Source of the DNA: Lentibacter algarum | GTDB lineage: Bacteria > Pseudomonadota > Alphaproteobacteria > Rhodobacterales > Rhodobacteraceae | Length of the DNA: 64,000 nt | Assembly: GCF_018860975.1 (NCBI RefSeq) | Contig: NZ_JAHKQI010000005.1 | Location: 434,001 to 498,000 of the forward strand | Direction: 5' to 3' | Part shown: positions 1 through 64,000 of the stretch, piece by piece | Layout: the number at the start of each line of letters is the position of its first letter | Numbering within the stretch: position 1 is the stretch's first letter | Position numbers and translations under genes: made by a program | The notes under the pieces: generated by a model | What the model was told of the DNA's origin: nothing | Seen by the model: the letters and a program-made list of their open reading frames with translations, nothing else | Database searches by the model: none

Positions 1-647
1 TTCTCGCTGATTGTGCCAATTGCGGCACTGCCTTGCGTTAGTTCAGGCATCTGACTGCGATGCATGCCTGAGGCTTGAAGCAATGCCTCCGACCAGTCCT
101 GTGCACCAACGTCAAGCCACGATGTGCCAGCTGCATCAGACAAATCACAACACATCCGGCCCGTAAGCCAGAAATTTACATAGTCCTTGGGCAAGAGCAC
201 CGTGGCAACACGGTCAAAGATCTCCGGCTCATGCTCGGCAACCCACATCAGCTTGGGCGCAGTAAACCCGGGAAACACGATGTTACCTGATAAAGCCCGA
301 ACCTTGTCAGCCGCGTCAAGTTTTGCCGCCTGCGCGTGGCTGCGTGTGTCATTCCAAAGAATGCATGGTCGTAAAACTGCGCCTTCGCTGTCGAGCAGAA
401 CAGCCCCATGCATGTGCCCTGAAATGCCAAGCCCACGCAAGGCCGTCATTTCGTTAGGGTGGTTTGCCCGCAGTTCGGCCAGCGTAGCTTGCAGAGCGTT
501 TATCCAGCTTTGCGGATCTTGCTCGCTCCAACCCGCCTTCGGGTGCGAAACGTCGTAATGTGCTTCTGCCGCACCGATGGTCTTCCCCGTGTCATCGACA
601 AGCAATGACCGTAGCCCAGATGTGCCAAGATCCAATCCCAAAAACAC
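1..647 (-). CDS. xylB: Xylulokinase, FGGY family (3' part cut by window edge)
   Basis: Sugar kinase of the FGGY family, most likely D-xylulokinase, which phosphorylates D-xylulose to feed the pentose phosphate pathway in the cytoplasm. About 215 N-terminal residues are visible. They open with the phosphate-binding motif FLGLDLGTSGLRSLLVDD, followed by GWSEQDPQSW and the substrate-side GISGHMHGAVLLD, and by a PCILWNDTR motif typical of XylB. I chose a GTG start at 647 because a GGGGGG ribosome-binding tract lies seven bases upstream and homologues begin at this point; an in-frame ATG at 677 would add ten residues. The C-terminal ATPase half lies outside the window. Other sugar kinases of the family are possible, but the motifs favour XylB. 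Confidence 0.85.
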   Translation of the reverse strand, partial: MFLGLDLGTSGLRSLLVDDTGKTIGAAEAHYDVSHPKAGWSEQDPQSWINALQATLAELRANHPNEMTALRGLGISGHMHGAVLLDSEGAVLRPCILWNDTRSHAQAAKLDAADKVRALSGNIVFPGFTAPKLMWVAEHEPEIFDRVATVLLPKDYVNFWLTGRMCCDLSDAAGTSWLDVGAQDWSEALLQASGMHRSQMPELTQGSAAIGTISE

Positions 648-738
648 TGCTGTTCCCCCCGTTTTTACTAATTTCATATTAGCCTTGCTTGGGCGGCAGT
701 GCAAAAACCAATCGCAATAAAGTGCAACTAAATAGCGG

Positions 739-1842
739 TTAGAACTTCATGGTGCTCATTTGCTTTGCGGCGCTCAATTTGCCGATGTCAAACGCCATTT
801 GCATACCTGCCGGGTCGGTGAAATCACGCACCAGCGCCAGTTCCTTTGCGGTGAGCGTGATGTCCAGTTCGTCTTTCAACCACTGGTGTTCAAGACCGAC
901 ATTATAGCGTGAAAAGCCAAATAGCGGCGCCGGCCCTAGCTGGAAATCTGACAAGTCACCAATCTCGCTATTCAGATGCCAAGCATGTTTGCACGCTCCG
1001 AGTGATTGCATGATGCTCAGGTTGTGCGCCTCACAATCAGCGATAACGCTTGAAACCGCCTTGATGGCCATACTCGCTGCAGGTGCTCTGCCAAAGCGGC
1101 TTTTCTTCGTTCGCTGCCGGAAAGTTCCGGTTCCGATTGAAATAATGTCGAGCCGGTCGAGCCCGGTGTCCCAGCTGTAGCCGTATTCAGGCACTGTGAC
1201 CAACAACAGTAACGCCAGCCCTGGCATGTTGTGTGGAGACACGCCGCCATCGACAAACAGCCCGGGGGTTTCGCCAGTGACGATCTCAAGGAGTTCGGGC
1301 GCAAAATAGTATGGGGCCGCCGTCGACGCGCGCACAAGTTTGGCAAGGCTGTAGTTCCGGTTGCCAATAAAACTCCCGTCTGGGGCATCCTGCCAGAAAG
1401 CGCCTTTCGGGTTGTTATGCACGATCCATGGGCTGCCTGTGTCCATTCGTTTGGCAACAATCGCGAGGTTGGTTTGGATGCGATCACTGTCGAGCTTGGC
1501 GTCGCCGATGATATCTTGCAGCTGCGCTTTGAGCATCCGCGCATCAAACACGGATTGGAGCCCACGCAAACGAAACCGCGGTTTGCGAAACACCTTAGGG
1601 CCGAGACGCATGTAAAAGCGTGTGAGATCTTTCGGTGAAAGCCCAAGACTTAACCCCGCAGCGATAATTGATCCGGTCGAGGTGCCGCCGATCAGATCAA
1701 AGTGCTGGTGAATGCTACCTTTGCCTGATTGTTCCAACTGTTCCTGAAGGTGCTCGAGGAAAGCCAACGTGATGATCCCCCGAACACCGCCGCCATCTAA
1801 TGCCAGAATGTTTCGTTTAGGCAAATTTGCGTTTGGTGTCAT
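739..1842 (-). CDS. Patatin-like phospholipase
   Basis: Predicted patatin-fold acyl hydrolase of 367 residues, cytosolic or membrane-associated. The oxyanion motif GGGVRG is at residues 17-22, the nucleophile elbow GTSTG at 53-57 (Ser55), and the catalytic Asp in FVDGG at about residue 198, so the Ser-Asp dyad is complete. The ATG start has an AAAGGAAG ribosome-binding site. No signal peptide or membrane helix is evident. It is divergent from the RHS/STAND genes. Patatin lipases are known effectors in CBASS and other bacterial immune systems, but no cyclase is visible nearby, so an effector role is inferred from context only. A housekeeping lipase is the alternative. Confidence 0.85.
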   Translation of the reverse strand: MTPNANLPKRNILALDGGGVRGIITLAFLEHLQEQLEQSGKGSIHQHFDLIGGTSTGSIIAAGLSLGLSPKDLTRFYMRLGPKVFRKPRFRLRGLQSVFDARMLKAQLQDIIGDAKLDSDRIQTNLAIVAKRMDTGSPWIVHNNPKGAFWQDAPDGSFIGNRNYSLAKLVRASTAAPYYFAPELLEIVTGETPGLFVDGGVSPHNMPGLALLLLVTVPEYGYSWDTGLDRLDIISIGTGTFRQRTKKSRFGRAPAASMAIKAVSSVIADCEAHNLSIMQSLGACKHAWHLNSEIGDLSDFQLGPAPLFGFSRYNVGLEHQWLKDELDITLTAKELALVRDFTDPAGMQMAFDIGKLSAAKQMSTMKF

Positions 1843-2015
1843 GGGAGCTTCCTTTAACGTAAGAGTTCCCGTTGAGGTGTTTTCAGAGGGAAACGCAGAA
1901 AGGGTTGCTTGAATTTTGGTTCAGGTCAACACCCTTGATTTCTCTCATTTTGAAGCGCTAAGCTGACAGCTAATAGACCGGAATTTTTCGAAAGCTGCTT
2001 TTGGGGAGGCATGTT

Positions 2016-3728
2016 TTGATTTTACATTCATTTGGCTATGCGCGTCTGAGATTTTGCATCAAGTTTCTGTTCCCGTTGCTGGCGGTACTGTTGCTTTCGA
2101 TAACGGCGCCGGAATCCGCCCGTGCGGGTATTAACCTAAAGAACGGCAACTTTTACATCACCTACACCGATATGATCATCGGCCATCCTGAGTTCTCAAT
2201 CGTAAGAACCTATAATTCGAAGGCGGGAAAGACACTTTCCTTCGGGTTTGGTTGGGGCACCGATCTGGACACGTCACTGACAGTGGTCGGAGACGGAACT
2301 GTTATTCTGGACGAGAACGGTTCGGGCGCGCGGAGGGTTTTTCGCCCGTCCCAGACGGACATAGCCAAACGGGATGCTATTGTTGAAGAGATGCTGGGGG
2401 CGATGGAAGCGGCCGGTTGGATAACAACAGATAAGCAACGCGATGAAACACGCGTGAAACTGCGCGAGGATGCTGAAGAACGCCGAGTTCTGCACCGCAA
2501 GCTTGTGTCCATTGATATGATGCCGGAGCGTGATCTCGCTGTTGGCGAAAGGCTGGTTTCAACCAATGACTTGAATGCATTCATTGAGAAAGAACCAGGG
2601 GGGTATTACCGGCGCGGCTCGAAGGGATACGAGCGTTTCAATCAGCAAGGCCAGCTTGTTGAAATGGTGACGCAAGACAAAGTCGGATACAGATTACGAC
2701 GTAGTGAACAAGGCCACTTGCGAGAAATCATTGCTTCTAACGGCGAGCGCATTGCTGTTTCGACAAATGCCAATGGTCAGATCACTCGGCTAGAAGCAGG
2801 GACAATCAACGCGACATTTGAGTATGATGATCGAAATAATTTGATCAGTGCGACAAACGCTGTCGGCACGACTTATCTGTACGAATATGATGAAAAACAT
2901 AACATGCGTTTCATCCGCTACGAAGACGGGACCTATCTTGAAGTTAGGTATCAAGAAAGCACGTTGCTTGCCAATTTTCACCGTGATCAAGATGGGCAGG
3001 TAACGCGGTATGAATACGGCACCAACCCCATTGTCGAGCCGGAAATTGTCGAGCACTATTTTACGCGGTTGCGCAAATTCGAGAATGAGAGCGACACAAA
3101 CCCGTTTTTGGATAGGACAATTGCCTATCGTATCGGTCGTGACCAGTTCGGAAACAACTATACCGTCAGTGTTAAAGACACTCAAAACGGCAACACGACC
3201 AACACGCACTACCATCCCTGCGGCAATCCGATTTTGATAGAACGAGGTAACCGGCGGACAGAGTTTGACTATGACGACAAGTGTTACCTGACCTTCAAGA
3301 AGACTGATAGGGAACAGACGCGTATCAGGTATGATCGCCGGCACAGGAAGATAGAGTTTGTCGAAACGATCAAGCTGTCTGACAACTCTCGTATGACCTC
3401 TGAGTTTGAATACAATTTACGCGGAGATCTCGTGAAGGCCTGGAACAGCAAGGACATGAGTGTCGATCTGACCTATAATGACCAAAACCAAATCAGCCGG
3501 ATGCGAGATCAGAACGGGCAGGTGCTGGCCTTTGTTTATGGCCCTGTCGGGAAGCCCATCCAAATCTCTATCGAAGGTGTCGGCCAGATCGATGTTCAGT
3601 ATGACGCAAACGGTGAGATCGAAAATGTTGCGAGCGCGCAGGGGCACGAGATGGCTTTGAAAGTGACGCAGGCTTTTCAGGGGCTGCTCAGGTTGGTCAA
3701 ACCGGCCGGTGTGAGCCTCAACCTTTAG
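2016..3728 (+). CDS. Exported RHS/YD-repeat protein with DUF6531-like N-terminus
   Basis: Protein of about 570 residues. A hydrophobic N-terminal segment (LFPLLAVLLLSITA, about residues 18-31) ending in ESARA is a likely signal peptide. A DUF6531-like segment follows (NGNFYITYTDMIIG, then IVRTYNS). YD/RHS-type repeats run from about residue 210 to 560 (for example YDDRNNLISA, YEYDEKHNM, FDYDDKCYL). The C-terminus simply ends after the repeats: there is no RHS core hyperconserved motif and no variable toxin domain, so it is much shorter than polymorphic RHS toxins. I prefer a TTG start at 2016, six bases after GGGGAGG; TTG at 2001 is also in frame but has no such site. It sits 12 bases upstream of the STAND gene and is probably co-transcribed with it. 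Function unknown. Confidence 0.75.
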   Translation: MILHSFGYARLRFCIKFLFPLLAVLLLSITAPESARAGINLKNGNFYITYTDMIIGHPEFSIVRTYNSKAGKTLSFGFGWGTDLDTSLTVVGDGTVILDENGSGARRVFRPSQTDIAKRDAIVEEMLGAMEAAGWITTDKQRDETRVKLREDAEERRVLHRKLVSIDMMPERDLAVGERLVSTNDLNAFIEKEPGGYYRRGSKGYERFNQQGQLVEMVTQDKVGYRLRRSEQGHLREIIASNGERIAVSTNANGQITRLEAGTINATFEYDDRNNLISATNAVGTTYLYEYDEKHNMRFIRYEDGTYLEVRYQESTLLANFHRDQDGQVTRYEYGTNPIVEPEIVEHYFTRLRKFENESDTNPFLDRTIAYRIGRDQFGNNYTVSVKDTQNGNTTNTHYHPCGNPILIERGNRRTEFDYDDKCYLTFKKTDREQTRIRYDRRHRKIEFVETIKLSDNSRMTSEFEYNLRGDLVKAWNSKDMSVDLTYNDQNQISRMRDQNGQVLAFVYGPVGKPIQISIEGVGQIDVQYDANGEIENVASAQGHEMALKVTQAFQGLLRLVKPAGVSLNL

Positions 3729-3740
3729 GGAGAGTCTGTG

Positions 3741-6700
3741 ATGGCTAAGTCGACTGGGGTGAAAGCCTTGCCGGAGATCAAGATATTTTTGTCGTCTCCC
3801 GGGGATGTAAATGAAGAGCGGGTGCTTGCCGGACGGGTGCTGCAACGCTTGACAGAGCGCTATGCGCCTGTGGTCAAGCTGGTTCCGATCATATGGGAGC
3901 ACGAACCGCTTGTTGCTTCGGCAACCTTTCAAGACCAGATCGAAAAACCGTCGACCACCGACATTGTCATTTGTATTTTGTGGTCGCGTTTGGGGACACG
4001 GCTACCCGCACATATCGTGCGTGACGACGGGAGCCGTTATGACAGCGGCACCGAGTTCGAGTTTGAAGATGCTTGGGATGCAATTCAGCGTACCGGACGC
4101 CCCGACTTGTTGGTGTATCGCAAAATGGCTGAACCGTTTATCAGCCTTGCCAGCAATTCCGATGCGGAAGAGCGGTTGCGCCAAAAGCGGGCGTTGGACG
4201 GTTTCATTGAAAAGTGGTTCCACGATCAGGATGGTTCGCTGCTTGCAGCGTTTCACGGTTTTGGTAACTCCGCCGAGTTTGAAGAAGCGTTCGAAACCCA
4301 TTTGGACAAATTGATCCAGCGGCGCCTTGAGGAGCTAGGCATCGAAGGGTTGCACACCGCCTCTACGCGGGATGTAACGGCTCAGCCACTCTGGGAAGGT
4401 TCACCGTTTCGCGGCTTGGAAACCTTTGAGTTTGAGCATGCTCCGGTCTTTTACGGGCGCACACATGCGATCTCGGGGGTTCTTAAAACGCTGCGCGCAC
4501 AGGCAGCGCAAGGCAATGCTTTTGTGCTGGTTCTCGGGCGGTCAGGAGGTGGTAAATCCAGCCTTGTGCGCGCTGGTGTATTGCCGCTGCTTGTTGAGCC
4601 GGGTGTGGTTGAAGGTGTTGGCCTTTGGCGCCGCGCGGTCTTCCGTCCCAGCGAAGCAAACGGCAGTTTGAATGCGGCCTTCGCGGCTGCTCTGTCGGCT
4701 CCGCTGGCTCTTCCCGAACTCTTGAGTGACGGGACGACGGTTGATGAGCTTGGTCAGTTGCTGGACACAACGCCAAAGGGAGCAGATATGCTCTTGAAAG
4801 GCGCTCTGTCGCAGGCGGCACAAAAGGCTTCTATGAAGGCGGCCGAGGATCATGACGCCGCGCACCCCGATTTAACGCCCGAACAGCGCGCGCTTGACCG
4901 CCGCGAGATAACCGAGAACCCGCCAACAGCCAAACTGGTTTTGCTGGTTGACCAGCTTGAAGAGCTTCTAACTGATCCGAACATTCTACAGTCGGAACGT
5001 GACGACTTTTTGAAGGCGCTCACTGCGCTTGCTGGGTCGGGGCGGGTATATGTGGTTGCGACCTTGCGCAGTGACTTTTACCAGCAGGCGATAGAGCAAC
5101 CGGTGTTTGCGCAGCTGAAAGGCAGCGAAGGACAATATGATCTGAGCGCTCCGACACCTGCGGAAATCGGCCAGATTATTCGGCAGCCGGCTTTGCGTGC
5201 GGGTCTGACTTTTGAAGAACACCCCGAAACCGGCGCGCGACTTGACGATGATCTGCGCGATGCGGCGGTCGCCGAACCCGACAGCCTGCCGCTATTGGAG
5301 TTCACGCTTGAGGAGCTTTATCGCGCGCGTTCACCTGCCGGTGTTTTGACATGGGAGGCTTATGAGGCTCTGGGAGGTTTGGCCGGTGCGCTTGGGCGGC
5401 GAGCTGAGGAAGCCTTCAACAAACTGCCTGCCGCGGCACAGGCAACTCTTCCACAAGCGATGCGTCAAATTGTGCATGTTCGTCTCGACCGCGATCAAGC
5501 CGCAACCAAACGCGCGGCCAACATGGAAGACTTCCAGCCGGGAACCCCTGTCAGGCAGTTGATTGATGCTTTTGTCGATGCGCGGTTGTTTGTCGTTGGT
5601 GGTGACAGTGCCGGCAAGACCGTTGTCACCTTGACACATGAAGCTCTGCTTTGGTCGTGGCCACGACTGCAACAATGGCTAGAAGATGATCAGGAATACT
5701 TGCGCATCCGTGCCCGTGTCAGCTTTGCAGCTGATCGTTGGGAAGAAGCAGACCGCGCGCCGCAACTGTTGTTGCCGATCGGTCCGGCGTTGGATGAGTC
5801 ACGTCAGATAACCGAGGACAGCGCGGCAAATGTTTCTCCTTCGGTCACGAGTTTCATAGCGTTGTCAGTGGCTCGCGCGACACGTTCGCGGCGCTTGAAA
5901 CAGGCCGCAATAGCAACGCTCGCAGTGCTGACATTCGGGGCGACAGCAACAGCTTGGTACGCCGACGGCCAGCGTCGTGAAGCTGCTTCGGCACGGGTTG
6001 AGTCCGAGGCGGCGCAGTTAGAAGCCGAGAGCAACGCAGAAACGGCGCAAACGCGGCTAGGCGAATTGTTTTTTGAGCAGGGTCGACAAGCGCTTTTGGA
6101 TGGCCGTGCAGAGGAAGCCACTTTGTTGCTGGGTGCCGCATACGGCAGCGCAAACGACGATCACGTTGGTGCGCTGTTTTCAACGGCCCATGATCTTGCC
6201 TCTATCAGGGGCGCAACGACTTTGGAAAGTTCCGGCCAGATCACTAAGCTGGCAACCGGAGTAGATAATCTCGTGGCCATTGCGGCAGATGACGGATCTG
6301 TAGTGATCAGAGATATTGTGACAGGTGAAAGGCTTGCCCGCCACCAAGGCGATGATAGTGCAATCAAGGCGTTAGCCTTTTCGCCGGACGGCAAGTTCGT
6401 TGCTTTGGGGGCTGATGGCGGTAACCTGCTGCTGTGGGACTACAAAGCACAAACCAAGCAAAGGCTTGAAGCGCACTTTCAAGCCATAAGTCAGCTTTAC
6501 TTTTCAGCAGATGGCACGCGGCTTGCGTCGTTGTCACATGACAAAACGACGCTGGTTTGGAATGTTACCAGCGGCGATTTGATCACCACGCTTCCCGAAC
6601 TTGGCGGTCAGCCGGTTTCGGCACGCTTTACCGAAGATGGAGAGCACATTGTCACGCTCAGCAGCGAAGGTGATGTTTCAAAGTGGAACAGCACGACGGG

Positions 6701-9700
6701 CCGGGAAATGTTTCGCTGCAAAACTCAAGCTACGCTCCCTGTGCTTGACGGGCTTGTGTTGAGTGAAACCCATGCAGTGCTGGCACATGGCAAATCCGGA
6801 TTGCTAGCTGTCACAATTGACGAAAGCTGCGAAACGGTATGGCAGAACCCGACAGTTGCGTTGGGGTTGGATGTTGCCAACGACCGCAAGCATTTGCTGG
6901 TTCGCAACGAACTTGAAGCCGTGATTGTGGATGCTCAAACCGGTGAAACAGTCACCAACACCAAGAGCGGCGTAGTGGACGTTGGTCAAAGCCAGATCAT
7001 CGCTGCCAACCTTTCGCCGGACGGCGGTATGATGGGGACGATCGACAATTCGGGCACTTTGACACTTACGGACGCGTCGTCTGCAGGCGGTGTGGTGGCC
7101 AAGTTGAAGGGGCACGCCGCCAGCGGTAGCGCGATCACGTTCTTGCCAGACGGTAATACGCTTGCGACCGCTGCGGTTGATGGCACGGTTACCGCGTGGA
7201 ACCTGTCAACGTTACGGCCCTGTGTTTTGCCCGGCGGTGCCGGACATGTTGTTACGTTTGCACCTGGCGGCAAATACGTCGCTTCCGGAGACAGTACCGG
7301 TCGGATGACGCTCGCCGATTTGGCAGACTGCGCCAATGCTCGGGTGTTTTCAGTAAACCCCGATCGGGAATGGATGCAGGATATCGTCTTCAGCGATGAC
7401 GGGGCGCAAGTAGTGACCGCTTCAGGCAGCTTTGTTTCTTTATCTGAGGTGACGAGCGGCGATCTTGTTTGGCAGTATCGCCTACCAGATGGCCAGTTTG
7501 CGACGAGCCTTGCATGGAACCATAACAACTCGGGGATACTGGTCGGAGCGAGCGGCCGTGAACTTGGCAGCAGTGATGGAGGGTGGGTCGAGCTTAACAA
7601 GGCGACGGGCACAAAAATGAACGAAAGTTCTGAATTCCAGACGCCGGTTTCCAGCCTGCAGCCATGGAACGAAGATTCTTACGTTCTAACCCGCTCATCT
7701 GCGGGGTTGTATCTGTGGTGGCAAGACACCGGCCTGCAAAGACATCGCGTCGCGGATCGGAAAACCAGAGCGGTTGCCTACTGGCCAGACAAGACTCGCT
7801 TGGCCGTCGGAAACTCGGCAGGGCAGGTGCATGTGATCCGTCATACCACCAGCGAATTGTTTCATTTTGAGGCTCATGCCGCTCCGGTGAGTGCTTTGGC
7901 ATTAGATGCGAAAGGCTCACTGTTGGCGAGCGGTGCAAATGACGGATCCGCTGCGCTATGGAATGCAGACTCGGGCACACTTGTCGCAGAGTTGATCGGG
8001 CATTCAAGCCGGATCAGCTCGATGAAGTTTGTGCCGAATTCGTCATACGTGCTTTCCGCGGCAACCAACGGAACGGTGATCCTTTGGGATTTGAAATCAG
8101 GGTCGCAAGTTGCGCGGTTTGATGGCCCGTCGGGGCCTAGGCCGCAACTGGCTGTCGGCCCGAACGGCGTATGGTTTGCTGTTGCGACAGGGCGCGGAAA
8201 CACACGGCTGTGGCGGTTACCGCGGTTGAGTGTGGCTGTGACTGATATCGTATCCGAAATAAGTTCCGTGACGCCATGGGGGCTAAACATCGGAGATGAA
8301 CTTCCTCAGGATCGCTGGCAAGTTCTTGCGTTAGAGGCGCTCGGTGAGCAACTTGATAAAGGTGATTTGGCTGTTTCGCTTGAAACGCGGCAACGCCTCG
8401 AGGCCGGCCGCGCTGCGGCGGTGCGCGGTGATGCTCTTGCCGCAGGGCGTAGCTGGCAACAAATTGACAAATCACCGCAGGAATCCGAGCAATCGCCTGC
8501 CGACCTGCCTCGCGCTTATCAGCATGCCAAGGCTTCGAACGCTGTTTCTCTCAACGGAATAAGCCGCGTTCTGAGCACTCATAAAGAAAGGGTCGAGGAC
8601 ATTGGCTTTTCCAAAGATGGTAGTGTTTTCGCTTCGGTCGATTGGGCTTTCAAGCTGGTTATATGGAACAGCAGCGACTGGACAGAACGGTTTGTTTTGG
8701 AGGGTGAATACGCAAGTGGTATCGCATTTTCTCCTGACAATGGGTTTGTCTCGACACAAAGGCGGCAAGGCGGGCTTGCCGTCATTGATCTGACAACCGG
8801 GCAAGAGGTGATGAAACTTGCTCAAGGTCAGCGCGGATTTTGGGCCCCGGATTCCAAGCGCATTGCAGCGTTTCCGCGCATTGGTGCGCCAATAATTTAT
8901 GACGCCATGACAGGGCGCGAGGTGATGCGTTTTCCCAAATACGAAACAGGAACGCACGGCTTCGCGATCTCTTCTGATTTCGCGCGTCTCGCCGCACCAA
9001 CAGAGAAGGGGCTGGATCTGGTCGATACTGCGTCTCGTAGCGTCGTGGCGAATGTGCGTGCAGACACCCGTTCAAGTAACGGGGCGGGCGTTAAGGTGAG
9101 CTCTGCAGTCTTTTCACCTGACAATAGCCTGATCGCGGTCTTGTGGTCGGATAAGACTGGCGCATTGTATTCAACTAAAGATGGAGAATCCGTTATCTCG
9201 CTGCCCGAAGGGGCGACGAAGGTAGAGTTCTCTCCGGACGGCCAGAAGCTCGTGGTAGATGTTGCAGATGATCAGGTCGCGTTGATTGATGTTGAAAGCG
9301 GGCAGCAACTCGCGGTCGTGCATGGCTCACTCGGTTTTCACAGGAGCTTCCTACAAGAGGGGCAATTGTTCTCGACGCTAGATGGAGGGCGTAAAAGCAT
9401 CCAGATTTATGACGCTGCATCAGGTCATCTGACGGCGGAGCATTCAGGGCATGCAACAGCTTGGATGCAGTTGGCGTCATCGCCGGACGGAACGACCCGA
9501 GTTACCACCTCGGGCGACGGGCAACTTCGGATATGGGATACCAGCATCCGTGCAGGTGCGAGGAGTGATACCAACGAGCCCCTAGCAGCATTGCCGGCGG
9601 GTGTTCTGGCTCAACTTTCTGATGCTGAACAAGTGGTCCGTCGAAATGGGCGTGTGGTGCTTACCAACCGAGCAAACGGGTATTCGGTGTTGAACGGCCA

Positions 9701-10061
9701 CCGAGGAGATATAACCGCTGCGCGTTTTACAGGCGATGGTAGTCAACTCGTTACGGGCGGCGAGGACGGGCGGCTTCTTTTTTGGGATAAAGACAGCGCA
9801 TCTCTGCGGCATTCTATCTCTGGCGCTTGTGAAGAAACGGTGTTGTCCATCCTCCCGACCAACGATGCTGAAGCTGTTTGGGTTTATTGTTTGAATGGCG
9901 AGTTGCGCCTGTTTGAAACAGCAAGCGGGCGTGCCTTGATAACACAGTTTGCTTTGCCGCCTGGCAGCGATCGGTCTGCTCAGATGAGCTTTTCCGAGGA
10001 TGGAAAGGTGTTGCAACTGCAAGGCGCTGATGGGCCGTATCGGTGGCGCGTCGTGCCGTGA
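3741..10061 (+). CDS. DUF4062 - nSTAND1 NTPase - TM - WD40 repeat protein
   Basis: Very large signalling NTPase (2106 residues). Order: DUF4062-type N-terminal domain (IKIFLSSPGDVNEER, about 13-110); nSTAND1 P-loop NTPase with FRGLETFEFEHAPVFYGR at about 230, Walker A GRSGGGKSSL near 265 and Walker B LVLLVDQLEELL near 400; one probable membrane helix (AAIATLAVLTFGATATAW, about 720-740) with a charged, coiled-coil-like stretch; then WD40 repeats from about 830 to the end, in two blocks split by a non-WD linker near 1500-1610. STAND proteins are ligand-triggered oligomerising switches, and WD40 arrays usually act as the sensor. ATG at 3741 is chosen because AGGGAG is spaced better for it than for the GTG just upstream. 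It lies in one transcription unit with the RHS gene. The trigger and the output are unknown. Confidence 0.85.
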   Translation: MAKSTGVKALPEIKIFLSSPGDVNEERVLAGRVLQRLTERYAPVVKLVPIIWEHEPLVASATFQDQIEKPSTTDIVICILWSRLGTRLPAHIVRDDGSRYDSGTEFEFEDAWDAIQRTGRPDLLVYRKMAEPFISLASNSDAEERLRQKRALDGFIEKWFHDQDGSLLAAFHGFGNSAEFEEAFETHLDKLIQRRLEELGIEGLHTASTRDVTAQPLWEGSPFRGLETFEFEHAPVFYGRTHAISGVLKTLRAQAAQGNAFVLVLGRSGGGKSSLVRAGVLPLLVEPGVVEGVGLWRRAVFRPSEANGSLNAAFAAALSAPLALPELLSDGTTVDELGQLLDTTPKGADMLLKGALSQAAQKASMKAAEDHDAAHPDLTPEQRALDRREITENPPTAKLVLLVDQLEELLTDPNILQSERDDFLKALTALAGSGRVYVVATLRSDFYQQAIEQPVFAQLKGSEGQYDLSAPTPAEIGQIIRQPALRAGLTFEEHPETGARLDDDLRDAAVAEPDSLPLLEFTLEELYRARSPAGVLTWEAYEALGGLAGALGRRAEEAFNKLPAAAQATLPQAMRQIVHVRLDRDQAATKRAANMEDFQPGTPVRQLIDAFVDARLFVVGGDSAGKTVVTLTHEALLWSWPRLQQWLEDDQEYLRIRARVSFAADRWEEADRAPQLLLPIGPALDESRQITEDSAANVSPSVTSFIALSVARATRSRRLKQAAIATLAVLTFGATATAWYADGQRREAASARVESEAAQLEAESNAETAQTRLGELFFEQGRQALLDGRAEEATLLLGAAYGSANDDHVGALFSTAHDLASIRGATTLESSGQITKLATGVDNLVAIAADDGSVVIRDIVTGERLARHQGDDSAIKALAFSPDGKFVALGADGGNLLLWDYKAQTKQRLEAHFQAISQLYFSADGTRLASLSHDKTTLVWNVTSGDLITTLPELGGQPVSARFTEDGEHIVTLSSEGDVSKWNSTTGREMFRCKTQATLPVLDGLVLSETHAVLAHGKSGLLAVTIDESCETVWQNPTVALGLDVANDRKHLLVRNELEAVIVDAQTGETVTNTKSGVVDVGQSQIIAANLSPDGGMMGTIDNSGTLTLTDASSAGGVVAKLKGHAASGSAITFLPDGNTLATAAVDGTVTAWNLSTLRPCVLPGGAGHVVTFAPGGKYVASGDSTGRMTLADLADCANARVFSVNPDREWMQDIVFSDDGAQVVTASGSFVSLSEVTSGDLVWQYRLPDGQFATSLAWNHNNSGILVGASGRELGSSDGGWVELNKATGTKMNESSEFQTPVSSLQPWNEDSYVLTRSSAGLYLWWQDTGLQRHRVADRKTRAVAYWPDKTRLAVGNSAGQVHVIRHTTSELFHFEAHAAPVSALALDAKGSLLASGANDGSAALWNADSGTLVAELIGHSSRISSMKFVPNSSYVLSAATNGTVILWDLKSGSQVARFDGPSGPRPQLAVGPNGVWFAVATGRGNTRLWRLPRLSVAVTDIVSEISSVTPWGLNIGDELPQDRWQVLALEALGEQLDKGDLAVSLETRQRLEAGRAAAVRGDALAAGRSWQQIDKSPQESEQSPADLPRAYQHAKASNAVSLNGISRVLSTHKERVEDIGFSKDGSVFASVDWAFKLVIWNSSDWTERFVLEGEYASGIAFSPDNGFVSTQRRQGGLAVIDLTTGQEVMKLAQGQRGFWAPDSKRIAAFPRIGAPIIYDAMTGREVMRFPKYETGTHGFAISSDFARLAAPTEKGLDLVDTASRSVVANVRADTRSSNGAGVKVSSAVFSPDNSLIAVLWSDKTGALYSTKDGESVISLPEGATKVEFSPDGQKLVVDVADDQVALIDVESGQQLAVVHGSLGFHRSFLQEGQLFSTLDGGRKSIQIYDAASGHLTAEHSGHATAWMQLASSPDGTTRVTTSGDGQLRIWDTSIRAGARSDTNEPLAALPAGVLAQLSDAEQVVRRNGRVVLTNRANGYSVLNGHRGDITAARFTGDGSQLVTGGEDGRLLFWDKDSASLRHSISGACEETVLSILPTNDAEAVWVYCLNGELRLFETASGRALITQFALPPGSDRSAQMSFSEDGKVLQLQGADGPYRWRVVP

Positions 10062-10084
10062 TTATACTCTAGGGCGGCGCGCAG

Positions 10085-11905
10085 CTATCGTGCCGACGCG
10101 TTGAGAATGCCGCGCACTTTTGCACGGTCATACTCCTGAATCTCATCGCTCAGATCTGCGTAAGGCAGCAAGTTCGGATGAAATTTGCGCAGATTGTCAC
10201 GCGTCTCGTTGTAGAGCCAACCATCTAGTTCGCGGTCGATCCACCAGGCATCATGCTCAAGGGCTGCCAGTTGTTCAACAACAGCCGCCTCCGCAACCTG
10301 TGCCTCGCTGAGCAACTGGCTTTGCGAAAACGCGAGCATTCGCAACTGATCGGCGGCGCGGCGGTTCGCGTTTTTGTATGTTTCCGGCAAGGCATGCCAC
10401 GCAACCATCGTTGCTGCGCGGTGTTGTTCCTGATCCGGATCAGCGAGGCGGTCGTTAAGATACTCTAGGTGAAGTTGTTGCGCCAATGCTTCACGGGCAC
10501 TCTCTCCTTGCCCCCAGTTGTATGTTTCGTCCGAGCGCCCGAATGGTTCAATCACTTCAGAAAGGATGTCGGTTTTGGGGAGTTTCTTCTGAGAGATCGG
10601 CATTTCGTCTGCAGCGTAATCAGTGCAAATCAAAAACTGGTCTTCGGCACTCTTTTTTTCGGAATGGACATAAATCGGAACCGCCAAGCTCTTCAGCCTA
10701 CGGCTGAGTTGGCGCAGTGTGGTGCCGATTTGTATGTTGCTCTTGCCGATGCGTTTTGAGTCTTCGGCAACAATAATCGCTGTGGGTGCTTGCAAGGTTT
10801 TTTCAAATGAAGCGAGCTTGGTCTCGTCATACAATGCGCGCGTTTCACCTGTTTCATACACCTGCATCGACACCGCCCAAGACAAGGGGGTGTCAGGCTT
10901 CAGATCAAACAAAAGCGCAGCGAGTGGAGGGTAATTCAAAGACAACAACCGTTGAAGCTCGGCTTTATCCTCGACGATCCAACACACGCGCGGTTTCTTT
11001 GCGAGCGTCGACGGTGAGACGCGTAGGAACTGAATAATCACCTCGGCAGCAACTGTGGTTGCTCCAAAGACTACCAAGTTGGTGTTCTCCTGATTTTGTG
11101 ACACTGCGAGTGCATTGAAGTTGACGCGTGAGTTCAGATCAACAGCAACAGACTTGGCCGGATTGATCACCCGCAAGAGCGTGCCGTCCCCCAACTTTTG
11201 CATGAAGGTATCAGACTCTTCTAGCTGGTTGTGCAGTTTCACATCGTCGATAATCAATATTACATCTTTGGGCAGCTGTATTTCTGCGTCTGCGATCTCT
11301 TTGATGTGCTCCATGTTTGCAGTGTCGGTTCCTGTCGAAACAATGATCCGTTCAGCCCTCGGTGCGCGGCAGGCTTGCAGTTGTTTGGCCAGTTCGACCT
11401 CGTCCCTAGTTGCATAGTGCAGACAGCCCTCGGCATGAGCCTTCTCCTGTATCTTGGCAGAGGCTGTCGGATCGACGACGACAACTGCGCGATCTCGCAA
11501 GCGCTGCTTGGATTTCGTAAACATGCGCGCGCGACTGTCAAAGCCAAGCAGCACGGTATGGCGCCGCAACAAGGATATTCTGAATTTTTCCGCCTGTTCC
11601 TTCAGGGCTGCCCACAACAGCGTAAGAATGGCTGCAAATGTCACGAGCGCTCCGAGCGTTTCAGCAATCGTCAGCACCCAGCCCTCGGTGCCGGGGCTGC
11701 TTCGCGGTTTGGGGCGGAAAACACGAATAGCGCTCGGGATGGTATCGAGCACAATTTTGACGCTTTGCGAGACGCCGGGCTTCTCAGATGCGACAGCAGA
11801 AAAGTTTTTTTGCAAATTCCCGACGAAACTAAGCGCCAAGGCTATCACAGCGGCCCAAACCACGTATCGACCTAGTGTTGAACGTTTTTTCAGTAGCTTA
11901 AGCAT
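10085..11905 (-). CDS. Two-TM RCK-type channel-like protein with C-terminal RyR domain
   Basis: 606 residues. Two hydrophobic helices (about 12-31 and 78-100) are followed by two Rossmann/TrkA-N-like domains (VLLGFDSRARMF near 118; VVFGATTVAAEVI near 275), the plan of RCK-gated ion channels. No TVGYG-type potassium filter is visible between the helices. The C-terminus carries a RyR domain preceded by its usual helical lead-in (AWHALPETYKNANRRAADQL, then EHDAWWIDRELDGW and KFHPNLLPYADL). RyR domains are known in animal ryanodine receptors and in bacterial channel- and nucleotide-linked proteins. The likely role is a membrane conductance gated by a nucleotide ligand. It converges with the STAND gene and diverges from the TIR gene. 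Confidence 0.8.
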   Translation of the reverse strand: MLKLLKKRSTLGRYVVWAAVIALALSFVGNLQKNFSAVASEKPGVSQSVKIVLDTIPSAIRVFRPKPRSSPGTEGWVLTIAETLGALVTFAAILTLLWAALKEQAEKFRISLLRRHTVLLGFDSRARMFTKSKQRLRDRAVVVVDPTASAKIQEKAHAEGCLHYATRDEVELAKQLQACRAPRAERIIVSTGTDTANMEHIKEIADAEIQLPKDVILIIDDVKLHNQLEESDTFMQKLGDGTLLRVINPAKSVAVDLNSRVNFNALAVSQNQENTNLVVFGATTVAAEVIIQFLRVSPSTLAKKPRVCWIVEDKAELQRLLSLNYPPLAALLFDLKPDTPLSWAVSMQVYETGETRALYDETKLASFEKTLQAPTAIIVAEDSKRIGKSNIQIGTTLRQLSRRLKSLAVPIYVHSEKKSAEDQFLICTDYAADEMPISQKKLPKTDILSEVIEPFGRSDETYNWGQGESAREALAQQLHLEYLNDRLADPDQEQHRAATMVAWHALPETYKNANRRAADQLRMLAFSQSQLLSEAQVAEAAVVEQLAALEHDAWWIDRELDGWLYNETRDNLRKFHPNLLPYADLSDEIQEYDRAKVRGILNASAR

Positions 11906-12102
11906 TTTGTGGCCCTCGTCGCATGCCGAAGTTTAGCCAAGAGCCAATAGATATGAAATCGCAAAATCAGGTGAAGCTTACAGATGGCTCGGATTGCAGT
12001 TATTGGCTGTCTTCCCCTTCATCCATATCATGGTAACTACTAGCAGTTTCCGTGTGATGTCATTAAAGTTTGCGAAAGCAAGTCGAGCAAGTGAAGCCCC
12101 CT

Positions 12103-15100
12103 ATGAAGACGCCTGAAGTGACCGCCGAAGTAAAAGTGTTTGTGTCTTATTCCCGCAAGAATTGGGAGCAGGTTGACAGGGTTCAAGACGCTCTGAATGC
12201 CTATGACGACGTGAACGTGTTGCGTGACACCGCTGATATACTGCCAAGCGAGGAGTGGAAGCCGCGGCTTGAAGCACTGGTGACAAACAGCGATGTATTT
12301 TTGTTTTGCATAAGTCCTGCATCACTGGCGTCAAAGGAGTGCCATTGGGAACTGGCGTTGGCTGAAAAGCTGAACAAAAAGATCATTCCAGTTGTGATCG
12401 AAGATGTCGAAGGGGATATTCCGCCCAGCTTGGCGGTGCTCAACTACATCTTCCTCAATCGTGGAGACCAGTTTCAGATTGGTGTTGAGCAAGTTTATGC
12501 AGCGATGAGCATGGACGTCGCGTGGGTGCGTGAGCACACCCGCCTTGGCGAGTTGGCATTGCGATGGGAAAAGTCACAAAAGCTCGGCGCGAGCATTTTG
12601 CGCGGCAAAGATTTGGAAGATGCCGAGCGTTGGTTGATCTCGCAACCGGAAGCCGGCCCCGTCCCTACGACAATTCACCGCGAGTATATTCTGTTGAGCA
12701 GGAAGAGCGAAACGCGCCGTCAGCGTAGGTTTCTTTTCACCAGCTTGGCCTCTCTGACAGTGGTTTTGGCGCTTTCAGTTTTTGCATTCATTCAACGTAA
12801 CAACGCCATTCGCAACGAGGCGAAAGCCATCACCGCGATGGAAACGGCGATCGAAGCTTCGAAAACGCTGGTGTTCGATTTGGGAGGGAAATTCAAGCAG
12901 TGGGGCTTGCCCGTTGATAAGTCTGTTGAATTGATGGATGAAGCCTTCCGAATTCAAGACAGTTTGATCACGTCATTTGGTGATCAGAACCCCAAGATCA
13001 ACTCTGCACGGGCTGGTTCTCTCAAGATCTATGGCCGTATTCTGGCCGATTTCGGTGAGACCGAAGCCTCTATTAAGGTATATGAAGAAACGTTGCAGGT
13101 TCTGGATTTGCCTCAAAATCTGGAAGCGTTTCATATCGCTTCGGTAAAAGCGGAGACCAAAGGAGAGATCTCCGATCTTTACCGCGAAACCCAAGAGGTT
13201 GATCGTGCCTTTGAGCTGTCAGCTGAAGTTCTTTCGGAGCTTGAAGAACTATACAAAACGCAACCGGCGATTATCGCGATTGTGGAGCCTCTTGCGAAGG
13301 CCAGATACAGACACGGTCTTTTTAAGATAAACCTCAAGGATGATCCTTCCGGGATCAAAGACATTCTTGCTGCCGCACCGCTTTTTAAGCGGTTGTTCGA
13401 GCATGATAGAGACGCTCCGGTGTGGGCGAACAACTATTCCAAAGTTTATGAGAAGGCCTGTTCGGTACAAATGAACTTTGATCGGTTTGCAGAGGCAAAG
13501 GCCAGTTGTGAAAAAGCGCATGAAATTAGCTTGAAGTATCTCAATGACCCGTCGAACCCGACCTTTTTTCTAGAAAGAAAGGCGAGTATTTTTCAAGGCT
13601 TGGCTGAAATTTCAGAGCACGAAGGCGATACTAAAGCCCAACGTCAGTATCTTGAGAAAATGCTGGAAGCTGCTTTGCAGTTGCACCAATTAGACCCTTT
13701 GAATGTTTATTGGAAGTTTGATTTAGCGGCGCAGACCGTCAGTTATGCTCAAGGCCCCCTTTCGGCTCAAGAGCGAGCAGACAATTACAAACGCGCCAAC
13801 GAGCTTTTCAGCGAGCTTGCCAAAGACAACCCCACCAATGGGTCGTTTTTTGAACGTAAAACAATGACGGCTCTTCTCTATGCCGATTCACTAAGCAAGG
13901 TCGGGCAACGTGCCGACAGCCTGAAACTGTTTACGGATGCATGCAAGGATGCGGAAGAGTATTCCGAGAAGTTCTGGAACTTCCCCGAGCAACTGTCCGA
14001 GCTTTGGTATTGTTATCAAGAACTGGCGTCCATGCAGCGCTCCGACATGCAGGCTCATAAAGTCGAGGAAGTAACCCGCGTCCATGAGCGCTTACTCGAG
14101 ATATCACGACACCGCGCGCAGGGTAACAATCCGGACTTTTCGCTCAATTACGGCAAGGCACTCATCGCCTACGCCGAGCTTGAAGACATCGGCAAATCGA
14201 CACTAGAAAAATTCGAGATGCTGATGCTTGCAGCAGAGTGGTCAGCCAAGGCTGAAAATGCGCCCAAGACTCGCCGTTCTGCAATGTTCTATCACAGTAA
14301 GGCACTTCGCTTGGCCGCAAGTCATGCAGCACAAATGACTTCAGTTGATGCTGATGAACGCCAACTTTCGGAACAGGCATATGATGTCGCGGTGAAGGCT
14401 GTGAAGGAGTTCCCCGAGGAGTATTTTACATTAGACAACGTGGCCCGTGCCGCAGGTGCCATGGCAAAACTCGAAGCCACTGCCAAGAAATCTGATAGGG
14501 CCAGTGAGTATGCTAAAGACCTGATCACCTATCGCCAGCGCGCAGTCGAGGTAGCTGATGAGAGCGACAAAACAAGTCGTGAAGTAAGCCTCGGCTACGC
14601 CTACACCGAGGCGATGAGGTTGGCCGCAGACTTGTCTCTCTATGAAGACGCTAAACAATACGCAGACAGCGCCGGTGCGCTCAGGTTGCGCCTGTATCAG
14701 GCAGATCCGACAAATGAGGGGCTGTTCACGAACTATCTCTATGCGATGTATCGCTCGTCCACTTACTCAACTAAAGCCGGTAGGCTGGATGAAAGCGTTG
14801 AGCAAATCGACGATCTGATAGCCTTTATGCAATCCACAGGAGCACAGCATTTTGCACCATCTGTCTATCATGTCTATCACTTGGACGCAGTAACACATGC
14901 GGCTTGGAACCTCGAACTTGACGGGCAATTTGAACGTGCTCAACCCTATGCCCGAGAGGCGTTTGAACTTGAGAAAAGGGTGGCTTCATATGTCAACTAC
15001 GGACATGCGCTCCTTTACTCGGGAAAATTTGAAGCAGCGGTTGAACTCTACAAAGCTTGCATCAACGAGGGCCTGCAAACCCAAAACCGTTCCTGCAAGG

Positions 15101-15198
15101 AAATCATCGAGCTGGATTTGGAAGAATTCGTAAGCAAAGGCCATCTGACCCCGCGCAAGTCAGAACTCGTAGCTTTGCTCGGATTGGTTCTGCAGTAA
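12103..15198 (+). CDS. TIR domain - TM - TPR-like repeat protein
   Basis: 1031 residues. An N-terminal TIR domain (KVFVSYSRKNWEQVD, about residues 10-140) contains SPASLASKECHWELALAE; Glu83 sits where TIR NADases keep their catalytic glutamate. A linker with VREHTRLGELALRW and RGKDLEDAERWL, typical of TIR-STAND/WD40 architectures, leads to one membrane helix (LFTSLASLTVVLALSVFAFI, about 207-226), then a long alpha-helical, TPR-like region to the C-terminus. The TIR portion is therefore probably cytosolic, tethered to the membrane. The start is uncertain: ATG 12103 is closest to the domain, while a TTG at 12070 would add 11 residues; neither has a strong ribosome-binding site. It is divergent from the RyR channel gene (about 200 bp shared promoter region). 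Predicted NAD hydrolase/cyclase or scaffold of a conflict system; activity is unproven. Confidence 0.82.
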   Translation: MKTPEVTAEVKVFVSYSRKNWEQVDRVQDALNAYDDVNVLRDTADILPSEEWKPRLEALVTNSDVFLFCISPASLASKECHWELALAEKLNKKIIPVVIEDVEGDIPPSLAVLNYIFLNRGDQFQIGVEQVYAAMSMDVAWVREHTRLGELALRWEKSQKLGASILRGKDLEDAERWLISQPEAGPVPTTIHREYILLSRKSETRRQRRFLFTSLASLTVVLALSVFAFIQRNNAIRNEAKAITAMETAIEASKTLVFDLGGKFKQWGLPVDKSVELMDEAFRIQDSLITSFGDQNPKINSARAGSLKIYGRILADFGETEASIKVYEETLQVLDLPQNLEAFHIASVKAETKGEISDLYRETQEVDRAFELSAEVLSELEELYKTQPAIIAIVEPLAKARYRHGLFKINLKDDPSGIKDILAAAPLFKRLFEHDRDAPVWANNYSKVYEKACSVQMNFDRFAEAKASCEKAHEISLKYLNDPSNPTFFLERKASIFQGLAEISEHEGDTKAQRQYLEKMLEAALQLHQLDPLNVYWKFDLAAQTVSYAQGPLSAQERADNYKRANELFSELAKDNPTNGSFFERKTMTALLYADSLSKVGQRADSLKLFTDACKDAEEYSEKFWNFPEQLSELWYCYQELASMQRSDMQAHKVEEVTRVHERLLEISRHRAQGNNPDFSLNYGKALIAYAELEDIGKSTLEKFEMLMLAAEWSAKAENAPKTRRSAMFYHSKALRLAASHAAQMTSVDADERQLSEQAYDVAVKAVKEFPEEYFTLDNVARAAGAMAKLEATAKKSDRASEYAKDLITYRQRAVEVADESDKTSREVSLGYAYTEAMRLAADLSLYEDAKQYADSAGALRLRLYQADPTNEGLFTNYLYAMYRSSTYSTKAGRLDESVEQIDDLIAFMQSTGAQHFAPSVYHVYHLDAVTHAAWNLELDGQFERAQPYAREAFELEKRVASYVNYGHALLYSGKFEAAVELYKACINEGLQTQNRSCKEIIELDLEEFVSKGHLTPRKSELVALLGLVLQ

Positions 15199-15735
15199 CC
15201 GCCGTGCGCTCAAAAAATGCCTCTCTAAGGCTTCTTGGCGTCATGCTCTAAGAGAGTTTGCTGAGGGTTGTTTGTCTGCTATCCAGTCTGGCCTCAAAGT
15301 GTGGCGGCCTATGGTAAGTGCCTGATATTAGGTTGTAAGTGTTGATGCGCTGCGCAATTCCATGCGCCTAAATCCTTCAGCTTGTGCGATTTGGCGGGTT
15401 TCTATTGTCGTCAATCCGGACAGGATTGCACCGAAAGATATTGGTCACGTGAAAAGGGCCAGGATCCTAGGTCAATATGCTGTTTTGGAAAAGCTCAAAA
15501 TCACTTGGAAGCGGCGGCGCTCCAAAGGCGAATTTTGTTGAGAAGTCGCGCTGTTCAAGTTGCTGCGAAATTGCTTGCCGTTACGGTGGCGTCCAGACCA
15601 AACTATTTGCAAGTGAGTTCAACAAGTGACCTTCGCACAACTCTTAGCGAATGGCGGCTCAGAGCCCATTTCGACTGATGCTGCGGCATGCCGCAATGGC
15701 GGCTTTCGATTAATCGTAAAGCCTCGCAAAAGGCG
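15199..15735. other. Intergenic region between TIR gene and nadC
   Basis: 537 bases between the end of the TIR gene and the end of nadC, which converge. I see no credible gene; the one 98-codon open frame has no family resemblance and no good ribosome-binding site. A perfect 14-bp palindrome (TGCGGCATGCCGCA) is at 15682-15695, and a weak hairpin of CTCTCT/AGAGAG arms lies near 15220-15255. An AGCGAATGGCGGCT motif at 15646 resembles one in the 20.9 kb gap. The region probably marks the border between accessory and core DNA. Confidence 0.5.
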
Positions 15736-16584
15736 TCAAAAATCCAAACCAAGATCGACCGTCGCCGCCGAATGCGTCAACCCACCGGACGAAATGTAAT
15801 CAACGCCGGTTGCGGCAATCGACGCAACGCGATCTAGGGTCACATTACCGCTGGCTTCTGTTTTCATTCGACCATTCACCAGCGTGACCGCCTCACGCAG
15901 CATGTCGTTGCTCATGTTGTCCAACAGAACAACTGAGGCCCCGCCAACTTCCAAAACTTCGGCCAATTGATCCAGCCGATCAACCTCTATCTCGACGACC
16001 ATCATGTGGCTCGCATGCGCCATGGCGGCTTCCAGGACTTGTCGCACACCACCGGCCGCTGCGATGTGATTGTCTTTGATCAAGATCGCGTCGGACAGCG
16101 AATACCGGTGATTAAATCCACCGCCATGCAGAACCGCTAACTTTTCCACCAGGCGCAAGCCGGGCGTTGTTTTACGAGTGCAGGTCACGCGGGCGTTGGT
16201 GCCCGAGGTCTTAGCTACGAATGAGGCGGTCTTGGTCGCGATGCCCGTCAAACGACCCGCAAAATTCAGTGCCACCCTTTCCGCGGACAAGATTGAGGCA
16301 GCACTGCCTTCAAGCGTCATGAGCGTTTCACCAGCCTTGCAAGGTTGTCCATCCGCAACACGTGTTTTGATGTCGAGCGTGGGATCAACAAGATGAAATG
16401 CCATCCGCGCAACTTGCATGCCCGACACGACGGCATCGGCGCGGGCGTTCAGGTGCGCTGTGTATGTCGTTTTGATAGGGATCACAGCACGGGTGGTCGC
16501 ATCGCCATAGGTGCCCAAATCTTCCATCAGCGCATTGCGGATCATGGGCTCTAGGATCAAGTCAGGAACGTTGGGAAAAATCAT
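15736..16584 (-). CDS. nadC: Nicotinate-nucleotide diphosphorylase (carboxylating)
   Basis: Quinolinate phosphoribosyltransferase: converts quinolinate and PRPP to nicotinate mononucleotide, CO2 and PPi, the last pathway-specific step of de novo NAD synthesis. 282 residues, normal for the family. Diagnostic motifs are EDLGTYGDATT near the N-terminus, TRKTTPGLR, the VEKLAVLHGGGFNHR segment, LIKDNHI, and GGASVVLLDNMS for phosphate binding. The start at 16584 gives an ATGA overlap with the nadB stop and a GAGGAAG ribosome-binding site; an upstream ATG (five codons earlier) is less likely. Third gene of the nadA-nadB-nadC operon. Confidence 0.96.
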   Translation of the reverse strand: MIFPNVPDLILEPMIRNALMEDLGTYGDATTRAVIPIKTTYTAHLNARADAVVSGMQVARMAFHLVDPTLDIKTRVADGQPCKAGETLMTLEGSAASILSAERVALNFAGRLTGIATKTASFVAKTSGTNARVTCTRKTTPGLRLVEKLAVLHGGGFNHRYSLSDAILIKDNHIAAAGGVRQVLEAAMAHASHMMVVEIEVDRLDQLAEVLEVGGASVVLLDNMSNDMLREAVTLVNGRMKTEASGNVTLDRVASIAATGVDYISSGGLTHSAATVDLGLDF

Positions 16585-18146
16585 GATGCTTCCTCGCAAA
16601 TTTTGGACCGTATCGCCAAGGCCTCTTTCAGCGTGATCAGCGACCTTCGGCCGGCACCGGGAAAGGTGTCGGGGAAGTCGGCACGGGAATGCGCCCCGCG
16701 ACTTTCTTGGCGGTTCAATGCAGATACAGCGATCAACGTCGCCGTCGCCGTCATATTCAGGAACGAAACACTGGATTTGTGGGCGGCTTCGAGCGCTGCA
16801 AGCTTGCGCAGCGCAGACGTTAGGCCATTAGCGTCGCGAACAACACCAACATGATCGGTCATCGTTTGACGCAACTCCGCCACGGCATTTGGATCGGGCG
16901 GCGTGCCACCGCTGTCGAATGAAATGTCGATGGCTGAGGCGCTTGTCTTAGGAATGCATTTTGCGATGTCATCAGCACAGATGCGTGCGTAAACTAACGC
17001 TTCGAGCAGCCCGTTCGACGCCAGTCGATTGGCGCCATGTAGTCCGGTCGATGATGCTTCGCCACAAACCCAAAGATGGCCCAAAGACGCGCGTCCATCA
17101 ATGTCGGTTGCGATCCCGCCCATGTGGTAATGCGCGGCTGCAGCCACAGGAATGGGGGTGATCGCGGGGTCGATTGCATTGCGGGCGCAGGCGTCCGCCA
17201 CGGCTGGATATTGGGTTTTGATCGCCTGCCCAAGCACATCACGCGTATCAAGCACCGGATGCCGCCCCGCTTGGGTTTGCGCAAAAATCGCGCGGGCTAC
17301 GATGTCACGTGGCGCAAGTTCTGCATCAGGATGCAAAGCTTGCATGAACCGTTCGCCACGGTCGTTTGTCAGGATCGCGCCTTCGCCTCGCAGGGCTTCT
17401 GTGGCCAGTGGTGCCGGGTCCTCACCGACATCCATGGCCGTCGGATGAAACTGCACGAATTCCGCATCCGCAATGAGAGCACCCGCACGCGCGGCCAATC
17501 CGATGACCTGACCACGGATGCGCGGTGGGTTGGTCGTCAGCGCATAGAGCCCGCCAGACCCGCCACCTGCCAACAGGACAGCGCTGCCACGCAGCATCAC
17601 AGGTGCAGAGCAAAGGGCATCGGCCGATTGAACCGCAACACCTGTGACGCGTCCGTCAGAAACCTCAAGCTCAAGCGCCATTGTGCCGTCTAACACTTGA
17701 ATGGAAGGCGTCGCGCGAACGCGTTCGATCAGGGCGGCCATGATTTCAGCACCCGCTTGGTCACCCTTGACGCGCACCACCCGCGCAAAGCTGTGGGCGG
17801 CCTCGCGTGACATGACATAATCACCGGTCTCTGTCCGATCAAAGGGTGTGCCAAGCGCAGTCAGATGAAGGATGTGAGAACGGGCTTCTTGGGTGACAAG
17901 GGTGGCAACGTCTCGATCAACAGTTCCGTCACCCGCATTGACGGTATCTGCGGCATGGCTTTGTGCGCTATCTGCGTTGCTCATCGCAGCCGCGACCCCG
18001 CCTTGGGCCCAAGCAGAGCTGGCCCCCTCGCCCAGACTTTCAGGTGAGATCATCACAACCGGACGCGGCGCAAGTCGCAGCGCGGCATAAAGCCCCCCAA
18101 GGCCTGCGCCAACAATGACGACCCGGTCGGTTTGAATGGTTTTCAT
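16581..18146 (-). CDS. nadB: L-aspartate oxidase
   Basis: FAD enzyme that oxidises L-aspartate to iminoaspartate, the first step of de novo NAD synthesis. 521 residues. The N-terminal dinucleotide fold VIVGAGLGGLYAAL, the SSAWAQGGVAAA segment, the active-site HYHMGGIATD with DGRASLGHLWVCGEAS, and GLHGANRLASNGLLEALVYA match NadB rather than succinate dehydrogenase subunit A; the short C-terminal helical domain also fits. It begins five bases after the nadA stop and overlaps nadC by four bases, so the three genes should be translated together. Confidence 0.96.
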   Translation of the reverse strand: MKTIQTDRVVIVGAGLGGLYAALRLAPRPVVMISPESLGEGASSAWAQGGVAAAMSNADSAQSHAADTVNAGDGTVDRDVATLVTQEARSHILHLTALGTPFDRTETGDYVMSREAAHSFARVVRVKGDQAGAEIMAALIERVRATPSIQVLDGTMALELEVSDGRVTGVAVQSADALCSAPVMLRGSAVLLAGGGSGGLYALTTNPPRIRGQVIGLAARAGALIADAEFVQFHPTAMDVGEDPAPLATEALRGEGAILTNDRGERFMQALHPDAELAPRDIVARAIFAQTQAGRHPVLDTRDVLGQAIKTQYPAVADACARNAIDPAITPIPVAAAAHYHMGGIATDIDGRASLGHLWVCGEASSTGLHGANRLASNGLLEALVYARICADDIAKCIPKTSASAIDISFDSGGTPPDPNAVAELRQTMTDHVGVVRDANGLTSALRKLAALEAAHKSSVSFLNMTATATLIAVSALNRQESRGAHSRADFPDTFPGAGRRSLITLKEALAIRSKICEEAS

Positions 18147-18151
18147 TTAAA

Positions 18152-19201
18152 TCAAAGACCCAGCTTGCGCGACATATCAATCATCGCCTGCACCGATGCG
18201 CGGGCTTTTGTGCCCACATCAGGGTCGACGAGAACCTCGTTTTCGCCCGTGTGAAGCACCCAAAGGATCTTTTCGAGCGAAATTTTCTTCATGTAAGGAC
18301 ACATGTTGCAGGGGCCGACGAAATCGACCTCTGGCAGTTCATCAGCAATATTGGATGCCATTGAACATTCAGTGATCAGCATCGCCTTTTGGGGCTTCTC
18401 ATCCGTGACATATTTGATGATGCCACTGGTGGAGCCAGAAAAGTCAGCCTCAGCCACAACGTCTGGGGGGCATTCGGGGTGTGCGATCAGACGCGTACCG
18501 GGATTCCATTCGCGAAAGTCTTGCAGGTCCTTTGCGGTATATTGTTCGTGCACGATGCAGGAGCCAGGCCAATAGACCACGTTCTTGTGGCTTTGGTTGG
18601 CTACGTTCTGCGCCAGAAATTGATCCGGCGTCATGATGACCGTGTCGCTCTCCATCGCGTTCACGATTTGCAGGGCATTTGAGGACGTACAACAAATGTC
18701 AGACGCTGCTTTCACCTCGGCTGTTGTATTCACATAGGTCACGACCGGCGCACCCGGATATTTGGCACGCATTTCGTCGATACCATCCGCAGTGATGCTT
18801 TCAGCAAGCGAACAGCCGGCTTCCATATCGGGCATCAACACAGTCTTTTCCGGACACAGAATCTTCGTCGTCTCAGCCATGAAATGTACACCGGCCTGAA
18901 CGATCACCTCCGCGTCGACCTCTTGTGCCTTCATCGCGATCTGTAGACTGTCGCCAACGTAATCCGACACACCATGAAAAATCTCGGGCGTCATGTAGTT
19001 GTGCCCTAAGATGACTGCATTGCGTTCTTTTTTCAGCGCGTTGATAGCTTTGACGTAAGGCGCATAGATTGCCCAGTCGGGCGGTGTCACGACGCGTTCC
19101 ATGCGGGCATAAATGTCTGACGTCGCCTCTGCGACTTCGGTTGACGGGGCCAGATCATAACAATCCGAAAGCACGGAGCGAACATGTGACAAGTTTAGCA
19201 T
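18152..19201 (-). CDS. nadA: Quinolinate synthase A
   Basis: Iron-sulfur enzyme condensing iminoaspartate with dihydroxyacetone phosphate to quinolinate. 349 residues. The three conserved cluster ligands are visible in MEAGCSLAES, DICCTSSNA and CNMCPYMK; HNYM and GDSLQIA segments are also family hallmarks. First gene of the nadABC operon, with a promoter region of about 250 bp upstream. An 8-bp inverted repeat (GTTTAGCA at 19193-19200, TGCTAAAC at 19237-19244) flanks the start region and could be regulatory, but matches no operator I know. Confidence 0.96.
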   Translation of the reverse strand: MLNLSHVRSVLSDCYDLAPSTEVAEATSDIYARMERVVTPPDWAIYAPYVKAINALKKERNAVILGHNYMTPEIFHGVSDYVGDSLQIAMKAQEVDAEVIVQAGVHFMAETTKILCPEKTVLMPDMEAGCSLAESITADGIDEMRAKYPGAPVVTYVNTTAEVKAASDICCTSSNALQIVNAMESDTVIMTPDQFLAQNVANQSHKNVVYWPGSCIVHEQYTAKDLQDFREWNPGTRLIAHPECPPDVVAEADFSGSTSGIIKYVTDEKPQKAMLITECSMASNIADELPEVDFVGPCNMCPYMKKISLEKILWVLHTGENEVLVDPDVGTKARASVQAMIDMSRKLGL

Positions 19202-19455
19202 TTAGCGTATTTCCAACTCTTTTTGGCATCAATACATGCTAAACAACGGCAGGCCAACATCTCCGATTAGGATTTGTGTTCGCGTAGCCCGGTTAAGATA
19301 TTGCATTTATGATTTAGGTAGTGCCGTCGGCGCCAATTGACGACACCTCGTTGAGCGGAACCGCCATCGCGTCAGAACCGGCGCTCTTGCAACTTGTCCC
19401 TCACTGTGGCAAGCGATTTGTAAAATTCGGTCGTAAATTGAACGCAGGTTTCGCC

Positions 19456-19749
19456 TTGTCTGACAGAGCTTTCATCCGGCATGTGGTCTTCTTCAGTGCA
19501 GCAGACGAAAATGACGTCGCGCGCATTGTTGATGGCCTGTCCTTGCTTGGAAACATTCCACATGCTTCAGTGTTTGAGGTAGTCCAAAACAGTCATGTTG
19601 ATGAACTCTCAGGCGAAGTGGATGTGGTCGTCTATGCCGAGTTCGTCGATGATGCCGCATTGCAGGCCTATAAAGCGCATCCCATTTACCAACAGGCGAT
19701 TGATATTGTGCGACCCCTGCGCGAAATGCGGATAGCTGCGGACTTTTGA
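19456..19749 (+). CDS. Dabb (stress-responsive A/B barrel) family protein
   Basis: Small protein of about 97 residues with the ferredoxin-like Dabb fold: IRHVVFFSA opening, SLLGNIPHASVFEV middle, DVVVYAEFVDDAALQAYKAHP near the end. Members act as small dimeric barrels, some as monooxygenases or decarboxylases; no specific function can be given. The start is ambiguous. The frame is open from a GTG at 19321, but the first 45 codons do not resemble the family. A TTG at 19456 with AGG seven bases upstream gives the usual size and is preferred. It overlaps pabB by four bases (TTGA). Confidence 0.7.
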   Translation: MSDRAFIRHVVFFSAADENDVARIVDGLSLLGNIPHASVFEVVQNSHVDELSGEVDVVVYAEFVDDAALQAYKAHPIYQQAIDIVRPLREMRIAADF

Positions 19750-20879
19750 CGTTAGTGACGAATGCCAAGGTAATATTTGACAGCGGTCCGGTCGCGGGCG
19801 GAACGGAATTCTCCGCACCAGTTGCGCAGATTAGGGCAGATACGCCAGCCGAGGCGGAGAGTGCGTTCGATGCCATGCAGCAAGCGCATTCCGATGGTCA
19901 TTGGCTAGCTGGGTATATTTCTTACGAATTTGGGTATCTGACTTCGTCAAAGTTGGCACCCCTATTGCCTGCCGTACGAGACCTGCCGCTGATCCATTTT
20001 GGCGTCTTTGACGCACCGATATCTCCCCAGCCAGTGCCAAATGACACGCAAGCCACATTGTCCCCGATGCAACCACTTTGGGATTCTGCGCGCTATGCAA
20101 AGGCTTTTCAGACGGTTCACGATTACATCGCAGCAGGCGACATTTATCAGGCCAACCTTACCTTCCCTCTTGCTTCCCGCTTTACCGGGGATGTCGCGCA
20201 GCTATATGCTCAACTGAAGGACCGCCAACCCGTAGCTCATGGGGCATTGGTTGACTTGGGTGGCACTGTCTTGTTGTCACGGTCTCCTGAACTGTTTTTT
20301 TCGCTTTCAGAAGGCGGCACACTGACAACTCGCCCGATGAAAGGCACTGCCCCGCGCGGGAAAACCGTGGCTATTGACGATGCTCTGCGAGACGAGTTGC
20401 AAGCCTCTGAGAAAAACCGCGCCGAAAACCTGATGATCGTTGATCTGTTGCGCAACGACATGAGCCGTATATCGGACATTGGCAGCGTCGCGGTTCCAGA
20501 GTTATTTGCAGTAGAACGGTTCGCAACATTGCATCAGATGACGTCCTGTATCACTTCTCAGGTGTGCCAAGGCATCTCTTTCAAAGATCTGTTTGAGGCG
20601 TTGTTTCCTTGCGGTTCGATCACCGGAGCGCCGAAGCTGCGGGCCATGCAGATCATTCGAGAGATCGAAACACAACCGCGTGAGGCCTACTGTGGCTCCA
20701 TTGGTTGGATTGCGCCTAACGGCGCAATGGAATTCAACGTGGCCATCCGTACTTTGCAGTGCCGCCAAGATAAAACTGTTCAGATGAATGTTGGCGGTGG
20801 TGTTGTTTACGATAGCACTGCTGAGGGCGAATTCGAAGAGGCCCTATTGAAATCCCGTTTTGCCGACTTGACCCAATGA
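19746..20879 (+). CDS. pabB: Aminodeoxychorismate synthase component I
   Basis: Chorismate-using enzyme making 4-amino-4-deoxychorismate for folate synthesis. 377 residues, a compact form without the extended N-terminal domain of TrpE. Motifs: GDIYQANLTFPL, RSPELFFSL, TRPMKGTAPRG, ENLMIVDLLRNDMSRI, and the diagnostic FPCGSITGAPKLRAM. The last motif and the PMKGT segment separate PabB from anthranilate synthase. The start is TTG 19746 (coupled to the Dabb stop) or GTG 19755. No PabA or PabC is in the window; the amidotransferase subunit must be elsewhere. Confidence 0.9.
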   Translation: MTLVTNAKVIFDSGPVAGGTEFSAPVAQIRADTPAEAESAFDAMQQAHSDGHWLAGYISYEFGYLTSSKLAPLLPAVRDLPLIHFGVFDAPISPQPVPNDTQATLSPMQPLWDSARYAKAFQTVHDYIAAGDIYQANLTFPLASRFTGDVAQLYAQLKDRQPVAHGALVDLGGTVLLSRSPELFFSLSEGGTLTTRPMKGTAPRGKTVAIDDALRDELQASEKNRAENLMIVDLLRNDMSRISDIGSVAVPELFAVERFATLHQMTSCITSQVCQGISFKDLFEALFPCGSITGAPKLRAMQIIREIETQPREAYCGSIGWIAPNGAMEFNVAIRTLQCRQDKTVQMNVGGGVVYDSTAEGEFEEALLKSRFADLTQ

Positions 20880-21604
20880 CGACAATGTTCTGAGCACGAA
20901 GACCGGCCATCGGTGCTGCTGCAGTGAAATGACGGTTTGTCCGCTAAACGGCCATCTGTGAAAGATACAGCGAATGGCTGGAATAAGCCCTTTGTGTGAG
21001 TCCAATTTTCCTACTGCGTCAGCGTAAGATTCGGCGCTACCATGCAGCGGGAAAACCAACCATACGGGCAGAGTGCAGCAAGGATCAGGTGTCGATTTCG
21101 CAAGTTGTGAACATTTCTGCTGTTTGTGAAACTTCTGACTGAGTCCGGTTTCGGCAAATAATCGACATTCGCTCAGTTGCTTCGGCTGTCATCTTCGAGC
21201 TTAACCGGCTAAGGTCTCATTTCTCAAGTATGCAGGAGCACGCCGCAACCCGAGGTAGCTGCAGTAAGTATCAAAACTGCTTAGACGGAGCGGTGAAATT
21301 CTTGGGCAAATACTCCAACGAAAACGCCCATTGCACTGTCCAAATGCGGATGAAGCAATTAGGGCCTTTCCATCAGCAAAACTTCCGACGTTCGAGTATG
21401 CTAACGCGCTGGGATTATTGGACATGCAAATCAGACGCGAAGGTTCTATTCGTCCTGCAACCCATACCCTTTAAGCTATTCATTGTATCAACTTATGGTT
21501 GTAAATTGATTGGCATGCCTATAATTTGATGCCATGCATGGATTGTCAAAAACAGATACCGAGTTGCAGTTGCAATCAGTTCTTGGCCTACGGGGCAAGG
21601 AAGG
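20880..21604. other. Intergenic region, no gene seen
   Basis: 725 bases between pabB and the hybrid kinase gene. The open frames present lack ribosome-binding sites, coding-like composition and recognisable motifs. The stretch at 20969-20994 (AGCGAATGGCTGG, then AAGCCCTTT) resembles 15646-15672, suggesting a decayed Rhodobacteraceae-type intergenic repeat. The last 150 bases are AT-rich and presumably hold the promoter of the kinase gene. Confidence 0.4.
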
Positions 21605-24600
21605 TTGATCTCTTCAAGGTGGTTTCGTGGGCTGGTTCTCATTGCTGGTGTCTGGCTCTCGTTGACACTGGCCGTGTTCGTCGACCGGCTTGAACGAAAT
21701 CGCACGATTGTCGCATTCGAACGCCATGCGGACGAAACTTTTGAAGTATTGATCAATCGCATCGATGGATACAGCCGTACATTGGACGGTGCATCCGCGT
21801 TATTTGCCACCCATGGCGGTGTCAGCGCGCTTGACTGGCAGTATTATGTCGACAGCCTGAACATAGAAGAGACTCTGCCCGGCACTCTGGGTATCGGATA
21901 CATTACCTTGGTCAAGGAAGTCGAAGGCGTCGATATTTCTAGCCAGATGTTAGAGAGGGGCGTCTTGCTGCCCCCTGTCCATCCGGACACCGGCTTGCCT
22001 GAACGATTTGTGGTTCAGTTTATCGAGCCATTGGAACAAAATCGCGCAGCACTTGCACTTGATATGGGGTTTGAACCCGAAAGACGGCGATCAGCGCAGA
22101 TTGCCCGTGAAACGAACACCATCCAGCTTACCCCGCCTATCGAACTCGTTCAGAACGATGGCCGTGAACTTGGGTTTCTTCTTTTGCGCCCCCATTACAA
22201 GGCCAGAATGGACATTTCGACACCCAAAGCCATGGAAGACGCGTTTGAGGGTTGGCTGTATATGCCTTTTGTTGGCCAGGCGCTCTTTACCACTTTGACA
22301 TCCAGTGACGATCCGATTGCCTCGCTGAGCGTTCGCGACACCGGCGCAGACAGCAGGGAAGTCCTTGTCTTCAATAGTCTCGATCGCTTCGCGGAACATG
22401 AGGCCCGATTCACTATTACGCGTGAGGTGGATTTTTTTGGGCGCCACTGGTCACTGACCTGGCACAGTACGCCGATGTTCGAAAAAGCCAACCGCGGGCT
22501 TGCGAAATGGATCGTTCTGGTTCTGGGGCTGACGATTTTTAGTCTGATCGGATACATTTCCCGAGTGCTATCGAGTCGAGAAAGTAAAATCGAGATCGAA
22601 GTTGAACGCAAGACCGTTGAGTTGCGGGCGAAGAGCGAAGAGACCCTCTCTGTAATAGAAAATGCGGTTATCGCTATCTTGGTATTGGATGAGAAAGAGC
22701 GCATTCTGTCGGCCAATCCCGCTGCAATGCAGTTGTTTAACGCTGTTGATGTAAGACTCGGAATGCGGATTCAATCGCTGATCTCGTTCAGAGCCAATGC
22801 CGATGGGATGGACCGCGCTGCGCGTTGCCCGACTTTGCCATCCTTGCGGCTGCACGTTCAGAAAAACGAGTGGTCTTCGGCTAATGGATTCGCGCGTTCA
22901 ACCCTGCTCATTCAGGACGTCAGCGAAAGCACAGCCTATGCGCAAAGACTGCAAGAAAACGAGGCTCGGTGGAACTTGGCGATGAAAGGGGCGCAAATCG
23001 GTGTCTTTGATATTGATCTCGTCACTAACCGCTCCATCGTATCAGACACTTGGCGTATGCTGATGCGGGTTCCGTTGAGTGCAACGGACGTCGACACGCA
23101 AAAACTGTTCCTATCTCGAATTCACCCGGAAGATTTGCCAATCTTGCAGGCCGCGGACAAAGCCTGCATCGACGGCTTAACCGACCGGTCTACCGCAGAA
23201 TATCGCATTCGATTTGAGGACGGGTCGGTGCGTTGGATGAAATCAGACGCTGTTGTCACTGAGCGCGACAAAAACGGGAAGGCGTTGCGGCTGATCGGCG
23301 CCCAAACCGACGAGACCGATCTTCACGAAGCAAGAAACGCCCTGAAAGCCAGCCGCGAGCGATTTGAATTGGTGTTGGAACAAGCGCCAGTTGGTATGGC
23401 ATTATTTTCCGGCGACGGTCGGTTTTTGGGCAAGAACGAAGCCCTTTGTCGTATGACGGGATATGAAGAGACCGAAATGGCAAACGGGCTGCGGTTCCAT
23501 GATCTATTGTCGCGCGAGGATCATGCAATGATGAAACGGGTGGTCAAAGATTTAATCACCCAAAGCCAATCTTCCCACCAAGGGGAATACAAAATAATTC
23601 CCAAGAACGGGCCCGCGATCTGGGGGTTGTTGAGCGTCGCCTGGACATTTGATCCGACCAAGAATGCCGATGTGTTCATCGTCCAGATCATTGATATCAG
23701 TGAGAAAAAGAATATCGAAAAGATGAAGGCTGAATTTGTCGCGACGGTGAGCCATGAATTGCGCACGCCGTTGACATCAATCAAGGGCGCGCTTGGGCTG
23801 ATGCGTGGGCCGATGCTGCCAAAGATGCCGGACGGGGCCGAAAGGCTGCTGGAAATCGCGTATGGCAATACGGAACGCGTTTCCGCACTTGTGAACGACA
23901 TTCTGGATTTGGAAAAAATTCGATCTGGCGAAATTGACTTTCAACTTGAGCCGACGGACCTGAACGAAATCCTTGAGGCGGGAGTTGAGCAAATGCTTCC
24001 GTTTGCCGCTCAGCATGGGGTCGAAATGAGTTTGGACTTACCTGAGAGCCCGATTGTGGGCTACGTCGATTCACAACGCACCCAGCAAGTCATTGCGAAT
24101 TTGATCTCCAACGCCTGCAAGTATTCCGACGACAACACGACCGTTCACATCCGTCTTGAAGCGGTAGGGACGTCAGCGATAGTGTGTGTCATCAATTCTG
24201 GCCCTGCCATCAGCGACGATTTCAAGGCGAAGATTTTTCAACCGTTTTCACAAGCTGATGCATCCGATACCCGTGCAAAGGGCGGCACCGGATTGGGCTT
24301 AAATATTTCACGTCAGCTTGTAGAGCGTATGAACGGTCAAATCGGTTTCAAAAGTGATCTCGGAGAGCCGACAGCATTTTGGTTTACCGTCCCGCTGGCG
24401 AGGTCGGACAATGTAAGCTCAGATTCGGATCAGTCGTTAGAATTGCCACAACATCAGTTTAGTGTCCTTCACTTGGAAGACGACAGCGACTTCTCTGAGA
24501 TTGTCAGGAAAGGTCTGGGTAATCTGGCTAAGATGCGTTCCGTGCCAACCCTTGCCCAAGCGCGTGCCGCCATAAGATCAGAAGTTTTCGATTTGATTGT

Positions 24601-24802
24601 CGTTGATTGGGACCTGCCTGACGGGAACGGGCATGAGTTATTGAACGACCTCCAAGAGTTCCAGAAAGACGCCCGTGTCATTTCATTGTCCGCTAGCGAA
24701 ACGAGTGTGCGTGACATTCGGGTGGACCATGCCATCGTGAAGTCCAGACTTAGCTTGAACGAAATCGTTCGCGAAATGGTCAAACATGCTCGTTTGGCTT
24801 AA
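21605..24802 (+). CDS. Hybrid sensor histidine kinase (CHASE-like, PAS, HisKA, HATPase, REC)
   Basis: 1065 residues. An N-terminal membrane helix (about 8-22), an extracytoplasmic CHASE-like sensor (LPGTLGIGYITLVKEVEGVD, about 50-270) and a second helix (IVLVLGLTIFSLIGYISRVL, about 300-320) lead to about three PAS-like domains. A HisKA domain follows with VSHELRTPL (His717), then a HATPase with NLISNACKYS and GGTGLGLNIS, and a C-terminal receiver (LHLEDDSDF; phospho-acceptor in VVDWDLPDG). It should sense an external ligand and pass phosphate through its receiver to an HPt protein; a lone HPt lies at 26367. The start is a TTG with AAGGAAGG directly against it, which is unusually close, but no other start is in frame upstream. 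Confidence 0.88.
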   Translation: MISSRWFRGLVLIAGVWLSLTLAVFVDRLERNRTIVAFERHADETFEVLINRIDGYSRTLDGASALFATHGGVSALDWQYYVDSLNIEETLPGTLGIGYITLVKEVEGVDISSQMLERGVLLPPVHPDTGLPERFVVQFIEPLEQNRAALALDMGFEPERRRSAQIARETNTIQLTPPIELVQNDGRELGFLLLRPHYKARMDISTPKAMEDAFEGWLYMPFVGQALFTTLTSSDDPIASLSVRDTGADSREVLVFNSLDRFAEHEARFTITREVDFFGRHWSLTWHSTPMFEKANRGLAKWIVLVLGLTIFSLIGYISRVLSSRESKIEIEVERKTVELRAKSEETLSVIENAVIAILVLDEKERILSANPAAMQLFNAVDVRLGMRIQSLISFRANADGMDRAARCPTLPSLRLHVQKNEWSSANGFARSTLLIQDVSESTAYAQRLQENEARWNLAMKGAQIGVFDIDLVTNRSIVSDTWRMLMRVPLSATDVDTQKLFLSRIHPEDLPILQAADKACIDGLTDRSTAEYRIRFEDGSVRWMKSDAVVTERDKNGKALRLIGAQTDETDLHEARNALKASRERFELVLEQAPVGMALFSGDGRFLGKNEALCRMTGYEETEMANGLRFHDLLSREDHAMMKRVVKDLITQSQSSHQGEYKIIPKNGPAIWGLLSVAWTFDPTKNADVFIVQIIDISEKKNIEKMKAEFVATVSHELRTPLTSIKGALGLMRGPMLPKMPDGAERLLEIAYGNTERVSALVNDILDLEKIRSGEIDFQLEPTDLNEILEAGVEQMLPFAAQHGVEMSLDLPESPIVGYVDSQRTQQVIANLISNACKYSDDNTTVHIRLEAVGTSAIVCVINSGPAISDDFKAKIFQPFSQADASDTRAKGGTGLGLNISRQLVERMNGQIGFKSDLGEPTAFWFTVPLARSDNVSSDSDQSLELPQHQFSVLHLEDDSDFSEIVRKGLGNLAKMRSVPTLAQARAAIRSEVFDLIVVDWDLPDGNGHELLNDLQEFQKDARVISLSASETSVRDIRVDHAIVKSRLSLNEIVREMVKHARLA

Positions 24803-24899
24803 GAAAGATTTAAAAATTACCGAATTATGACACAATTTAGGGTCATGACTGCAGAATGTAAGAACTTAGACATTTTTGTCACAACTCTGGGAAAATTAG

Positions 24900-25973
24900 A
24901 TGATACCCGCGACAACTGCAGCGCAGATGCTTGATAGATTCGAGAATCCGGTTCTGGTCATTGACACCAAGAGTCTAGCGATCTGCCATATGAATCTGGC
25001 GGCGTTGACACTTAAACAGGCCTCTCAGGACAGTGGCTTCGAATTAACTGACCTCGCGTCATGGATGGGTGTGAGCACTGAAGAAGCCCGCGCGCGCTTG
25101 ACGTCGCAACGGCCCAGCTTCTTTCACGAGGTCAACCATGGTGCAGCATACTTCGACGTTCAGATTCAGCCCCTTTCCGACAGCGGCGCTTCGGATCAGA
25201 TGTTCGCTTTCTTCCATGAGATCACTCGACGTCGCGAAGTAGAACGCAAAAAACAGGAACTGGTGTCGACAGTCAGCCATGAACTGCGCTCCCCTATGAC
25301 AGCCATCAAAGGCGCTATGGGGCTGCTACTGGCCGGGTCTGCGGGTGAGATGCCCGAACGAGCCCGTAACATGATCCAGATCGCGCAACGCAACGCAGAC
25401 CGCCTAATATTGATTGTTAACGATATTCTCGATCTCGATAAGATCGCGGACGGAACCATGGCTTTCGACAATTCCGAAGTCAGGGTGGCCGATGTCATCG
25501 AAACAGCTGTCGAGGGGATCGCAGGATTTAGAGATCGCTTCGATGTTAGTGTTACGACCGAGATCAATGCGCCCGATGCTTTATCAATGATCGACCCCAA
25601 TCGGATGGTTCAAGTATTGGTGAACCTTCTGTCAAATGCGATCAAGTTTTCGCCGGCTGGCGGCAACGTCAAAATAGCGCTTTCGCGACACGCCGGCTTT
25701 AATCGGATCAGTGTCGCGGATATGGGTGAAGGCATTCCAAAAGATGAACAGGATCTGCTGTTCCAGCGTTTTGTCCAGATCGGCGCAAAGAACAGAGCGG
25801 CGACTGGCGGAACAGGCCTAGGGTTGAGTATCGTTCAGGAAATACTTGCTAAACAGGACTGCAAGATCAGCTTCGAAAGTGAAGTGGGAGGCGGAACAAC
25901 TTTCTTTGTAGACATTCCGATTTATGATGGGTTGAAGTTGTCAAAGCAAGTTAACGGAAGTTGCTCATCATGA
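24900..25973 (+). CDS. PAS-containing sensor histidine kinase
   Basis: 357 residues, no membrane helix, so probably cytoplasmic. A PAS-like domain (about 5-105) is followed by HisKA with TVSHELRSPMTAIKGAMGLL (His127) and HATPase with NLLSNAIKFSPAGG, GEGIPKDEQ and GGTGLGLSIV. The dimerisation domain is close to that of the preceding hybrid kinase (ELRTPLTSIKGALGLM), pointing to paralogy. Its stop overlaps the start of the response regulator gene by four bases (ATGA), so the two are a cognate pair. Confidence 0.9.
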   Translation: MIPATTAAQMLDRFENPVLVIDTKSLAICHMNLAALTLKQASQDSGFELTDLASWMGVSTEEARARLTSQRPSFFHEVNHGAAYFDVQIQPLSDSGASDQMFAFFHEITRRREVERKKQELVSTVSHELRSPMTAIKGAMGLLLAGSAGEMPERARNMIQIAQRNADRLILIVNDILDLDKIADGTMAFDNSEVRVADVIETAVEGIAGFRDRFDVSVTTEINAPDALSMIDPNRMVQVLVNLLSNAIKFSPAGGNVKIALSRHAGFNRISVADMGEGIPKDEQDLLFQRFVQIGAKNRAATGGTGLGLSIVQEILAKQDCKISFESEVGGGTTFFVDIPIYDGLKLSKQVNGSCSS

Positions 25974-26335
25974 ATATTTTCCACGTCGAAGACGATAGAG
26001 ACATTCGCGAGATTACGAAGATGGCGTTAGAGATGGCCGGTGAGTTTCAAGTTTCACAATACGATTGTGGTGACGCCGCACTTGCAGCGGCATCCGATTC
26101 AACGCCCGATTTGTTTCTTCTAGACGTCATGATGCCAGGGATGACCGGTCCGGAAACTCTCCTGAAATTGCGGGAGTTTGATCATTTGGCGAACGTGCCG
26201 GCCATTTACATGACGGCAAGGGTTCAGCCAGACGAGATCGAGGCCTTCAAAAAGACCGAAGCGTTAGGCGTAATCGAGAAACCATTTGATCCTGTCACAT
26301 TGGGACAGCAGATCATGGATATGATGGCGACCTGA
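25970..26335 (+). CDS. Single-domain response regulator
   Basis: 121 residues consisting only of a receiver domain (CheY/Spo0F type). Acidic pocket VEDD at residues 6-9, phospho-acceptor Asp52 in LFLLDVMMPGMTG, switch Thr in YMTAR and Lys in GVIEKPFDP. Translationally coupled to the preceding kinase. With no output domain it probably acts as a phosphate shuttle or by protein binding. The ATG at 25970 is chosen over an upstream TTG because of the ATGA overlap and an ACGGAAG ribosome-binding site. Confidence 0.9.
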   Translation: MNIFHVEDDRDIREITKMALEMAGEFQVSQYDCGDAALAAASDSTPDLFLLDVMMPGMTGPETLLKLREFDHLANVPAIYMTARVQPDEIEAFKKTEALGVIEKPFDPVTLGQQIMDMMAT

Positions 26336-26346
26336 GACGCGACGAG

Positions 26347-26366
26347 TTTCGCGAACGGACGCGAAA
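26347..26366. terminator. Hairpin between convergent response-regulator and HPt genes
   Basis: Perfect 7-bp stem TTTCGCG/CGCGAAA with a 6-base loop in the 31-base gap between two convergent genes. A short AT-rich tail (TTAAT) follows on the plus strand. Likely a bidirectional terminator; the U-tract is weak. Confidence 0.5.
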
Positions 26367-26705
26367 TTAATCTTCTTCGCCGTTAGTGCTCAGACCAAGC
26401 TCCAAAAAATCGAGGACCTGAAAGTAAGCATCCTTTGGCGGCGCCGACCCAGTTTTTAGAAACTCGTTGATTTGAATTTCTGCATCGTGAGCACATTCAC
26501 CCAACTCCGCATAGCCCAACGTGCCTGCGGTCCCTGAGATCTTATGTATTTTCTCTGCGATTAGGGTAAATTCACTTTGCTCACTGCTCGGCGTTTCAAG
26601 CGCGCGTTCCAGCGCGTTCCTAATGTCTCGCGCAGTAACCTCCAGAGATTGATGAAATCTTTCGCGAATTGGCCGGAGCGCGTCCTTGATGGCAAGTGAG
26701 CTCAT
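26367..26705 (-). CDS. HPt phosphotransfer protein
   Basis: 112 residues, all-helical, with the HPt signature IAEKIHKISGTAGTLGY; the phosphorylatable His is residue 54. It should relay phosphate between the receiver of a hybrid kinase and a final response regulator. ATGA overlap with the upstream regulator gene (26702-27691) indicates one operon and a direct partnership. The nearby hybrid kinase at 21605 is the obvious donor. Confidence 0.85.
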   Translation of the reverse strand: MSSLAIKDALRPIRERFHQSLEVTARDIRNALERALETPSSEQSEFTLIAEKIHKISGTAGTLGYAELGECAHDAEIQINEFLKTGSAPPKDAYFQVLDFLELGLSTNGEED

Positions 26706-27691
26706 GCGATTTGCTCAACGGTCCAAATGTTGCCAAAATTTCGCTCAAGCTGATCTGCAGCCTCTTCGGCACTGATATGAGCGTTCCGAAGTGAATCAAT
26801 TGCACTATCACCCTTTCGCCAGATGAGGCGGTTGATGCGTCCAGCACAGATGCGGATGTCGATAGCCGTGCCGTCACTTGTCGATAGCTCCATTGAACGG
26901 ATGTAGAGATTGATATGGTCTACAAGCCTTTCAATATCTATGTGCGCAGCACCTTCTACAACGCACACAAACGTCCCGTTACCAGAGTAGGACACAAGGC
27001 GGCGGGTCGGCAGAAGGCAATCCGAAATTGCTTCGCTGACATCCGTAATGACACACTTGAAATCGAAAGGGGTCAGGCGCGCATGCAAGTCCGCGATATG
27101 TCGGATGGTAAAGCCCAGGACAACAGACCCGCATAGCGATTTACGGGACAATTGAGTCACATAGTTTTCCATTGCGTGATTTTCGATGACGCCTTCGACG
27201 TCGAATACTGGAAACGGGTGATGCAACTCGATTGTCAGGTCATCAGCGATGTCATCCGGTGAGATATCTTGCAAAGTACATGCTGCATGGAATGCGTTCG
27301 TTTCTTTACGTTGATCTACGGTCAAACGAGCCATGAGACCAATTCGCGCTTTGAGACCGTTAAGTTCAAAAGGCTTTGTGATGTAATCCGTGGCACCAGC
27401 TGTAAAGGCATCATCGATGTATGATTTGTCCGACTTCGCCGTAAGCATCAAGATCGGGGTGCTGCGATACCAAGGGATATCCCGCAAAATTCGAGTGAAT
27501 TCGATGCCGTCTGTTCTTGGCATCTGAATGTCGAGGAGAAAACAATCGAAACGTGCAGTCGTGTCGGCCATTAACTCAAGGGCATCGGTCACACACTCCG
27601 CTGTCGTAAGCTCATGTTCAGGCATAGAGCCAATGAAATGTTCCAGTAGCTCAAGAATGATCGGGTCGTCGTCAACAGCAAGTATATGCAT
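26702..27691 (-). CDS. Response regulator with degenerate GGDEF-like C-terminus
   Basis: 329 residues. The receiver (AVDDDP; Asp54 in FLLDIQMPRTDG; Lys in DYITKPF) is complete. The C-terminal 150 residues have the spacing of a diguanylate-cyclase domain, but the signature position reads RRLVSYSGNGTFVCVVEG (about 230-247) instead of RYGGDEF, so catalytic metal and GTP binding should be lost. It may bind a nucleotide or a partner instead. Co-operonic with the HPt gene. The ATG start at 27691 fits the receiver N-terminus exactly. Confidence 0.8.
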   Translation of the reverse strand: MHILAVDDDPIILELLEHFIGSMPEHELTTAECVTDALELMADTTARFDCFLLDIQMPRTDGIEFTRILRDIPWYRSTPILMLTAKSDKSYIDDAFTAGATDYITKPFELNGLKARIGLMARLTVDQRKETNAFHAACTLQDISPDDIADDLTIELHHPFPVFDVEGVIENHAMENYVTQLSRKSLCGSVVLGFTIRHIADLHARLTPFDFKCVITDVSEAISDCLLPTRRLVSYSGNGTFVCVVEGAAHIDIERLVDHINLYIRSMELSTSDGTAIDIRICAGRINRLIWRKGDSAIDSLRNAHISAEEAADQLERNFGNIWTVEQIA

Positions 27692-28135
27692 TTAGTCTGC
27701 TCCATTTTTCCTCTTCACCCTCTTCGCGCTCCTTTAAGGGGTTGCTCGGGCGGTTAAATACAATCTCTGGGTGAAGATTGGCGAGAATGTGGCGCGGATC
27801 TGGTTTAAAGGTGGCGTCTATAGAAAATACAACGAACAGACCGCGAGATTTGATTTGGCAATGACGGCTTTGGGCTCAGAGGAGCCATCCTCCGCTTCGC
27901 AGCATCTCAACTCTGTCCCAAGCGAAGCATTAACACTCACGGCCCATTTCAGCCGTTCCTGCGTAGTCTGGTAGATGGCCGCTCCCAGCCTCTTTTCATC
28001 AGATTGACGCAATGCGCAATCAGTCGGAGGTTGTCCGGTGTATGCTCGACCTTGGCGTAATCCTTATCGCGCGACAGGGCGGAACGTTAAAACGGACATT
28101 GGTGGGGGGTAATTCCTCCACTTTGTAAAATGGCC
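27692..28135. other. Intergenic region with probable transposase debris
   Basis: 444 bases upstream of the regulator gene and downstream of the amidohydrolase gene. The first part should hold the promoter of 26702-27691. The second part contains a short minus-strand remnant described separately. No intact gene is seen. Confidence 0.45.
27949..28086 (-). pseudogene. Possible transposase C-terminal fragment
   Basis: A 45-codon minus-strand frame reads SRDKDYAKVEHTPDNLRLIA and then HCVNLMKRGWERP before a stop. The pattern (acidic lead, PDN-L, I, NLMKR) is like the C-terminal tail of transposases such as ISAs1, but it is too short to assign. A stop interrupts the frame just upstream, and no start or terminal repeats were found. 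Confidence 0.3.
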
Positions 28136-29575
28136 CTAAACGTCTGAGCCCGCGACACGGTAAGCCCCGTTTTCCCGTCGAGATTTCCCCCAGGACTGTT
28201 GTGATTCATGTCGAGTTTCCAAACGCCCCGAGGCTGTAAAGGCCTGATCAGCCTCTGTTTGGGCGTCCCCTAGAATTCCGTCTAGATCAAGGTGATGAAT
28301 TTCGCGCTCTTCCATCAATACTTGGCCATCCACGAGAACCGTATCTACGTCAGCTGCATTGGCAAAGTGAGTGATGCGGTTCAGCGCCATAACAGGTGGC
28401 CACAAATGTGGCTGCCGGCCATTCAAGAAAATGATGTCTGCCTTCTTTCCCACTTCCAGTGATCCAATCTGGTCTGCGACACCCAAAGCACGGGCCGCAT
28501 CAATGGTGCAAAGTTCCAATGCTTTCGCATCAGGCAGAACGGAGGGATCACGGAAGTGACGGCGGTGGTAATGCATGGCCTGCGCCATATGACGGAACAT
28601 GTCAAAACCACGGTCCGGCGCACCCGCATCCGAACCAAGGCTGACAGTTACGCCTGCCTCCAAAAGCTCAGGCACCGGGCAGCGGCCAATAATTGACATG
28701 ATAGCGGAAGGATTATGAATGATCGTGGCCCCGGTTTCGCGAAGCGCTTCAAAGTCTTCAGGCGTCAAATCCACGCTGTGGCTTAAAGCCGCGCGGGGCG
28801 AAAGTAAGCCAAGATCACGCGCAACGGCTATGGTTCCCGAGCGATGTCCATCTTGGGTGAAAATAGTGCCGGTGCGGTCCTGTAGCGCTCGCATCGCAGT
28901 AGACATCCGACGGATCTCAGGGCCGTGATCCTCCATATGTGCGGAAGAATAGACCGGCAAAATCAGCGCGACTCCGGTGCGGCGGTTTACAACATCGTCG
29001 TGGCGCGCAACGAGATCGGCGCAGACCTCCATCTGTTCATCGAAACTCACAGGGGTGCGGTTGGGCCCGAACATCTTTGGAAAGGGCAACCTTCCCGGGC
29101 CTACGGCCATAAAAGTCCGCAACCCAGATTCCACTGTGGCAGCGCAATGCGCGTCGCCCGCTTCTGGCGTATCAGTGCGCATTACATCAGCACCACCCCC
29201 AAGAAGGGAAACAGCAGTGGTCACGCCCCCCATAAGACGTTCCATTTGTGCCAATCGCGCCTCGGCGCGCCAAAATTCTGGCGTGGCGACCCCTGCATAA
29301 ATCTCTTCGCAGAGCTTGAACCACAGATCGCCGTCACCATCACCCGCGGCCCGCACGAGGCCATGCCCGGAGTGAGAATGCGCGTCGATCAAGCCGGGCA
29401 GGGCAATAAGGCCGGGGCGGTCGATTACGCGCTCGGCAGCCGGCGGTTCGCCAGTGCCAATGGCTGCGATTCGGTCAGCATCTACAGCGATCCACCCGCC
29501 TTCGATCACCCGTCGATCAGTGTCGACAGTGATGATGGTTGCGCAGTGAATGAGAAGGTCATGTGACCGTGTCAT
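28136..29575 (-). CDS. Amidohydrolase family protein (TRZ/ATZ type)
   Basis: 479 residues. TIM-barrel metal-dependent hydrolase with N-terminal beta-sandwich, the metal motif DAHSHSGHGL (HxH), further ligands in LSHSVDL and SLGSDAGAPD, and the C-terminal KKADIIFLN strand. Such enzymes deaminate or dechlorinate N-heterocycles or open cyclic amides; the substrate is not evident. Its start overlaps the GntR regulator gene upstream by four bases, so the two are co-transcribed, divergent from the ABC transporter operon. Two more amidohydrolases lie in the facing operon. Confidence 0.85.
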   Translation of the reverse strand: MTRSHDLLIHCATIITVDTDRRVIEGGWIAVDADRIAAIGTGEPPAAERVIDRPGLIALPGLIDAHSHSGHGLVRAAGDGDGDLWFKLCEEIYAGVATPEFWRAEARLAQMERLMGGVTTAVSLLGGGADVMRTDTPEAGDAHCAATVESGLRTFMAVGPGRLPFPKMFGPNRTPVSFDEQMEVCADLVARHDDVVNRRTGVALILPVYSSAHMEDHGPEIRRMSTAMRALQDRTGTIFTQDGHRSGTIAVARDLGLLSPRAALSHSVDLTPEDFEALRETGATIIHNPSAIMSIIGRCPVPELLEAGVTVSLGSDAGAPDRGFDMFRHMAQAMHYHRRHFRDPSVLPDAKALELCTIDAARALGVADQIGSLEVGKKADIIFLNGRQPHLWPPVMALNRITHFANAADVDTVLVDGQVLMEEREIHHLDLDGILGDAQTEADQAFTASGRLETRHESQQSWGKSRRENGAYRVAGSDV

Positions 29576-30258
29576 GATAGCAAATCTCTCAGGTCGTCAG
29601 TATCTTCAACACTGCCCTCAAGATCAAGTTTGCCCTCGAGATGATCTAGATGGTGATCCATCAAACTCTCTGCGTGCTTCGCATCGCCAGTCTGAATGGC
29701 GGCGACGACTTCGGCGTGTTCGTCCGGGCCGCAATCGGCGTGACTGCGGGTCTGATACATCGCCATGATGAGAGAGGTCCGCGATACCAGATCGCGCAAT
29801 ACATCCCAAAGATAGGGCGAACCGGCAAGTTCACCGATCAAAAGATGAAAGCCCCCCGACAATCTGATGCTCGATTTGATGTCGTTTGCGTCTCTTGCCG
29901 CGCGCTCTTTCTCTACATGTTCATTTAGGCGAGCAATGATTGCCGGCGTAGCAGTTTCGCAAAGGCGGATGATCAGGCTCTTTTCAATGGCGCGACGTGC
30001 AAAAAAGACGTCACGCGCTTCCTCGGTTGAAGGCTGTGAAACGAATGCGCCGCGATGCGGGACCAACGTCACCAGCCCGTCATGTTCCAAAGCAGCCAAT
30101 GCCTGCCGGATGCGAGCGCGACTCACTGAAAAGATCTCAGCCAGTTTCTCTTCTTTCAGTCGGGTGCCGGGCTTCAGCTTGCGTTCTGCGATCGACAACC
30201 AGATGCGATTGTAGACCTCCATTTGGGGAGTGTCAGTGTTGGTACTTGTCGTGGACAT
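29572..30258 (-). CDS. GntR-family regulator with FCD domain
   Basis: 228 residues from the ATG at 30258. N-terminal winged helix (KPGTRLKEEKLAEIFSVSRA, with RQALAALEHDGLV), then an all-helical FCD ligand-binding domain with the metal-binding His residues in FHLLIGELAG, DEHAEVVAAI and DHHLDHLEG. Members usually repress catabolic operons and release DNA on binding an organic-acid-like inducer. It sits between the amidohydrolase gene it is coupled to and the divergent transporter operon. An in-frame TTG at 30282 would add eight residues. Confidence 0.9.
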   Translation of the reverse strand: MSTTSTNTDTPQMEVYNRIWLSIAERKLKPGTRLKEEKLAEIFSVSRARIRQALAALEHDGLVTLVPHRGAFVSQPSTEEARDVFFARRAIEKSLIIRLCETATPAIIARLNEHVEKERAARDANDIKSSIRLSGGFHLLIGELAGSPYLWDVLRDLVSRTSLIMAMYQTRSHADCGPDEHAEVVAAIQTGDAKHAESLMDHHLDHLEGKLDLEGSVEDTDDLRDLLS

Positions 30259-30293
30259 GCCTTTTACCACCTCAAATTGCACAATATTTCAGC

Positions 30294-30349
30294 TTGTCGT
30301 CAATTTATGTCGACATGATTGTATGTGCAAGTAAAGTTTTTGTAGACAA
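30294..30349. promoter_or_regulatory. Three candidate GntR operator boxes in divergent promoter
   Basis: Three related near-palindromes lie in the region between the GntR regulator gene and the transporter operon: TTGTCGTCAA (30294-30303), ATGTCGACAT (30307-30316, a perfect palindrome) and TTGTAGACAA (30340-30349). They share the core TGT-n-G-n-CA. FCD-type GntR proteins bind short palindromes of this kind, so autoregulation plus control of the operon is likely. No half-site has been tested. Confidence 0.5.
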
Positions 30350-30435
30350 TTTATTGGAAACATGTTTGCAATATATGCATCGCGGCTATGCACCCTTTGC
30401 AAGGGGGGCCGCTCAAACGAAAGGAAGAACTGCAA

Positions 30436-32001
30436 ATGCTTCGTTACCTTATGATGACAGCCACCGCAGCGACTATGCTGACGACCGCGGCGAGCGCTGA
30501 AAGTTTGCGCTATGCAACCTCACGGGATGTCTACGGCCTAGATCCGCATGCATCCTCTGATAGTTTCACCAATATCTTCACCCATCATATTTATGAGCCG
30601 CTGGTTCGCTACGATGCGGATATGAAGATCGAGCCCGCTTTGGCGACGAGCTGGGAGGTGCTTGAGCCGACCCGCGTTCGCTTTAAATTGCGCGAAGGCG
30701 TGACCTTCCAAGGCGGCGAGGCCTTTGGCGCAGACGACGTTCAAGTATCGCTGATGCGCGCCGTCGATCCAAAATCGCCGCTGCGTGGCAACCTTCCGGG
30801 GCTCACAGCAGTCGAGATCGTGGATGATCTGACGGTAGACCTGATCCTTGATGGGGCGACCCCCCTTCTGAATAATTATCTGACGAATATTCAGATTATG
30901 GACAAGGGCTGGCTGGAGGCACACAACTCGGTTGCCCCGATTGACGCCAGCCAGGGTGAAGAGGGCTATACCACCAACAACGCCAATGGCACCGGACCAT
31001 TCGCATTGGAGAGCCGCCGCCCCGATGCGCTGAACGTATTGGTTGTCAATGAAGGCTGGTGGGATACTCCGCAGCACAACCTGACCCGGATTGAGCATAC
31101 GCCTATCGGATCGGATGCCACTCGCGTTGCTGCCCTGTTGTCTGGTGAGATCGACTTGATCGAACCCGCACCGCTTCAGGATGCAGGCCGGATTGAGGGA
31201 ACCGACGGGGTGCATATGCTGCAAAACCCCGGCTTGCGTAGCATCATGATGGGCATCAACATGGGTGAGAGCTTGGTTGACGGCAATGTCGAGGGCAACC
31301 CGCTGAAAGACGTTCGGGTGCGCCAGGCAATGTATCACGCCATTAACATGGACCTGATCCGCGACCGTATCATGCGCGGCAAATCTCGGGTTACAGGCTC
31401 ATTGATCGCACCTGCAGTAAAAGGCTTCAGCGAAGAGATGGATGAACGGCTGCCCTATGATCCGGAAATGGCGAAGTCACTGCTGGCCGAGGCTGGCTAC
31501 CCGGATGGATTTGCATTCAACCTGAACTGCCCAAATGATCGTTACGTGAACGACGGGGACATCTGTCAGGCCATGGCCGCCATGTTGGCACAGTCCGGCT
31601 TCGAACCACGTCTGGTGACGGAACCGCGCCAAATCCATTTCAAGAAAGTCGACAATCATGAAGTTGACGTTTTCATGCTGGGATGGGCAACTTTGCCGAT
31701 GCTTGACGGGTTTTCCGTTCTTTCGGCGATGCTGGCAACAAAAGACGGCGAGTATGGCACCTTCACACCAAATGGCTACTCCAACCCCAAGGTTGATGAG
31801 TTGACCAGGGCCGTGGCTGTAGAAATTGACGAGGAAAAGCGTCTGGCGTTGATGGAAGAGGCGCTGATGCTGGCCAAGGCAGATGTTGCATGGCTACCGC
31901 TTCACCAACAGCCGCTATCCTGGGCCGCACGGGACACCGTGGAAATCCCGCAAGCGCCGGACGATCTGGTACGTCTTTGGTATGCCACGGTCACCAACTG
32001 A
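30436..32001 (+). CDS. Peptide/opine-type ABC transporter substrate-binding protein
   Basis: 521 residues, family 5 solute-binding protein. An N-terminal signal peptide (LMMTATAATMLTTAASA) is followed by YGLDPHASSDSFTNIFTHHI, VRFKLREGVTFQGGE and a C-terminal WLPLHQQPLSWA. Periplasmic; it delivers a ligand to the membrane complex encoded next. The start at 30436 follows an AAGGAAG site and is the point where the signal peptide begins; an earlier ATG at 30388 is rejected. The ligand is not predictable from sequence, but the genes downstream suggest a small N-containing compound rather than peptides. Confidence 0.92.
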   Translation: MLRYLMMTATAATMLTTAASAESLRYATSRDVYGLDPHASSDSFTNIFTHHIYEPLVRYDADMKIEPALATSWEVLEPTRVRFKLREGVTFQGGEAFGADDVQVSLMRAVDPKSPLRGNLPGLTAVEIVDDLTVDLILDGATPLLNNYLTNIQIMDKGWLEAHNSVAPIDASQGEEGYTTNNANGTGPFALESRRPDALNVLVVNEGWWDTPQHNLTRIEHTPIGSDATRVAALLSGEIDLIEPAPLQDAGRIEGTDGVHMLQNPGLRSIMMGINMGESLVDGNVEGNPLKDVRVRQAMYHAINMDLIRDRIMRGKSRVTGSLIAPAVKGFSEEMDERLPYDPEMAKSLLAEAGYPDGFAFNLNCPNDRYVNDGDICQAMAAMLAQSGFEPRLVTEPRQIHFKKVDNHEVDVFMLGWATLPMLDGFSVLSAMLATKDGEYGTFTPNGYSNPKVDELTRAVAVEIDEEKRLALMEEALMLAKADVAWLPLHQQPLSWAARDTVEIPQAPDDLVRLWYATVTN

Positions 32002-32006
32002 CCTTT

Positions 32007-32040
32007 ATTGGGGCTGGAACCCCGTGTTTCCGGCCCCAAT
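32007..32040 (+). terminator. Intercistronic hairpin after the binding-protein gene
   Basis: A 13-bp stem (ATTGGGGCTGGAA pairing with TTCCGGCCCCAAT, one G-U pair) with an 8-base loop starts five bases after the stop codon. There is no U-tract, so it more likely stabilises or attenuates the transcript, giving an excess of binding protein over permease, as known for other binding-protein operons. Confidence 0.65.
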
Positions 32041-32073
32041 TGACGCCCCTAACGCCCAAGAGAGGTATTCACC

Positions 32074-33057
32074 ATGCTCGGCTTTCTGATCCGCCGCATC
32101 ATCCAATCAATTTTCGTGATGCTTACCGTCGCACTGATTGCGTTCATGATGTTTCGCTTCATGGGCGATCCCGTCAATTCACTTGTGGCCGAGAATGCCA
32201 CAACCGAGGAACGTGACGCCGTGCGTGAGCGCCTTGGTCTGGATCAACCGATCTGGGTGCAATACGGCCGTTTTGTGGCCCGTGCGTCGACCGGAGATTT
32301 CGGGCTTTCATGGCGCAATGCACGGCCCGTTTCCACGCTGCTCTCCGAACGCTTCCCCGCCACGGCAGAGTTGGTTCTGGTCGCTGCAGGGCTCTCGCTG
32401 TTGATTGGCATCCCACTTGGGATCTTAACAGCTTTAAGACCAAGCAGCCTTTCCGCACAAAGTTTGCAACTACTATCGCTGATCGGGATTTCACTCCCGA
32501 CATTTGTGACAGGTATTCTGCTGATTTTGATCTTCTCGGTCTGGCTGGGATGGTTGCCGTCCTTCGGGCGGGGCACGGTGATTGATATCGGCTGGTGGTC
32601 TACCGGGTTCCTGACGGTTTCGGGCCTCAAGGCTTTGATCCTGCCCTCCTTCATGCTGTGCTTGTTTCAGCTCACACTCATCATGCGTTTAGTGCGTGCA
32701 GAGATGATGGAGGTGTTACGCACTGACTATATCAAGTTCGCCAAGGCACGCGGCTTGACCAACCGGTCTATCAACTTCCGTCACGCCTTAAAGAACACGC
32801 TCATTCCGGTCATCACCATCTTTGGCCTTCAACTCGGTGGGTTGATCGCCTTCGCCATTGTGACTGAAACCGTTTTCCAGTGGCCGGGAATGGGCGCGCT
32901 GTTCATTCAGGCCGTCAGCTTTGGCGATGTGCCGGTGATGGCAGCATATCTGGTTCTGGTCAGCCTGATATTCGTGATCATTAACACCACCGTCGACCTG
33001 CTTTACGCCGTGCTTGATCCGCGTCTGCGCGTCGATGGCACCAAATCTGCACATTGA
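32074..33057 (+). CDS. ABC transporter permease (DppB-like)
   Basis: 327 residues, inner-membrane subunit. N-terminal IRRIIQSIFVMLTVALIAFM helix and short periplasmic segment, ERLGLDQPIWVQY, then the typical six-helix layout and the coupling EAA-type loop DYIKFAKARGLTNRSI. First of two permeases. An AGAGAGG ribosome-binding site precedes the ATG. It pairs with the DppC-like gene directly downstream. Confidence 0.92.
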   Translation: MLGFLIRRIIQSIFVMLTVALIAFMMFRFMGDPVNSLVAENATTEERDAVRERLGLDQPIWVQYGRFVARASTGDFGLSWRNARPVSTLLSERFPATAELVLVAAGLSLLIGIPLGILTALRPSSLSAQSLQLLSLIGISLPTFVTGILLILIFSVWLGWLPSFGRGTVIDIGWWSTGFLTVSGLKALILPSFMLCLFQLTLIMRLVRAEMMEVLRTDYIKFAKARGLTNRSINFRHALKNTLIPVITIFGLQLGGLIAFAIVTETVFQWPGMGALFIQAVSFGDVPVMAAYLVLVSLIFVIINTTVDLLYAVLDPRLRVDGTKSAH

Positions 33058-33071
33058 TCCGGAGAGAAACC

Positions 33072-33989
33072 ATGACAACCTCGACATTGTCCCGCTTGTA
33101 TGACAGCGACATCGCATGGAATTTCCGCCACTCTTGGATGGCGCGGATATCCACTGTGACCCTACTCTTGCTTTTTGCCGCAGCCCTCTTTGCTCCGCTT
33201 CTGGCAACACAGAACCCGTATGACATTTCGCAGCTCTTTTTGCTGGATAGCGAGCTGCCCCCCTCCTGGGTAGAAGGGGGAGACCCGCGCTACTTGTTGG
33301 GCACGGACCAGCAGGCACGTGATCTGTATTCCTCGATCCTTTATGGGTTGCGCCTTTCTCTCATCGTAGGCTTCGCCAGCGTCGTGCTGGCCGCCGGACT
33401 GGGCATCTCACTGGGTCTGATTGGCGGATTTGTGGGCGGTATGGTTGACGGCGCGATTATGCGGGTGGCAGATATTTTGCTGAGCTTTCCTGCAATTCTT
33501 GTCGCATTGCTGGTCAACGGTGTTGCCCGCGGCATCCTCCCCCCTGACCAGCATGCCGATGCGGCGATCTGGGTGATGATCCTCGCCATTGGATTGACCA
33601 ACTGGGTGCAATATGCGCGCACCGTGCGCGGCTCCACGATGGTGGAGCGGCGAAAGGAATACGTTCAGGCTGCGCGCATTAACGGGGTCTCCGGTATGGG
33701 GATCATGATGCACCATATCTTGCCCAATGTATTGGGTCCGGTTCTGGTTATCGCCACGATCAACCTTGGTATGGCGGTGCTAACAGAGGCTACGCTTTCT
33801 TTCCTAGGGGTCGGTATGCCCGCAACCCAGCCCTCCCTTGGAACCTTGATAAGAATTGGGAACGAATACCTGTTCTCCGGTGTCTGGTGGGTGGTGATCT
33901 TCCCGTCTGTTGTGCTGGTGATCCTTGTGCTTGCCGTCAACCTGTTGGGCGACTGGTTGCGCGACGCCCTGAACCCTAAGTTGAGGTAA
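33072..33989 (+). CDS. ABC transporter permease (DppC-like)
   Basis: 305 residues. An N-terminal cytoplasmic segment and first helix lead to APLLATQNPYD and LLGTDQQARDLYSSILYGLR (the DppC signature), several helices, and the EAA loop RKEYVQAARINGVSG. It forms the inner-membrane pore with the preceding permease. The ATG at 33072 follows GGAGAG and is preferred over an upstream in-frame start overlapping the first permease gene. Confidence 0.92.
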   Translation: MTTSTLSRLYDSDIAWNFRHSWMARISTVTLLLLFAAALFAPLLATQNPYDISQLFLLDSELPPSWVEGGDPRYLLGTDQQARDLYSSILYGLRLSLIVGFASVVLAAGLGISLGLIGGFVGGMVDGAIMRVADILLSFPAILVALLVNGVARGILPPDQHADAAIWVMILAIGLTNWVQYARTVRGSTMVERRKEYVQAARINGVSGMGIMMHHILPNVLGPVLVIATINLGMAVLTEATLSFLGVGMPATQPSLGTLIRIGNEYLFSGVWWVVIFPSVVLVILVLAVNLLGDWLRDALNPKLR

Positions 33990-33995
33990 AACACC

Positions 33996-34964
33996 ATGAC
34001 CCTATTGACCGTAGAGAACCTGACTGTCGCCTTTCCCGGTCGACGTGGCACGGTAAACGCAATTGAAGATGTAACGCTTTCCGTCTCTCCCGGTGAAATC
34101 CTGGGGATGGTCGGCGAAAGTGGTGCTGGCAAGTCAATGACCGGTGCTGCCATCATCGGCCTGATAGAGCCGCCCGGTGGAATCACCCAAGGAGAGATCC
34201 GGCTGGAGGGCGATCGCATTGATAACCTGCGGCCCGAGGCTATGCGGCGTATCAGGGGGCGCAAGATCGGCGCGATCTTTCAGGATCCGCTGACCAGCCT
34301 CAACCCCGTTCTGACCGTGGGTGAACAGCTGATTGAAACCATTCAAACCCATTTGAAACTATCCAAAGCTGATGCCCGCGAGCGCGCCATTGATTGGTTG
34401 CGTCGGGTAGGTATCCCCGCTCCCGAGGCGCGCATAGATACCTATCCGCACCAGTATTCGGGGGGGATGCGCCAAAGGGTTGTCATCGCACTTGCGCTTT
34501 GTGCCGAACCCCGTCTGGTCATTGCGGATGAACCGACCACGGCTCTTGATGTCAGCGTGCAGGCCCAGATTATAGCGCTGTTGCGCAGGCTGGCGCGTGA
34601 AACCGGCGTCGCGGTCATTCTAGTGACCCATGACATGGGCGTGATCGCGGAAACGGCTGATCGTGTGGCCGTGATGTATGCTGGTCGCATTGTAGAGGTA
34701 GGCTCTGTTGCCGAAGTTCTGACCGCACCCAAACATCCCTACACCTCTGGTCTGATGGCCTCCATCCCGCGGATCGGCCCCCGTCCTGATGTTCTGGCGC
34801 AAATCGAGGGGGCGATGCCGCGCCCGAACGCCCGCCCCGAAGGATGCGCCTTTGCGCCGCGTTGCCCGCACAAGATGGACATCTGCTTGCAGCAACGTCC
34901 TAAACTTGAGGGTAGCGAAGAGAAATCCGTAGCTTGCCATTTGATTGAAGAGGTTTCGGTATGA
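33996..34964 (+). CDS. ABC transporter ATPase (DppD-like)
   Basis: 322 residues. Walker A GESGAGKS, Q-loop FQDPLTSLNP, signature YSGGMRQRV, Walker B LVIADEPTTALD and H-loop VTHDMGV are all complete. The C-terminal oligopeptide-transporter extension carries the FAPRCPHKMDIC cysteines seen in this family. Six bases after the permease gene and overlapping the next ATPase gene by four bases. Confidence 0.93.
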   Translation: MTLLTVENLTVAFPGRRGTVNAIEDVTLSVSPGEILGMVGESGAGKSMTGAAIIGLIEPPGGITQGEIRLEGDRIDNLRPEAMRRIRGRKIGAIFQDPLTSLNPVLTVGEQLIETIQTHLKLSKADARERAIDWLRRVGIPAPEARIDTYPHQYSGGMRQRVVIALALCAEPRLVIADEPTTALDVSVQAQIIALLRRLARETGVAVILVTHDMGVIAETADRVAVMYAGRIVEVGSVAEVLTAPKHPYTSGLMASIPRIGPRPDVLAQIEGAMPRPNARPEGCAFAPRCPHKMDICLQQRPKLEGSEEKSVACHLIEEVSV

Positions 34965-35980
34965 GCACTCCGCTTTTGAACGTAACGGGCTTGAAAAAGT
35001 CTTTCGATCTATCGCAGCCGTTCCTGAACCGGTTGTTTTCGGGCGACGAGCGCAAGTTTGTCCATGCGGTCGATGGTGTCGATTTTAGCATTGAGCGCGG
35101 CACAACATTGTCGCTTGTCGGCGAATCCGGTTGTGGCAAGTCCACCGTGGCAAAGTTGCTGATGGGTCTAACGCACCCGTCTGATGGAAACATGCGGTTT
35201 GATGGAAATGAACTTGCGGGCATGTCCGCAGGGGATCCGCCGGATGTGCGACGTCGCATGCAAATGATCTTTCAAGATCCCTTTGCCAGTCTGAACCCGC
35301 GCTGGAGGGTGGCGCGTATCATAGCGGAACCGATGAAAAGTTTTGGCACTCACCCCGATCCGTCAGAACGGCGCAAAGAGGTTGATCGCCTACTGGAGTT
35401 CGTGGGCCTTTCAGCCGCTGATGGCGAAAAATTCCCGCACGAGTTTTCTGGCGGTCAGAGGCAGCGTATCTCGATCGCGCGCGCGATCTCGACCAAGCCA
35501 GAGTTCCTTGTTTGCGATGAGCCAACGTCGGCGCTTGATGTTTCGGTGCAGGCGCAGATCCTCAACTTGATGAGAGAATTGCAGCGGGAACTGGGGCTGA
35601 CCTATCTGTTTATCACGCATGATCTAGCCGTGGTGAACTATATTTCCGACTACATTGGCGTGATGTATCTGGGCCGCTTGGTAGAACTTGCACCTGCGGA
35701 GCAGATTTTTGCTGCCCCACAGCATCCCTATACGCGATTGTTGCTGGAAACCGTGCCGGACATCACGATGGCGCACCGGGATATGGAGCGCCCGGCAGGG
35801 GAGGTGCCAAACCCGATCACGCCCCCGATGGGCTGTCATTTTAACCCGCGCTGCCCGTTGGCGACCGACCGTTGCCGCACTGAAAAACCTGAATTCCTGC
35901 CTTATGGATCGTCGCGCGTTCGCTGCCACGCAGTGCAAGAAGGACGGGCCGATCAGGCGGTTCTTAGAGAGGACCTTTGA
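34961..35980 (+). CDS. ABC transporter ATPase (DppF-like)
   Basis: 339 residues. Walker A GESGCGKST, Q-loop FQDPFASLNP, signature FSGGQRQRI, Walker B FLVCDEPTSALD, H-loop ITHDLAV, and the C-terminal CHFNPRCPLATDRC cysteine motif of the oligopeptide-transporter branch. It forms the ATPase pair with the preceding gene. Its stop (TGA) overlaps the following ATG by one base. Confidence 0.93.
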   Translation: MSTPLLNVTGLKKSFDLSQPFLNRLFSGDERKFVHAVDGVDFSIERGTTLSLVGESGCGKSTVAKLLMGLTHPSDGNMRFDGNELAGMSAGDPPDVRRRMQMIFQDPFASLNPRWRVARIIAEPMKSFGTHPDPSERRKEVDRLLEFVGLSAADGEKFPHEFSGGQRQRISIARAISTKPEFLVCDEPTSALDVSVQAQILNLMRELQRELGLTYLFITHDLAVVNYISDYIGVMYLGRLVELAPAEQIFAAPQHPYTRLLLETVPDITMAHRDMERPAGEVPNPITPPMGCHFNPRCPLATDRCRTEKPEFLPYGSSRVRCHAVQEGRADQAVLREDL

Positions 35981-36633
35981 TGGACTACGATTTCACGCAA
36001 CTGCCGCCGCAAGACCGTTACCGCTTGTTAACAAACTTCGTCGGGCCGCGCCCCATTGCTCTTGTCACCACACGTTCCGAAGAGGGTCATTCGAACGCAG
36101 CTCCGATGAGTTTTTTCAACGTTTTTTCACAGGATCCACCGATCGTAATTCTGGGAATCCAGACACGCGGCGATGGACATGAAAAGGATACGCTGGTGAA
36201 CATTCGCCGCACGCAGGAATTTTGCGTAAATATGGTGGATATGGAGATTGCGGATGCAATGATCCTGTGCGGCATCAATTTCTCTCGTGATGTTGATGAA
36301 CCGAAGTTCGCAGGGCTTGCTACTGCGGATTGTCGCCAGATCGCGGCCAGCTATTTAACCCGGACTCCTTGTGCGATGGAATGTCGGGTGGAGCGGATTA
36401 TCGACTTCCCAAATCGCGCTATCGTGCTTGGCGAAGTGGTGGAAATGACTGTGCGTGATGACTGCCTCGATGCCCAGGGTCGCTATGTGAATCCTGAGGT
36501 CTATCAGCCCATCGCGCGGCTGCATGCCGACAATTATATCGTTGCGGACCAGCAGTTCGAGTTGACCAAACCGGAAGAGGCCGCGGCATGGGAAGCCGGA
36601 CAGCTGGCCCCGATGTCAGCGAAGGCTAAATGA
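35980..36633 (+). CDS. Flavin reductase family flavoprotein
   Basis: 217 residues with the split-barrel FMN-binding fold of the flavin reductase/DIM6-NTAB family: VGPRPIALVTTRSEEGHSN, APMSFFNVFSQDPP, KDTLVNIRRTQEFCVN. Members either reduce flavin for a partner monooxygenase or act on their own. No monooxygenase gene is in this operon, so the partner is elsewhere or the protein acts alone. Coupled to both neighbours by overlapping start and stop codons. Confidence 0.85.
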   Translation: MDYDFTQLPPQDRYRLLTNFVGPRPIALVTTRSEEGHSNAAPMSFFNVFSQDPPIVILGIQTRGDGHEKDTLVNIRRTQEFCVNMVDMEIADAMILCGINFSRDVDEPKFAGLATADCRQIAASYLTRTPCAMECRVERIIDFPNRAIVLGEVVEMTVRDDCLDAQGRYVNPEVYQPIARLHADNYIVADQQFELTKPEEAAAWEAGQLAPMSAKAK

Positions 36634-37358
36634 TGCGGATTCATGTGATTAACCCCAACTCTACGCTTTCGATGACCGATCAGATCGGAAGGGCATCGCG
36701 TCGCGCGGCAAGCCAGGAAACCGAGATTGATCTGTCTAACGGCGAGGGGGCGCCGGTCTCGGTCGAAGGGTACACGGATGAGGCGCTGGCCGTGCCTGCG
36801 ATGTTAGCCGCGATCCGCGATGCGGAAAGGCGGGGGGCTGAGGCCCATGTCATTGCGTGTTTCGATGACCCCGGACTGTCCGCTGCACGCGAAGTCGCCG
36901 GTGCGCCGGTGGTCGGCATTTGCCAGGCCGCTGTTCAGGTCGCGGTAACGCTTGCATCCAGGTTCTCAGTTGTCACCACATTGTCGCGGTCTGTACCGAT
37001 CATCGAGGATTTGGTGGAAAGTTATGGCGGGGGGCGTCGTTGCCGGCGGGTGCGGGCCGTCGATCTGCCGGTGTTGGCCTTGGAAGAAGACCCCGAATGC
37101 GCCTACGAGCTGATTGCTGCGGCGGTACGTGCCGCGCGCGATCAGGACGGCGCCGAAGCCGTGGTGCTTGGCTGTGCCGGAATGGCCGAAATGTGTGAGC
37201 AGCTAACCCGCGAAACCGGTGTGCCGGTTATCGACGGCGTCACAGCCGCAGTCCGTCAGGCCGAGGCGCTGATTGGCATGGGATATAGAACATCAAAACT
37301 GGGCGGCTACGCATGGCCCCGTCCAAAATCAGGGGGCTTTGCCCCGGAGGCAGCATGA
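36630..37358 (+). CDS. Asp/Glu/hydantoin racemase family protein
   Basis: 242 residues. The N-terminal IHVINPNSTLSMT motif and the paired catalytic Cys in VIACFDDPGL and VLGCAGMAEM are those of hydantoin racemase-type enzymes, which invert the alpha carbon by a two-base mechanism. Presence with amidohydrolases suggests the substrate or an intermediate is chiral, such as a 5-substituted hydantoin or an N-carbamoyl compound. ATGA overlaps on both sides. Aspartate or glutamate racemase activity is a less likely alternative. Confidence 0.82.
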   Translation: MMRIHVINPNSTLSMTDQIGRASRRAASQETEIDLSNGEGAPVSVEGYTDEALAVPAMLAAIRDAERRGAEAHVIACFDDPGLSAAREVAGAPVVGICQAAVQVAVTLASRFSVVTTLSRSVPIIEDLVESYGGGRRCRRVRAVDLPVLALEEDPECAYELIAAAVRAARDQDGAEAVVLGCAGMAEMCEQLTRETGVPVIDGVTAAVRQAEALIGMGYRTSKLGGYAWPRPKSGGFAPEAA

Positions 37359-38548
37359 CAGATCTACTTATTCGTAACCTGCGCCCTATGGGAGCCGCGA
37401 CAACCGATATGCTCATCCGAGAGGGGCGCATTGTGAAGATGATGCCGGGCATTGATGCCCCGGATGCGGCCATCGAAGACGCAAAGGGTGCCATCGCCAT
37501 TCCGGCTTTGGTCGAGGCGCATACCCATCTGGACAAAACACTGATGGGCATGGGGTGGTATGAAAATGCTATCGGCGCTGATCTTCGTGGCATGATTGAC
37601 AATGAACGGGCCGAGCGTCGCCGCCTGAATCATGACCCTCACCGTCAATCGATGCGCCACGCGCTGGCGCTTGCAGGTAACGGTGTTACCCATATCCGGA
37701 GCCATGTGGATGTAGACACCGATAACGGCCTTGCTGCCATGAAAGGTGTCTTAAAAACCCGCGATGCCTTGCGCGACGTTGTCGAGATTGAAATTGTTGC
37801 CTTTCCGCAATCCGGATTGATGATCCGCCCGGGCACGGCAGAACTGTTGGATGAGGCCTTGGCGATGGGGGCTGATCTGGTTGGTGGCCTGGATCCTTGC
37901 GGGATCGACCACGACCCCAAGGGCCATCTGGATACGATATTCGGCTTGGCCGAAAAACACGGCAAGGGGATTGATATCCATCTGCATGAAGCCCGCCAGC
38001 TTGGTGCATTTTCCATGGAATTGATCCTCGAGCGAACCCGTGCGTTGGGCATGAAAGGCAAAGTGGCGATCAGTCACGCCTTTTGTCTGGGAATGGAGGA
38101 TTGGAACCGGACGCAGGCCTTGCTGGAGGCACTGGCCGATCAGGACGTTGCCATCCTGACCACCGGCGCCCCGTCCATTGAGGTGCCTGCCGTGAAAAGA
38201 GTGCTGGGTGCCGGTATCCGTATGGGAGCCGGATGTGACGGCGTATTGGATACATGGAACCCCTGGAACCGCCCCGATATGTTGGACCGTGTCCGCATCG
38301 TGGCGCAAAAGAACAACATGCGGTCGGATGTCGATCTGGCACTGGCATTGGAGGTTTGTTCAACTGGCGGTGCCGCAGTGATGGGGGTGACGGGCCACGG
38401 GGTTGCGCTTGGCAGCAACGCTGATCTCGCATTCGTAAATGGCGAAACACTTGCCGAGGCCGTAGCTGTCGGTGGCCCTGTCGCACTGACCGTAAAGGCA
38501 GGCCGCATTACGGGCCGTGCCGGGCAACCGTTGATGGAGGCCCCATGA
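37355..38548 (+). CDS. Cytosine-deaminase-like amidohydrolase
   Basis: 397 residues. The EAHTHLDKTLMG motif (HxH followed by LDK) is characteristic of the CodA branch of amidohydrolases; further ligands appear in IDIHLHEARQLG, VAISHAFCLG and GCDGVLDTWNP. Likely a deaminase or cyclic amide hydrolase acting on a small heterocycle. The ATG at 37355 overlaps the racemase stop (ATGA); an upstream in-frame start would add 14 non-conserved residues. The following gene also overlaps by four bases. Confidence 0.85.
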   Translation: MTDLLIRNLRPMGAATTDMLIREGRIVKMMPGIDAPDAAIEDAKGAIAIPALVEAHTHLDKTLMGMGWYENAIGADLRGMIDNERAERRRLNHDPHRQSMRHALALAGNGVTHIRSHVDVDTDNGLAAMKGVLKTRDALRDVVEIEIVAFPQSGLMIRPGTAELLDEALAMGADLVGGLDPCGIDHDPKGHLDTIFGLAEKHGKGIDIHLHEARQLGAFSMELILERTRALGMKGKVAISHAFCLGMEDWNRTQALLEALADQDVAILTTGAPSIEVPAVKRVLGAGIRMGAGCDGVLDTWNPWNRPDMLDRVRIVAQKNNMRSDVDLALALEVCSTGGAAVMGVTGHGVALGSNADLAFVNGETLAEAVAVGGPVALTVKAGRITGRAGQPLMEAP

Positions 38549-40026
38549 CGCTGAACAAGCTGAAACTTGGGGCGCGTCCTGAGGGGCGCACCGCATTGAA
38601 TGCACGCTGGGTGGTTGCGCATCGCGATGGTGGCCACCGACTGTTGGAAAACGGCGAAGTGGTGATTGAGCGGGATCGCATCCTTTATGTTGGCTCAAGG
38701 TTTGACGGAGACGTTGCACGGCGGATCGATCTAGGCAATGTCCTGATTTCACCCGGATTGATCGATCTGGATGCTTTGTCAGACCTCGATACCACGACTT
38801 TGGGCGTCGATTGCGGGCCCGCATGGGCCAAAGGGCGCGTCTGGCCCCAAAGCTACGTCGAGCGTGGCCCCTATGAGATGTATTCTCAGGATGAGCTGGC
38901 CTTTCAAAAGAAATTCAGCTTTGCCCAGCTTTTATGTAATGGAATAACCTCTGCGCTTCCTATCGCTTCGCTGTTCTATCGCGAATGGGGCGAGACAGTG
39001 GCCGAGTTTGAAGCCGCCGCGCAGGCGGCAGGTGATCTGGGCTTGCGGGTCTGGCTTGGCCCCGCGTATCGCGCCGGTGGCATGGTCTGCACAGCACCAG
39101 GCGTGCTGGAGGCGCGCTTTGATGAGGCGCGCGGACTGGCAGGGCTGGATACGGCCATCGGCTTTGTCAATTCGCAAGCTGGGCGCTTTGACGGGTTGGT
39201 TCAGGGAATGTTGGCTCCTGATCGGGTGGAAACCTGCACAGAAGCGTTGCTGACCCGGACGATGGCGGCGGCGCATGATCTGGATATCCCGGTGCGGTTG
39301 CACATGGCGCAGGGACAAATGGAATACGACACAGTGCAGGCCCTGCATGGCACATCAGCGCCTCAATGGCTTGCTGGCTTTGGTGCACTTAACGAACGCC
39401 TCATCGCACCGCATGCAACGCTCGCGACTGATGACGACCTGAAACTTTATGCGGAACATGGTGTGTCTGTTGCACATTGCCCGCTGGTTTTTGCCCGTTC
39501 CGGCGCGATGTTAACTTCGTTCGGCAAGCTGCTGAGACTGGGGATCAACATCGGCATGGGCACGGATACTGCGCCCCCTGACATGGTTCTGAATATGGCG
39601 ATTGGCGTGATGATGGCGCGGATGGCCGGAGACAGTCAGACAGAAACGGCGCCCGAGCATTTGTTTGATGCAGCCACCCTTGGTGGAGCGGCGGCCCTAA
39701 ACAGGCCCGATTTGGGGCGGCTCGAAGCAGGAGCCAAGGCAGATGTCGCCGTGTTTGATATGTCTGACGCGCTTATGGCACCGCAGGTTGACCCAATCCG
39801 CACGTTGATCCTCGGTGCGTCGGGTAGGGTGACAAAAGCGGTGTTTGTGGACGGGCGACTTTCGATGCTGGACGGTCAAGTCTCGGGAATGGAAATGGCC
39901 GAAGCCCGTATTCGCGCTCAAAGGCAATTTGATGGGCTGGTGAGCAAATATCCGGAACGCACTTGGGGGCACCCGAAGGTCGAAGAGATATTTCCGCCAA
40001 CCTATCCATTTCTCAATGAAGAATAA
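38545..40026 (+). CDS. Amidohydrolase-like protein lacking the first HxH motif
   Basis: 493 residues, TRZ/ATZ-type amidohydrolase. The position that normally carries HxH reads LISPGLIDLDALSDLD, so two metal ligands are replaced; the later ligands remain in VRLHMAQ, IAPHATLA and GMGTDTAPPD. The family as I recall it includes members with this same IDLDAL motif, so it may be a real subfamily with altered metal binding rather than a dead enzyme. Last gene of the operon, coupled to the preceding amidohydrolase. Confidence 0.8.
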   Translation: MTLNKLKLGARPEGRTALNARWVVAHRDGGHRLLENGEVVIERDRILYVGSRFDGDVARRIDLGNVLISPGLIDLDALSDLDTTTLGVDCGPAWAKGRVWPQSYVERGPYEMYSQDELAFQKKFSFAQLLCNGITSALPIASLFYREWGETVAEFEAAAQAAGDLGLRVWLGPAYRAGGMVCTAPGVLEARFDEARGLAGLDTAIGFVNSQAGRFDGLVQGMLAPDRVETCTEALLTRTMAAAHDLDIPVRLHMAQGQMEYDTVQALHGTSAPQWLAGFGALNERLIAPHATLATDDDLKLYAEHGVSVAHCPLVFARSGAMLTSFGKLLRLGINIGMGTDTAPPDMVLNMAIGVMMARMAGDSQTETAPEHLFDAATLGGAAALNRPDLGRLEAGAKADVAVFDMSDALMAPQVDPIRTLILGASGRVTKAVFVDGRLSMLDGQVSGMEMAEARIRAQRQFDGLVSKYPERTWGHPKVEEIFPPTYPFLNEE

Positions 40027-40175
40027 GCCCGGCAAGCAACTCTCCAAACCTGCCGTTCGCGGCACCTACGACGAACAGCTGCTTTGGATCACGTGGTCTG
40101 TCGTGTCCGCTTGCTCTTGCTGCACCTGCACAACGCGCGCTTTGTTAGTGAAACGGGGTCTGTGTCGCCTTCGAG

Positions 40176-40231
40176 AACTGTCAGCACGCATTATGTACTG
40201 GCGTATGCACTGCGGTATGCACGCGAGTCAC
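40176..40231 (+). repeat. Dispersed 56-bp repeat, copy 1
   Basis: This stretch matches the reverse complement of 48793-48848 at 53 of 56 positions. It contains an internal direct repeat (GTATGCAC, twice, separated by TGCG) and runs straight into a hairpin at 40223-40253. It lies in the gap between two convergent genes. No open reading frame is associated. Confidence 0.85.
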
Positions 40232-40253
40232 AGGGCTTTTGGCTGTGACTCGC
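40223..40253. terminator. Bidirectional terminator between amidohydrolase gene and mcl1
   Basis: Perfect 11-bp stem GCGAGTCACAG/CTGTGACTCGC with a 9-base loop, followed by TTTGTT, placed between two convergent genes. Its left arm overlaps the end of the 56-bp repeat. Confidence 0.75.
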
Positions 40254-40270
40254 TTTGTTAACGGGCCGAT

Positions 40271-41230
40271 TTAGCTTGCAGCGATAAGCTCGGCTTGGGC
40301 GACGATAACCTCGGCTTGTTTGATCGACGCGATGTCGACCAAACGGCCCTTGTAGACAGTCGCGCCTTCGCCGTTCGCCTTGGCTGTTTCCATCGCAGTC
40401 AAGATTTCGCGCGCCTCGGCGACGGCTTCTTCTGACGGCGTGAAAACCTCGTTGGCAAGGGCGATCTGCTTGGGGTGAATAGCCCATTTGCCGACCATCC
40501 CCAGCGTTGCCGAGCGTTTGGCCTGAGCGATAAATCCTTCGTCATCAGAGAAGTCGCCGAACGGCCCGTCTACCGGCAGAACACCATGGGTGCGGCACGC
40601 CGCAACGATAGCCGCCTGCGCCCAATGCCACGGATCAGACCAGTGTTTTTGGCCTTCATGCTGCATGTAGTAGTTTTCTTGCGTGCCGCCGATTCCCGTT
40701 GTTTGCATGCCCATTGAGGCCGCAAAATCAGCTGCGCCAAGGCTCATCGCCTGCAAGCGCGGGCTTGAGGCGGCGATGGCTTCAACATGCGCAATACCCG
40801 CCGCGCTCTCGATGATCACCTCAAGGCCGATAGGCTTGCTGCGGCCCTTGGCGCGCTCGATTGCGGTGACCAGAGCGTCAACTGCATAGACATCTTCGGC
40901 ACATCCAACCTTGGGGATCATGATCTGGTCAAGGCGATCTCCTGCTTGCTCAAGCAGATCGACAACATCCCGATACCAATACGGCGTGTCGAGGCTGTTG
41001 ATGCGCACTGACAAAAGCTTGTTGTTCCAGTCAATCGTGTTGATCGCCTCGATCACATTGGCGCGGGCAATGTCCTTGTCCGTAGGTGCAACGGAATCTT
41101 CAAGATCAAGGTTGATAACGTCAGCAGCAGAGGCTGCCATCTTCGCAAACAGCTTGGTATTTGAGCCCGGCCCAAAGAGCTGGCAACGATTCGGACGCGC
41201 AGGAGCAGTTGGTTGAAGTCGAAAACTCAT
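40271..41230 (-). CDS. mcl1: L-malyl-CoA/beta-methylmalyl-CoA lyase
   Basis: 319 residues, CitE-like TIM barrel of the HpcH/HpaI family. Reversibly cleaves malyl-CoA to glyoxylate and acetyl-CoA, and beta-methylmalyl-CoA to glyoxylate and propionyl-CoA, in the ethylmalonyl-CoA pathway. The N-terminus MSFRLQPTAPARPNRCQLFG, the INLDLEDSVAP metal motif and the long C-terminal lid (GKWAIHPKQIALANEVFTP) match Rhodobacter Mcl1 closely. Single gene, convergent with the catabolic operon and divergent from dgcN. Confidence 0.94.
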   Translation of the reverse strand: MSFRLQPTAPARPNRCQLFGPGSNTKLFAKMAASAADVINLDLEDSVAPTDKDIARANVIEAINTIDWNNKLLSVRINSLDTPYWYRDVVDLLEQAGDRLDQIMIPKVGCAEDVYAVDALVTAIERAKGRSKPIGLEVIIESAAGIAHVEAIAASSPRLQAMSLGAADFAASMGMQTTGIGGTQENYYMQHEGQKHWSDPWHWAQAAIVAACRTHGVLPVDGPFGDFSDDEGFIAQAKRSATLGMVGKWAIHPKQIALANEVFTPSEEAVAEAREILTAMETAKANGEGATVYKGRLVDIASIKQAEVIVAQAELIAAS

Positions 41231-41482
41231 TTTTCACACCTTTCAGGGTAAGGAAATTACGCATATCTTGCTGGAAGCGATATTAAATTACGCACTGGGC
41301 TGCAAGTTTATTTTGCACATGCAGCATTTGACTTTCACGCAAGATTCTTCGAACATTGGTGGAAAGTTAGCAAGATCATCCCGTATTTTTCTCCGATACC
41401 GCTGATATCACAAGCAAATCGCTCTCCCGATAGGTGAAGACTCGCGCAACACTCTCTGAAACTCAACTTTAAGGCTGCCCAG

Positions 41483-42487
41483 ATGATCCAGACACCCTAC
41501 CTATTATTCCTCGGCGACGCCCCTGATCAGCTCGCAGCGAAGGTCGCTCAAGGCATCAAAGACTGGCGCCCCGAAAACGCAGTTGGCCAGTTCCGCATGG
41601 AGGGCTGCAAAGCCGACATGGGCCTTGCAGATATGTCGCTGAAAGAAGCCAAAGCCGCTGGCGCCAAGACGCTGGTTATCGGCGTCGCAAACCGCGGTGG
41701 CATCATCAGCCAGGAGTGGAAAAAGGTTCTGGTGATGGCTCTGGAAGAGGGCTTTGACCTCGCCTCCGGCCTGCACAACCTCCTGCGCGAAGAAGCCGAT
41801 CTGGTCGCAGTTGCAGAGGCCACAGGCCAACAGCTCCACGACGTGCGAATTCCTGATGTCGATTACCCGATCGCCAACGGTATCAAACGCAAAGGCAAAC
41901 GCGTGCTGGCCGTCGGCACTGACTGCTCGGTTGGCAAAATGTATGCGGCGCTCTGTCTGGATAAGGCCATGCAGGAGCGCGGCTTGAAAGCGACTTTCCG
42001 TGCCACCGGTCAAACCGGCATCCTGATCACTGGCGGCGGCGTGCCGCTTGACGCAGTGATCGCCGACTTTATGGCAGGATCGGTTGAGTGGCTCACGCCT
42101 GACAATGATGATGATCACTGGGACATCATCGAAGGCCAAGGTAGCCTTTTTCACGTGTCCTATTCCGGCGTGACAATGGCGCTGATCCACGGTGGTCAAC
42201 CTGATGCTTTGGTCGTCTGCCACGAGCCAACACGCGATCACATGCGCGGCCTTCCGGGTTATAGCTTGCCAAGCATCAAGCAGGTCGAAGACATGGCTTT
42301 GACGCTAGCGCAGGTTGCGAACCCTAACTGCAAAGTTATCGGCTACGCGATCAACACACAGCACATGCCGGAAGCCGACGCCAAGGCATACCTAGCCGAA
42401 GTCGAAGCCAAGCATGGCAAGCCCGCGACAGACCCGTACCGCTTTGGTTCTGATGCGTTGGTTGATGCCCTTGCGGACATGACATGA
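41483..42487 (+). CDS. dgcN: DUF1611 protein, DgcN-type N-acetyltransferase
   Basis: 334 residues. The DUF1611 family shows an N-terminal Rossmann-like domain and a P-loop-like VGTDCSVGKMYAALCL. In marine bacteria the DgcN protein of this family is described as acetylating D-amino acids such as D-glutamate before racemisation by DgcA, and dgcA follows here with a four-base overlap. The function is assigned from family and gene pair. A region of about 250 bp upstream is shared with the divergent mcl1 gene. Confidence 0.85.
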   Translation: MIQTPYLLFLGDAPDQLAAKVAQGIKDWRPENAVGQFRMEGCKADMGLADMSLKEAKAAGAKTLVIGVANRGGIISQEWKKVLVMALEEGFDLASGLHNLLREEADLVAVAEATGQQLHDVRIPDVDYPIANGIKRKGKRVLAVGTDCSVGKMYAALCLDKAMQERGLKATFRATGQTGILITGGGVPLDAVIADFMAGSVEWLTPDNDDDHWDIIEGQGSLFHVSYSGVTMALIHGGQPDALVVCHEPTRDHMRGLPGYSLPSIKQVEDMALTLAQVANPNCKVIGYAINTQHMPEADAKAYLAEVEAKHGKPATDPYRFGSDALVDALADMT

Positions 42488-43449
42488 AGCTGACTGTCAC
42501 CCCCGAGAGCTTCAAACTCGCGCAGGTGTTTACCATCTCGCGCGGGTCACGCACCGAGGCCAAAGTGCTGACAGTGCGCGTTCAAGACGGCGCGCATCAG
42601 GGCTGGGGCGAGTGCGTTCCATACGCCCGCTACGGCGAAACGCTCGAAAGCGTAACTGACGAAATCATGGGTCTTCCCGAGCAGTTTGACCGCGACACAC
42701 TGGCTGGCCTTTTGCCCGCAGGCGCGGCGCGCAACGCTGTTGATTGCGCCTTATGGGATTTGCAGGCAAAGCAAACCGGCAAGCGCGTTTGGGAGCTCGC
42801 AGGCCTGCCAGCACCCAAGCCGGAAGTGACCGCCTACACCCTGTCGCTCGACACGCCTGAGAAGATGCAAGCGCAAGCTGCCGAGCACGCTTTTCGCCCG
42901 CTGCTCAAGATCAAACTCGGCACGCCCGATGACATGCCCCGCCTAGAGGCCGTGCGTGCCGGAGCGCCTAAGTCGACGATTATTATCGACGCCAATGAGG
43001 GTTGGTCGCGTGAGGTCTATCTTGAGCTGGTGCCGCATCTACAACGTCTTGGTGTGGCGCTGGTTGAGCAGCCTTTGCCTGCTGCTGATGACGAAGGCCT
43101 AATCGGCATCGAACGCCGCGTGCCTGTCTGCGCTGACGAGAGCGCGCATGACTGCGCCAGCCTGCCAAAACTGAAGGGCAAGTATGATGTGGTCAACATC
43201 AAGCTCGACAAAACCGGTGGCCTCACTGAGGCGATCAAACTGCGTGAAGCCGCCCTTGCCGAGGGCTATAAAGTCATGGTCGGCTGCATGGTCGGCACCT
43301 CGCTGGCGATGGCCCCAGCAACGCTTATCGCGCAGGGCGCTATGGTCACAGACCTTGACGGGCCATTGTTGCTTGCCGAGGATCGGGACACACCGCTTGA
43401 CTTCGATGCAGCGGGTGTTCATCCGCCTCTCGCTAGTCTCTGGGGGTAG
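42484..43449 (+). CDS. dgcA: N-acetyl-D-amino-acid racemase DgcA (enolase superfamily)
   Basis: 321 residues. Enolase-superfamily barrel of the dipeptide-epimerase type: catalytic Lys in LLKIKLG, metal ligands in IIDANEGWS, LVEQPLP and VCADES, and the second catalytic Lys in VNIKLDKTGG. With the adjacent dgcN the expected role is inversion of N-acetyl-D-glutamate (or similar) in D-amino-acid catabolism. Start overlaps dgcN by four bases. L-Ala-D/L-Glu epimerase is the main alternative. Confidence 0.85.
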   Translation: MKLTVTPESFKLAQVFTISRGSRTEAKVLTVRVQDGAHQGWGECVPYARYGETLESVTDEIMGLPEQFDRDTLAGLLPAGAARNAVDCALWDLQAKQTGKRVWELAGLPAPKPEVTAYTLSLDTPEKMQAQAAEHAFRPLLKIKLGTPDDMPRLEAVRAGAPKSTIIIDANEGWSREVYLELVPHLQRLGVALVEQPLPAADDEGLIGIERRVPVCADESAHDCASLPKLKGKYDVVNIKLDKTGGLTEAIKLREAALAEGYKVMVGCMVGTSLAMAPATLIAQGAMVTDLDGPLLLAEDRDTPLDFDAAGVHPPLASLWG

Positions 43450-43452
43450 ACC

Positions 43453-44073
43453 ATGCAAACCGCGATCATCTGGGATGTCGAGTTTCTGACCGACGCAGGC
43501 GCACCGCAGCGCTTTTGGTGCGGGCCTGATGATCCTGATCCGGTGCTTGTACAAATAGGCGCTGTGCGGCTTGGCCTCGAGGGTGCGTTTCCTATTGTCG
43601 AAACCTTCGAACGTGTGGTGATCCCGCGTGACAGAGCCGGCAATATCTGGCCGCTTTCGCCACTGTTTACCAAGCTGACCAAGATCAGCGATGCACGCGT
43701 CAATATTGAAGGAGAAGAGCTGGGCGTCGCACTCCAAGCGCTTAAGGCTTTTGCCGCTGATGACATGATCTGGGCTTGGGGAAACGACGAGATTTTCGCA
43801 CTGGGGATATCCTGCTACCTTGCCGGAATAGAAGCGCCAATACCCGCGACACAGTTTGGCAATGCCACGCGCTTGCTGGTTAAGGGCGGTGTGCCTACCG
43901 CGGAAGTGGTCACCCTGCGCTCAAACACGCTTGCTGCGCACTTTGGTGTTGATGATGCAGGCGCACAGGCGCATGACGCTCTGGGCGACGCCCAATCAGT
44001 TGCTTATGTCTTGCAACATTTCTTGCGCAACGGGCGCTTGAAAGCCGACGATTTTGCCCAAGACCGCACATGA
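43453..44073 (+). CDS. DEDD-type 3'-5' exonuclease
   Basis: 206 residues with an RNase T/DnaQ-like fold: the first acidic pair is IIWDVEFLTD, the middle Asp probably lies in AWGNDEIFALG, and the DEDDh motif is AQAHDALGDAQS near the C-terminus. Likely a metal-dependent exonuclease on nucleic-acid ends. It lies three bases after dgcA and upstream of the transaminase gene, an unexpected position for a nuclease. No role in D-amino-acid metabolism is known. Confidence 0.75.
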   Translation: MQTAIIWDVEFLTDAGAPQRFWCGPDDPDPVLVQIGAVRLGLEGAFPIVETFERVVIPRDRAGNIWPLSPLFTKLTKISDARVNIEGEELGVALQALKAFAADDMIWAWGNDEIFALGISCYLAGIEAPIPATQFGNATRLLVKGGVPTAEVVTLRSNTLAAHFGVDDAGAQAHDALGDAQSVAYVLQHFLRNGRLKADDFAQDRT

Positions 44074-44143
44074 TAGCTTGACGTTGCGCTTACGGTCTTG
44101 ATGAATAAAACGAACTTTTGAACGAACACCAATGGAGCCTCAC

Positions 44144-45007
44144 ATGTCCCGCACAGTCTACGTAAACGGCAGCTATATGCCCGAAGAAGAAGCCACAGTC
44201 TCGATCTTTGATCGCGGGTTTCTGATGGCCGATGGGGTCTATGAGGTGACATCGGTTCTCGGCGGCAAACTGATCGCATTTGAAGGCCACGCGGTGCGAC
44301 TTGAGCGCTCGCTGAAAGAGCTTGATATGCAAGCGCCTTGCGATATGGACGAGCTCTTGGATATTCACCGCGAGTTGGTGAAACTCAACGAGATTGACGA
44401 GGGGTTGATCTACATGCAGATCACCCGCGGTTCTGATGGTGACCGCGACTTTGCTTTCCCCGATCCCGAAACAACCAGACCAACGCTGGTTATGTTCACC
44501 CAAAACAAGCCCGGCCTTGCCGACAATCCGGCCGCCAAGAAAGGCGCCAAGATCATCTCGATTGAAGACATTCGCTGGGGCCGCCGCGACATTAAGACCG
44601 TGCAGCTTCTCTATCCGTCGATGGGCAAGATGATGGCCAAAAAAGCCGGCTGTGATGATGCTTGGTTGGTCGAAGATGGTATGGTTACCGAGGGTACTTC
44701 AAACAACGCCTATATCGTTAAAGGCAACACGATCATCACAAGGGCACTGTCAAATGACATCCTGCACGGCATCACCCGCGCTGCGGTTTTGCGTTACGCC
44801 AAAGAGGCGCAGATGCAAGTTGAAGAGCGCAGTTTTAGCATCAGTGAAGCACAGGGTGCTGACGAAGCTTTCACAACTTCGGCCAGTGCATTTGTGATGC
44901 CGGTTGTCGAGATCGACGGTGCTTCGCTTGGCGATGGAACGCCCGGCCCTGTCGCCAAACGTTTGCGAGAGATCTACCTTGAGGAAAGCCTTAAAACGGC
45001 CATTTAG
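44144..45007 (+). CDS. dat: D-amino-acid transaminase
   Basis: 287 residues, PLP fold-type IV. The opening VYVNGSYMPEEEATVSIFDR, then FLMADGVYEV, the PLP-binding Lys in RRDIKTVQLLYPSMGK and GMVTEGTSNNAYIV match D-amino-acid transaminases rather than branched-chain enzymes. Converts D-alanine plus 2-oxoglutarate to pyruvate plus D-glutamate, or the reverse, which fits dgcN-dgcA upstream. ATG 44144 follows GGAG; an earlier ATG at 44132 lacks a site. Confidence 0.88.
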   Translation: MSRTVYVNGSYMPEEEATVSIFDRGFLMADGVYEVTSVLGGKLIAFEGHAVRLERSLKELDMQAPCDMDELLDIHRELVKLNEIDEGLIYMQITRGSDGDRDFAFPDPETTRPTLVMFTQNKPGLADNPAAKKGAKIISIEDIRWGRRDIKTVQLLYPSMGKMMAKKAGCDDAWLVEDGMVTEGTSNNAYIVKGNTIITRALSNDILHGITRAAVLRYAKEAQMQVEERSFSISEAQGADEAFTTSASAFVMPVVEIDGASLGDGTPGPVAKRLREIYLEESLKTAI

Positions 45008-45020
45008 ACTTGCCTGAAAA

Positions 45021-45335
45021 TCAGCTTTTGTCTGTTACGTTTTCTTTGAACGCGGTTTCAAACTCGGCTTGTTTGGCGTCGGTCGCATCTGTTTGATGGT
45101 TGGCTTTCCACTCGTCCATGCTCATGCCGTAGAAACCCTCTCGCGCCTCGTCTTTTGACATCTCGATGCCGCGTTCGTTTGCGGCCTCCTGATACCAACG
45201 TGACAGGCAGTTACGGCAAAATCCGGCGAGGTTCATCATGTCGATGTTTTGCACATCAATACGATCTTCCATCAGGTGTTTTTGCAACCGGCGAAAGGCG
45301 GCGGCTTCGAGTTCCAAGCGGGTTTGATCGTCCAT
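45021..45335 (-). CDS. DUF1244 family protein
   Basis: 104 residues, cytoplasmic. The conserved LAGFCRNCLSRWYQEAA motif with a CxxC pair and GFYGMSMDEWKANHQ define the family, which is widespread in alphaproteobacteria and of unknown function. An AGGAG ribosome-binding site fixes the ATG at 45335. It follows the N-formylglutamate amidohydrolase gene by 22 bases and is probably co-transcribed with it. Confidence 0.88.
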   Translation of the reverse strand: MDDQTRLELEAAAFRRLQKHLMEDRIDVQNIDMMNLAGFCRNCLSRWYQEAANERGIEMSKDEAREGFYGMSMDEWKANHQTDATDAKQAEFETAFKENVTDKS

Positions 45336-45357
45336 CGTCAGCTCCTGACAGGTGTTG

Positions 45358-46098
45358 TTAAAGGCCGGTTTCGGCAAGCACGTCTTCGAGGATCGGCCCA
45401 AGGCGTTTTGCCCAAGCAGCTTGTTCGGCATGGGTTTCGATCAAGTCACTGCGCAGCTCGATCAGCACATTGGCACGATGCTTTTTAAGAGCGTGCTGGT
45501 CAACCGCATCGCCGGGAAGGTGGCCGGCATAGGGCTGGTTGTCGCCAACGCAGAGGCCATCTTCCCGCTGCAACCGCTTCACCAGGGCGGGCCCCAGCAA
45601 GCAGTCGCCCGCATGCAAGACGCCTATGTGCCAAGGCCTAGGCGGGCGGCCGTTAAGCTGCGGCGAGAAGGAGTGTATAGCCGCAACAACAGTGTCTTCA
45701 CGGCGCGCGGCGAGGCCTTCATAGGCATCATGATAAGGTTGCCAATAGGCGTCGATACGGTGCTGCCGCTCTTCGGCACTCATCGGATGATTGGCCGGAA
45801 TGATCGTGCCGTCATAAAGCTTCATGATCAGCGTAGGGTCTTCCAAGCCGCGGTTCGGATCAATCACCAAACGCGAGAAATTGCTGGTGATCACCGGTGC
45901 GTTCATCACCTCACCAAGCTGTTCGGAAAGGCCCTTGGCGCCGATATCAAAAGCGATGTGGCGTTGCATGTCGGCCTCGGGCAGTTCAAGTGAGCCGCCG
46001 TTGACGGCCTCGGGAACAGCGTTGGTTGCGTGGTCAGAGGTGATCAGCCAGCGAGAGTGACGTTCGGCGCCGATTATCTCGAATGCGGTGTGGCTCAT
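45358..46098 (-). CDS. N-formylglutamate amidohydrolase family protein
   Basis: 246 residues. LITSDHATNAVPE, SRLVIDPNR, IHSFSPQLNG and LIELRSDLIE are the conserved segments of the family. The classical member hydrolyses N-formyl-L-glutamate at the end of histidine degradation, but no hut gene is near, so the substrate here may be another N-formyl amino acid. The ATG at 46098 is placed at the conserved N-terminus; the longer open frame runs into the promoter of the divergent pyk gene. Confidence 0.85.
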   Translation of the reverse strand: MSHTAFEIIGAERHSRWLITSDHATNAVPEAVNGGSLELPEADMQRHIAFDIGAKGLSEQLGEVMNAPVITSNFSRLVIDPNRGLEDPTLIMKLYDGTIIPANHPMSAEERQHRIDAYWQPYHDAYEGLAARREDTVVAAIHSFSPQLNGRPPRPWHIGVLHAGDCLLGPALVKRLQREDGLCVGDNQPYAGHLPGDAVDQHALKKHRANVLIELRSDLIETHAEQAAWAKRLGPILEDVLAETGL

Positions 46099-46210
46099 TG
46101 CTGTTGCGTCCTGATTGTCCGTCGCCGGAATGCGGCAAGCTGTTGTATTGGTGTCATATTCAAGCGATAAAAGCGCAACGCTGAAATACCGCTTTGGAAA
46201 GGCAGACAAT

Positions 46211-47656
46211 ATGAGACGTCTCAGGAATGTAAAGATCGTCGCGACGCTTGGCCCTGCCTCGGATGATTACGCGATGATAAAAGCGCTGCATGAAGCGGGG
46301 GCAGATGTCTTTCGTCTGAACATGAGCCATGGCGGGCATGACGAGATCAGAGAGCGTCACAGGATCATTCGTGAGATCGAGCGCGAGCTTGATAGCCCTA
46401 TCGGAATTCTGGCGGATTTGCAGGGGCCGAAGCTGCGTGTCGGCACCTTTGCCAAGCCGGAAGAAGAGCTCGTTGAGGGGCAGGCGTTCCGTTTTGACCT
46501 CGATGAAACCAAAGGTGACAACACCCGCGTTTGCCTGCCGCACCCCGAGATTTTTAAAGCGCTGGAAGACAATACCACGCTTTTGGTCAACGACGGCAAG
46601 ATCAGGCTGCGGGTGACCAAACACGGAGCCGACTTTGCGGATTGTGTGGTTGTTGCGGGTGGGGCTATTTCCAACCGCAAGGGTGTGAACGTGCCTGACG
46701 TGGTGCTGCCCTTGGCAGCTTTGTCTGACAAAGACCGGGCTGATTTGGAGTTCGTTTGCGGGCTTGGCGTTGACTGGCTGGCGCTGTCGTTTGTGCAGCG
46801 GGCTGCCGACGTTGAGGAGGCGCGGGCGCTGGTGAAGGGGCGTGCAGCAGTGCTTTCCAAGATCGAAAAGCCCTCGGCTGTGACGTCATTTGAGGAGATC
46901 CTGGCAGTGTCTGACGGCATTATGGTAGCGCGTGGCGACCTTGGGGTTGAGCTACCGGTGCAGAACGTGCCGCCCATCCAGAAGCGCCTTGTGCGCCGGT
47001 GCCGAGCTGCCGCCAAGCCAGTGATCGTCGCGACGCAGATGCTTGAAAGCATGGTCGAAAGCCCGATGCCAACGCGGGCTGAAGTCTCCGATGTGGCCAC
47101 AGCGATCTATGAAGGTGCCGATGCGATCATGCTTTCGGCGGAGTCTGCGGCAGGTGATTACCCTGTCGAGGCGGTGCAAACTATGAACAATGTCGCGATT
47201 GAGGTTGAGGATGACCCGACCTACAGAGAGATCATCGAGGCATCGCGTGTCGCCAAGCGCGAAAGTGTTGCTGACGGGATCGTTTCCGCCGCGCGAGAAA
47301 TTGCAGAAACCACTGATATTAAAGCGATTTGTTGCTTCACTCAGTCCGGCACAACTGCGCTTTTGACAGCCCGTGAGCGCCCGCGTGTGCCTATCATTGC
47401 GCTGACAAGCCTGCGGGGGACAGCGCGTAGGCTGGCGCTCAGTTGGGGCACGCATTGCATTATGACAGGCGAGCTCTCGCGCTTTAAGCAAGCGGTTGTC
47501 AACGCGGCCCGTGCGGCACGCGAAGCCGGACATGCAGGGCCTGATGACCAGATCGTTGTGGTGGCGGGTGTGCCCTTCAATGTGCCGGGTTCCACCAACA
47601 TCCTTAGGGTTGCGCCTTGTGATGAACGTTTGATTTTTGCCGCCGATCCGGAGTAA
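46211..47656 (+). CDS. pyk: Pyruvate kinase
   Basis: 481 residues. Converts phosphoenolpyruvate and ADP to pyruvate and ATP at the end of glycolysis. Motifs: KIVATLGPAS, FRLNMSHG, ADLQGPKLRVG, the active-site SKIEKPSAV and the MVARGDLGVELP signature, plus the C-terminal allosteric domain. Divergent from the N-formylglutamate amidohydrolase gene. Start at 46211 matches the conserved N-terminus. Confidence 0.96.
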   Translation: MRRLRNVKIVATLGPASDDYAMIKALHEAGADVFRLNMSHGGHDEIRERHRIIREIERELDSPIGILADLQGPKLRVGTFAKPEEELVEGQAFRFDLDETKGDNTRVCLPHPEIFKALEDNTTLLVNDGKIRLRVTKHGADFADCVVVAGGAISNRKGVNVPDVVLPLAALSDKDRADLEFVCGLGVDWLALSFVQRAADVEEARALVKGRAAVLSKIEKPSAVTSFEEILAVSDGIMVARGDLGVELPVQNVPPIQKRLVRRCRAAAKPVIVATQMLESMVESPMPTRAEVSDVATAIYEGADAIMLSAESAAGDYPVEAVQTMNNVAIEVEDDPTYREIIEASRVAKRESVADGIVSAAREIAETTDIKAICCFTQSGTTALLTARERPRVPIIALTSLRGTARRLALSWGTHCIMTGELSRFKQAVVNAARAAREAGHAGPDDQIVVVAGVPFNVPGSTNILRVAPCDERLIFAADPE

Positions 47657-47691
47657 CATGCCAAAAAAGTTAGCGAGCTTTGGAGCAGCAT

Positions 47692-47916
47692 ATGGATTAT
47701 GATCTTTTCCTCGTGATCGGTTTGATCATTGCCGTGTTCTCGGTGCCTGCGGTCGTCTCTGCTGTTTCTGACAACCGCACACCGCGGGTGGCGGCGATTG
47801 CGCTTATCGCAGGTGGCGCGATGATGGCTTATGCCGTTAGCCAAAACCCGAGCGGATATTCGATCGACAAGATCCCCAATGTGGTGGTCGATGTGATCGC
47901 AAAATATATCAACTAA
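47692..47916 (+). CDS. Small two-helix membrane protein
   Basis: 74 residues with two hydrophobic segments (LFLVIGLIIAVFSVPAVVSAV and VAAIALIAGGAMMAYAV) joined by a charged loop, ending in a short soluble tail. The ATG has a GGAG site six bases upstream. It lies between pyk and rpmI, and its family is not recognised. Probably an inner-membrane protein of unknown role. Confidence 0.7.
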   Translation: MDYDLFLVIGLIIAVFSVPAVVSAVSDNRTPRVAAIALIAGGAMMAYAVSQNPSGYSIDKIPNVVVDVIAKYIN

Positions 47917-48036
47917 TACCCCTTATTTGCCTTGCCAAATTGGGAGATGCGGCCTAAAAGCCCCTTCTCAGAGCGCGACCGGCCGACAGTGGCATGCCGA
48001 GTCGTGCATAGACCGACCCAAACCAAGGAGACGGAA

Positions 48037-48237
48037 ATGCCCAAGATGAAGACCAAATCGAGCTGCAAAAAGCGGTTCAAAGTGACGGCCTCGGGCCGCG
48101 TTAAATCAGCCCAAGCTGGCAAGCAGCACGGCATGATCAAACGTTCAAACAAATTCCTCCGCAATGCACGCGGCACAACCACGCTCAGCGCTCCTGATGA
48201 AAAGATCATCAAGAGCATGATGCCATACGCGCGCTAA
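48037..48237 (+). CDS. rpmI: Ribosomal protein bL35
   Basis: 66 residues, very basic. [20 protein letters not shown] and the [18 protein letters not shown] segment are typical of L35. Component of the large subunit. The following rplT gene is 12 bases downstream. The usual partner infC is not upstream in this window. The 120-base leader may hold L20-responsive control, but I cannot identify a defined structure. Confidence 0.97.
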
Positions 48238-48249
48238 GGAGAGACTGAT

Positions 48250-48615
48250 ATGCCAAGAACCAAAGGCGGAACCACGACGCACGCACGTCACAAGAAGGTC
48301 ATCAAGGCCGCAAAAGGCTATTATGGCCGTCGCAAGAATACCTTCAAGGTCGCGCGTCAGGCAGTTGATAAAGCCAACCAATACGCAACCCGTGACCGCA
48401 AAAATCGCAAGCGCAATTTCCGCGCGCTTTGGATCCAACGGATCAACGCGGCTGTGCGCTCACATGACGAAGCGCTGACATACTCACGCTTTATCAATGG
48501 CTTGAACCTCGCTGGTATCGAAGTTGACCGCAAAGTTCTCGCTGATCTGGCCGTTCACGAGCCGGAAGCGTTTGGTGCGATTGTTGCACAAGCACAGAAT
48601 GCTTTGGCTGCTTAA
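48250..48615 (+). CDS. rplT: Ribosomal protein bL20
   Basis: 121 residues. [40 protein letters not shown] and [12 protein letters not shown]-like segments (here [12 protein letters not shown]) are diagnostic. Binds 23S rRNA early in large-subunit assembly and is an autogenous regulator in several bacteria. In operon with rpmI and followed by a strong terminator at 48640. Confidence 0.97.
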
Positions 48616-48639
48616 GCCGAACTTCTGATAGTTTTGAAG

Positions 48640-48667
48640 CGCCGCTGGAGAGATCCGGCGGCGTTTT
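48640..48667 (+). terminator. Intrinsic terminator after rplT
   Basis: A 9-bp stem (CGCCGCTGG with CCGGCGGCG, one G-U pair) with a 6-base AGAGAT loop, followed by TTTTGCTTTTG. Placed 24 bases after the rplT stop. Confidence 0.85.
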
Positions 48668-48792
48668 GCTTTTGTAGCTCATGTTTCGCTCTTATCTATA
48701 TGGCGCAAACATGATTTTTGCGGCCAAAGCCTAACAAGGCCTTACCGCTGCGTTCAGGTAGGTTAACACGGCAAGCTGCGAGCCACTTGCAT

Positions 48793-48848
48793 GTGACTTG
48801 CGTGCATACCGCAGTGCATACGACAGTGCATAATGCGTGCTGACAGTT
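48793..48848 (-). repeat. Dispersed 56-bp repeat, copy 2 (inverted)
   Basis: Reverse complement of 40176-40231 with three mismatches in 56. Like copy 1 it lies in an intergenic gap beside a strong hairpin, here 48851-48889. On the reverse strand both copies also begin 51 bases downstream of a GCGCGCT, although the sequence between is not conserved. Confidence 0.85.
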
Positions 48849-48850
48849 TT

Positions 48851-48889
48851 GCGCGCTGCGTTAAGGCAAATTAACTTAACGCAGCGCGC
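48851..48889. terminator. Perfect 15-bp inverted repeat, probable terminator of the small secreted-protein gene
   Basis: Arms GCGCGCTGCGTTAAG and CTTAACGCAGCGCGC are exactly complementary, with a 9-base AT-rich loop. It lies 13 bases beyond the stop of the minus-strand gene at 48903. On the minus strand it is followed by CAAAACTGTC rather than a U-tract, so termination may be weak, or the structure may have another role linked to the adjacent repeat. Confidence 0.6.
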
Positions 48890-48902
48890 GGTGTTCGACG
48901 CT

Positions 48903-49124
48903 TCAGAGCATATTTTTGCAGCGCGTGCCGCCATAGGGGCGCTTGAGGTGTGTCGGATTGCCGACCAGAACCCACGAAGGCGCGTAGCCCGGCGCATGCA
49001 CGCGCGAGTAGGTGCAACCATCGGCGGTTGTCATCCATTGATCGCGGCTTTGGGCGTTGGCGGCAGGTGCTGTCAGTGACAGAGCAAGGGCCGCTGCGGG
49101 GACAATCTTTAGAAGCGTGTTCAT
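48903..49124 (-). CDS. Small secreted protein with two cysteines
   Basis: 73 residues. A signal peptide ([19 protein letters not shown], cleavage near ANAQS) and a mature part of about 45 residues, [20 protein letters not shown] to TRCKNML, with two Cys that could form a disulfide. AAGGAT ribosome-binding site. A family of small alphaproteobacterial periplasmic proteins is likely, but the function is unknown. Confidence 0.75.
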
Positions 49125-49340
49125 GGTGTTGATCCTTTTGCTAAGTTGGTTTGCTGGTCGTTCTGCATTCAACATCAGCAAGCCGCGCGGCAAGCGCTTG
49201 GCCCGATTGCGGCCAAAGAGCGTCGTTTCACTTCGATTTGCAGCAAATTCGCTTGGATAACTGACGCGAGCGCCTCGCGTGGCTTGCGAAAACACTGCCA
49301 GCAGGGTAACCCGATTTGGAACGCCAAATGGGTGAATGAC

Positions 49341-50414
49341 ATGGACGATCTGAGAGACAAATATATCGCTGCGATCGCGGCTGCGACGGACGAAGCCACG
49401 CTGGAAGACTTGCGCGTGCAGGCTGTCGGCAAAAAGGGTGAAGTCAGCTTGCAGATGCGCGAGCTTGGCAAGATGACACCGGAAGAGCGGCAGGTTGCCG
49501 GGCCAAAGCTGAATGCGCTCAAAGACGAGATCAACTCGGCCCTAGGCGCCAAGAAAGCCGGCCTCGAAGATGCGGCGCTTGATGAGCGTCTGCGCGGAGA
49601 GTGGCTTGATGTGACCTTGCCAAGCCGTTTGCGCGGGCAGGGCACTGTGCATCCGATTTCGCAGGTGACAGAGGAAGTCACGGCGATCTTTGCCGACATG
49701 GGCTTTGGCGTGGCTGAAGGGCCGCGGATTGATACTGACTGGTATAATTTCGACGCTTTGAACATTCCGTCACATCACCCTGCGCGCGCCGAGATGGACA
49801 CATTTTACATGCACCGCGACGAGGGCGACAACCGCCCGCCGCATGTGCTGCGCACACACACCAGCCCCGTGCAGATCCGCACGATGGAAGCCGAAGGCGC
49901 GCCGCTGCGCATCATCTGCCCCGGTGGTGTTTACCGTGCTGACTATGACCAGACGCACACGCCGATGTTCCACCAAGTCGAGGGGCTGGCGATTGATAAA
50001 GACATCTCGATGGCCAACCTCAAGTGGGTGCTGGAAGAGTTCTTCTCGGCCTTCTTTGAAGTTGAAGGCATCAAGACGCGGTTCCGCTCGTCGCACTTCC
50101 CGTTCACCGAACCGGGCGCTGAAGTTGATATCCAGTGCTCGTGGGTCGACGGGCAGCTGCGCATCGGCGAGGGCGACGGCTGGATGGAAGTTCTTGGCTC
50201 GGGCATGGTGCACCCTAAGGTGCTGCAAGCTGGCGGGATCGACCCTGACCAGTGGCAAGGCTTCGCCTTCGGCATGGGCATCGACCGGATTGCTATGTTG
50301 AAATACGGCATCCCCGACCTGCGCGCCTTCTTTGACTCAGACCTGCGCTGGCTGCGCCATTACGGGTTTGCAAGCCTTGATGTGCCGACGTTGCATGGGG
50401 GGTTGTCGCGGTGA
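49341..50414 (+). CDS. pheS: Phenylalanine-tRNA ligase alpha subunit
   Basis: 357 residues, class II synthetase. Forms the alpha2-beta2 enzyme with PheT, charging tRNA-Phe. N-terminal coiled coil (about 1-90), then motif 2 in [33 protein letters not shown] and motif 3 [18 protein letters not shown]. The start [11 protein letters not shown] at 49341 matches the family; the frame is open further upstream but without conservation. It overlaps the next small gene by four bases (GTGA). Confidence 0.96.
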
Positions 50415-50761
50415 AAACGGCTTTGTTTAATTTCTTGGCTAAGAAAGCAGGCTTCAAATGGAAGCCGCAAGAGAAGCTTTGGTCTAGAGAAAAAGTAGCG
50501 GGCGTAAGCCTAGGTTCCGCAGGTGCTATGACAATTCTGGGACAAGTTTTCGGGATATCGGCAGTCGCTCACAGTTCAGGTGCTATGATTTTGACTGGCT
50601 CCGCTGGTTACATTTCAGGAACCTTCATTGCGGGGACGCTTGTCTGGCTCATCTGGCCTTTGCTTATCGTTGTTGGACTTGGCGCGCTGTTTTGGAAGCG
50701 AGTTGTTGCTGCTTTCGATTGGGCTATTGAGCGCATCTATTTTTGGAGAAACGCCAAATGA
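50411..50761 (+). CDS. Membrane protein between pheS and pheT
   Basis: 116 residues starting at GTG. A basic N-terminus ([17 protein letters not shown]) precedes two or three hydrophobic segments ([57 protein letters not shown]) and a short basic tail. It overlaps pheS and pheT by four bases each, so all three are translationally coupled. I do not recognise the family. No link to tRNA charging is known. Confidence 0.75.
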
Positions 50762-53157
50762 AATTCACACTCTCTTGGCTGAAAACCCATCTCGATACGC
50801 AAGCCAGCGTTGACGAGATTTGCGAGACGCTCACTGACCTTGGGCTTGAGGTTGAGGAGGTGGTTAACCCCGCCGACCGTCTTAAGAGCTTTACCCTTGG
50901 CAAAGTCACCCACGCCGAGCAGCACCCTGATGCTGACCGTTTGCGCGTTTGCACTGTGCAGACCGATGAAGGCAGCAAGCAGATCGTTTGTGGGGCGCCG
51001 AATGCGCGCACGGGGATCACCATTGTGCTGTGCAAACCGGGCGACTATGTGCCGGGGATTGATACGACTTTGAGCGTTGGCAAAATCCGCGGTGTTGAGA
51101 GCCACGGGATGATGGCGTCTGAGCGCGAGCTTGAGTTGTCGGACGAGCATGACGGGATTATCGAGCTGCCCAGTGGTGAGATCGGTGACAAGTTTGTTGA
51201 CTGGCTGGCGGTGAACGCACCTGAGAAGGTTGATCCGGTGATCGAGATCGCGATTACCCCGAACCGCCCTGATGCGCTGGGCATTCGCGGCATTGCGCTT
51301 GACTTGGCGGCGCGTGGTTTGGGCACGCTCAAGCCTGTTGAAACGCCGACGATTGAGGGCAGCTTTGCCTCGCCGATCAAAGTGACGATTGACGAAGACA
51401 CACGCGAGGACGGGTGTTTTGTTTTCGCTGGGCGGTTGATCAAAGGGGTGAGCAACGGGCCGAGCCCCGAGTGGCTCCAGCAGCGCTTGAAGGCGATTGG
51501 CTTGCGCCCGATCTCGAAGTTGGTCGATGTGACGAACTTCTTCACCTACGACAGAAACCGCCCGCTGCACGTGTTTGACGCGGGTAAGGTGCAGGGCGAT
51601 TTGCGGGTGCACCGCGCGAAAGCTGGCGACAAGATCGTGGGCTTGGATGAGAAGGAATACACCCTCTCTGACGGGCAAGTTGTGATCTCGGATGACAAGG
51701 GTGTCGAGAGCATTGCCGGTATCATGGGCGGGCTGGAGACAGGCTGCACCGAGGCCACGACTGATGTGTTCCTTGAGGCGGCTTACTGGGATCATATCCA
51801 GATCGCGATGACGGGGCGTGCGCTCAAGATCAACTCGGATGCACGCTACCGCAACGAGCGCGGGATTGACCCTGCTTACAACATGCAGGCGATGGAAGAT
51901 GCGACTGCGATGATTTTGGAGCTGTGCGGGGGCGAGGCCTCTGAAGTGGTTGTCGCGGGGGAAGTTCCGGACGTGAGCCGCGCTTATAAGCTTGATGCGG
52001 CGCGGGTGCAGAGCCTTGTTGGCATGGACATTCCTGAAGCCGAGCAACGGCGCACGCTTACGGCGCTGGGCTTTGTGCTTGAGGGCAATATGGCGCAGGT
52101 TCCGAGCTGGCGGCCTGACGTGCAGGGCGAGGCCGACTTGGTTGAGGAAGTGGCGCGGATTGCCTCGTTGACCAAGCTGGTTGGCAAACCGCTGAAGCGT
52201 GTTCAAGACGGTGTGCCGAAGGCGATTTTGCTGCCGCTACAAAAGCGCGAGCAAGCGGCGCGGCGCATGGCGGCGAGCTTGGGCTACAACGAATGCGTGA
52301 CTTACTCGTTCGTTGACCAAAAGAGCGCGGCGCTGTTTGGCGGCGGAAATGACGCGACGATGCTGGCAAACCCTATTAGCTCGGAAATGAGCCATATGCG
52401 GCCTGACTTGCTGGTTGGCTTGCTACAGGCAGCGGCGCGCAACCAAGCGCGTGGCTTTGCTGACCTCGCATTGTTTGAGGTTGGGCCAGTTTTCAGCGGC
52501 GGTGAGCCGGGTGAGCAGGCGTTGCAAGTCAGTGGTTTGTTGGTTGGCAAGACCGGCCCGAAAGATGTGCTGGGCGAGAGCCGCAACGTTGACCTGTTTG
52601 ACGCCAAGGCTGATGCCGAGGCTGTGCTGGCTGCCATCGGCGCGCCGACACGTGTGCAAGTGCTGCGCGACGGGCCGGTTTGGTTTCACCCTGGTCGGCA
52701 CGGGCGCATTTGCCTTGGGCCGAAGAAGGTGCTTGGCATCTTTGGCGAGTTACACCCGAAAGTGCTCAAGGAGATGGGCGTGAAGGGGCCGGCTGTTGCC
52801 TTTACGATCTGGCCAGAAGAAGTGCCAGCAGCGCGCAAAAAGAACACCACGCAGCCAGCGCTTAAAGCGAGTGATTTGCAAGCTGTCGAGCGCGACTTTG
52901 CCTTTGTTGTTGGCACAGATGTAGAAGCGCTGACGCTGGTGAACGCCGCGGCGGGAGCTGACAAGGCGCTGATCGACGATGTGCGGGTGTTTGACGAATT
53001 CATCGGCGGCTCGCTTGGTGAGGGCAAGAAGTCACTCGCGATCACGGTGCGTTTGCAACCCGTCGGCGCGACGCTCAAGGACGAAGACATCGAGGCGGTT
53101 TCAGCCAAGATTGTCGAGAAGGTGAGCAAGGCCACCGGCGGCGAGCTACGCAGCTAA
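50758..53157 (+). CDS. pheT: Phenylalanine-tRNA ligase beta subunit
   Basis: 799 residues. An N-terminal EMAP-type tRNA-binding domain (about 40-150; KSFTLGKVTHAEQHPDADRL), B3/B4 editing domain, B5 domain, catalytic-like core (MAASLGYNECVTYSFVD) and C-terminal anticodon-binding FDX-ACB domain (LQAVERDFAFVVGTDV) are in the usual order. The ATG has GGAG upstream and overlaps the preceding membrane gene. Its stop is one base from the stop of the convergent LysR gene. Confidence 0.96.
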   Translation: MKFTLSWLKTHLDTQASVDEICETLTDLGLEVEEVVNPADRLKSFTLGKVTHAEQHPDADRLRVCTVQTDEGSKQIVCGAPNARTGITIVLCKPGDYVPGIDTTLSVGKIRGVESHGMMASERELELSDEHDGIIELPSGEIGDKFVDWLAVNAPEKVDPVIEIAITPNRPDALGIRGIALDLAARGLGTLKPVETPTIEGSFASPIKVTIDEDTREDGCFVFAGRLIKGVSNGPSPEWLQQRLKAIGLRPISKLVDVTNFFTYDRNRPLHVFDAGKVQGDLRVHRAKAGDKIVGLDEKEYTLSDGQVVISDDKGVESIAGIMGGLETGCTEATTDVFLEAAYWDHIQIAMTGRALKINSDARYRNERGIDPAYNMQAMEDATAMILELCGGEASEVVVAGEVPDVSRAYKLDAARVQSLVGMDIPEAEQRRTLTALGFVLEGNMAQVPSWRPDVQGEADLVEEVARIASLTKLVGKPLKRVQDGVPKAILLPLQKREQAARRMAASLGYNECVTYSFVDQKSAALFGGGNDATMLANPISSEMSHMRPDLLVGLLQAAARNQARGFADLALFEVGPVFSGGEPGEQALQVSGLLVGKTGPKDVLGESRNVDLFDAKADAEAVLAAIGAPTRVQVLRDGPVWFHPGRHGRICLGPKKVLGIFGELHPKVLKEMGVKGPAVAFTIWPEEVPAARKKNTTQPALKASDLQAVERDFAFVVGTDVEALTLVNAAAGADKALIDDVRVFDEFIGGSLGEGKKSLAITVRLQPVGATLKDEDIEAVSAKIVEKVSKATGGELRS

Positions 53158-53158
53158 G

Positions 53159-54055
53159 TCAGGCTTGATCAGCTGAGATTGCCTCGGCCAGAATATCATA
53201 CACCAGCCTGATCCTCGGGCTGGTGTGTATCTCGCGGTGACTAACCAGCCAGTAGGGGAAGGTCACTTCAAGGACTGACGGGAGGAGCGCTTCGACTTGC
53301 GGCGTTGTTTTCGCGACGCTGGCATCCATCGGGCTGACACCGAGGCCAGCTTTGGTCATCTCCCAGGTGACCGTCCCGTTTTCTGATGAAGCACGAAAAT
53401 GCTCGGGGCTGAGCGGCACACCCATGCCAGCCATGTAGTCAACCATCTGATCGATGTTGCCGAGCGCGAGCCAGTCGAGCTTGGTGAGGTCATTGACGGA
53501 TTGCGGCCTGCCGGTACGATCAAGCATTTCTGTGGAGGCGTAGAAGTAGCCCTTTGCCTCACAGATCAGTCTTGCGACAAGTTCGGGCTGCTCGGGGCGC
53601 ACATGGCGCACGGCGATATCGGCCTCTCGTGTCATCAGATTGGAGATGTCGTTTGAGGCAATGATCTCAACGCTGATCAGGGGGGCGACCTTGCGAACTG
53701 TTGCGATGACCGAGGGCATGAGATGCGCTGAGACGATATCGCTCGCGGTGATGCGGATATGACCTGATAGGTCAGAGCGTTGGCCGCTGGCAGTCAGCGC
53801 GACACGCTCGGCAGCCTCGCCCATAACGCGGGTATGCGCGCAAAGTTCCTCACCAGCTTCTGTTATCGAGAGGCGTTTGCCGTGGCGCTCAAACAGAAGC
53901 AAGCCGAGCTGCTCTTCAAGTGCGGCGACTTGGCGGCTGAGCGTTGGTTGCGTAAGACCAAGCCGGCGCGCAGCCGCAGAGAAAGAGCCTGTTTCGGCTG
54001 TCGCTAGAAAAGCGTGGAGCAAGCCCCAATCAGGTGAGTTTGGTGGGTTTTTCAT
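53159..54055 (-). CDS. LysR-family transcriptional regulator
   Basis: 298 residues. Winged helix at about 10-65 (FLATAETGSFSAAARRLGLT, QPTLSRQVAALEEQLG), followed by a periplasmic-binding-like effector domain. The start at 54055 gives the standard N-terminus; 84 bases separate it from the divergent methyltransferase gene, its likely target. A 9-bp hairpin (ACACCAGCC/GGCTGGTGT, 53200-53226) lies near its 3' end and may also act on pheT transcripts. Confidence 0.9.
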   Translation of the reverse strand: MKNPPNSPDWGLLHAFLATAETGSFSAAARRLGLTQPTLSRQVAALEEQLGLLLFERHGKRLSITEAGEELCAHTRVMGEAAERVALTASGQRSDLSGHIRITASDIVSAHLMPSVIATVRKVAPLISVEIIASNDISNLMTREADIAVRHVRPEQPELVARLICEAKGYFYASTEMLDRTGRPQSVNDLTKLDWLALGNIDQMVDYMAGMGVPLSPEHFRASSENGTVTWEMTKAGLGVSPMDASVAKTTPQVEALLPSVLEVTFPYWLVSHREIHTSPRIRLVYDILAEAISADQA

Positions 54056-54139
54056 GCATATTTGTATAAGCAAGCAACGAATTTCGTCAATTCCACTTTT
54101 TGCCATACACAAATAGGGTGCACGCAAAGGAGATTGATC

Positions 54140-54769
54140 ATGGTCGATGCAGCAACATTCTGGGATAAAGTCGCGCCGAAATACGCGCAAAGCAAAATCA
54201 GCGATATGGAGGCGTATGAGTATACGTTGGAGCGCACGCGAAGTTACTTAAAGCCTACAGATCGGGTGCTGGAGCTTGGCTGCGGCACGGGCTCGACTGC
54301 GCTCTTGCTCGCACCGGGCGTGAAGCAGGTTGTTGGCACTGACATCGCTCAGGGGATGATCGAGATTGCGCGGAGTAAGCCGCAAGAGAAAAGCAATGCA
54401 GACTTCAGGGTGCTTGGAATCGAAGACGCTGTGGCGCTGCGAGAGCCGTTTGATGTTGTCGCGGGCTTCAACTTGTTTCACCTCGTGCCAAACCCGCAAG
54501 CTTTGTTTGCTGACATTTACGAAATGCTGCCGGAGGGCGGGTTGTTTGTCAGTAAAACGCCGTGTTTGGCCGACAAGGCCTTTGGCTGGAAGCGCTTTCC
54601 CATAATGGCGGCACTGCCTGTGATGCAACTTTTGGGCAAAGCCCCTAGGCCCGTGTCGATGTTCAAGATCGCCGATATTGACCGGATGATTCTGGAGGCC
54701 GGTTTCGAGATTGTGGAATCAGGCAGTTTCCCGTCGATCTCTCGCTATATCGTTGCGCGGCGAAGCTAG
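54140..54769 (+). CDS. Class I SAM-dependent methyltransferase
   Basis: 209 residues. Motif I VLELGCGTGS, acidic loop GTDIAQGM, and the later NLFHLVPNPQALFAD and LPEGGLFVSKTP segments are those of small-molecule (Methyltransf_11/25) enzymes. Substrate unknown. AAAGGAG ribosome-binding site. Divergent from the LysR gene, which may control it. Confidence 0.88.
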   Translation: MVDAATFWDKVAPKYAQSKISDMEAYEYTLERTRSYLKPTDRVLELGCGTGSTALLLAPGVKQVVGTDIAQGMIEIARSKPQEKSNADFRVLGIEDAVALREPFDVVAGFNLFHLVPNPQALFADIYEMLPEGGLFVSKTPCLADKAFGWKRFPIMAALPVMQLLGKAPRPVSMFKIADIDRMILEAGFEIVESGSFPSISRYIVARRS

Positions 54770-54820
54770 ACGCGCGGGATGACTGTGGTAGGTAACGTGC
54801 GACGCATAGAGGAGGGCACG

Positions 54821-55267
54821 ATGCTGAAGGTTTATCTTTCGGGTGAAATACACACGGACTGGCGCGAGCAGATTGTCGCGGCTTGTGAGGGGCTCGATGT
54901 CGAGTTTTCAGCGCCGGTGACAGACCACGCTGCTTCTGACGACTGCGGTGTTGCGATCTTGGGAGCGGAGGCTGACAAGTTCTGGCACGACAACAAGGGT
55001 GCGAAAGTGAACGCCATTCGCACACGTCGGGCGATTGCCGCAGCTGACGTTGTGGTGGTTCGGTTTGGCGAGAAATACAAGCAGTGGAACGCGGCATTTG
55101 ACGCGGGGTATGCGAGCGCGCTTGGCAAGAGCTTGATCATTTTGCAGCAGGCCGAGCACGACCACGCTTTGAAAGAAGTTGACGCAGCGGCGCTTGCCGT
55201 GGCGCGAGAACCTGCACAAGTAGCGCAGGTTTTGCGTTATGTTTTGCAGGGTGAGTTGCCGAGCTAA
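54821..55267 (+). CDS. YtoQ family protein
   Basis: 148 residues. VYLSGEIHTDWREQIV at the N-terminus, APVTDHAASDDCG and VVVRFGEKYKQWNAAFDAGY are the conserved blocks of YtoQ, a family related to nucleoside deoxyribosyltransferase-like proteins; biochemical role unknown. GAGGAGGG site before the ATG. Ten bases upstream of the epimerase gene, likely the same operon. Confidence 0.85.
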   Translation: MLKVYLSGEIHTDWREQIVAACEGLDVEFSAPVTDHAASDDCGVAILGAEADKFWHDNKGAKVNAIRTRRAIAAADVVVVRFGEKYKQWNAAFDAGYASALGKSLIILQQAEHDHALKEVDAAALAVAREPAQVAQVLRYVLQGELPS

Positions 55268-55277
55268 TGGAGCCAAC

Positions 55278-56279
55278 ATGCCAACAGCCTTAGTCACCGG
55301 AGCCGCTGGGTTTATCGGCTACTTCACAAGCAAGCGTTTGCTGGCTGAGGGCTACGACGTTGTCGGGCTTGACGCGATGAGCGACTATTATGATGTGGCA
55401 CTCAAGCAGGCGCGGCTCAAGTTGTTGGCGGCAGACGAGCGCTTCGAGTTTGTGCAGGCGCGGGTTGAGGATGAGGGCGTTTTGGCCAACATCCTGTCGC
55501 GCGGCGTCGATCTGGTTGTTCACCTCGCGGCGCAGGCCGGTGTGCGCTTCTCGATAGAGCAACCGCGGGCTTACCTGGACAGCAACATTCGCGGCACTTT
55601 TGAGCTGTTGGAGGCCGCACGGGCGCACCCTGTGAAGCACTTGATGATTGCATCAACCTCGTCAGCTTACGGGGCGAATGATGTCTACCCTTATGTTGAA
55701 GCCATGCGCACTGACCACCAGATGTCGTTCTATGCGGCGACAAAGAAGGCCTGTGAAGCGATGTCGCATTCTTATGCGCATCTCTATAACATCCCGACCA
55801 CGTGCTTTCGGTTTTTCACCGTTTATGGCCCGTGGGGGCGGCCTGATATGGCGCCCTACAAGTTCACCAAAGCGATTTTGGAAGGCACGCCGATCGACGT
55901 TTACAACCACGGCAACATGAAGCGCGACTTTACGTATGTTGAGGACCTGGTTGACCGGTTGGTTGCTTTGGCGGCGCATCAGCCTGAAACAGGCAAGCCT
56001 GCAGAGCATGACAGCCTGTCGCCGGTTGCGCCTTGGCGGGTTGTGAACATCGGCCGTGGTAAGCCTGTTGAACTGGCCGATTTTATTGCTGCGATCGAAA
56101 CCGCGGCAGGGCGCAAAGCCAAGCAGAACCTGCTCCCTATGCAAGCTGGTGATGTGCCTGCGACATGGGCCGACACAACATTGGTTGATGCCTTGCTAGG
56201 CCCGCAAGAGCACCAAACCAGCCTTGAGAAGGGCGTGCAGGCATTCGTTGACTGGTATCGCGGATATTACGGCGTATAG
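55278..56279 (+). CDS. NAD-dependent nucleotide-sugar epimerase (UDP-glucuronate 4-epimerase type)
   Basis: 333 residues, extended SDR. NAD motif TGAAGFIGYFTSKRL, LAAQAGVRFSIEQPRAYLDS, catalytic YAATKK, and FRFFTVYGPWGRPDMAPYKF, which is typical of UDP-glucuronate/galacturonate 4-epimerases used for capsule or LPS sugars. Cytoplasmic. Start follows TGGAG. No other polysaccharide genes are nearby, so the end product is unclear. Confidence 0.88.
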   Translation: MPTALVTGAAGFIGYFTSKRLLAEGYDVVGLDAMSDYYDVALKQARLKLLAADERFEFVQARVEDEGVLANILSRGVDLVVHLAAQAGVRFSIEQPRAYLDSNIRGTFELLEAARAHPVKHLMIASTSSAYGANDVYPYVEAMRTDHQMSFYAATKKACEAMSHSYAHLYNIPTTCFRFFTVYGPWGRPDMAPYKFTKAILEGTPIDVYNHGNMKRDFTYVEDLVDRLVALAAHQPETGKPAEHDSLSPVAPWRVVNIGRGKPVELADFIAAIETAAGRKAKQNLLPMQAGDVPATWADTTLVDALLGPQEHQTSLEKGVQAFVDWYRGYYGV

Positions 56280-56408
56280 CGGGGGAATGCAGCGCCAAAA
56301 TTCCCGTTAAAGGTTTGTGCTAAATGTTGTTTATCTGTTAGCATATTAGGGGCTTGATGTATAAAGCACCTACAAAAAAGCAGCAGTTACATAACGAGGG
56401 ACAACAAC

Positions 56409-56840
56409 ATGCTTAACGAATTCAAAGACTTCATCGCCAAGGGCAATGTCATGGACATGGCCGTTGGTATCATTATCGGCGCGGCGTTTACTGCGATTGT
56501 AGGATCGCTGGTTGCTGATTTGATCAACCCGATCATCGGCCTTGCGATGGGTGGCGTTGACTTTACCAATATGTACGCCGTGCTGTCAGGCACAGTTGCT
56601 GAAGGTGCAACGCTTGAAGCCGCTCGTGAAGGCGGCGCAGCCGTGTTTGCTTACGGTAGCTTCATCATGGCAATCATCAACTTCCTGATCATCGCCTTTG
56701 TGGTGTTCATGCTGGTTCGCTACGTGAACAAAGCCAAAGACGCAGCCGCCAAGGAAGAAGAAGCAGCCGAAGAAGCGCCAGCGGGCCCAACCGAGCTCGA
56801 CCTTCTCGCCGAGATCCGCGACGCGCTTGCCAAGAAGTAA
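56409..56840 (+). CDS. mscL: Large-conductance mechanosensitive channel
   Basis: 143 residues. [38 protein letters not shown] (TM1) and [19 protein letters not shown]-like TM2 (here [20 protein letters not shown]) are diagnostic of MscL, ending in a charged helical bundle. Pentameric inner-membrane pore that opens on osmotic downshock. Single gene with its own terminator at 56869. Confidence 0.96.
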
Positions 56841-56868
56841 CAAGCACGCTTGCTTGAACAAAAAGAAA

Positions 56869-56895
56869 GGCCTGCCCTACGGGGTGGGCCTTTTT
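56869..56895 (+). terminator. Intrinsic terminator after mscL
   Basis: A 9-bp stem GGCCTGCCC/GGGTGGGCC (two G-U pairs) with a TACG tetraloop, followed by TTTTT. Located 28 bases after the mscL stop. Confidence 0.85.
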
Positions 56896-56947
56896 GGTTT
56901 CTGGGGCTAGGGTTTGGAGCATTATCAAACACGCCAAAGAGGTATTT

Positions 56948-57406
56948 ATGTTCAGATCATTCTTCACTGCACTTATGTTCGTCGGGCTTGCCGCAGTTGC
57001 GCAGGCTGAAAAACTGCGAGTTTATTCGCCCGGTGACGGTTTCTTGAACCTGCGCACAGGGCCGGGCAGCGAGTTTTCTATCGTTAGGCGGATGGGACAC
57101 GGCACGACGGTTGATACCCTTGAGCGCTCGGGAAACTGGCTGCGCGTGCGCCACCAGAGCGGGGCAGATGGCTGGGCCTACATTAAACATTTTCGTAAGG
57201 TTGTTGCCTCTACAAACAAACGCACAGTCAGCTCGCCCGGTGACGGGTATCTGAACCTGCGCACAGGGCCGGGCACCAGCTTTGCGATTGTCCGCGAGAT
57301 GTATAACGGCCAGACCGTGCGCATCCTTGAGCGCAAGGGAAGCTGGGCGCGTGTGCGCCACCAAAGCGGAGCGACAGGCTGGGCATCGGCGAAATATTTG
57401 CAATAA
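56948..57406 (+). CDS. Exported protein with two tandem SH3b domains
   Basis: 152 residues. Signal peptide (FFTALMFVGLAAVAQA), then two nearly identical SH3b repeats: FLNLRTGPGSEFSIVRRMG to GADGWAYIKHF and YLNLRTGPGTSFAIVREMY to GATGWASAKYLQ. Bacterial SH3b domains bind cell-wall peptides; there is no catalytic domain here. Repeats are also similar at the DNA level, suggesting recent duplication. AGAGG ribosome-binding site. Confidence 0.88.
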   Translation: MFRSFFTALMFVGLAAVAQAEKLRVYSPGDGFLNLRTGPGSEFSIVRRMGHGTTVDTLERSGNWLRVRHQSGADGWAYIKHFRKVVASTNKRTVSSPGDGYLNLRTGPGTSFAIVREMYNGQTVRILERKGSWARVRHQSGATGWASAKYLQ

Positions 57407-57488
57407 ACGGGATTTGCTTGCGACACGGTGAGTTTTGTATTTGACTCCGCCGCGCCACGCAGATAATTCGCCCTCACTGGTTGTGAAT

Positions 57489-57565
57489 GGCGTGATAGCT
57501 CAGCTGGTTAGAGCACAGCACTCATAATGCTGGGGTCGGTGGTTCAAGTCCACCTCACGCTACCA
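57489..57565 (+). tRNA. tRNA-Met (anticodon CAT)
   Basis: 77-base cloverleaf: acceptor GGCGTGA/TCACGCT (G-U closing pair), D stem GCTC/GAGC, anticodon stem CAGCA/TGCTG with loop CTCATAA, T stem GGTGG/CCACC with loop TTCAAGT, encoded CCA. A CAT anticodon could also be Ile2 or initiator, but the GGC start and GCTACCA end resemble elongator tRNA-Met, and the initiator hallmark of three G-C pairs in the anticodon stem is absent. Confidence 0.93.
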
Positions 57566-57576
57566 CAAGCACTATT

Positions 57577-57609
57577 AAAAAAGCCCTGAGGTTTGCTCAG
57601 GGCTTTTTT
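57577..57609. terminator. Bidirectional terminator between tRNA-Met and ald
   Basis: Near-ideal symmetrical terminator: AAAAAAGCCCTGAG, GTTTG loop, CTCAGGGCTTTTTT. Serves the tRNA on the plus strand and ald on the minus strand. Confidence 0.93.
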
Positions 57610-57628
57610 GTGTTTCGGGGGTTTGCGA

Positions 57629-58744
57629 TTACTTGATCGCCAGCTGCGGTGACAGCACGTCAAGGCCGAGTGCTTCGCCGACGGCGTAGTATGTCAGCTT
57701 GCCAGCGTGGACGTTGAGACCGTTGAGCAAGTGTGGATCGTCGGCGCAGGCTTGCTTCCAGCCCTTGTCGGCGAGGGCCAGCATGAATGGCATCGTCGCG
57801 TTGCCGAGGGCGATCGTCGAGGTGCGCGCCACGGCTCCGGGCATGTTGGCCACGCAGTAATGGATGATGCCATCGACATCATAGATCGGGTCTTGGTGGG
57901 TGGTGGCCTTTGAGGTTTCAAAGCAGCCGCCTTGGTCGATTGCGACATCGACAAGCACCGAGCCGGGCTTCATCGAGCCGAGTTGCTCGCGGGTGACGAG
58001 TTGTGGTGCTGCGGCTCCGGGGACGAGAACTGCGCCGATCACCATGTCCGTTGTCGAAAGCAGCTCCTGCACGGCGCCCTTGTCGGAGTACTGCGTGGTG
58101 AGACGGCCCATAAAGACGTCATCAAGGTAGCTCAAACGCGGCACCGAGCGGTCAAGCACCGTGACGTTGGCGCCCATGCCCACGGCAACGCGCGCAGCGG
58201 CTGTGCCAACGACACCACCGCCGATGATTGCAACGTTCGCAGGGCGCACTCCGGGAACGCCGCCCATGAGAACACCGCTGCCGCCGTTGGCTTTCTGCAA
58301 GGCCCATGCGCCGGATTGTGGCGCGAGGCGACCAGCAACTTCCGACATTGGCGCGAGCAACGGCAAGCCGCCGCGGCTGTCGGTGACGGTTTCGTAGGCG
58401 ATGGCGGTGCAGCCAGATGCGAGCAGGTCTTGCGTTTGGGCGGGGTCGGGGGCGAGGTGCAGGTAGGTGAACAAGAGCTGACCCTCGCGCAGCATTTTGC
58501 GCTCGACGGCCTGCGGCTCTTTGACCTTCACGATCATGTCGGCAGTCGCAAAAATCTCTTCTGCGGTGTCGATGATCGTCGCGCCTGCTGCGGTATAGTC
58601 TTCGTCAGTGAAACCAGCACCAAGGCCTGCGCCTTTCTGGATGATAACACTATGGCCGCGGGCGACGGCTTCGCCTGCGGCGTTCGGCGTTACACCCACT
58701 CGATACTCTTGTGGCTTAATCTCTGTCGGGCATCCGATCTTCAT
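57629..58744 (-). CDS. ald: Alanine dehydrogenase
   Basis: 371 residues. NAD-dependent reductive amination of pyruvate or, more often, oxidative deamination of L-alanine. MKIGCPTEIKPQEYRVGVTP, IIQKGAGLGAGFTDEDY, the NAD motif VAIIGGGVVGTAAARVA and DIAIDQGG-like segment (here DVAIDQGGCFETS) are diagnostic. Start at 58744 follows GGGAGAG. Divergent from an Lrp-type gene that probably regulates it in response to alanine. Confidence 0.95.
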   Translation of the reverse strand: MKIGCPTEIKPQEYRVGVTPNAAGEAVARGHSVIIQKGAGLGAGFTDEDYTAAGATIIDTAEEIFATADMIVKVKEPQAVERKMLREGQLLFTYLHLAPDPAQTQDLLASGCTAIAYETVTDSRGGLPLLAPMSEVAGRLAPQSGAWALQKANGGSGVLMGGVPGVRPANVAIIGGGVVGTAAARVAVGMGANVTVLDRSVPRLSYLDDVFMGRLTTQYSDKGAVQELLSTTDMVIGAVLVPGAAAPQLVTREQLGSMKPGSVLVDVAIDQGGCFETSKATTHQDPIYDVDGIIHYCVANMPGAVARTSTIALGNATMPFMLALADKGWKQACADDPHLLNGLNVHAGKLTYYAVGEALGLDVLSPQLAIK

Positions 58745-58840
58745 GGCTTTCTCTCCCTTAGCCTTGATATGATCGGTGTAGGATGTCCTAACATCAACGC
58801 AAAGGTGTGTGAATCTTTGGCGTGAAGAATGGACTTTATC

Positions 58841-58851
58841 GAAGAATCTTC
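58841..58851. promoter_or_regulatory. Palindromic candidate Lrp-type site in ald/lrp region
   Basis: GAAGAATCTTC is a perfect odd palindrome. A partial match (GAAGAAT at 58824-58830, after GAATCTT at 58811-58817) lies about 25 bases away, so several half-sites with a helical-phase spacing may be present, as expected for an Lrp/AsnC octamer. Purely inferred. Confidence 0.4.
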
Positions 58852-58887
58852 TAACATAAAGATCAATTGCGGGAGAGATGTGCGCAA

Positions 58888-59346
58888 ATGTCATTGGATG
58901 AGATAGATCGAAGAATTTTACGCGCCCTTCAACGAAAAGGCCGGATGTCAAATGCGGAGTTGAGCGAGGCCGTTAACCTGAGCCCGAGTGCGTGCCACAG
59001 GCGGGTGCAGCGGCTGGAGAAAGACGGCTACATTCGTGACTATGTGGCGCTGCTGGATGCCCGTAAGATGAGCGTGCCGAGCACAGTCTTCGTCGAGATC
59101 ACGCTTTCGGGGCAAGCCGATGAGGTATTGGATGCTTTCGAGAAAGCTGTCTCGCGGATACCTGATGTTCTGGAGTGTCATTTGATGGCTGGCACGGCGG
59201 ACTATTTGCTGAAAGTGGTTGCCGAGAACACCGAAGATTTTGCCCGTATTCACCGACAGTATCTAGCGCGTTTGCCTGGGGTGCTACAGATGCAATCAAG
59301 CTTTGCATTGCGCACGGTCTTCAAGACAACGGCACTGCCTGTCTGA
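58888..59346 (+). CDS. Lrp/AsnC family transcriptional regulator
   Basis: 152 residues. N-terminal HTH (MSLDEIDRRILRALQRKGR, with NLSPSACHRRVQRLEKDGYI), then the RAM effector domain (VEITLSGQADEVLDAFEKAV to GTADYLLKVVAEN). Divergent from ald, an arrangement known for AldR-like activators. The ATG at 58888 matches the start of the HTH; the in-frame TTG at 58867 would add seven residues. Confidence 0.92.
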   Translation: MSLDEIDRRILRALQRKGRMSNAELSEAVNLSPSACHRRVQRLEKDGYIRDYVALLDARKMSVPSTVFVEITLSGQADEVLDAFEKAVSRIPDVLECHLMAGTADYLLKVVAENTEDFARIHRQYLARLPGVLQMQSSFALRTVFKTTALPV

Positions 59347-59436
59347 TTTTAGCTAAGTTGTCGGAAGAAGGCGGGCGGGGGGTTCAGCTTTGTTATTGCC
59401 GTGGGGTTAAGCTCTGATCGAGTTTGGAGCAGCCCA

Positions 59437-60039
59437 ATGACGCAACCTTTCATTCGCGAGACATCAGAGTTTTTGCCAGTAAGCGGCAATGCTGTAGTGG
59501 GGCAGACTCTGTGTTTGAGTTTTGAGGCGAGCACAAGGATAGCGACTGCGATGGGCGAGGTGCCGGTTTGCGAGCTTTGGCGGGGCGACAATGTTCTGAC
59601 ATATGACGGCGGTGCAGAACCTGTGCTTTGGGCAGGGCAACGAGAGGTTTGCGGCAAGGGAAGCGATGCGCCGGTGTTGTTTACCCCCGGAACCATCGGA
59701 AATTTTGCGCCGCTCAGGCTCGCACCGCAGCATAGGGTGCTTGTGGTCTCGCCACAGGCCGAGCTGTTGTTTGGCCATAGCGAGGTGTTGGTGCCTGCAA
59801 AAGCGCTGGTCGATGGGCGGGGGGTATGCTTCGCGCCCTGCGAGCGGGTAAGTTACGTGCACATTTTGCTAAGGCAACACACGCTGGTGTTTGCTGAGGG
59901 CGCGAGTTGTGAAAGCTTGCTTCCTTCAGAAGGCATGTTCGACATTGTCGAGCCGCGCTTGCAGACCTCGTTGCCGGATTACCGCGCGGTGCGGCCAGTG
60001 CTCAGTTACACCGAGGCGCTGACGCTGGGCTGCTGTTAG
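59437..60039 (+). CDS. Hint (hedgehog/intein-type) domain protein
   Basis: 200 residues, nearly all one Hint_2-type domain: LCLSFEASTRIATAMGEVPV at the start, GDNVLTYDGGAEPVLWAG, then LRLAPQHRVLV (the His of block B) and a C-terminal YVHILLRQHTLVFAEG segment. Common in Rhodobacteraceae, usually at the end of large secreted proteins; here it stands alone. No exteins with a clear junction are visible. Autoproteolysis cannot be asserted. GGAG site before the ATG. Confidence 0.8.
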   Translation: MTQPFIRETSEFLPVSGNAVVGQTLCLSFEASTRIATAMGEVPVCELWRGDNVLTYDGGAEPVLWAGQREVCGKGSDAPVLFTPGTIGNFAPLRLAPQHRVLVVSPQAELLFGHSEVLVPAKALVDGRGVCFAPCERVSYVHILLRQHTLVFAEGASCESLLPSEGMFDIVEPRLQTSLPDYRAVRPVLSYTEALTLGCC

Positions 60040-60114
60040 AGATCGCAGCGCAAACGCTTTAGGCTTGCTCCACCTGTACGGGAGGTTACGTTGCCTTTCT
60101 AAAGGAGTAACCCA

Positions 60115-61695
60115 ATGGCATTTGATCACATCGTTATTGGCGCGGGCAGTGCAGGCTGTGTTATGGCGCGCAGGCTGGCGGATGCGGGGCGCAAAGTGTT
60201 GTTGCTTGAGGCAGGCGGGCGTGACAATTACCACTGGGTGCATATCCCGATGGGCTATCTCTATTGCATCGGAAACCCGCGCACAGATTGGTGCTTTCGC
60301 ACCGAGCAGGAGGCGGGGCTGAACGGGCGTTCGCTTTTGTATCCGCGCGGTAAGGTGCTCGGCGGGTGTTCCTCGATCAACGGCATGCTTTATCTTCGCG
60401 GGCAGGCGGCGGACTATGACGGCTGGCGGCAGATGGGCCTCACTGGCTGGGGCTGGGACGATGTGCTGCCTTACTTCAAGAAATCGGAAGATTACCATGA
60501 CGGCGCGGATGAGTTGCACGGCGAAGGCGGGCCTTGGCGGGTAGAAGAGCAGCGGCTGCATTGGGACTTGCTGGATGACTGGCGTGATGGGGCTGTTGCT
60601 TGGGGCTTGCCGGAGGTTGATGATTTTAACCGCGGCACCAACGAAGGTGTCGGCTACTTTAAGGTCAACCAGCGCGGCGGCTGGCGGATCAACACGGCCA
60701 AAGCGTTCTTGCGCGGTGCACCCAAGGGCATGATAGAGACAGTCACAGGCGCGCATGTGCGGCGGTTGGTGCTGGAAGGCGGGCGCGCGGTTGGTGTCGA
60801 ATACGAACACGGAAATGACGTGACGACCGCGCGCTGTGGCGGTGAAGTGGTGCTCAGTGCGGGGGCAGTTGGCAGCCCGCAGATATTACAGCTTTCCGGC
60901 CTTGGGCCGGCGGGGCTTTTGGCAGAGCATGGCGTTGAGGTGCAGCAAGACCTGCAAGGTGTCGGCGCGAACCTTCAAGACCATCTGCAACTCAGGACGA
61001 TCTTCAAGCTCAAGAATGCGACGACGCTGAATACATTGGCCGGGTCGATGTGGGGCAAGGCCAAGATCGGGCTGGAGTATCTGCTGAAACGCAGCGGGCC
61101 GATGAGCATGGCACCGAGCCAGCTTGGTGCGTTTACCAAGAGCCGGCCTGACCTTGAGACCCCTGATCTGGAGTATCATGTGCAGCCCTTGTCGCTTGGT
61201 GCGTTTGGCGAGGATTTGCACCCGTTTGATGCGATGACGACCAGCGTGTGCAACTTGCGGCCCGAGAGCGTTGGAACGGTGCACATTGCCAGCGCTGACC
61301 CGAAGGATGCGCCGAAAATTGCGCCGAACTACCTGAGCACCGAGGGCGACCGCGCGGTTGCAGTTGCGGCGATCCGGCAGGTGCGCGAGTTGATGGCGGC
61401 GGACGCGATGACGAAGTATCAGCCGGAAGAGATGTTGCCCGGCGCGGGGGTGGACAGCGACGGCGAGCTTGTTCAGGCGGCAGGGGATATCGGCACGACG
61501 ATCTTTCACCCGACGTGCACGGTGCGGATGGGGCAAGAGCCGGACGCGCCGCTGGACGGGGCGTGCCGGATGAAGGCAGTTGGCAACCTAAGGGTTGTGG
61601 ATGCCAGCGTTATGCCGAAGATTATCAGCGGCAACACCAACTCACCGACGATCATGATCGCTGAGAAAATTGCCGATATGATGGTGCGTGGATGA
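60115..61695 (+). CDS. GMC-family (choline-dehydrogenase-like) oxidoreductase
   Basis: 526 residues. FAD motif HIVIGAGSAGCVMARRLADA, GMC signature region YPRGKVLGGCSSINGMLYLRG, the second signature GAVGSPQILQLSGLGP and the active-site His in TIFHPTCTVRMG. Oxidises a primary or secondary alcohol; the substrate cannot be fixed, and no betaine-aldehyde dehydrogenase is adjacent. AAAGGAG ribosome-binding site. Confidence 0.9.
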   Translation: MAFDHIVIGAGSAGCVMARRLADAGRKVLLLEAGGRDNYHWVHIPMGYLYCIGNPRTDWCFRTEQEAGLNGRSLLYPRGKVLGGCSSINGMLYLRGQAADYDGWRQMGLTGWGWDDVLPYFKKSEDYHDGADELHGEGGPWRVEEQRLHWDLLDDWRDGAVAWGLPEVDDFNRGTNEGVGYFKVNQRGGWRINTAKAFLRGAPKGMIETVTGAHVRRLVLEGGRAVGVEYEHGNDVTTARCGGEVVLSAGAVGSPQILQLSGLGPAGLLAEHGVEVQQDLQGVGANLQDHLQLRTIFKLKNATTLNTLAGSMWGKAKIGLEYLLKRSGPMSMAPSQLGAFTKSRPDLETPDLEYHVQPLSLGAFGEDLHPFDAMTTSVCNLRPESVGTVHIASADPKDAPKIAPNYLSTEGDRAVAVAAIRQVRELMAADAMTKYQPEEMLPGAGVDSDGELVQAAGDIGTTIFHPTCTVRMGQEPDAPLDGACRMKAVGNLRVVDASVMPKIISGNTNSPTIMIAEKIADMMVRG

Positions 61696-61702
61696 GGTGT
61701 TT

Positions 61703-61744
61703 CGCCTGCTTGTGCAGGCGACCGGCTGGGGGCGCTGCCCCCAG
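61703..61744 (+). terminator. Double hairpin after the GMC oxidoreductase gene
   Basis: Two perfect stem-loops in tandem: CGCCTGC/GCAGGCG with a 4-base loop (61703-61720), and CTGGGGGC/GCCCCCAG with a GCT loop (61726-61744). GGGGGC-rich hairpins of this form recur after genes in Rhodobacteraceae. No U-tract follows directly. Confidence 0.6.
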
Positions 61745-61788
61745 ACCCCCGGGATGTTTTAACCAAGAAAAAGAGTAAGGGAGTGCCT

Positions 61789-62355
61789 ATGGTCGAGATC
61801 GTCGTGAGCTATCATAGCGGAAGCGGCCACACGCGGCGTTTGGTTGAGGTGTTCTCCGAAGCGCTGGTTGAGCTGGGTGCTGTGGTGCATGTCGCCAATG
61901 TCGAAAATTTCAAGGAGGCTGACTGGGATGCTATGCGGGGCGCGGATGCACATGTGTTCGCCGCGCCGACCTATATGGGCAGTGTCTCGGCGCCTTATAA
62001 GGCGTTCATGGATGCGAGCAGTGATATTTGGGGCAGTGCCGACGGCTGGCAAGGCAAAATCGCGGCAGGGATGACTGTTGCCACGTATCCGAGCGGCGAC
62101 AAGCTTAACTCGCTGATGCAGATGGCGGTGTTTGCGGCGCAACACGGGATGATCTGGGTTGGGCTTGATGACATTGGTGCGCCTGTTGAGCCTGAGAAGG
62201 TTGGCATCAATGAGGACGGGTTTTGCCTTGGGATGGGCGCGACATCGGTGCACGATAAGGCGCAAATGATAAGGGCGAGCGATGTGATCACCGCTCGCCG
62301 CTTTGCTGGACGTATCTATGAGGCAACCGCGCGTTGGAAGCGCGGCGCAGTTTAG
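61789..62355 (+). CDS. Flavodoxin-like/NADPH-dependent FMN reductase family protein
   Basis: 188 residues with a flavodoxin fold: FMN phosphate loop SYHSGSGHTRRLVE, aromatic-side segment FAAPTYMGSVSAPYKAFMD and later MTVATYPSGDKL. WrbA-like quinone reductase or a related flavoprotein. The ATG at 61789 follows GGGAG. Convergent with the GST gene, nine bases apart. Confidence 0.85.
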   Translation: MVEIVVSYHSGSGHTRRLVEVFSEALVELGAVVHVANVENFKEADWDAMRGADAHVFAAPTYMGSVSAPYKAFMDASSDIWGSADGWQGKIAAGMTVATYPSGDKLNSLMQMAVFAAQHGMIWVGLDDIGAPVEPEKVGINEDGFCLGMGATSVHDKAQMIRASDVITARRFAGRIYEATARWKRGAV

Positions 62356-62376
62356 CTTTCCAGTTTAGCTTTCCAG
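62351..62376. repeat. 13-bp tandem duplication spanning two stop codons
   Basis: TTTAGCTTTCCAG occurs twice in succession. The first copy contains the stop of the flavodoxin gene and the second the (reverse) stop of the GST gene, so the duplication sits exactly at the junction of two convergent genes. Confidence 0.8.
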
Positions 62377-63228
62377 TTTATCTTGGGTTTTCGTCTCGAA
62401 ATCAGAAGCGTCGTGGCGCTCGCGTAGTTGGCTGGAAAGCTCGCCAAAGGCGCGGTTGACCATGCGGCCACGGCTGACGGCAGGGCGCGCGTCTATTGCT
62501 TCGGCCCAGCGGGTGACGTTTTTGTAGCTGGCGACGTCAAGGAACTCGGCGGCCTCATAGAGGCGTCCAAGCACCAGCTGACCATACCACGCCCAGTTGG
62601 CCATGTCGGCGATGGTGTAGTCTTCGCCCGAGAGGTAGGTGTTGTTGGCAAGGCGGCGGTCGAGCACGTCGAGCTGGCGTTTGACTTCCATGGCGAAGCG
62701 ATTGATCGGGTATTCGTATTTTTCAGGCGCATAGGCGTAGAAGTGCCCGAAGCCGCCGCCGAGGTAGGGCGCTGAGCCCATTTGCCAGAACAACCAGTTG
62801 AGGCATTCGCCGCGCGCGGCCGCGTCTGTCGGGATGAAGGCGCCGAACTTTTCGGCCAGTTGCAACAGGATGCTGCCGCTTTCAAACATCCGGCGTGGCG
62901 GCGTTTCGGAGTGATCCATCAGCGCCGGAATTTTGGAGTTTGGGTTGATCTCAACGAAGCCCGAGCCGAACTGGTCGCCATCGCCGATGTTGATCAGCCA
63001 TGCGTCATATTCTGCACCAGTGTGGCCAGCGGCGAGCAGCTCTTCCAAGAGAACGGTGACTTTGACGCCATTGGGCGTTGCCAGCGAGTAGAGTTGCAGC
63101 GGGTGCTTGCCGACCGGCAGCTCTTTGTCGCTGATGGCGCCTGCGATGGGGCGGTTGATCGAGGCAAAGCGGCCGCCGCTTTCTTGATCCCATGTCCAGA
63201 CTTTGGGGGGGGTGTATGTATCGCTCAT
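62365..63228 (-). CDS. yghU: Glutathione-dependent disulfide-bond oxidoreductase (YghU-type GST)
   Basis: 287 residues. Begins MSDTYTPPKVWTWDQESGG; thioredoxin-fold domain with ATPNGVKVTVLLEELL and NPNSKIPALMD, then the helical C-terminal domain with GGGFGHFYAYAPEKYEYPI, typical of YghU/YfcG Nu-class enzymes that reduce disulfides and peroxides with glutathione. The ATG at 63228 matches homologues; a longer open frame upstream overlaps the divergent flavoenzyme promoter. Confidence 0.9.
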   Translation of the reverse strand: MSDTYTPPKVWTWDQESGGRFASINRPIAGAISDKELPVGKHPLQLYSLATPNGVKVTVLLEELLAAGHTGAEYDAWLINIGDGDQFGSGFVEINPNSKIPALMDHSETPPRRMFESGSILLQLAEKFGAFIPTDAAARGECLNWLFWQMGSAPYLGGGFGHFYAYAPEKYEYPINRFAMEVKRQLDVLDRRLANNTYLSGEDYTIADMANWAWYGQLVLGRLYEAAEFLDVASYKNVTRWAEAIDARPAVSRGRMVNRAFGELSSQLRERHDASDFETKTQDKLES

Positions 63229-63438
63229 GTTAACTGTCCTGTTTGGTGTTTCATTGGTGAAGGTAATGAAAACCACGGCGAATGACAGGGGCAAAAACGC
63301 AAACGTGATGTGCGCTGGCGCGGGGCTGCGGTTTTCGGGAAACCTGAAACTCGAATTCGAGAGTGAAAAAACGCAAAAAGGCGGCTTGTCAGCCTCGCAA
63401 TTCTGCGACTTCATCATGAGAACAAAAATGGAGAGCAA

Positions 63439-64000
63439 CATGGTGAGCAGTGCGAAAGTTGTGGTTATTGGCGGTGGGATTGCGGGGTGTTCGACGCTGT
63501 ATCACCTCACGCAGGAAGGCATCACTGATGCGGTTCTGATCGAACGCGACGAGCTGACCAGCGGCACGACGTGGCACTCGGCGGCGCAGGTGACGAACTT
63601 TGGCATGAACCAGACGATGGTTGGCCTCAAGTCGCATTCGATTGCGCTCTATAAGGAGCTGTCGGAGGACGCGGATTATCCGATCAACTACCACCATGCT
63701 GATGGGGGCATTCGCCTTGCCAACACTCAAGAGCAGATGGAGGGCTACCGGCATTTTGCTTCGATGGCCAAGGGCATGGGTGTCGAGTTTGAGGTGATTG
63801 ATGCTGAAGAATGCGCGCGACGGCATCCGCTTTTGGTGACGGACGGGCTGCTTGGCGGTTTGTGGGATCCGCTTGATGGTGATATTGACCCGGCGCAGCT
63901 TTGCCAAGCTTTGGCGCGGAGGGCGCGAAAGGCGGGGGCAAAAGTGCTGCGCCACAGGCCGGTGACGGGGCTGACGCAGCGGCCAGACCACAGTTGGATT
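63439..64000 (+). CDS. FAD-dependent oxidoreductase, dimethylglycine/sarcosine dehydrogenase-like (partial)
   Basis: About 187 N-terminal residues before the window ends. AKVVVIGGGIAGCSTLYHLT is the FAD fold, and SGTTWHSAAQV carries the His that binds FAD covalently in dimethylglycine dehydrogenase-type enzymes; GGIRLANTQEQMEGYRHFAS and GLWDPLDGDIDPAQLCQAL continue the DadA/DAO-like domain. A C-terminal folate-binding GcvT domain is expected beyond the window. GGAG ribosome-binding site. Substrate is uncertain among N-methylated glycines. Confidence 0.88.

Follow-up and report, generated by a model that had tools for sequence, protein, structure and literature searches.

Five consecutive genes of Lentibacter algarum code for proteins with patatin, RHS, STAND-WD40, RyR and TIR domains. 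Do they belong to a single system, and what could hold it together? The window we have analyzed is a stretch of 64,000 nt (G000:C8:434001-498000). The open reading frames of the five genes have been confirmed and Pfam agrees with the five domain assignments of an earlier note on this DNA (Table 1). That note had no unifying element. A likely candidate is the RyR domain, as the receptor of a nucleotide made by the TIR protein.

Table 1. Features of the window. Positions are those of the 64,000 nt stretch.
Feature	Position	Strand	Basis
xylB (name by reading of the sequence)	3-704	-	flanks the five genes
Patatin-like phospholipase P0001, 367 aa	739..1842	-	Pfam, motifs, kinship to channel-linked patatins
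Short RHS/YD-repeat protein P0002, 575 aa, N-terminal hydrophobic segment	2001..3728	+	Pfam, hydropathy
SSPGDV (DUF4062-like)-nSTAND1-WD40 protein P0003, 2107 aa	3738..10061	+	Pfam nSTAND1 and WD40
SSPGDV domain, N-terminal, P0003 residues 14-197	3777..4328	+	41% identity over 185 aa to a G800 protein
nSTAND1 NTPase domain, P0003 residues 223-675	4404..5762	+	Pfam
2TM-RCK-RCK-RyR channel-like protein P0004, 606 aa	10085..11905	-	Pfam RyR, AlphaFold model, fold matches
RyR domain, P0004 residues 470-604, with H551, W554, H576, D593	10094..10498	-	Pfam, structure matches, motif spacing
Two RCK/TrkA_N-like Rossmann domains, P0004 about residues 114-430	10616..11566	-	model, gating-ring matches
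P0004 membrane part, helices 10-38, 45-63, 76-111	11573..11878	-	AlphaFold model
TIR-TM-TPR-like protein P0005, 1042 aa	12070..15198	+	Pfam TIR_2, hydropathy
TIR domain of P0005, candidate catalytic E94	12136..12492	+	Pfam TIR_2, CHWE motif
nadC-nadB-nadA (names by reading of the sequence)	15736-19201	-	flank the five genes, beside the TIR gene

The five proteins and their surroundings

The five genes are found on both strands, and only the RHS and STAND-WD40 genes, 9 bp apart with the RHS gene upstream, look like an operon. In the six congeners compared, the flanking xylB and nadB have just matches of 27-35% identity, in all six. The nadB gene, which lies beside the TIR gene, has only matches of 34-35% identity, again in all six. 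P0004 has no match in any of these congeners, so the five genes look like part of a larger accessory region. We have also considered a link between the TIR gene and NAD synthesis, given the adjacent nadCBA genes, but by eye none was noticed at other loci.

P0001 has a Pfam Patatin match (2.9e-26) and the motifs DGGGVRG, GTSTG and DGG at residues 16, 53 and 198. It also matches NCBIfam CBASS_lipase (NF041079) over residues 11-248, with 121 bits, below the cut-off of 200. We predict that it is a second membrane effector. P0002 has RHS_repeat (3.3e-12) and DUF6531 (2.1e-10) matches. It gives no BLAST match in the 40 neighbour loci searched, and a single match among 72,556 plasmid records (23% identity, E 7e-6). 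By sequence comparison, there is no support for including the RHS gene in a system.

P0003 has nSTAND1 (6.3e-90) and WD40 matches in Pfam, with the motifs GRSGGGKS at residue 267 and VLLVDQ at 401, and is a predicted sensor or switch. The DUF4062-STAND-WD40 architecture of the earlier note holds for the last two parts. The first part is DUF4062-like by eye, from its SSPGDV motif: Pfam DUF4062 (PF13271) has no match in the whole genome at E 0.001 and does not appear among the 25 of 62 Pfam families listed for P0003. The same N-terminal part matches PADLOC PDC-S60 (6.9e-7), and its G800 homologue is found 5.7 kb from a RyR channel, with one large ORF between them. The nSTAND1 domain is 41% identical over 502 aa to a channel-linked nSTAND1 protein of G469. 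We have also compared the N-terminus with the DUF4062 protein of locus L096; BLAST finds nothing, they have a common architecture and no detectable sequence similarity.

P0005 has a TIR_2 match (7.5e-22), the only one in its genome. A CHWE motif at residue 91, which we take to hold the catalytic Glu of TIR domains, makes E94 the candidate residue. The TPR part of the TIR-TPR assignment is weak (best 0.0015, under the Pfam cut-off). One membrane helix had been proposed for both repeat-rich proteins: P0005 has a hydropathy peak at residue 223, while in P0003 the signal is weak, no 19-residue window passes 1.8. Matches to PADLOC ThsB are also weak (best 1.2e-6), they indicate a TIR domain rather than a ThsB ortholog. 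Five plasmid records align with P0005, only by about its first 220 residues. We predict that P0005 consumes NAD+ and makes a messenger.

A channel-like protein ending in a RyR domain

The AlphaFold model of P0004 (pLDDT 78.8, pTM 0.76, 21 sequences) has, at its N-terminus, two long helices separated by a shorter one, then two Rossmann domains and a RyR domain made up of helices. Hydropathy peaks are found at residue 11 and at residues 76-84. The membrane part and the first RCK domain give a profile match to the TrkA-domain channel 4gx5 (GsuK), and the RCK part matches the gating rings of DMI1, CASTOR and GsuK. Pfam TrkA_N matches relatives of P0004, but not P0004 itself. Fold matches include DMI1, CASTOR, GsuK and R12, with a large rmsd over long matches. 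The model, a predicted one, has the two transmembrane helices and RCK fold of 2TM RCK-gated channels. The motif TVGYG is the selectivity filter of K+ channels, and by eye it is absent from the P0004 sequence. From this architecture, P0004 is predicted to be a messenger-gated ion channel.

The RyR domain (PF02026) is clear in Pfam (6.6e-13, 49.2 bits, cut-off 27.4), and residues 492-596 match solved RyR Repeat12 structures, the best with 3.7e-19. According to the accessible text of PMC13232231, the phage RyR-domain protein RyDEP cleaves 2'/3'cADPR, which are products of some TIR enzymes, and its residues H75, W78, H100 and D117 contact the ligand; six of eight homologues bind the signals. The same text notes that cADPR has been implicated in the function of animal RyR and urges the study of a direct interaction. 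In P0004, H551, W554, H576 and D593 have a spacing identical to that of the four RyDEP residues. They are nearly invariant across 21 family members. Since these cADPR-contacting residues are kept at the same spacing, we propose that the RyR domain reads an ADP-ribose messenger made by a TIR protein, and that the RCK ring would then open the pore.

Proteins of another make, with a RyR domain at their end, are found in L030 (7964-10471), L097 (6041-8563) and L153 (8856-11564). That of L030 also has a RelA_SpoT domain; that of L153 is near ORFs which appear DUF4062-like by eye and near a TIR-like ORF. RyR domains may serve other nucleotide signals as well.

Distribution and neighbours of the channel

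Relatives of P0004 are rare and divergent. Matches are found in 3 of 120 related genomes and in 8 of 337 genomes of the class, its own genome being counted in both. Distant relatives align across the 2TM part, both RCK domains and the RyR domain. A profile search of the phylum gives matches in 360 of 398 genomes, nearly all through the common TrkA_N part, judging by the ranges listed; at least seven of the genomes listed have full-length members (G000, G141, G461, G657, G519, G469, G459). In the family of NOR5-3, 25 of 140 genomes match and full-length members are present in nine (G407, G410, G794, G816, G800, G812, G906, G814, G898), in one case with the gene divided between contigs. Contigs of 84,980 species, when scanned, give 24 loci. 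None of the 72,556 plasmid records has a match to P0004, and the 23 stretches of viral contigs which fit search pattern A3 encode no relative of it.

We have compared 31 family loci, merging duplicate fetches of one genome and leaving out L029 (the other half of the G814 gene) and L040, L044 and L049, which are not clear full-length members. In 18 of them, a TIR, patatin, STAND/DUF4062-like, SLATT or caspase gene is found at 6 kb or less from the channel (Table 2). They come from Alpha- and Gammaproteobacteria, from Bacteroidales, from an actinobacterium and from an archaeon, Methanoregula. The loci are non-independent samples, and our profiles for TIR, patatin, STAND and SLATT derive from neighbours of the channel and favour them. 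DUF4062-like, caspase and SIR2-TIR neighbours were first noticed by eye or motif, and then tested with Pfam or BLAST. Of the SLATT calls, that of G265 alone exceeds the Pfam cut-off; those of G141 and G657 match Pfam weakly, and those of G461 and G898 are found by our own profile only.

Table 2. Neighbours of the channel at linked loci.
Locus	Neighbours
Window (G000)	counted among the 18 linked loci; see Table 1
G187	TIR-WD40
G141	patatin, SLATT-like protein
G461	patatin, SLATT-like protein
G657	patatin, SLATT-like protein, WD40 fragment
G265	SLATT_3
G519	TIR-nSTAND1, two caspase-domain genes
G469	nSTAND1-FGE
G459	DUF4062-STAND-WD40, convergent with the channel as in P0003/P0004
G103	TIR-nSTAND1-TPR; partner has TrkA_N, no Pfam RyR match
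NOR5-3	TIR-TPR, patatin
Kineobactrum	TIR-TPR, patatin
Bacteroidales	TIR-NB-ARC-TPR gene, CAP12/PCTIR-like gene
Methanoregula	TIR; the pair has 256 and 565 residues
G814	TIR-TPR (own profile and TIR_2 genome search)
G898	SIR2-TIR, STAND, SLATT-like protein
G800	two proteins with SSPGDV, one of which has 41% identity to the P0003 N-terminus
L030 (Coriobacteriaceae)	DUF4062-STAND at 1.6 kb; RelA_SpoT-RyR gene on the other side

Two of these arrangements may be described further. In L094 (5909-12548), the RyR channel lies between two genes with caspase domains, one of which also has an FGE-sulfatase domain, and a TIR-nSTAND1 gene is nearby. In L188 (110-10226, genome G898), the RyR channel is arrayed with a SIR2_2-TIR_2 fusion, a STAND protein and a protein similar to SLATT.

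The remaining 13 loci showed no such partners: L031, L032, L033, L035, L036, L037, L043, L046, L047, L048, L050, L051 and G906. They were checked with our four profiles and BLAST or motifs, some neighbours also with Pfam; L032 and L037 are short contigs, and those of L047 and L051 stop no more than 1.2 kb away from the gene on one of its sides. Among these loci are clades of stand-alone channels, found in Hyphomonadaceae/Caulobacterales and in Sphingosinicellaceae/Caulobacteraceae, whose neighbours are ordinary genes, for example those of gamma-glutamyltranspeptidase and alkaline phosphatase. L043, L048 and L050 belong to the first clade, with a similar context and no conflict genes. The channel can therefore occur without a linked TIR gene.

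It might be a housekeeping or stress channel gated by ATP, ADP or NAD, near which conflict genes cluster through their membrane action or in hotspots. The stand-alone clades agree with this, as do the activation of GsuK by ADP and NAD+ and the binding of ADP and AMP-PCP by the animal R12 domain (accessible texts of PMC3510474 and PMC12627627). Nevertheless, we consider it rather unlikely: the coupling to TIR and patatin genes recurs in distant lineages, and 22 RCK proteins without RyR show no profile match of this kind nearby. Within 1.5 kb, a TIR, patatin, STAND or SLATT profile matches at 11 of 27 channels, versus none of these 22 RCK-only genes; and 17 of 182 genes within 5 kb of a channel match, versus 1 of 127 beyond. 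Pfam on 69 ORFs around the controls gives no TIR, patatin, STAND or SLATT among the families listed, 25 of 43.

Over about 360 aa, P0001 shares 45-48% identity with the patatins linked to the channel in G141, G461 and G657, and in the patatin tree these four form one starred clade (support 100/99). Kineobactrum and NOR5-3 form a second one (100/100). All six are on one side of a weakly supported branch (77/75), versus 14 other patatins. These 14 are the ones recovered by our profile among 30 fetched, from a total of 36 (six were not fetched).

TIR_2 is present in 12 of 15 genomes of one set and 5 of 7 of another. These 22 family genomes leave out L030, L032, L033, L035, L036, L043, L048, L050 and L051, mostly stand-alone, which could add further unlinked cases. 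A single TIR_2 match is found in 10 of the 22. It is near the channel in seven: G000, G187, G519, G407, G408, G410 and G898 (at about 7 kb). In G794, G816 and G906 it is elsewhere. From gene number, we estimate that chance would place a lone TIR only a few genes away from any chosen gene in far fewer than 1% of genomes. Genomes G407-G410 were picked with their TIR neighbours already known, and once the window and three neighbour-chosen genomes are excluded the count is 3 of 6. Five family genomes lack any TIR_2 match (G141, G265, G317, G800, G812), and in G461, G657, G469 and G459 none of the matches adjoins the channel.

Another explanation is that five unrelated genes are found together in a variable region: the TIR protein would deplete NAD alone, the patatin and STAND proteins would come from other systems, and nearness would reflect a hotspot. 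The use of both strands, the accessory flanks, the RHS gene without counterpart and the exact five-gene set, absent from every other locus read, all fit such an explanation. We find it improbable, since in this genome and six others the only TIR_2 match adjoins the channel, patatins form a clade and other loci have operon-like arrays.

Mapped on the tree of the channels, the partner label requires about eight changes, at least five of them forced, and its clustering is not beyond chance (123 of 500 shuffles are as low). L030 is labelled "none" in this tree, its DUF4062-STAND neighbour came to light later. With about eight label changes and no better clustering than with shuffled labels, the coupling of the channel to conflict genes has been gained or lost repeatedly.

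The earlier note had suggested a membrane-associated island with more than one effector. Its core fits the patatin, TIR, STAND/DUF4062-like and RyR channel genes which recur together elsewhere, and the kinship of the patatins; the five-gene set as such does not fit, given the RHS gene and the partner-less loci. Scattered homologues, which that note would have held against an island, are found in the stand-alone clades, not in the others.

A possible mechanism and its relation to known systems

The architecture, the predicted fold, the conserved ligand residues and the recurrent coupling to TIR, patatin, STAND, DUF4062-like, SLATT and caspase genes are direct observations. We give about even chances to the suggestion that the locus is a membrane-bound, TIR-driven, Thoeris-like defence island, abortive or stress-related, with a RyR channel opened by a messenger and a phospholipase as second effector. 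The large repeat proteins would sense a trigger through the WD40 part of P0003 and the TPR-like part of P0005, and the STAND switch may relay it. The TIR domain, as in other members of its family, would make an ADP-ribose messenger, cyclic or linear, from NAD+. This would bind to the RyR domain through the four residues described above, the RCK ring would open the 2TM pore and the ion gradient would collapse. The patatin would attack the same membrane, perhaps under the same messenger.

Two points may be raised against this mechanism. No K+ filter is seen and ion conduction is putative, and the RyR domain could cleave rather than sense, by analogy with the RyDEP catalytic pair H75/D117, which corresponds to H551/D593 and is kept in 21 of 21 members. 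That the domain is an off-switch which cleaves the TIR messenger, with the RCK-TM part as anchor or regulator and the patatin or TIR protein as killer, appears very unlikely, since the other homologues tested left 2'/3'cADPR uncleaved despite high conservation (accessible text of PMC13232231) and fusion to a channel-like 2TM-RCK body favours gating.

Returning to the messenger-gated channel, a wider and more tentative suggestion, which we hold with some doubt, is that bacteria and archaea have immune ion channels whose RyR domain is gated by TIR-made cyclic ADP-ribose, with ion flux as a Thoeris-like effector. If true, an ion channel joins the outputs of TIR immunity, and the effector is ion flux, not NAD loss: a prokaryotic counterpart of the animal cADPR-RyR axis. 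It would also suggest why phages carry free RyR-domain proteins which bind or cleave the same signals. The small Methanoregula TIR-channel pair would make direct gating testable.

A TIR gene paired with a RyR-RCK channel was not found in the literature searched, which leaves most subscription papers outside, so priority is not established. A 2015 NAR paper on nucleotide-centric conflict systems is reportedly a likely predecessor, and may already predict part of this. The term RyR does not occur in the main text of PMC7159879 and PMC9503650, as far as these are accessible.

The locus resembles Thoeris in having a TIR enzyme beside a gene for a protein with a domain whose phage relatives can bind 2'/3'cADPR. 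On the other hand, the messenger would be received by a RyR domain on a 2TM-RCK body, the TIR domain continues into a membrane helix and a TPR-like part, and Pfam, PADLOC and NCBIfam scans find no ThsA-type effector among the five proteins. The same scans find no CBASS CD-NTase among them; P0001 is similar to CBASS patatin phospholipases, but below the equivalog cut-off. By predicted fold, P0004 shares its 2TM and RCK parts with GsuK, a dual-RCK K+ channel, and with plant CASTOR and DMI1, from which it differs in its additional RyR domain, the lack of a TVGYG filter and its conflict-gene neighbours. With RyDEP, a phage anti-Thoeris protein, it shares a PF02026 domain with H, W, H and D at the same spacing; RyDEP is a free protein which removes the signal (accessible text of PMC13232231), while in P0004 the domain stands at the end of a channel-like protein with genomic coupling to TIR genes. 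Finally, the RyR fold and the pocket residues, as given in that text, are those of Repeat12 in the animal ryanodine receptor, a receptor of about 5000 residues with an unrelated channel body.
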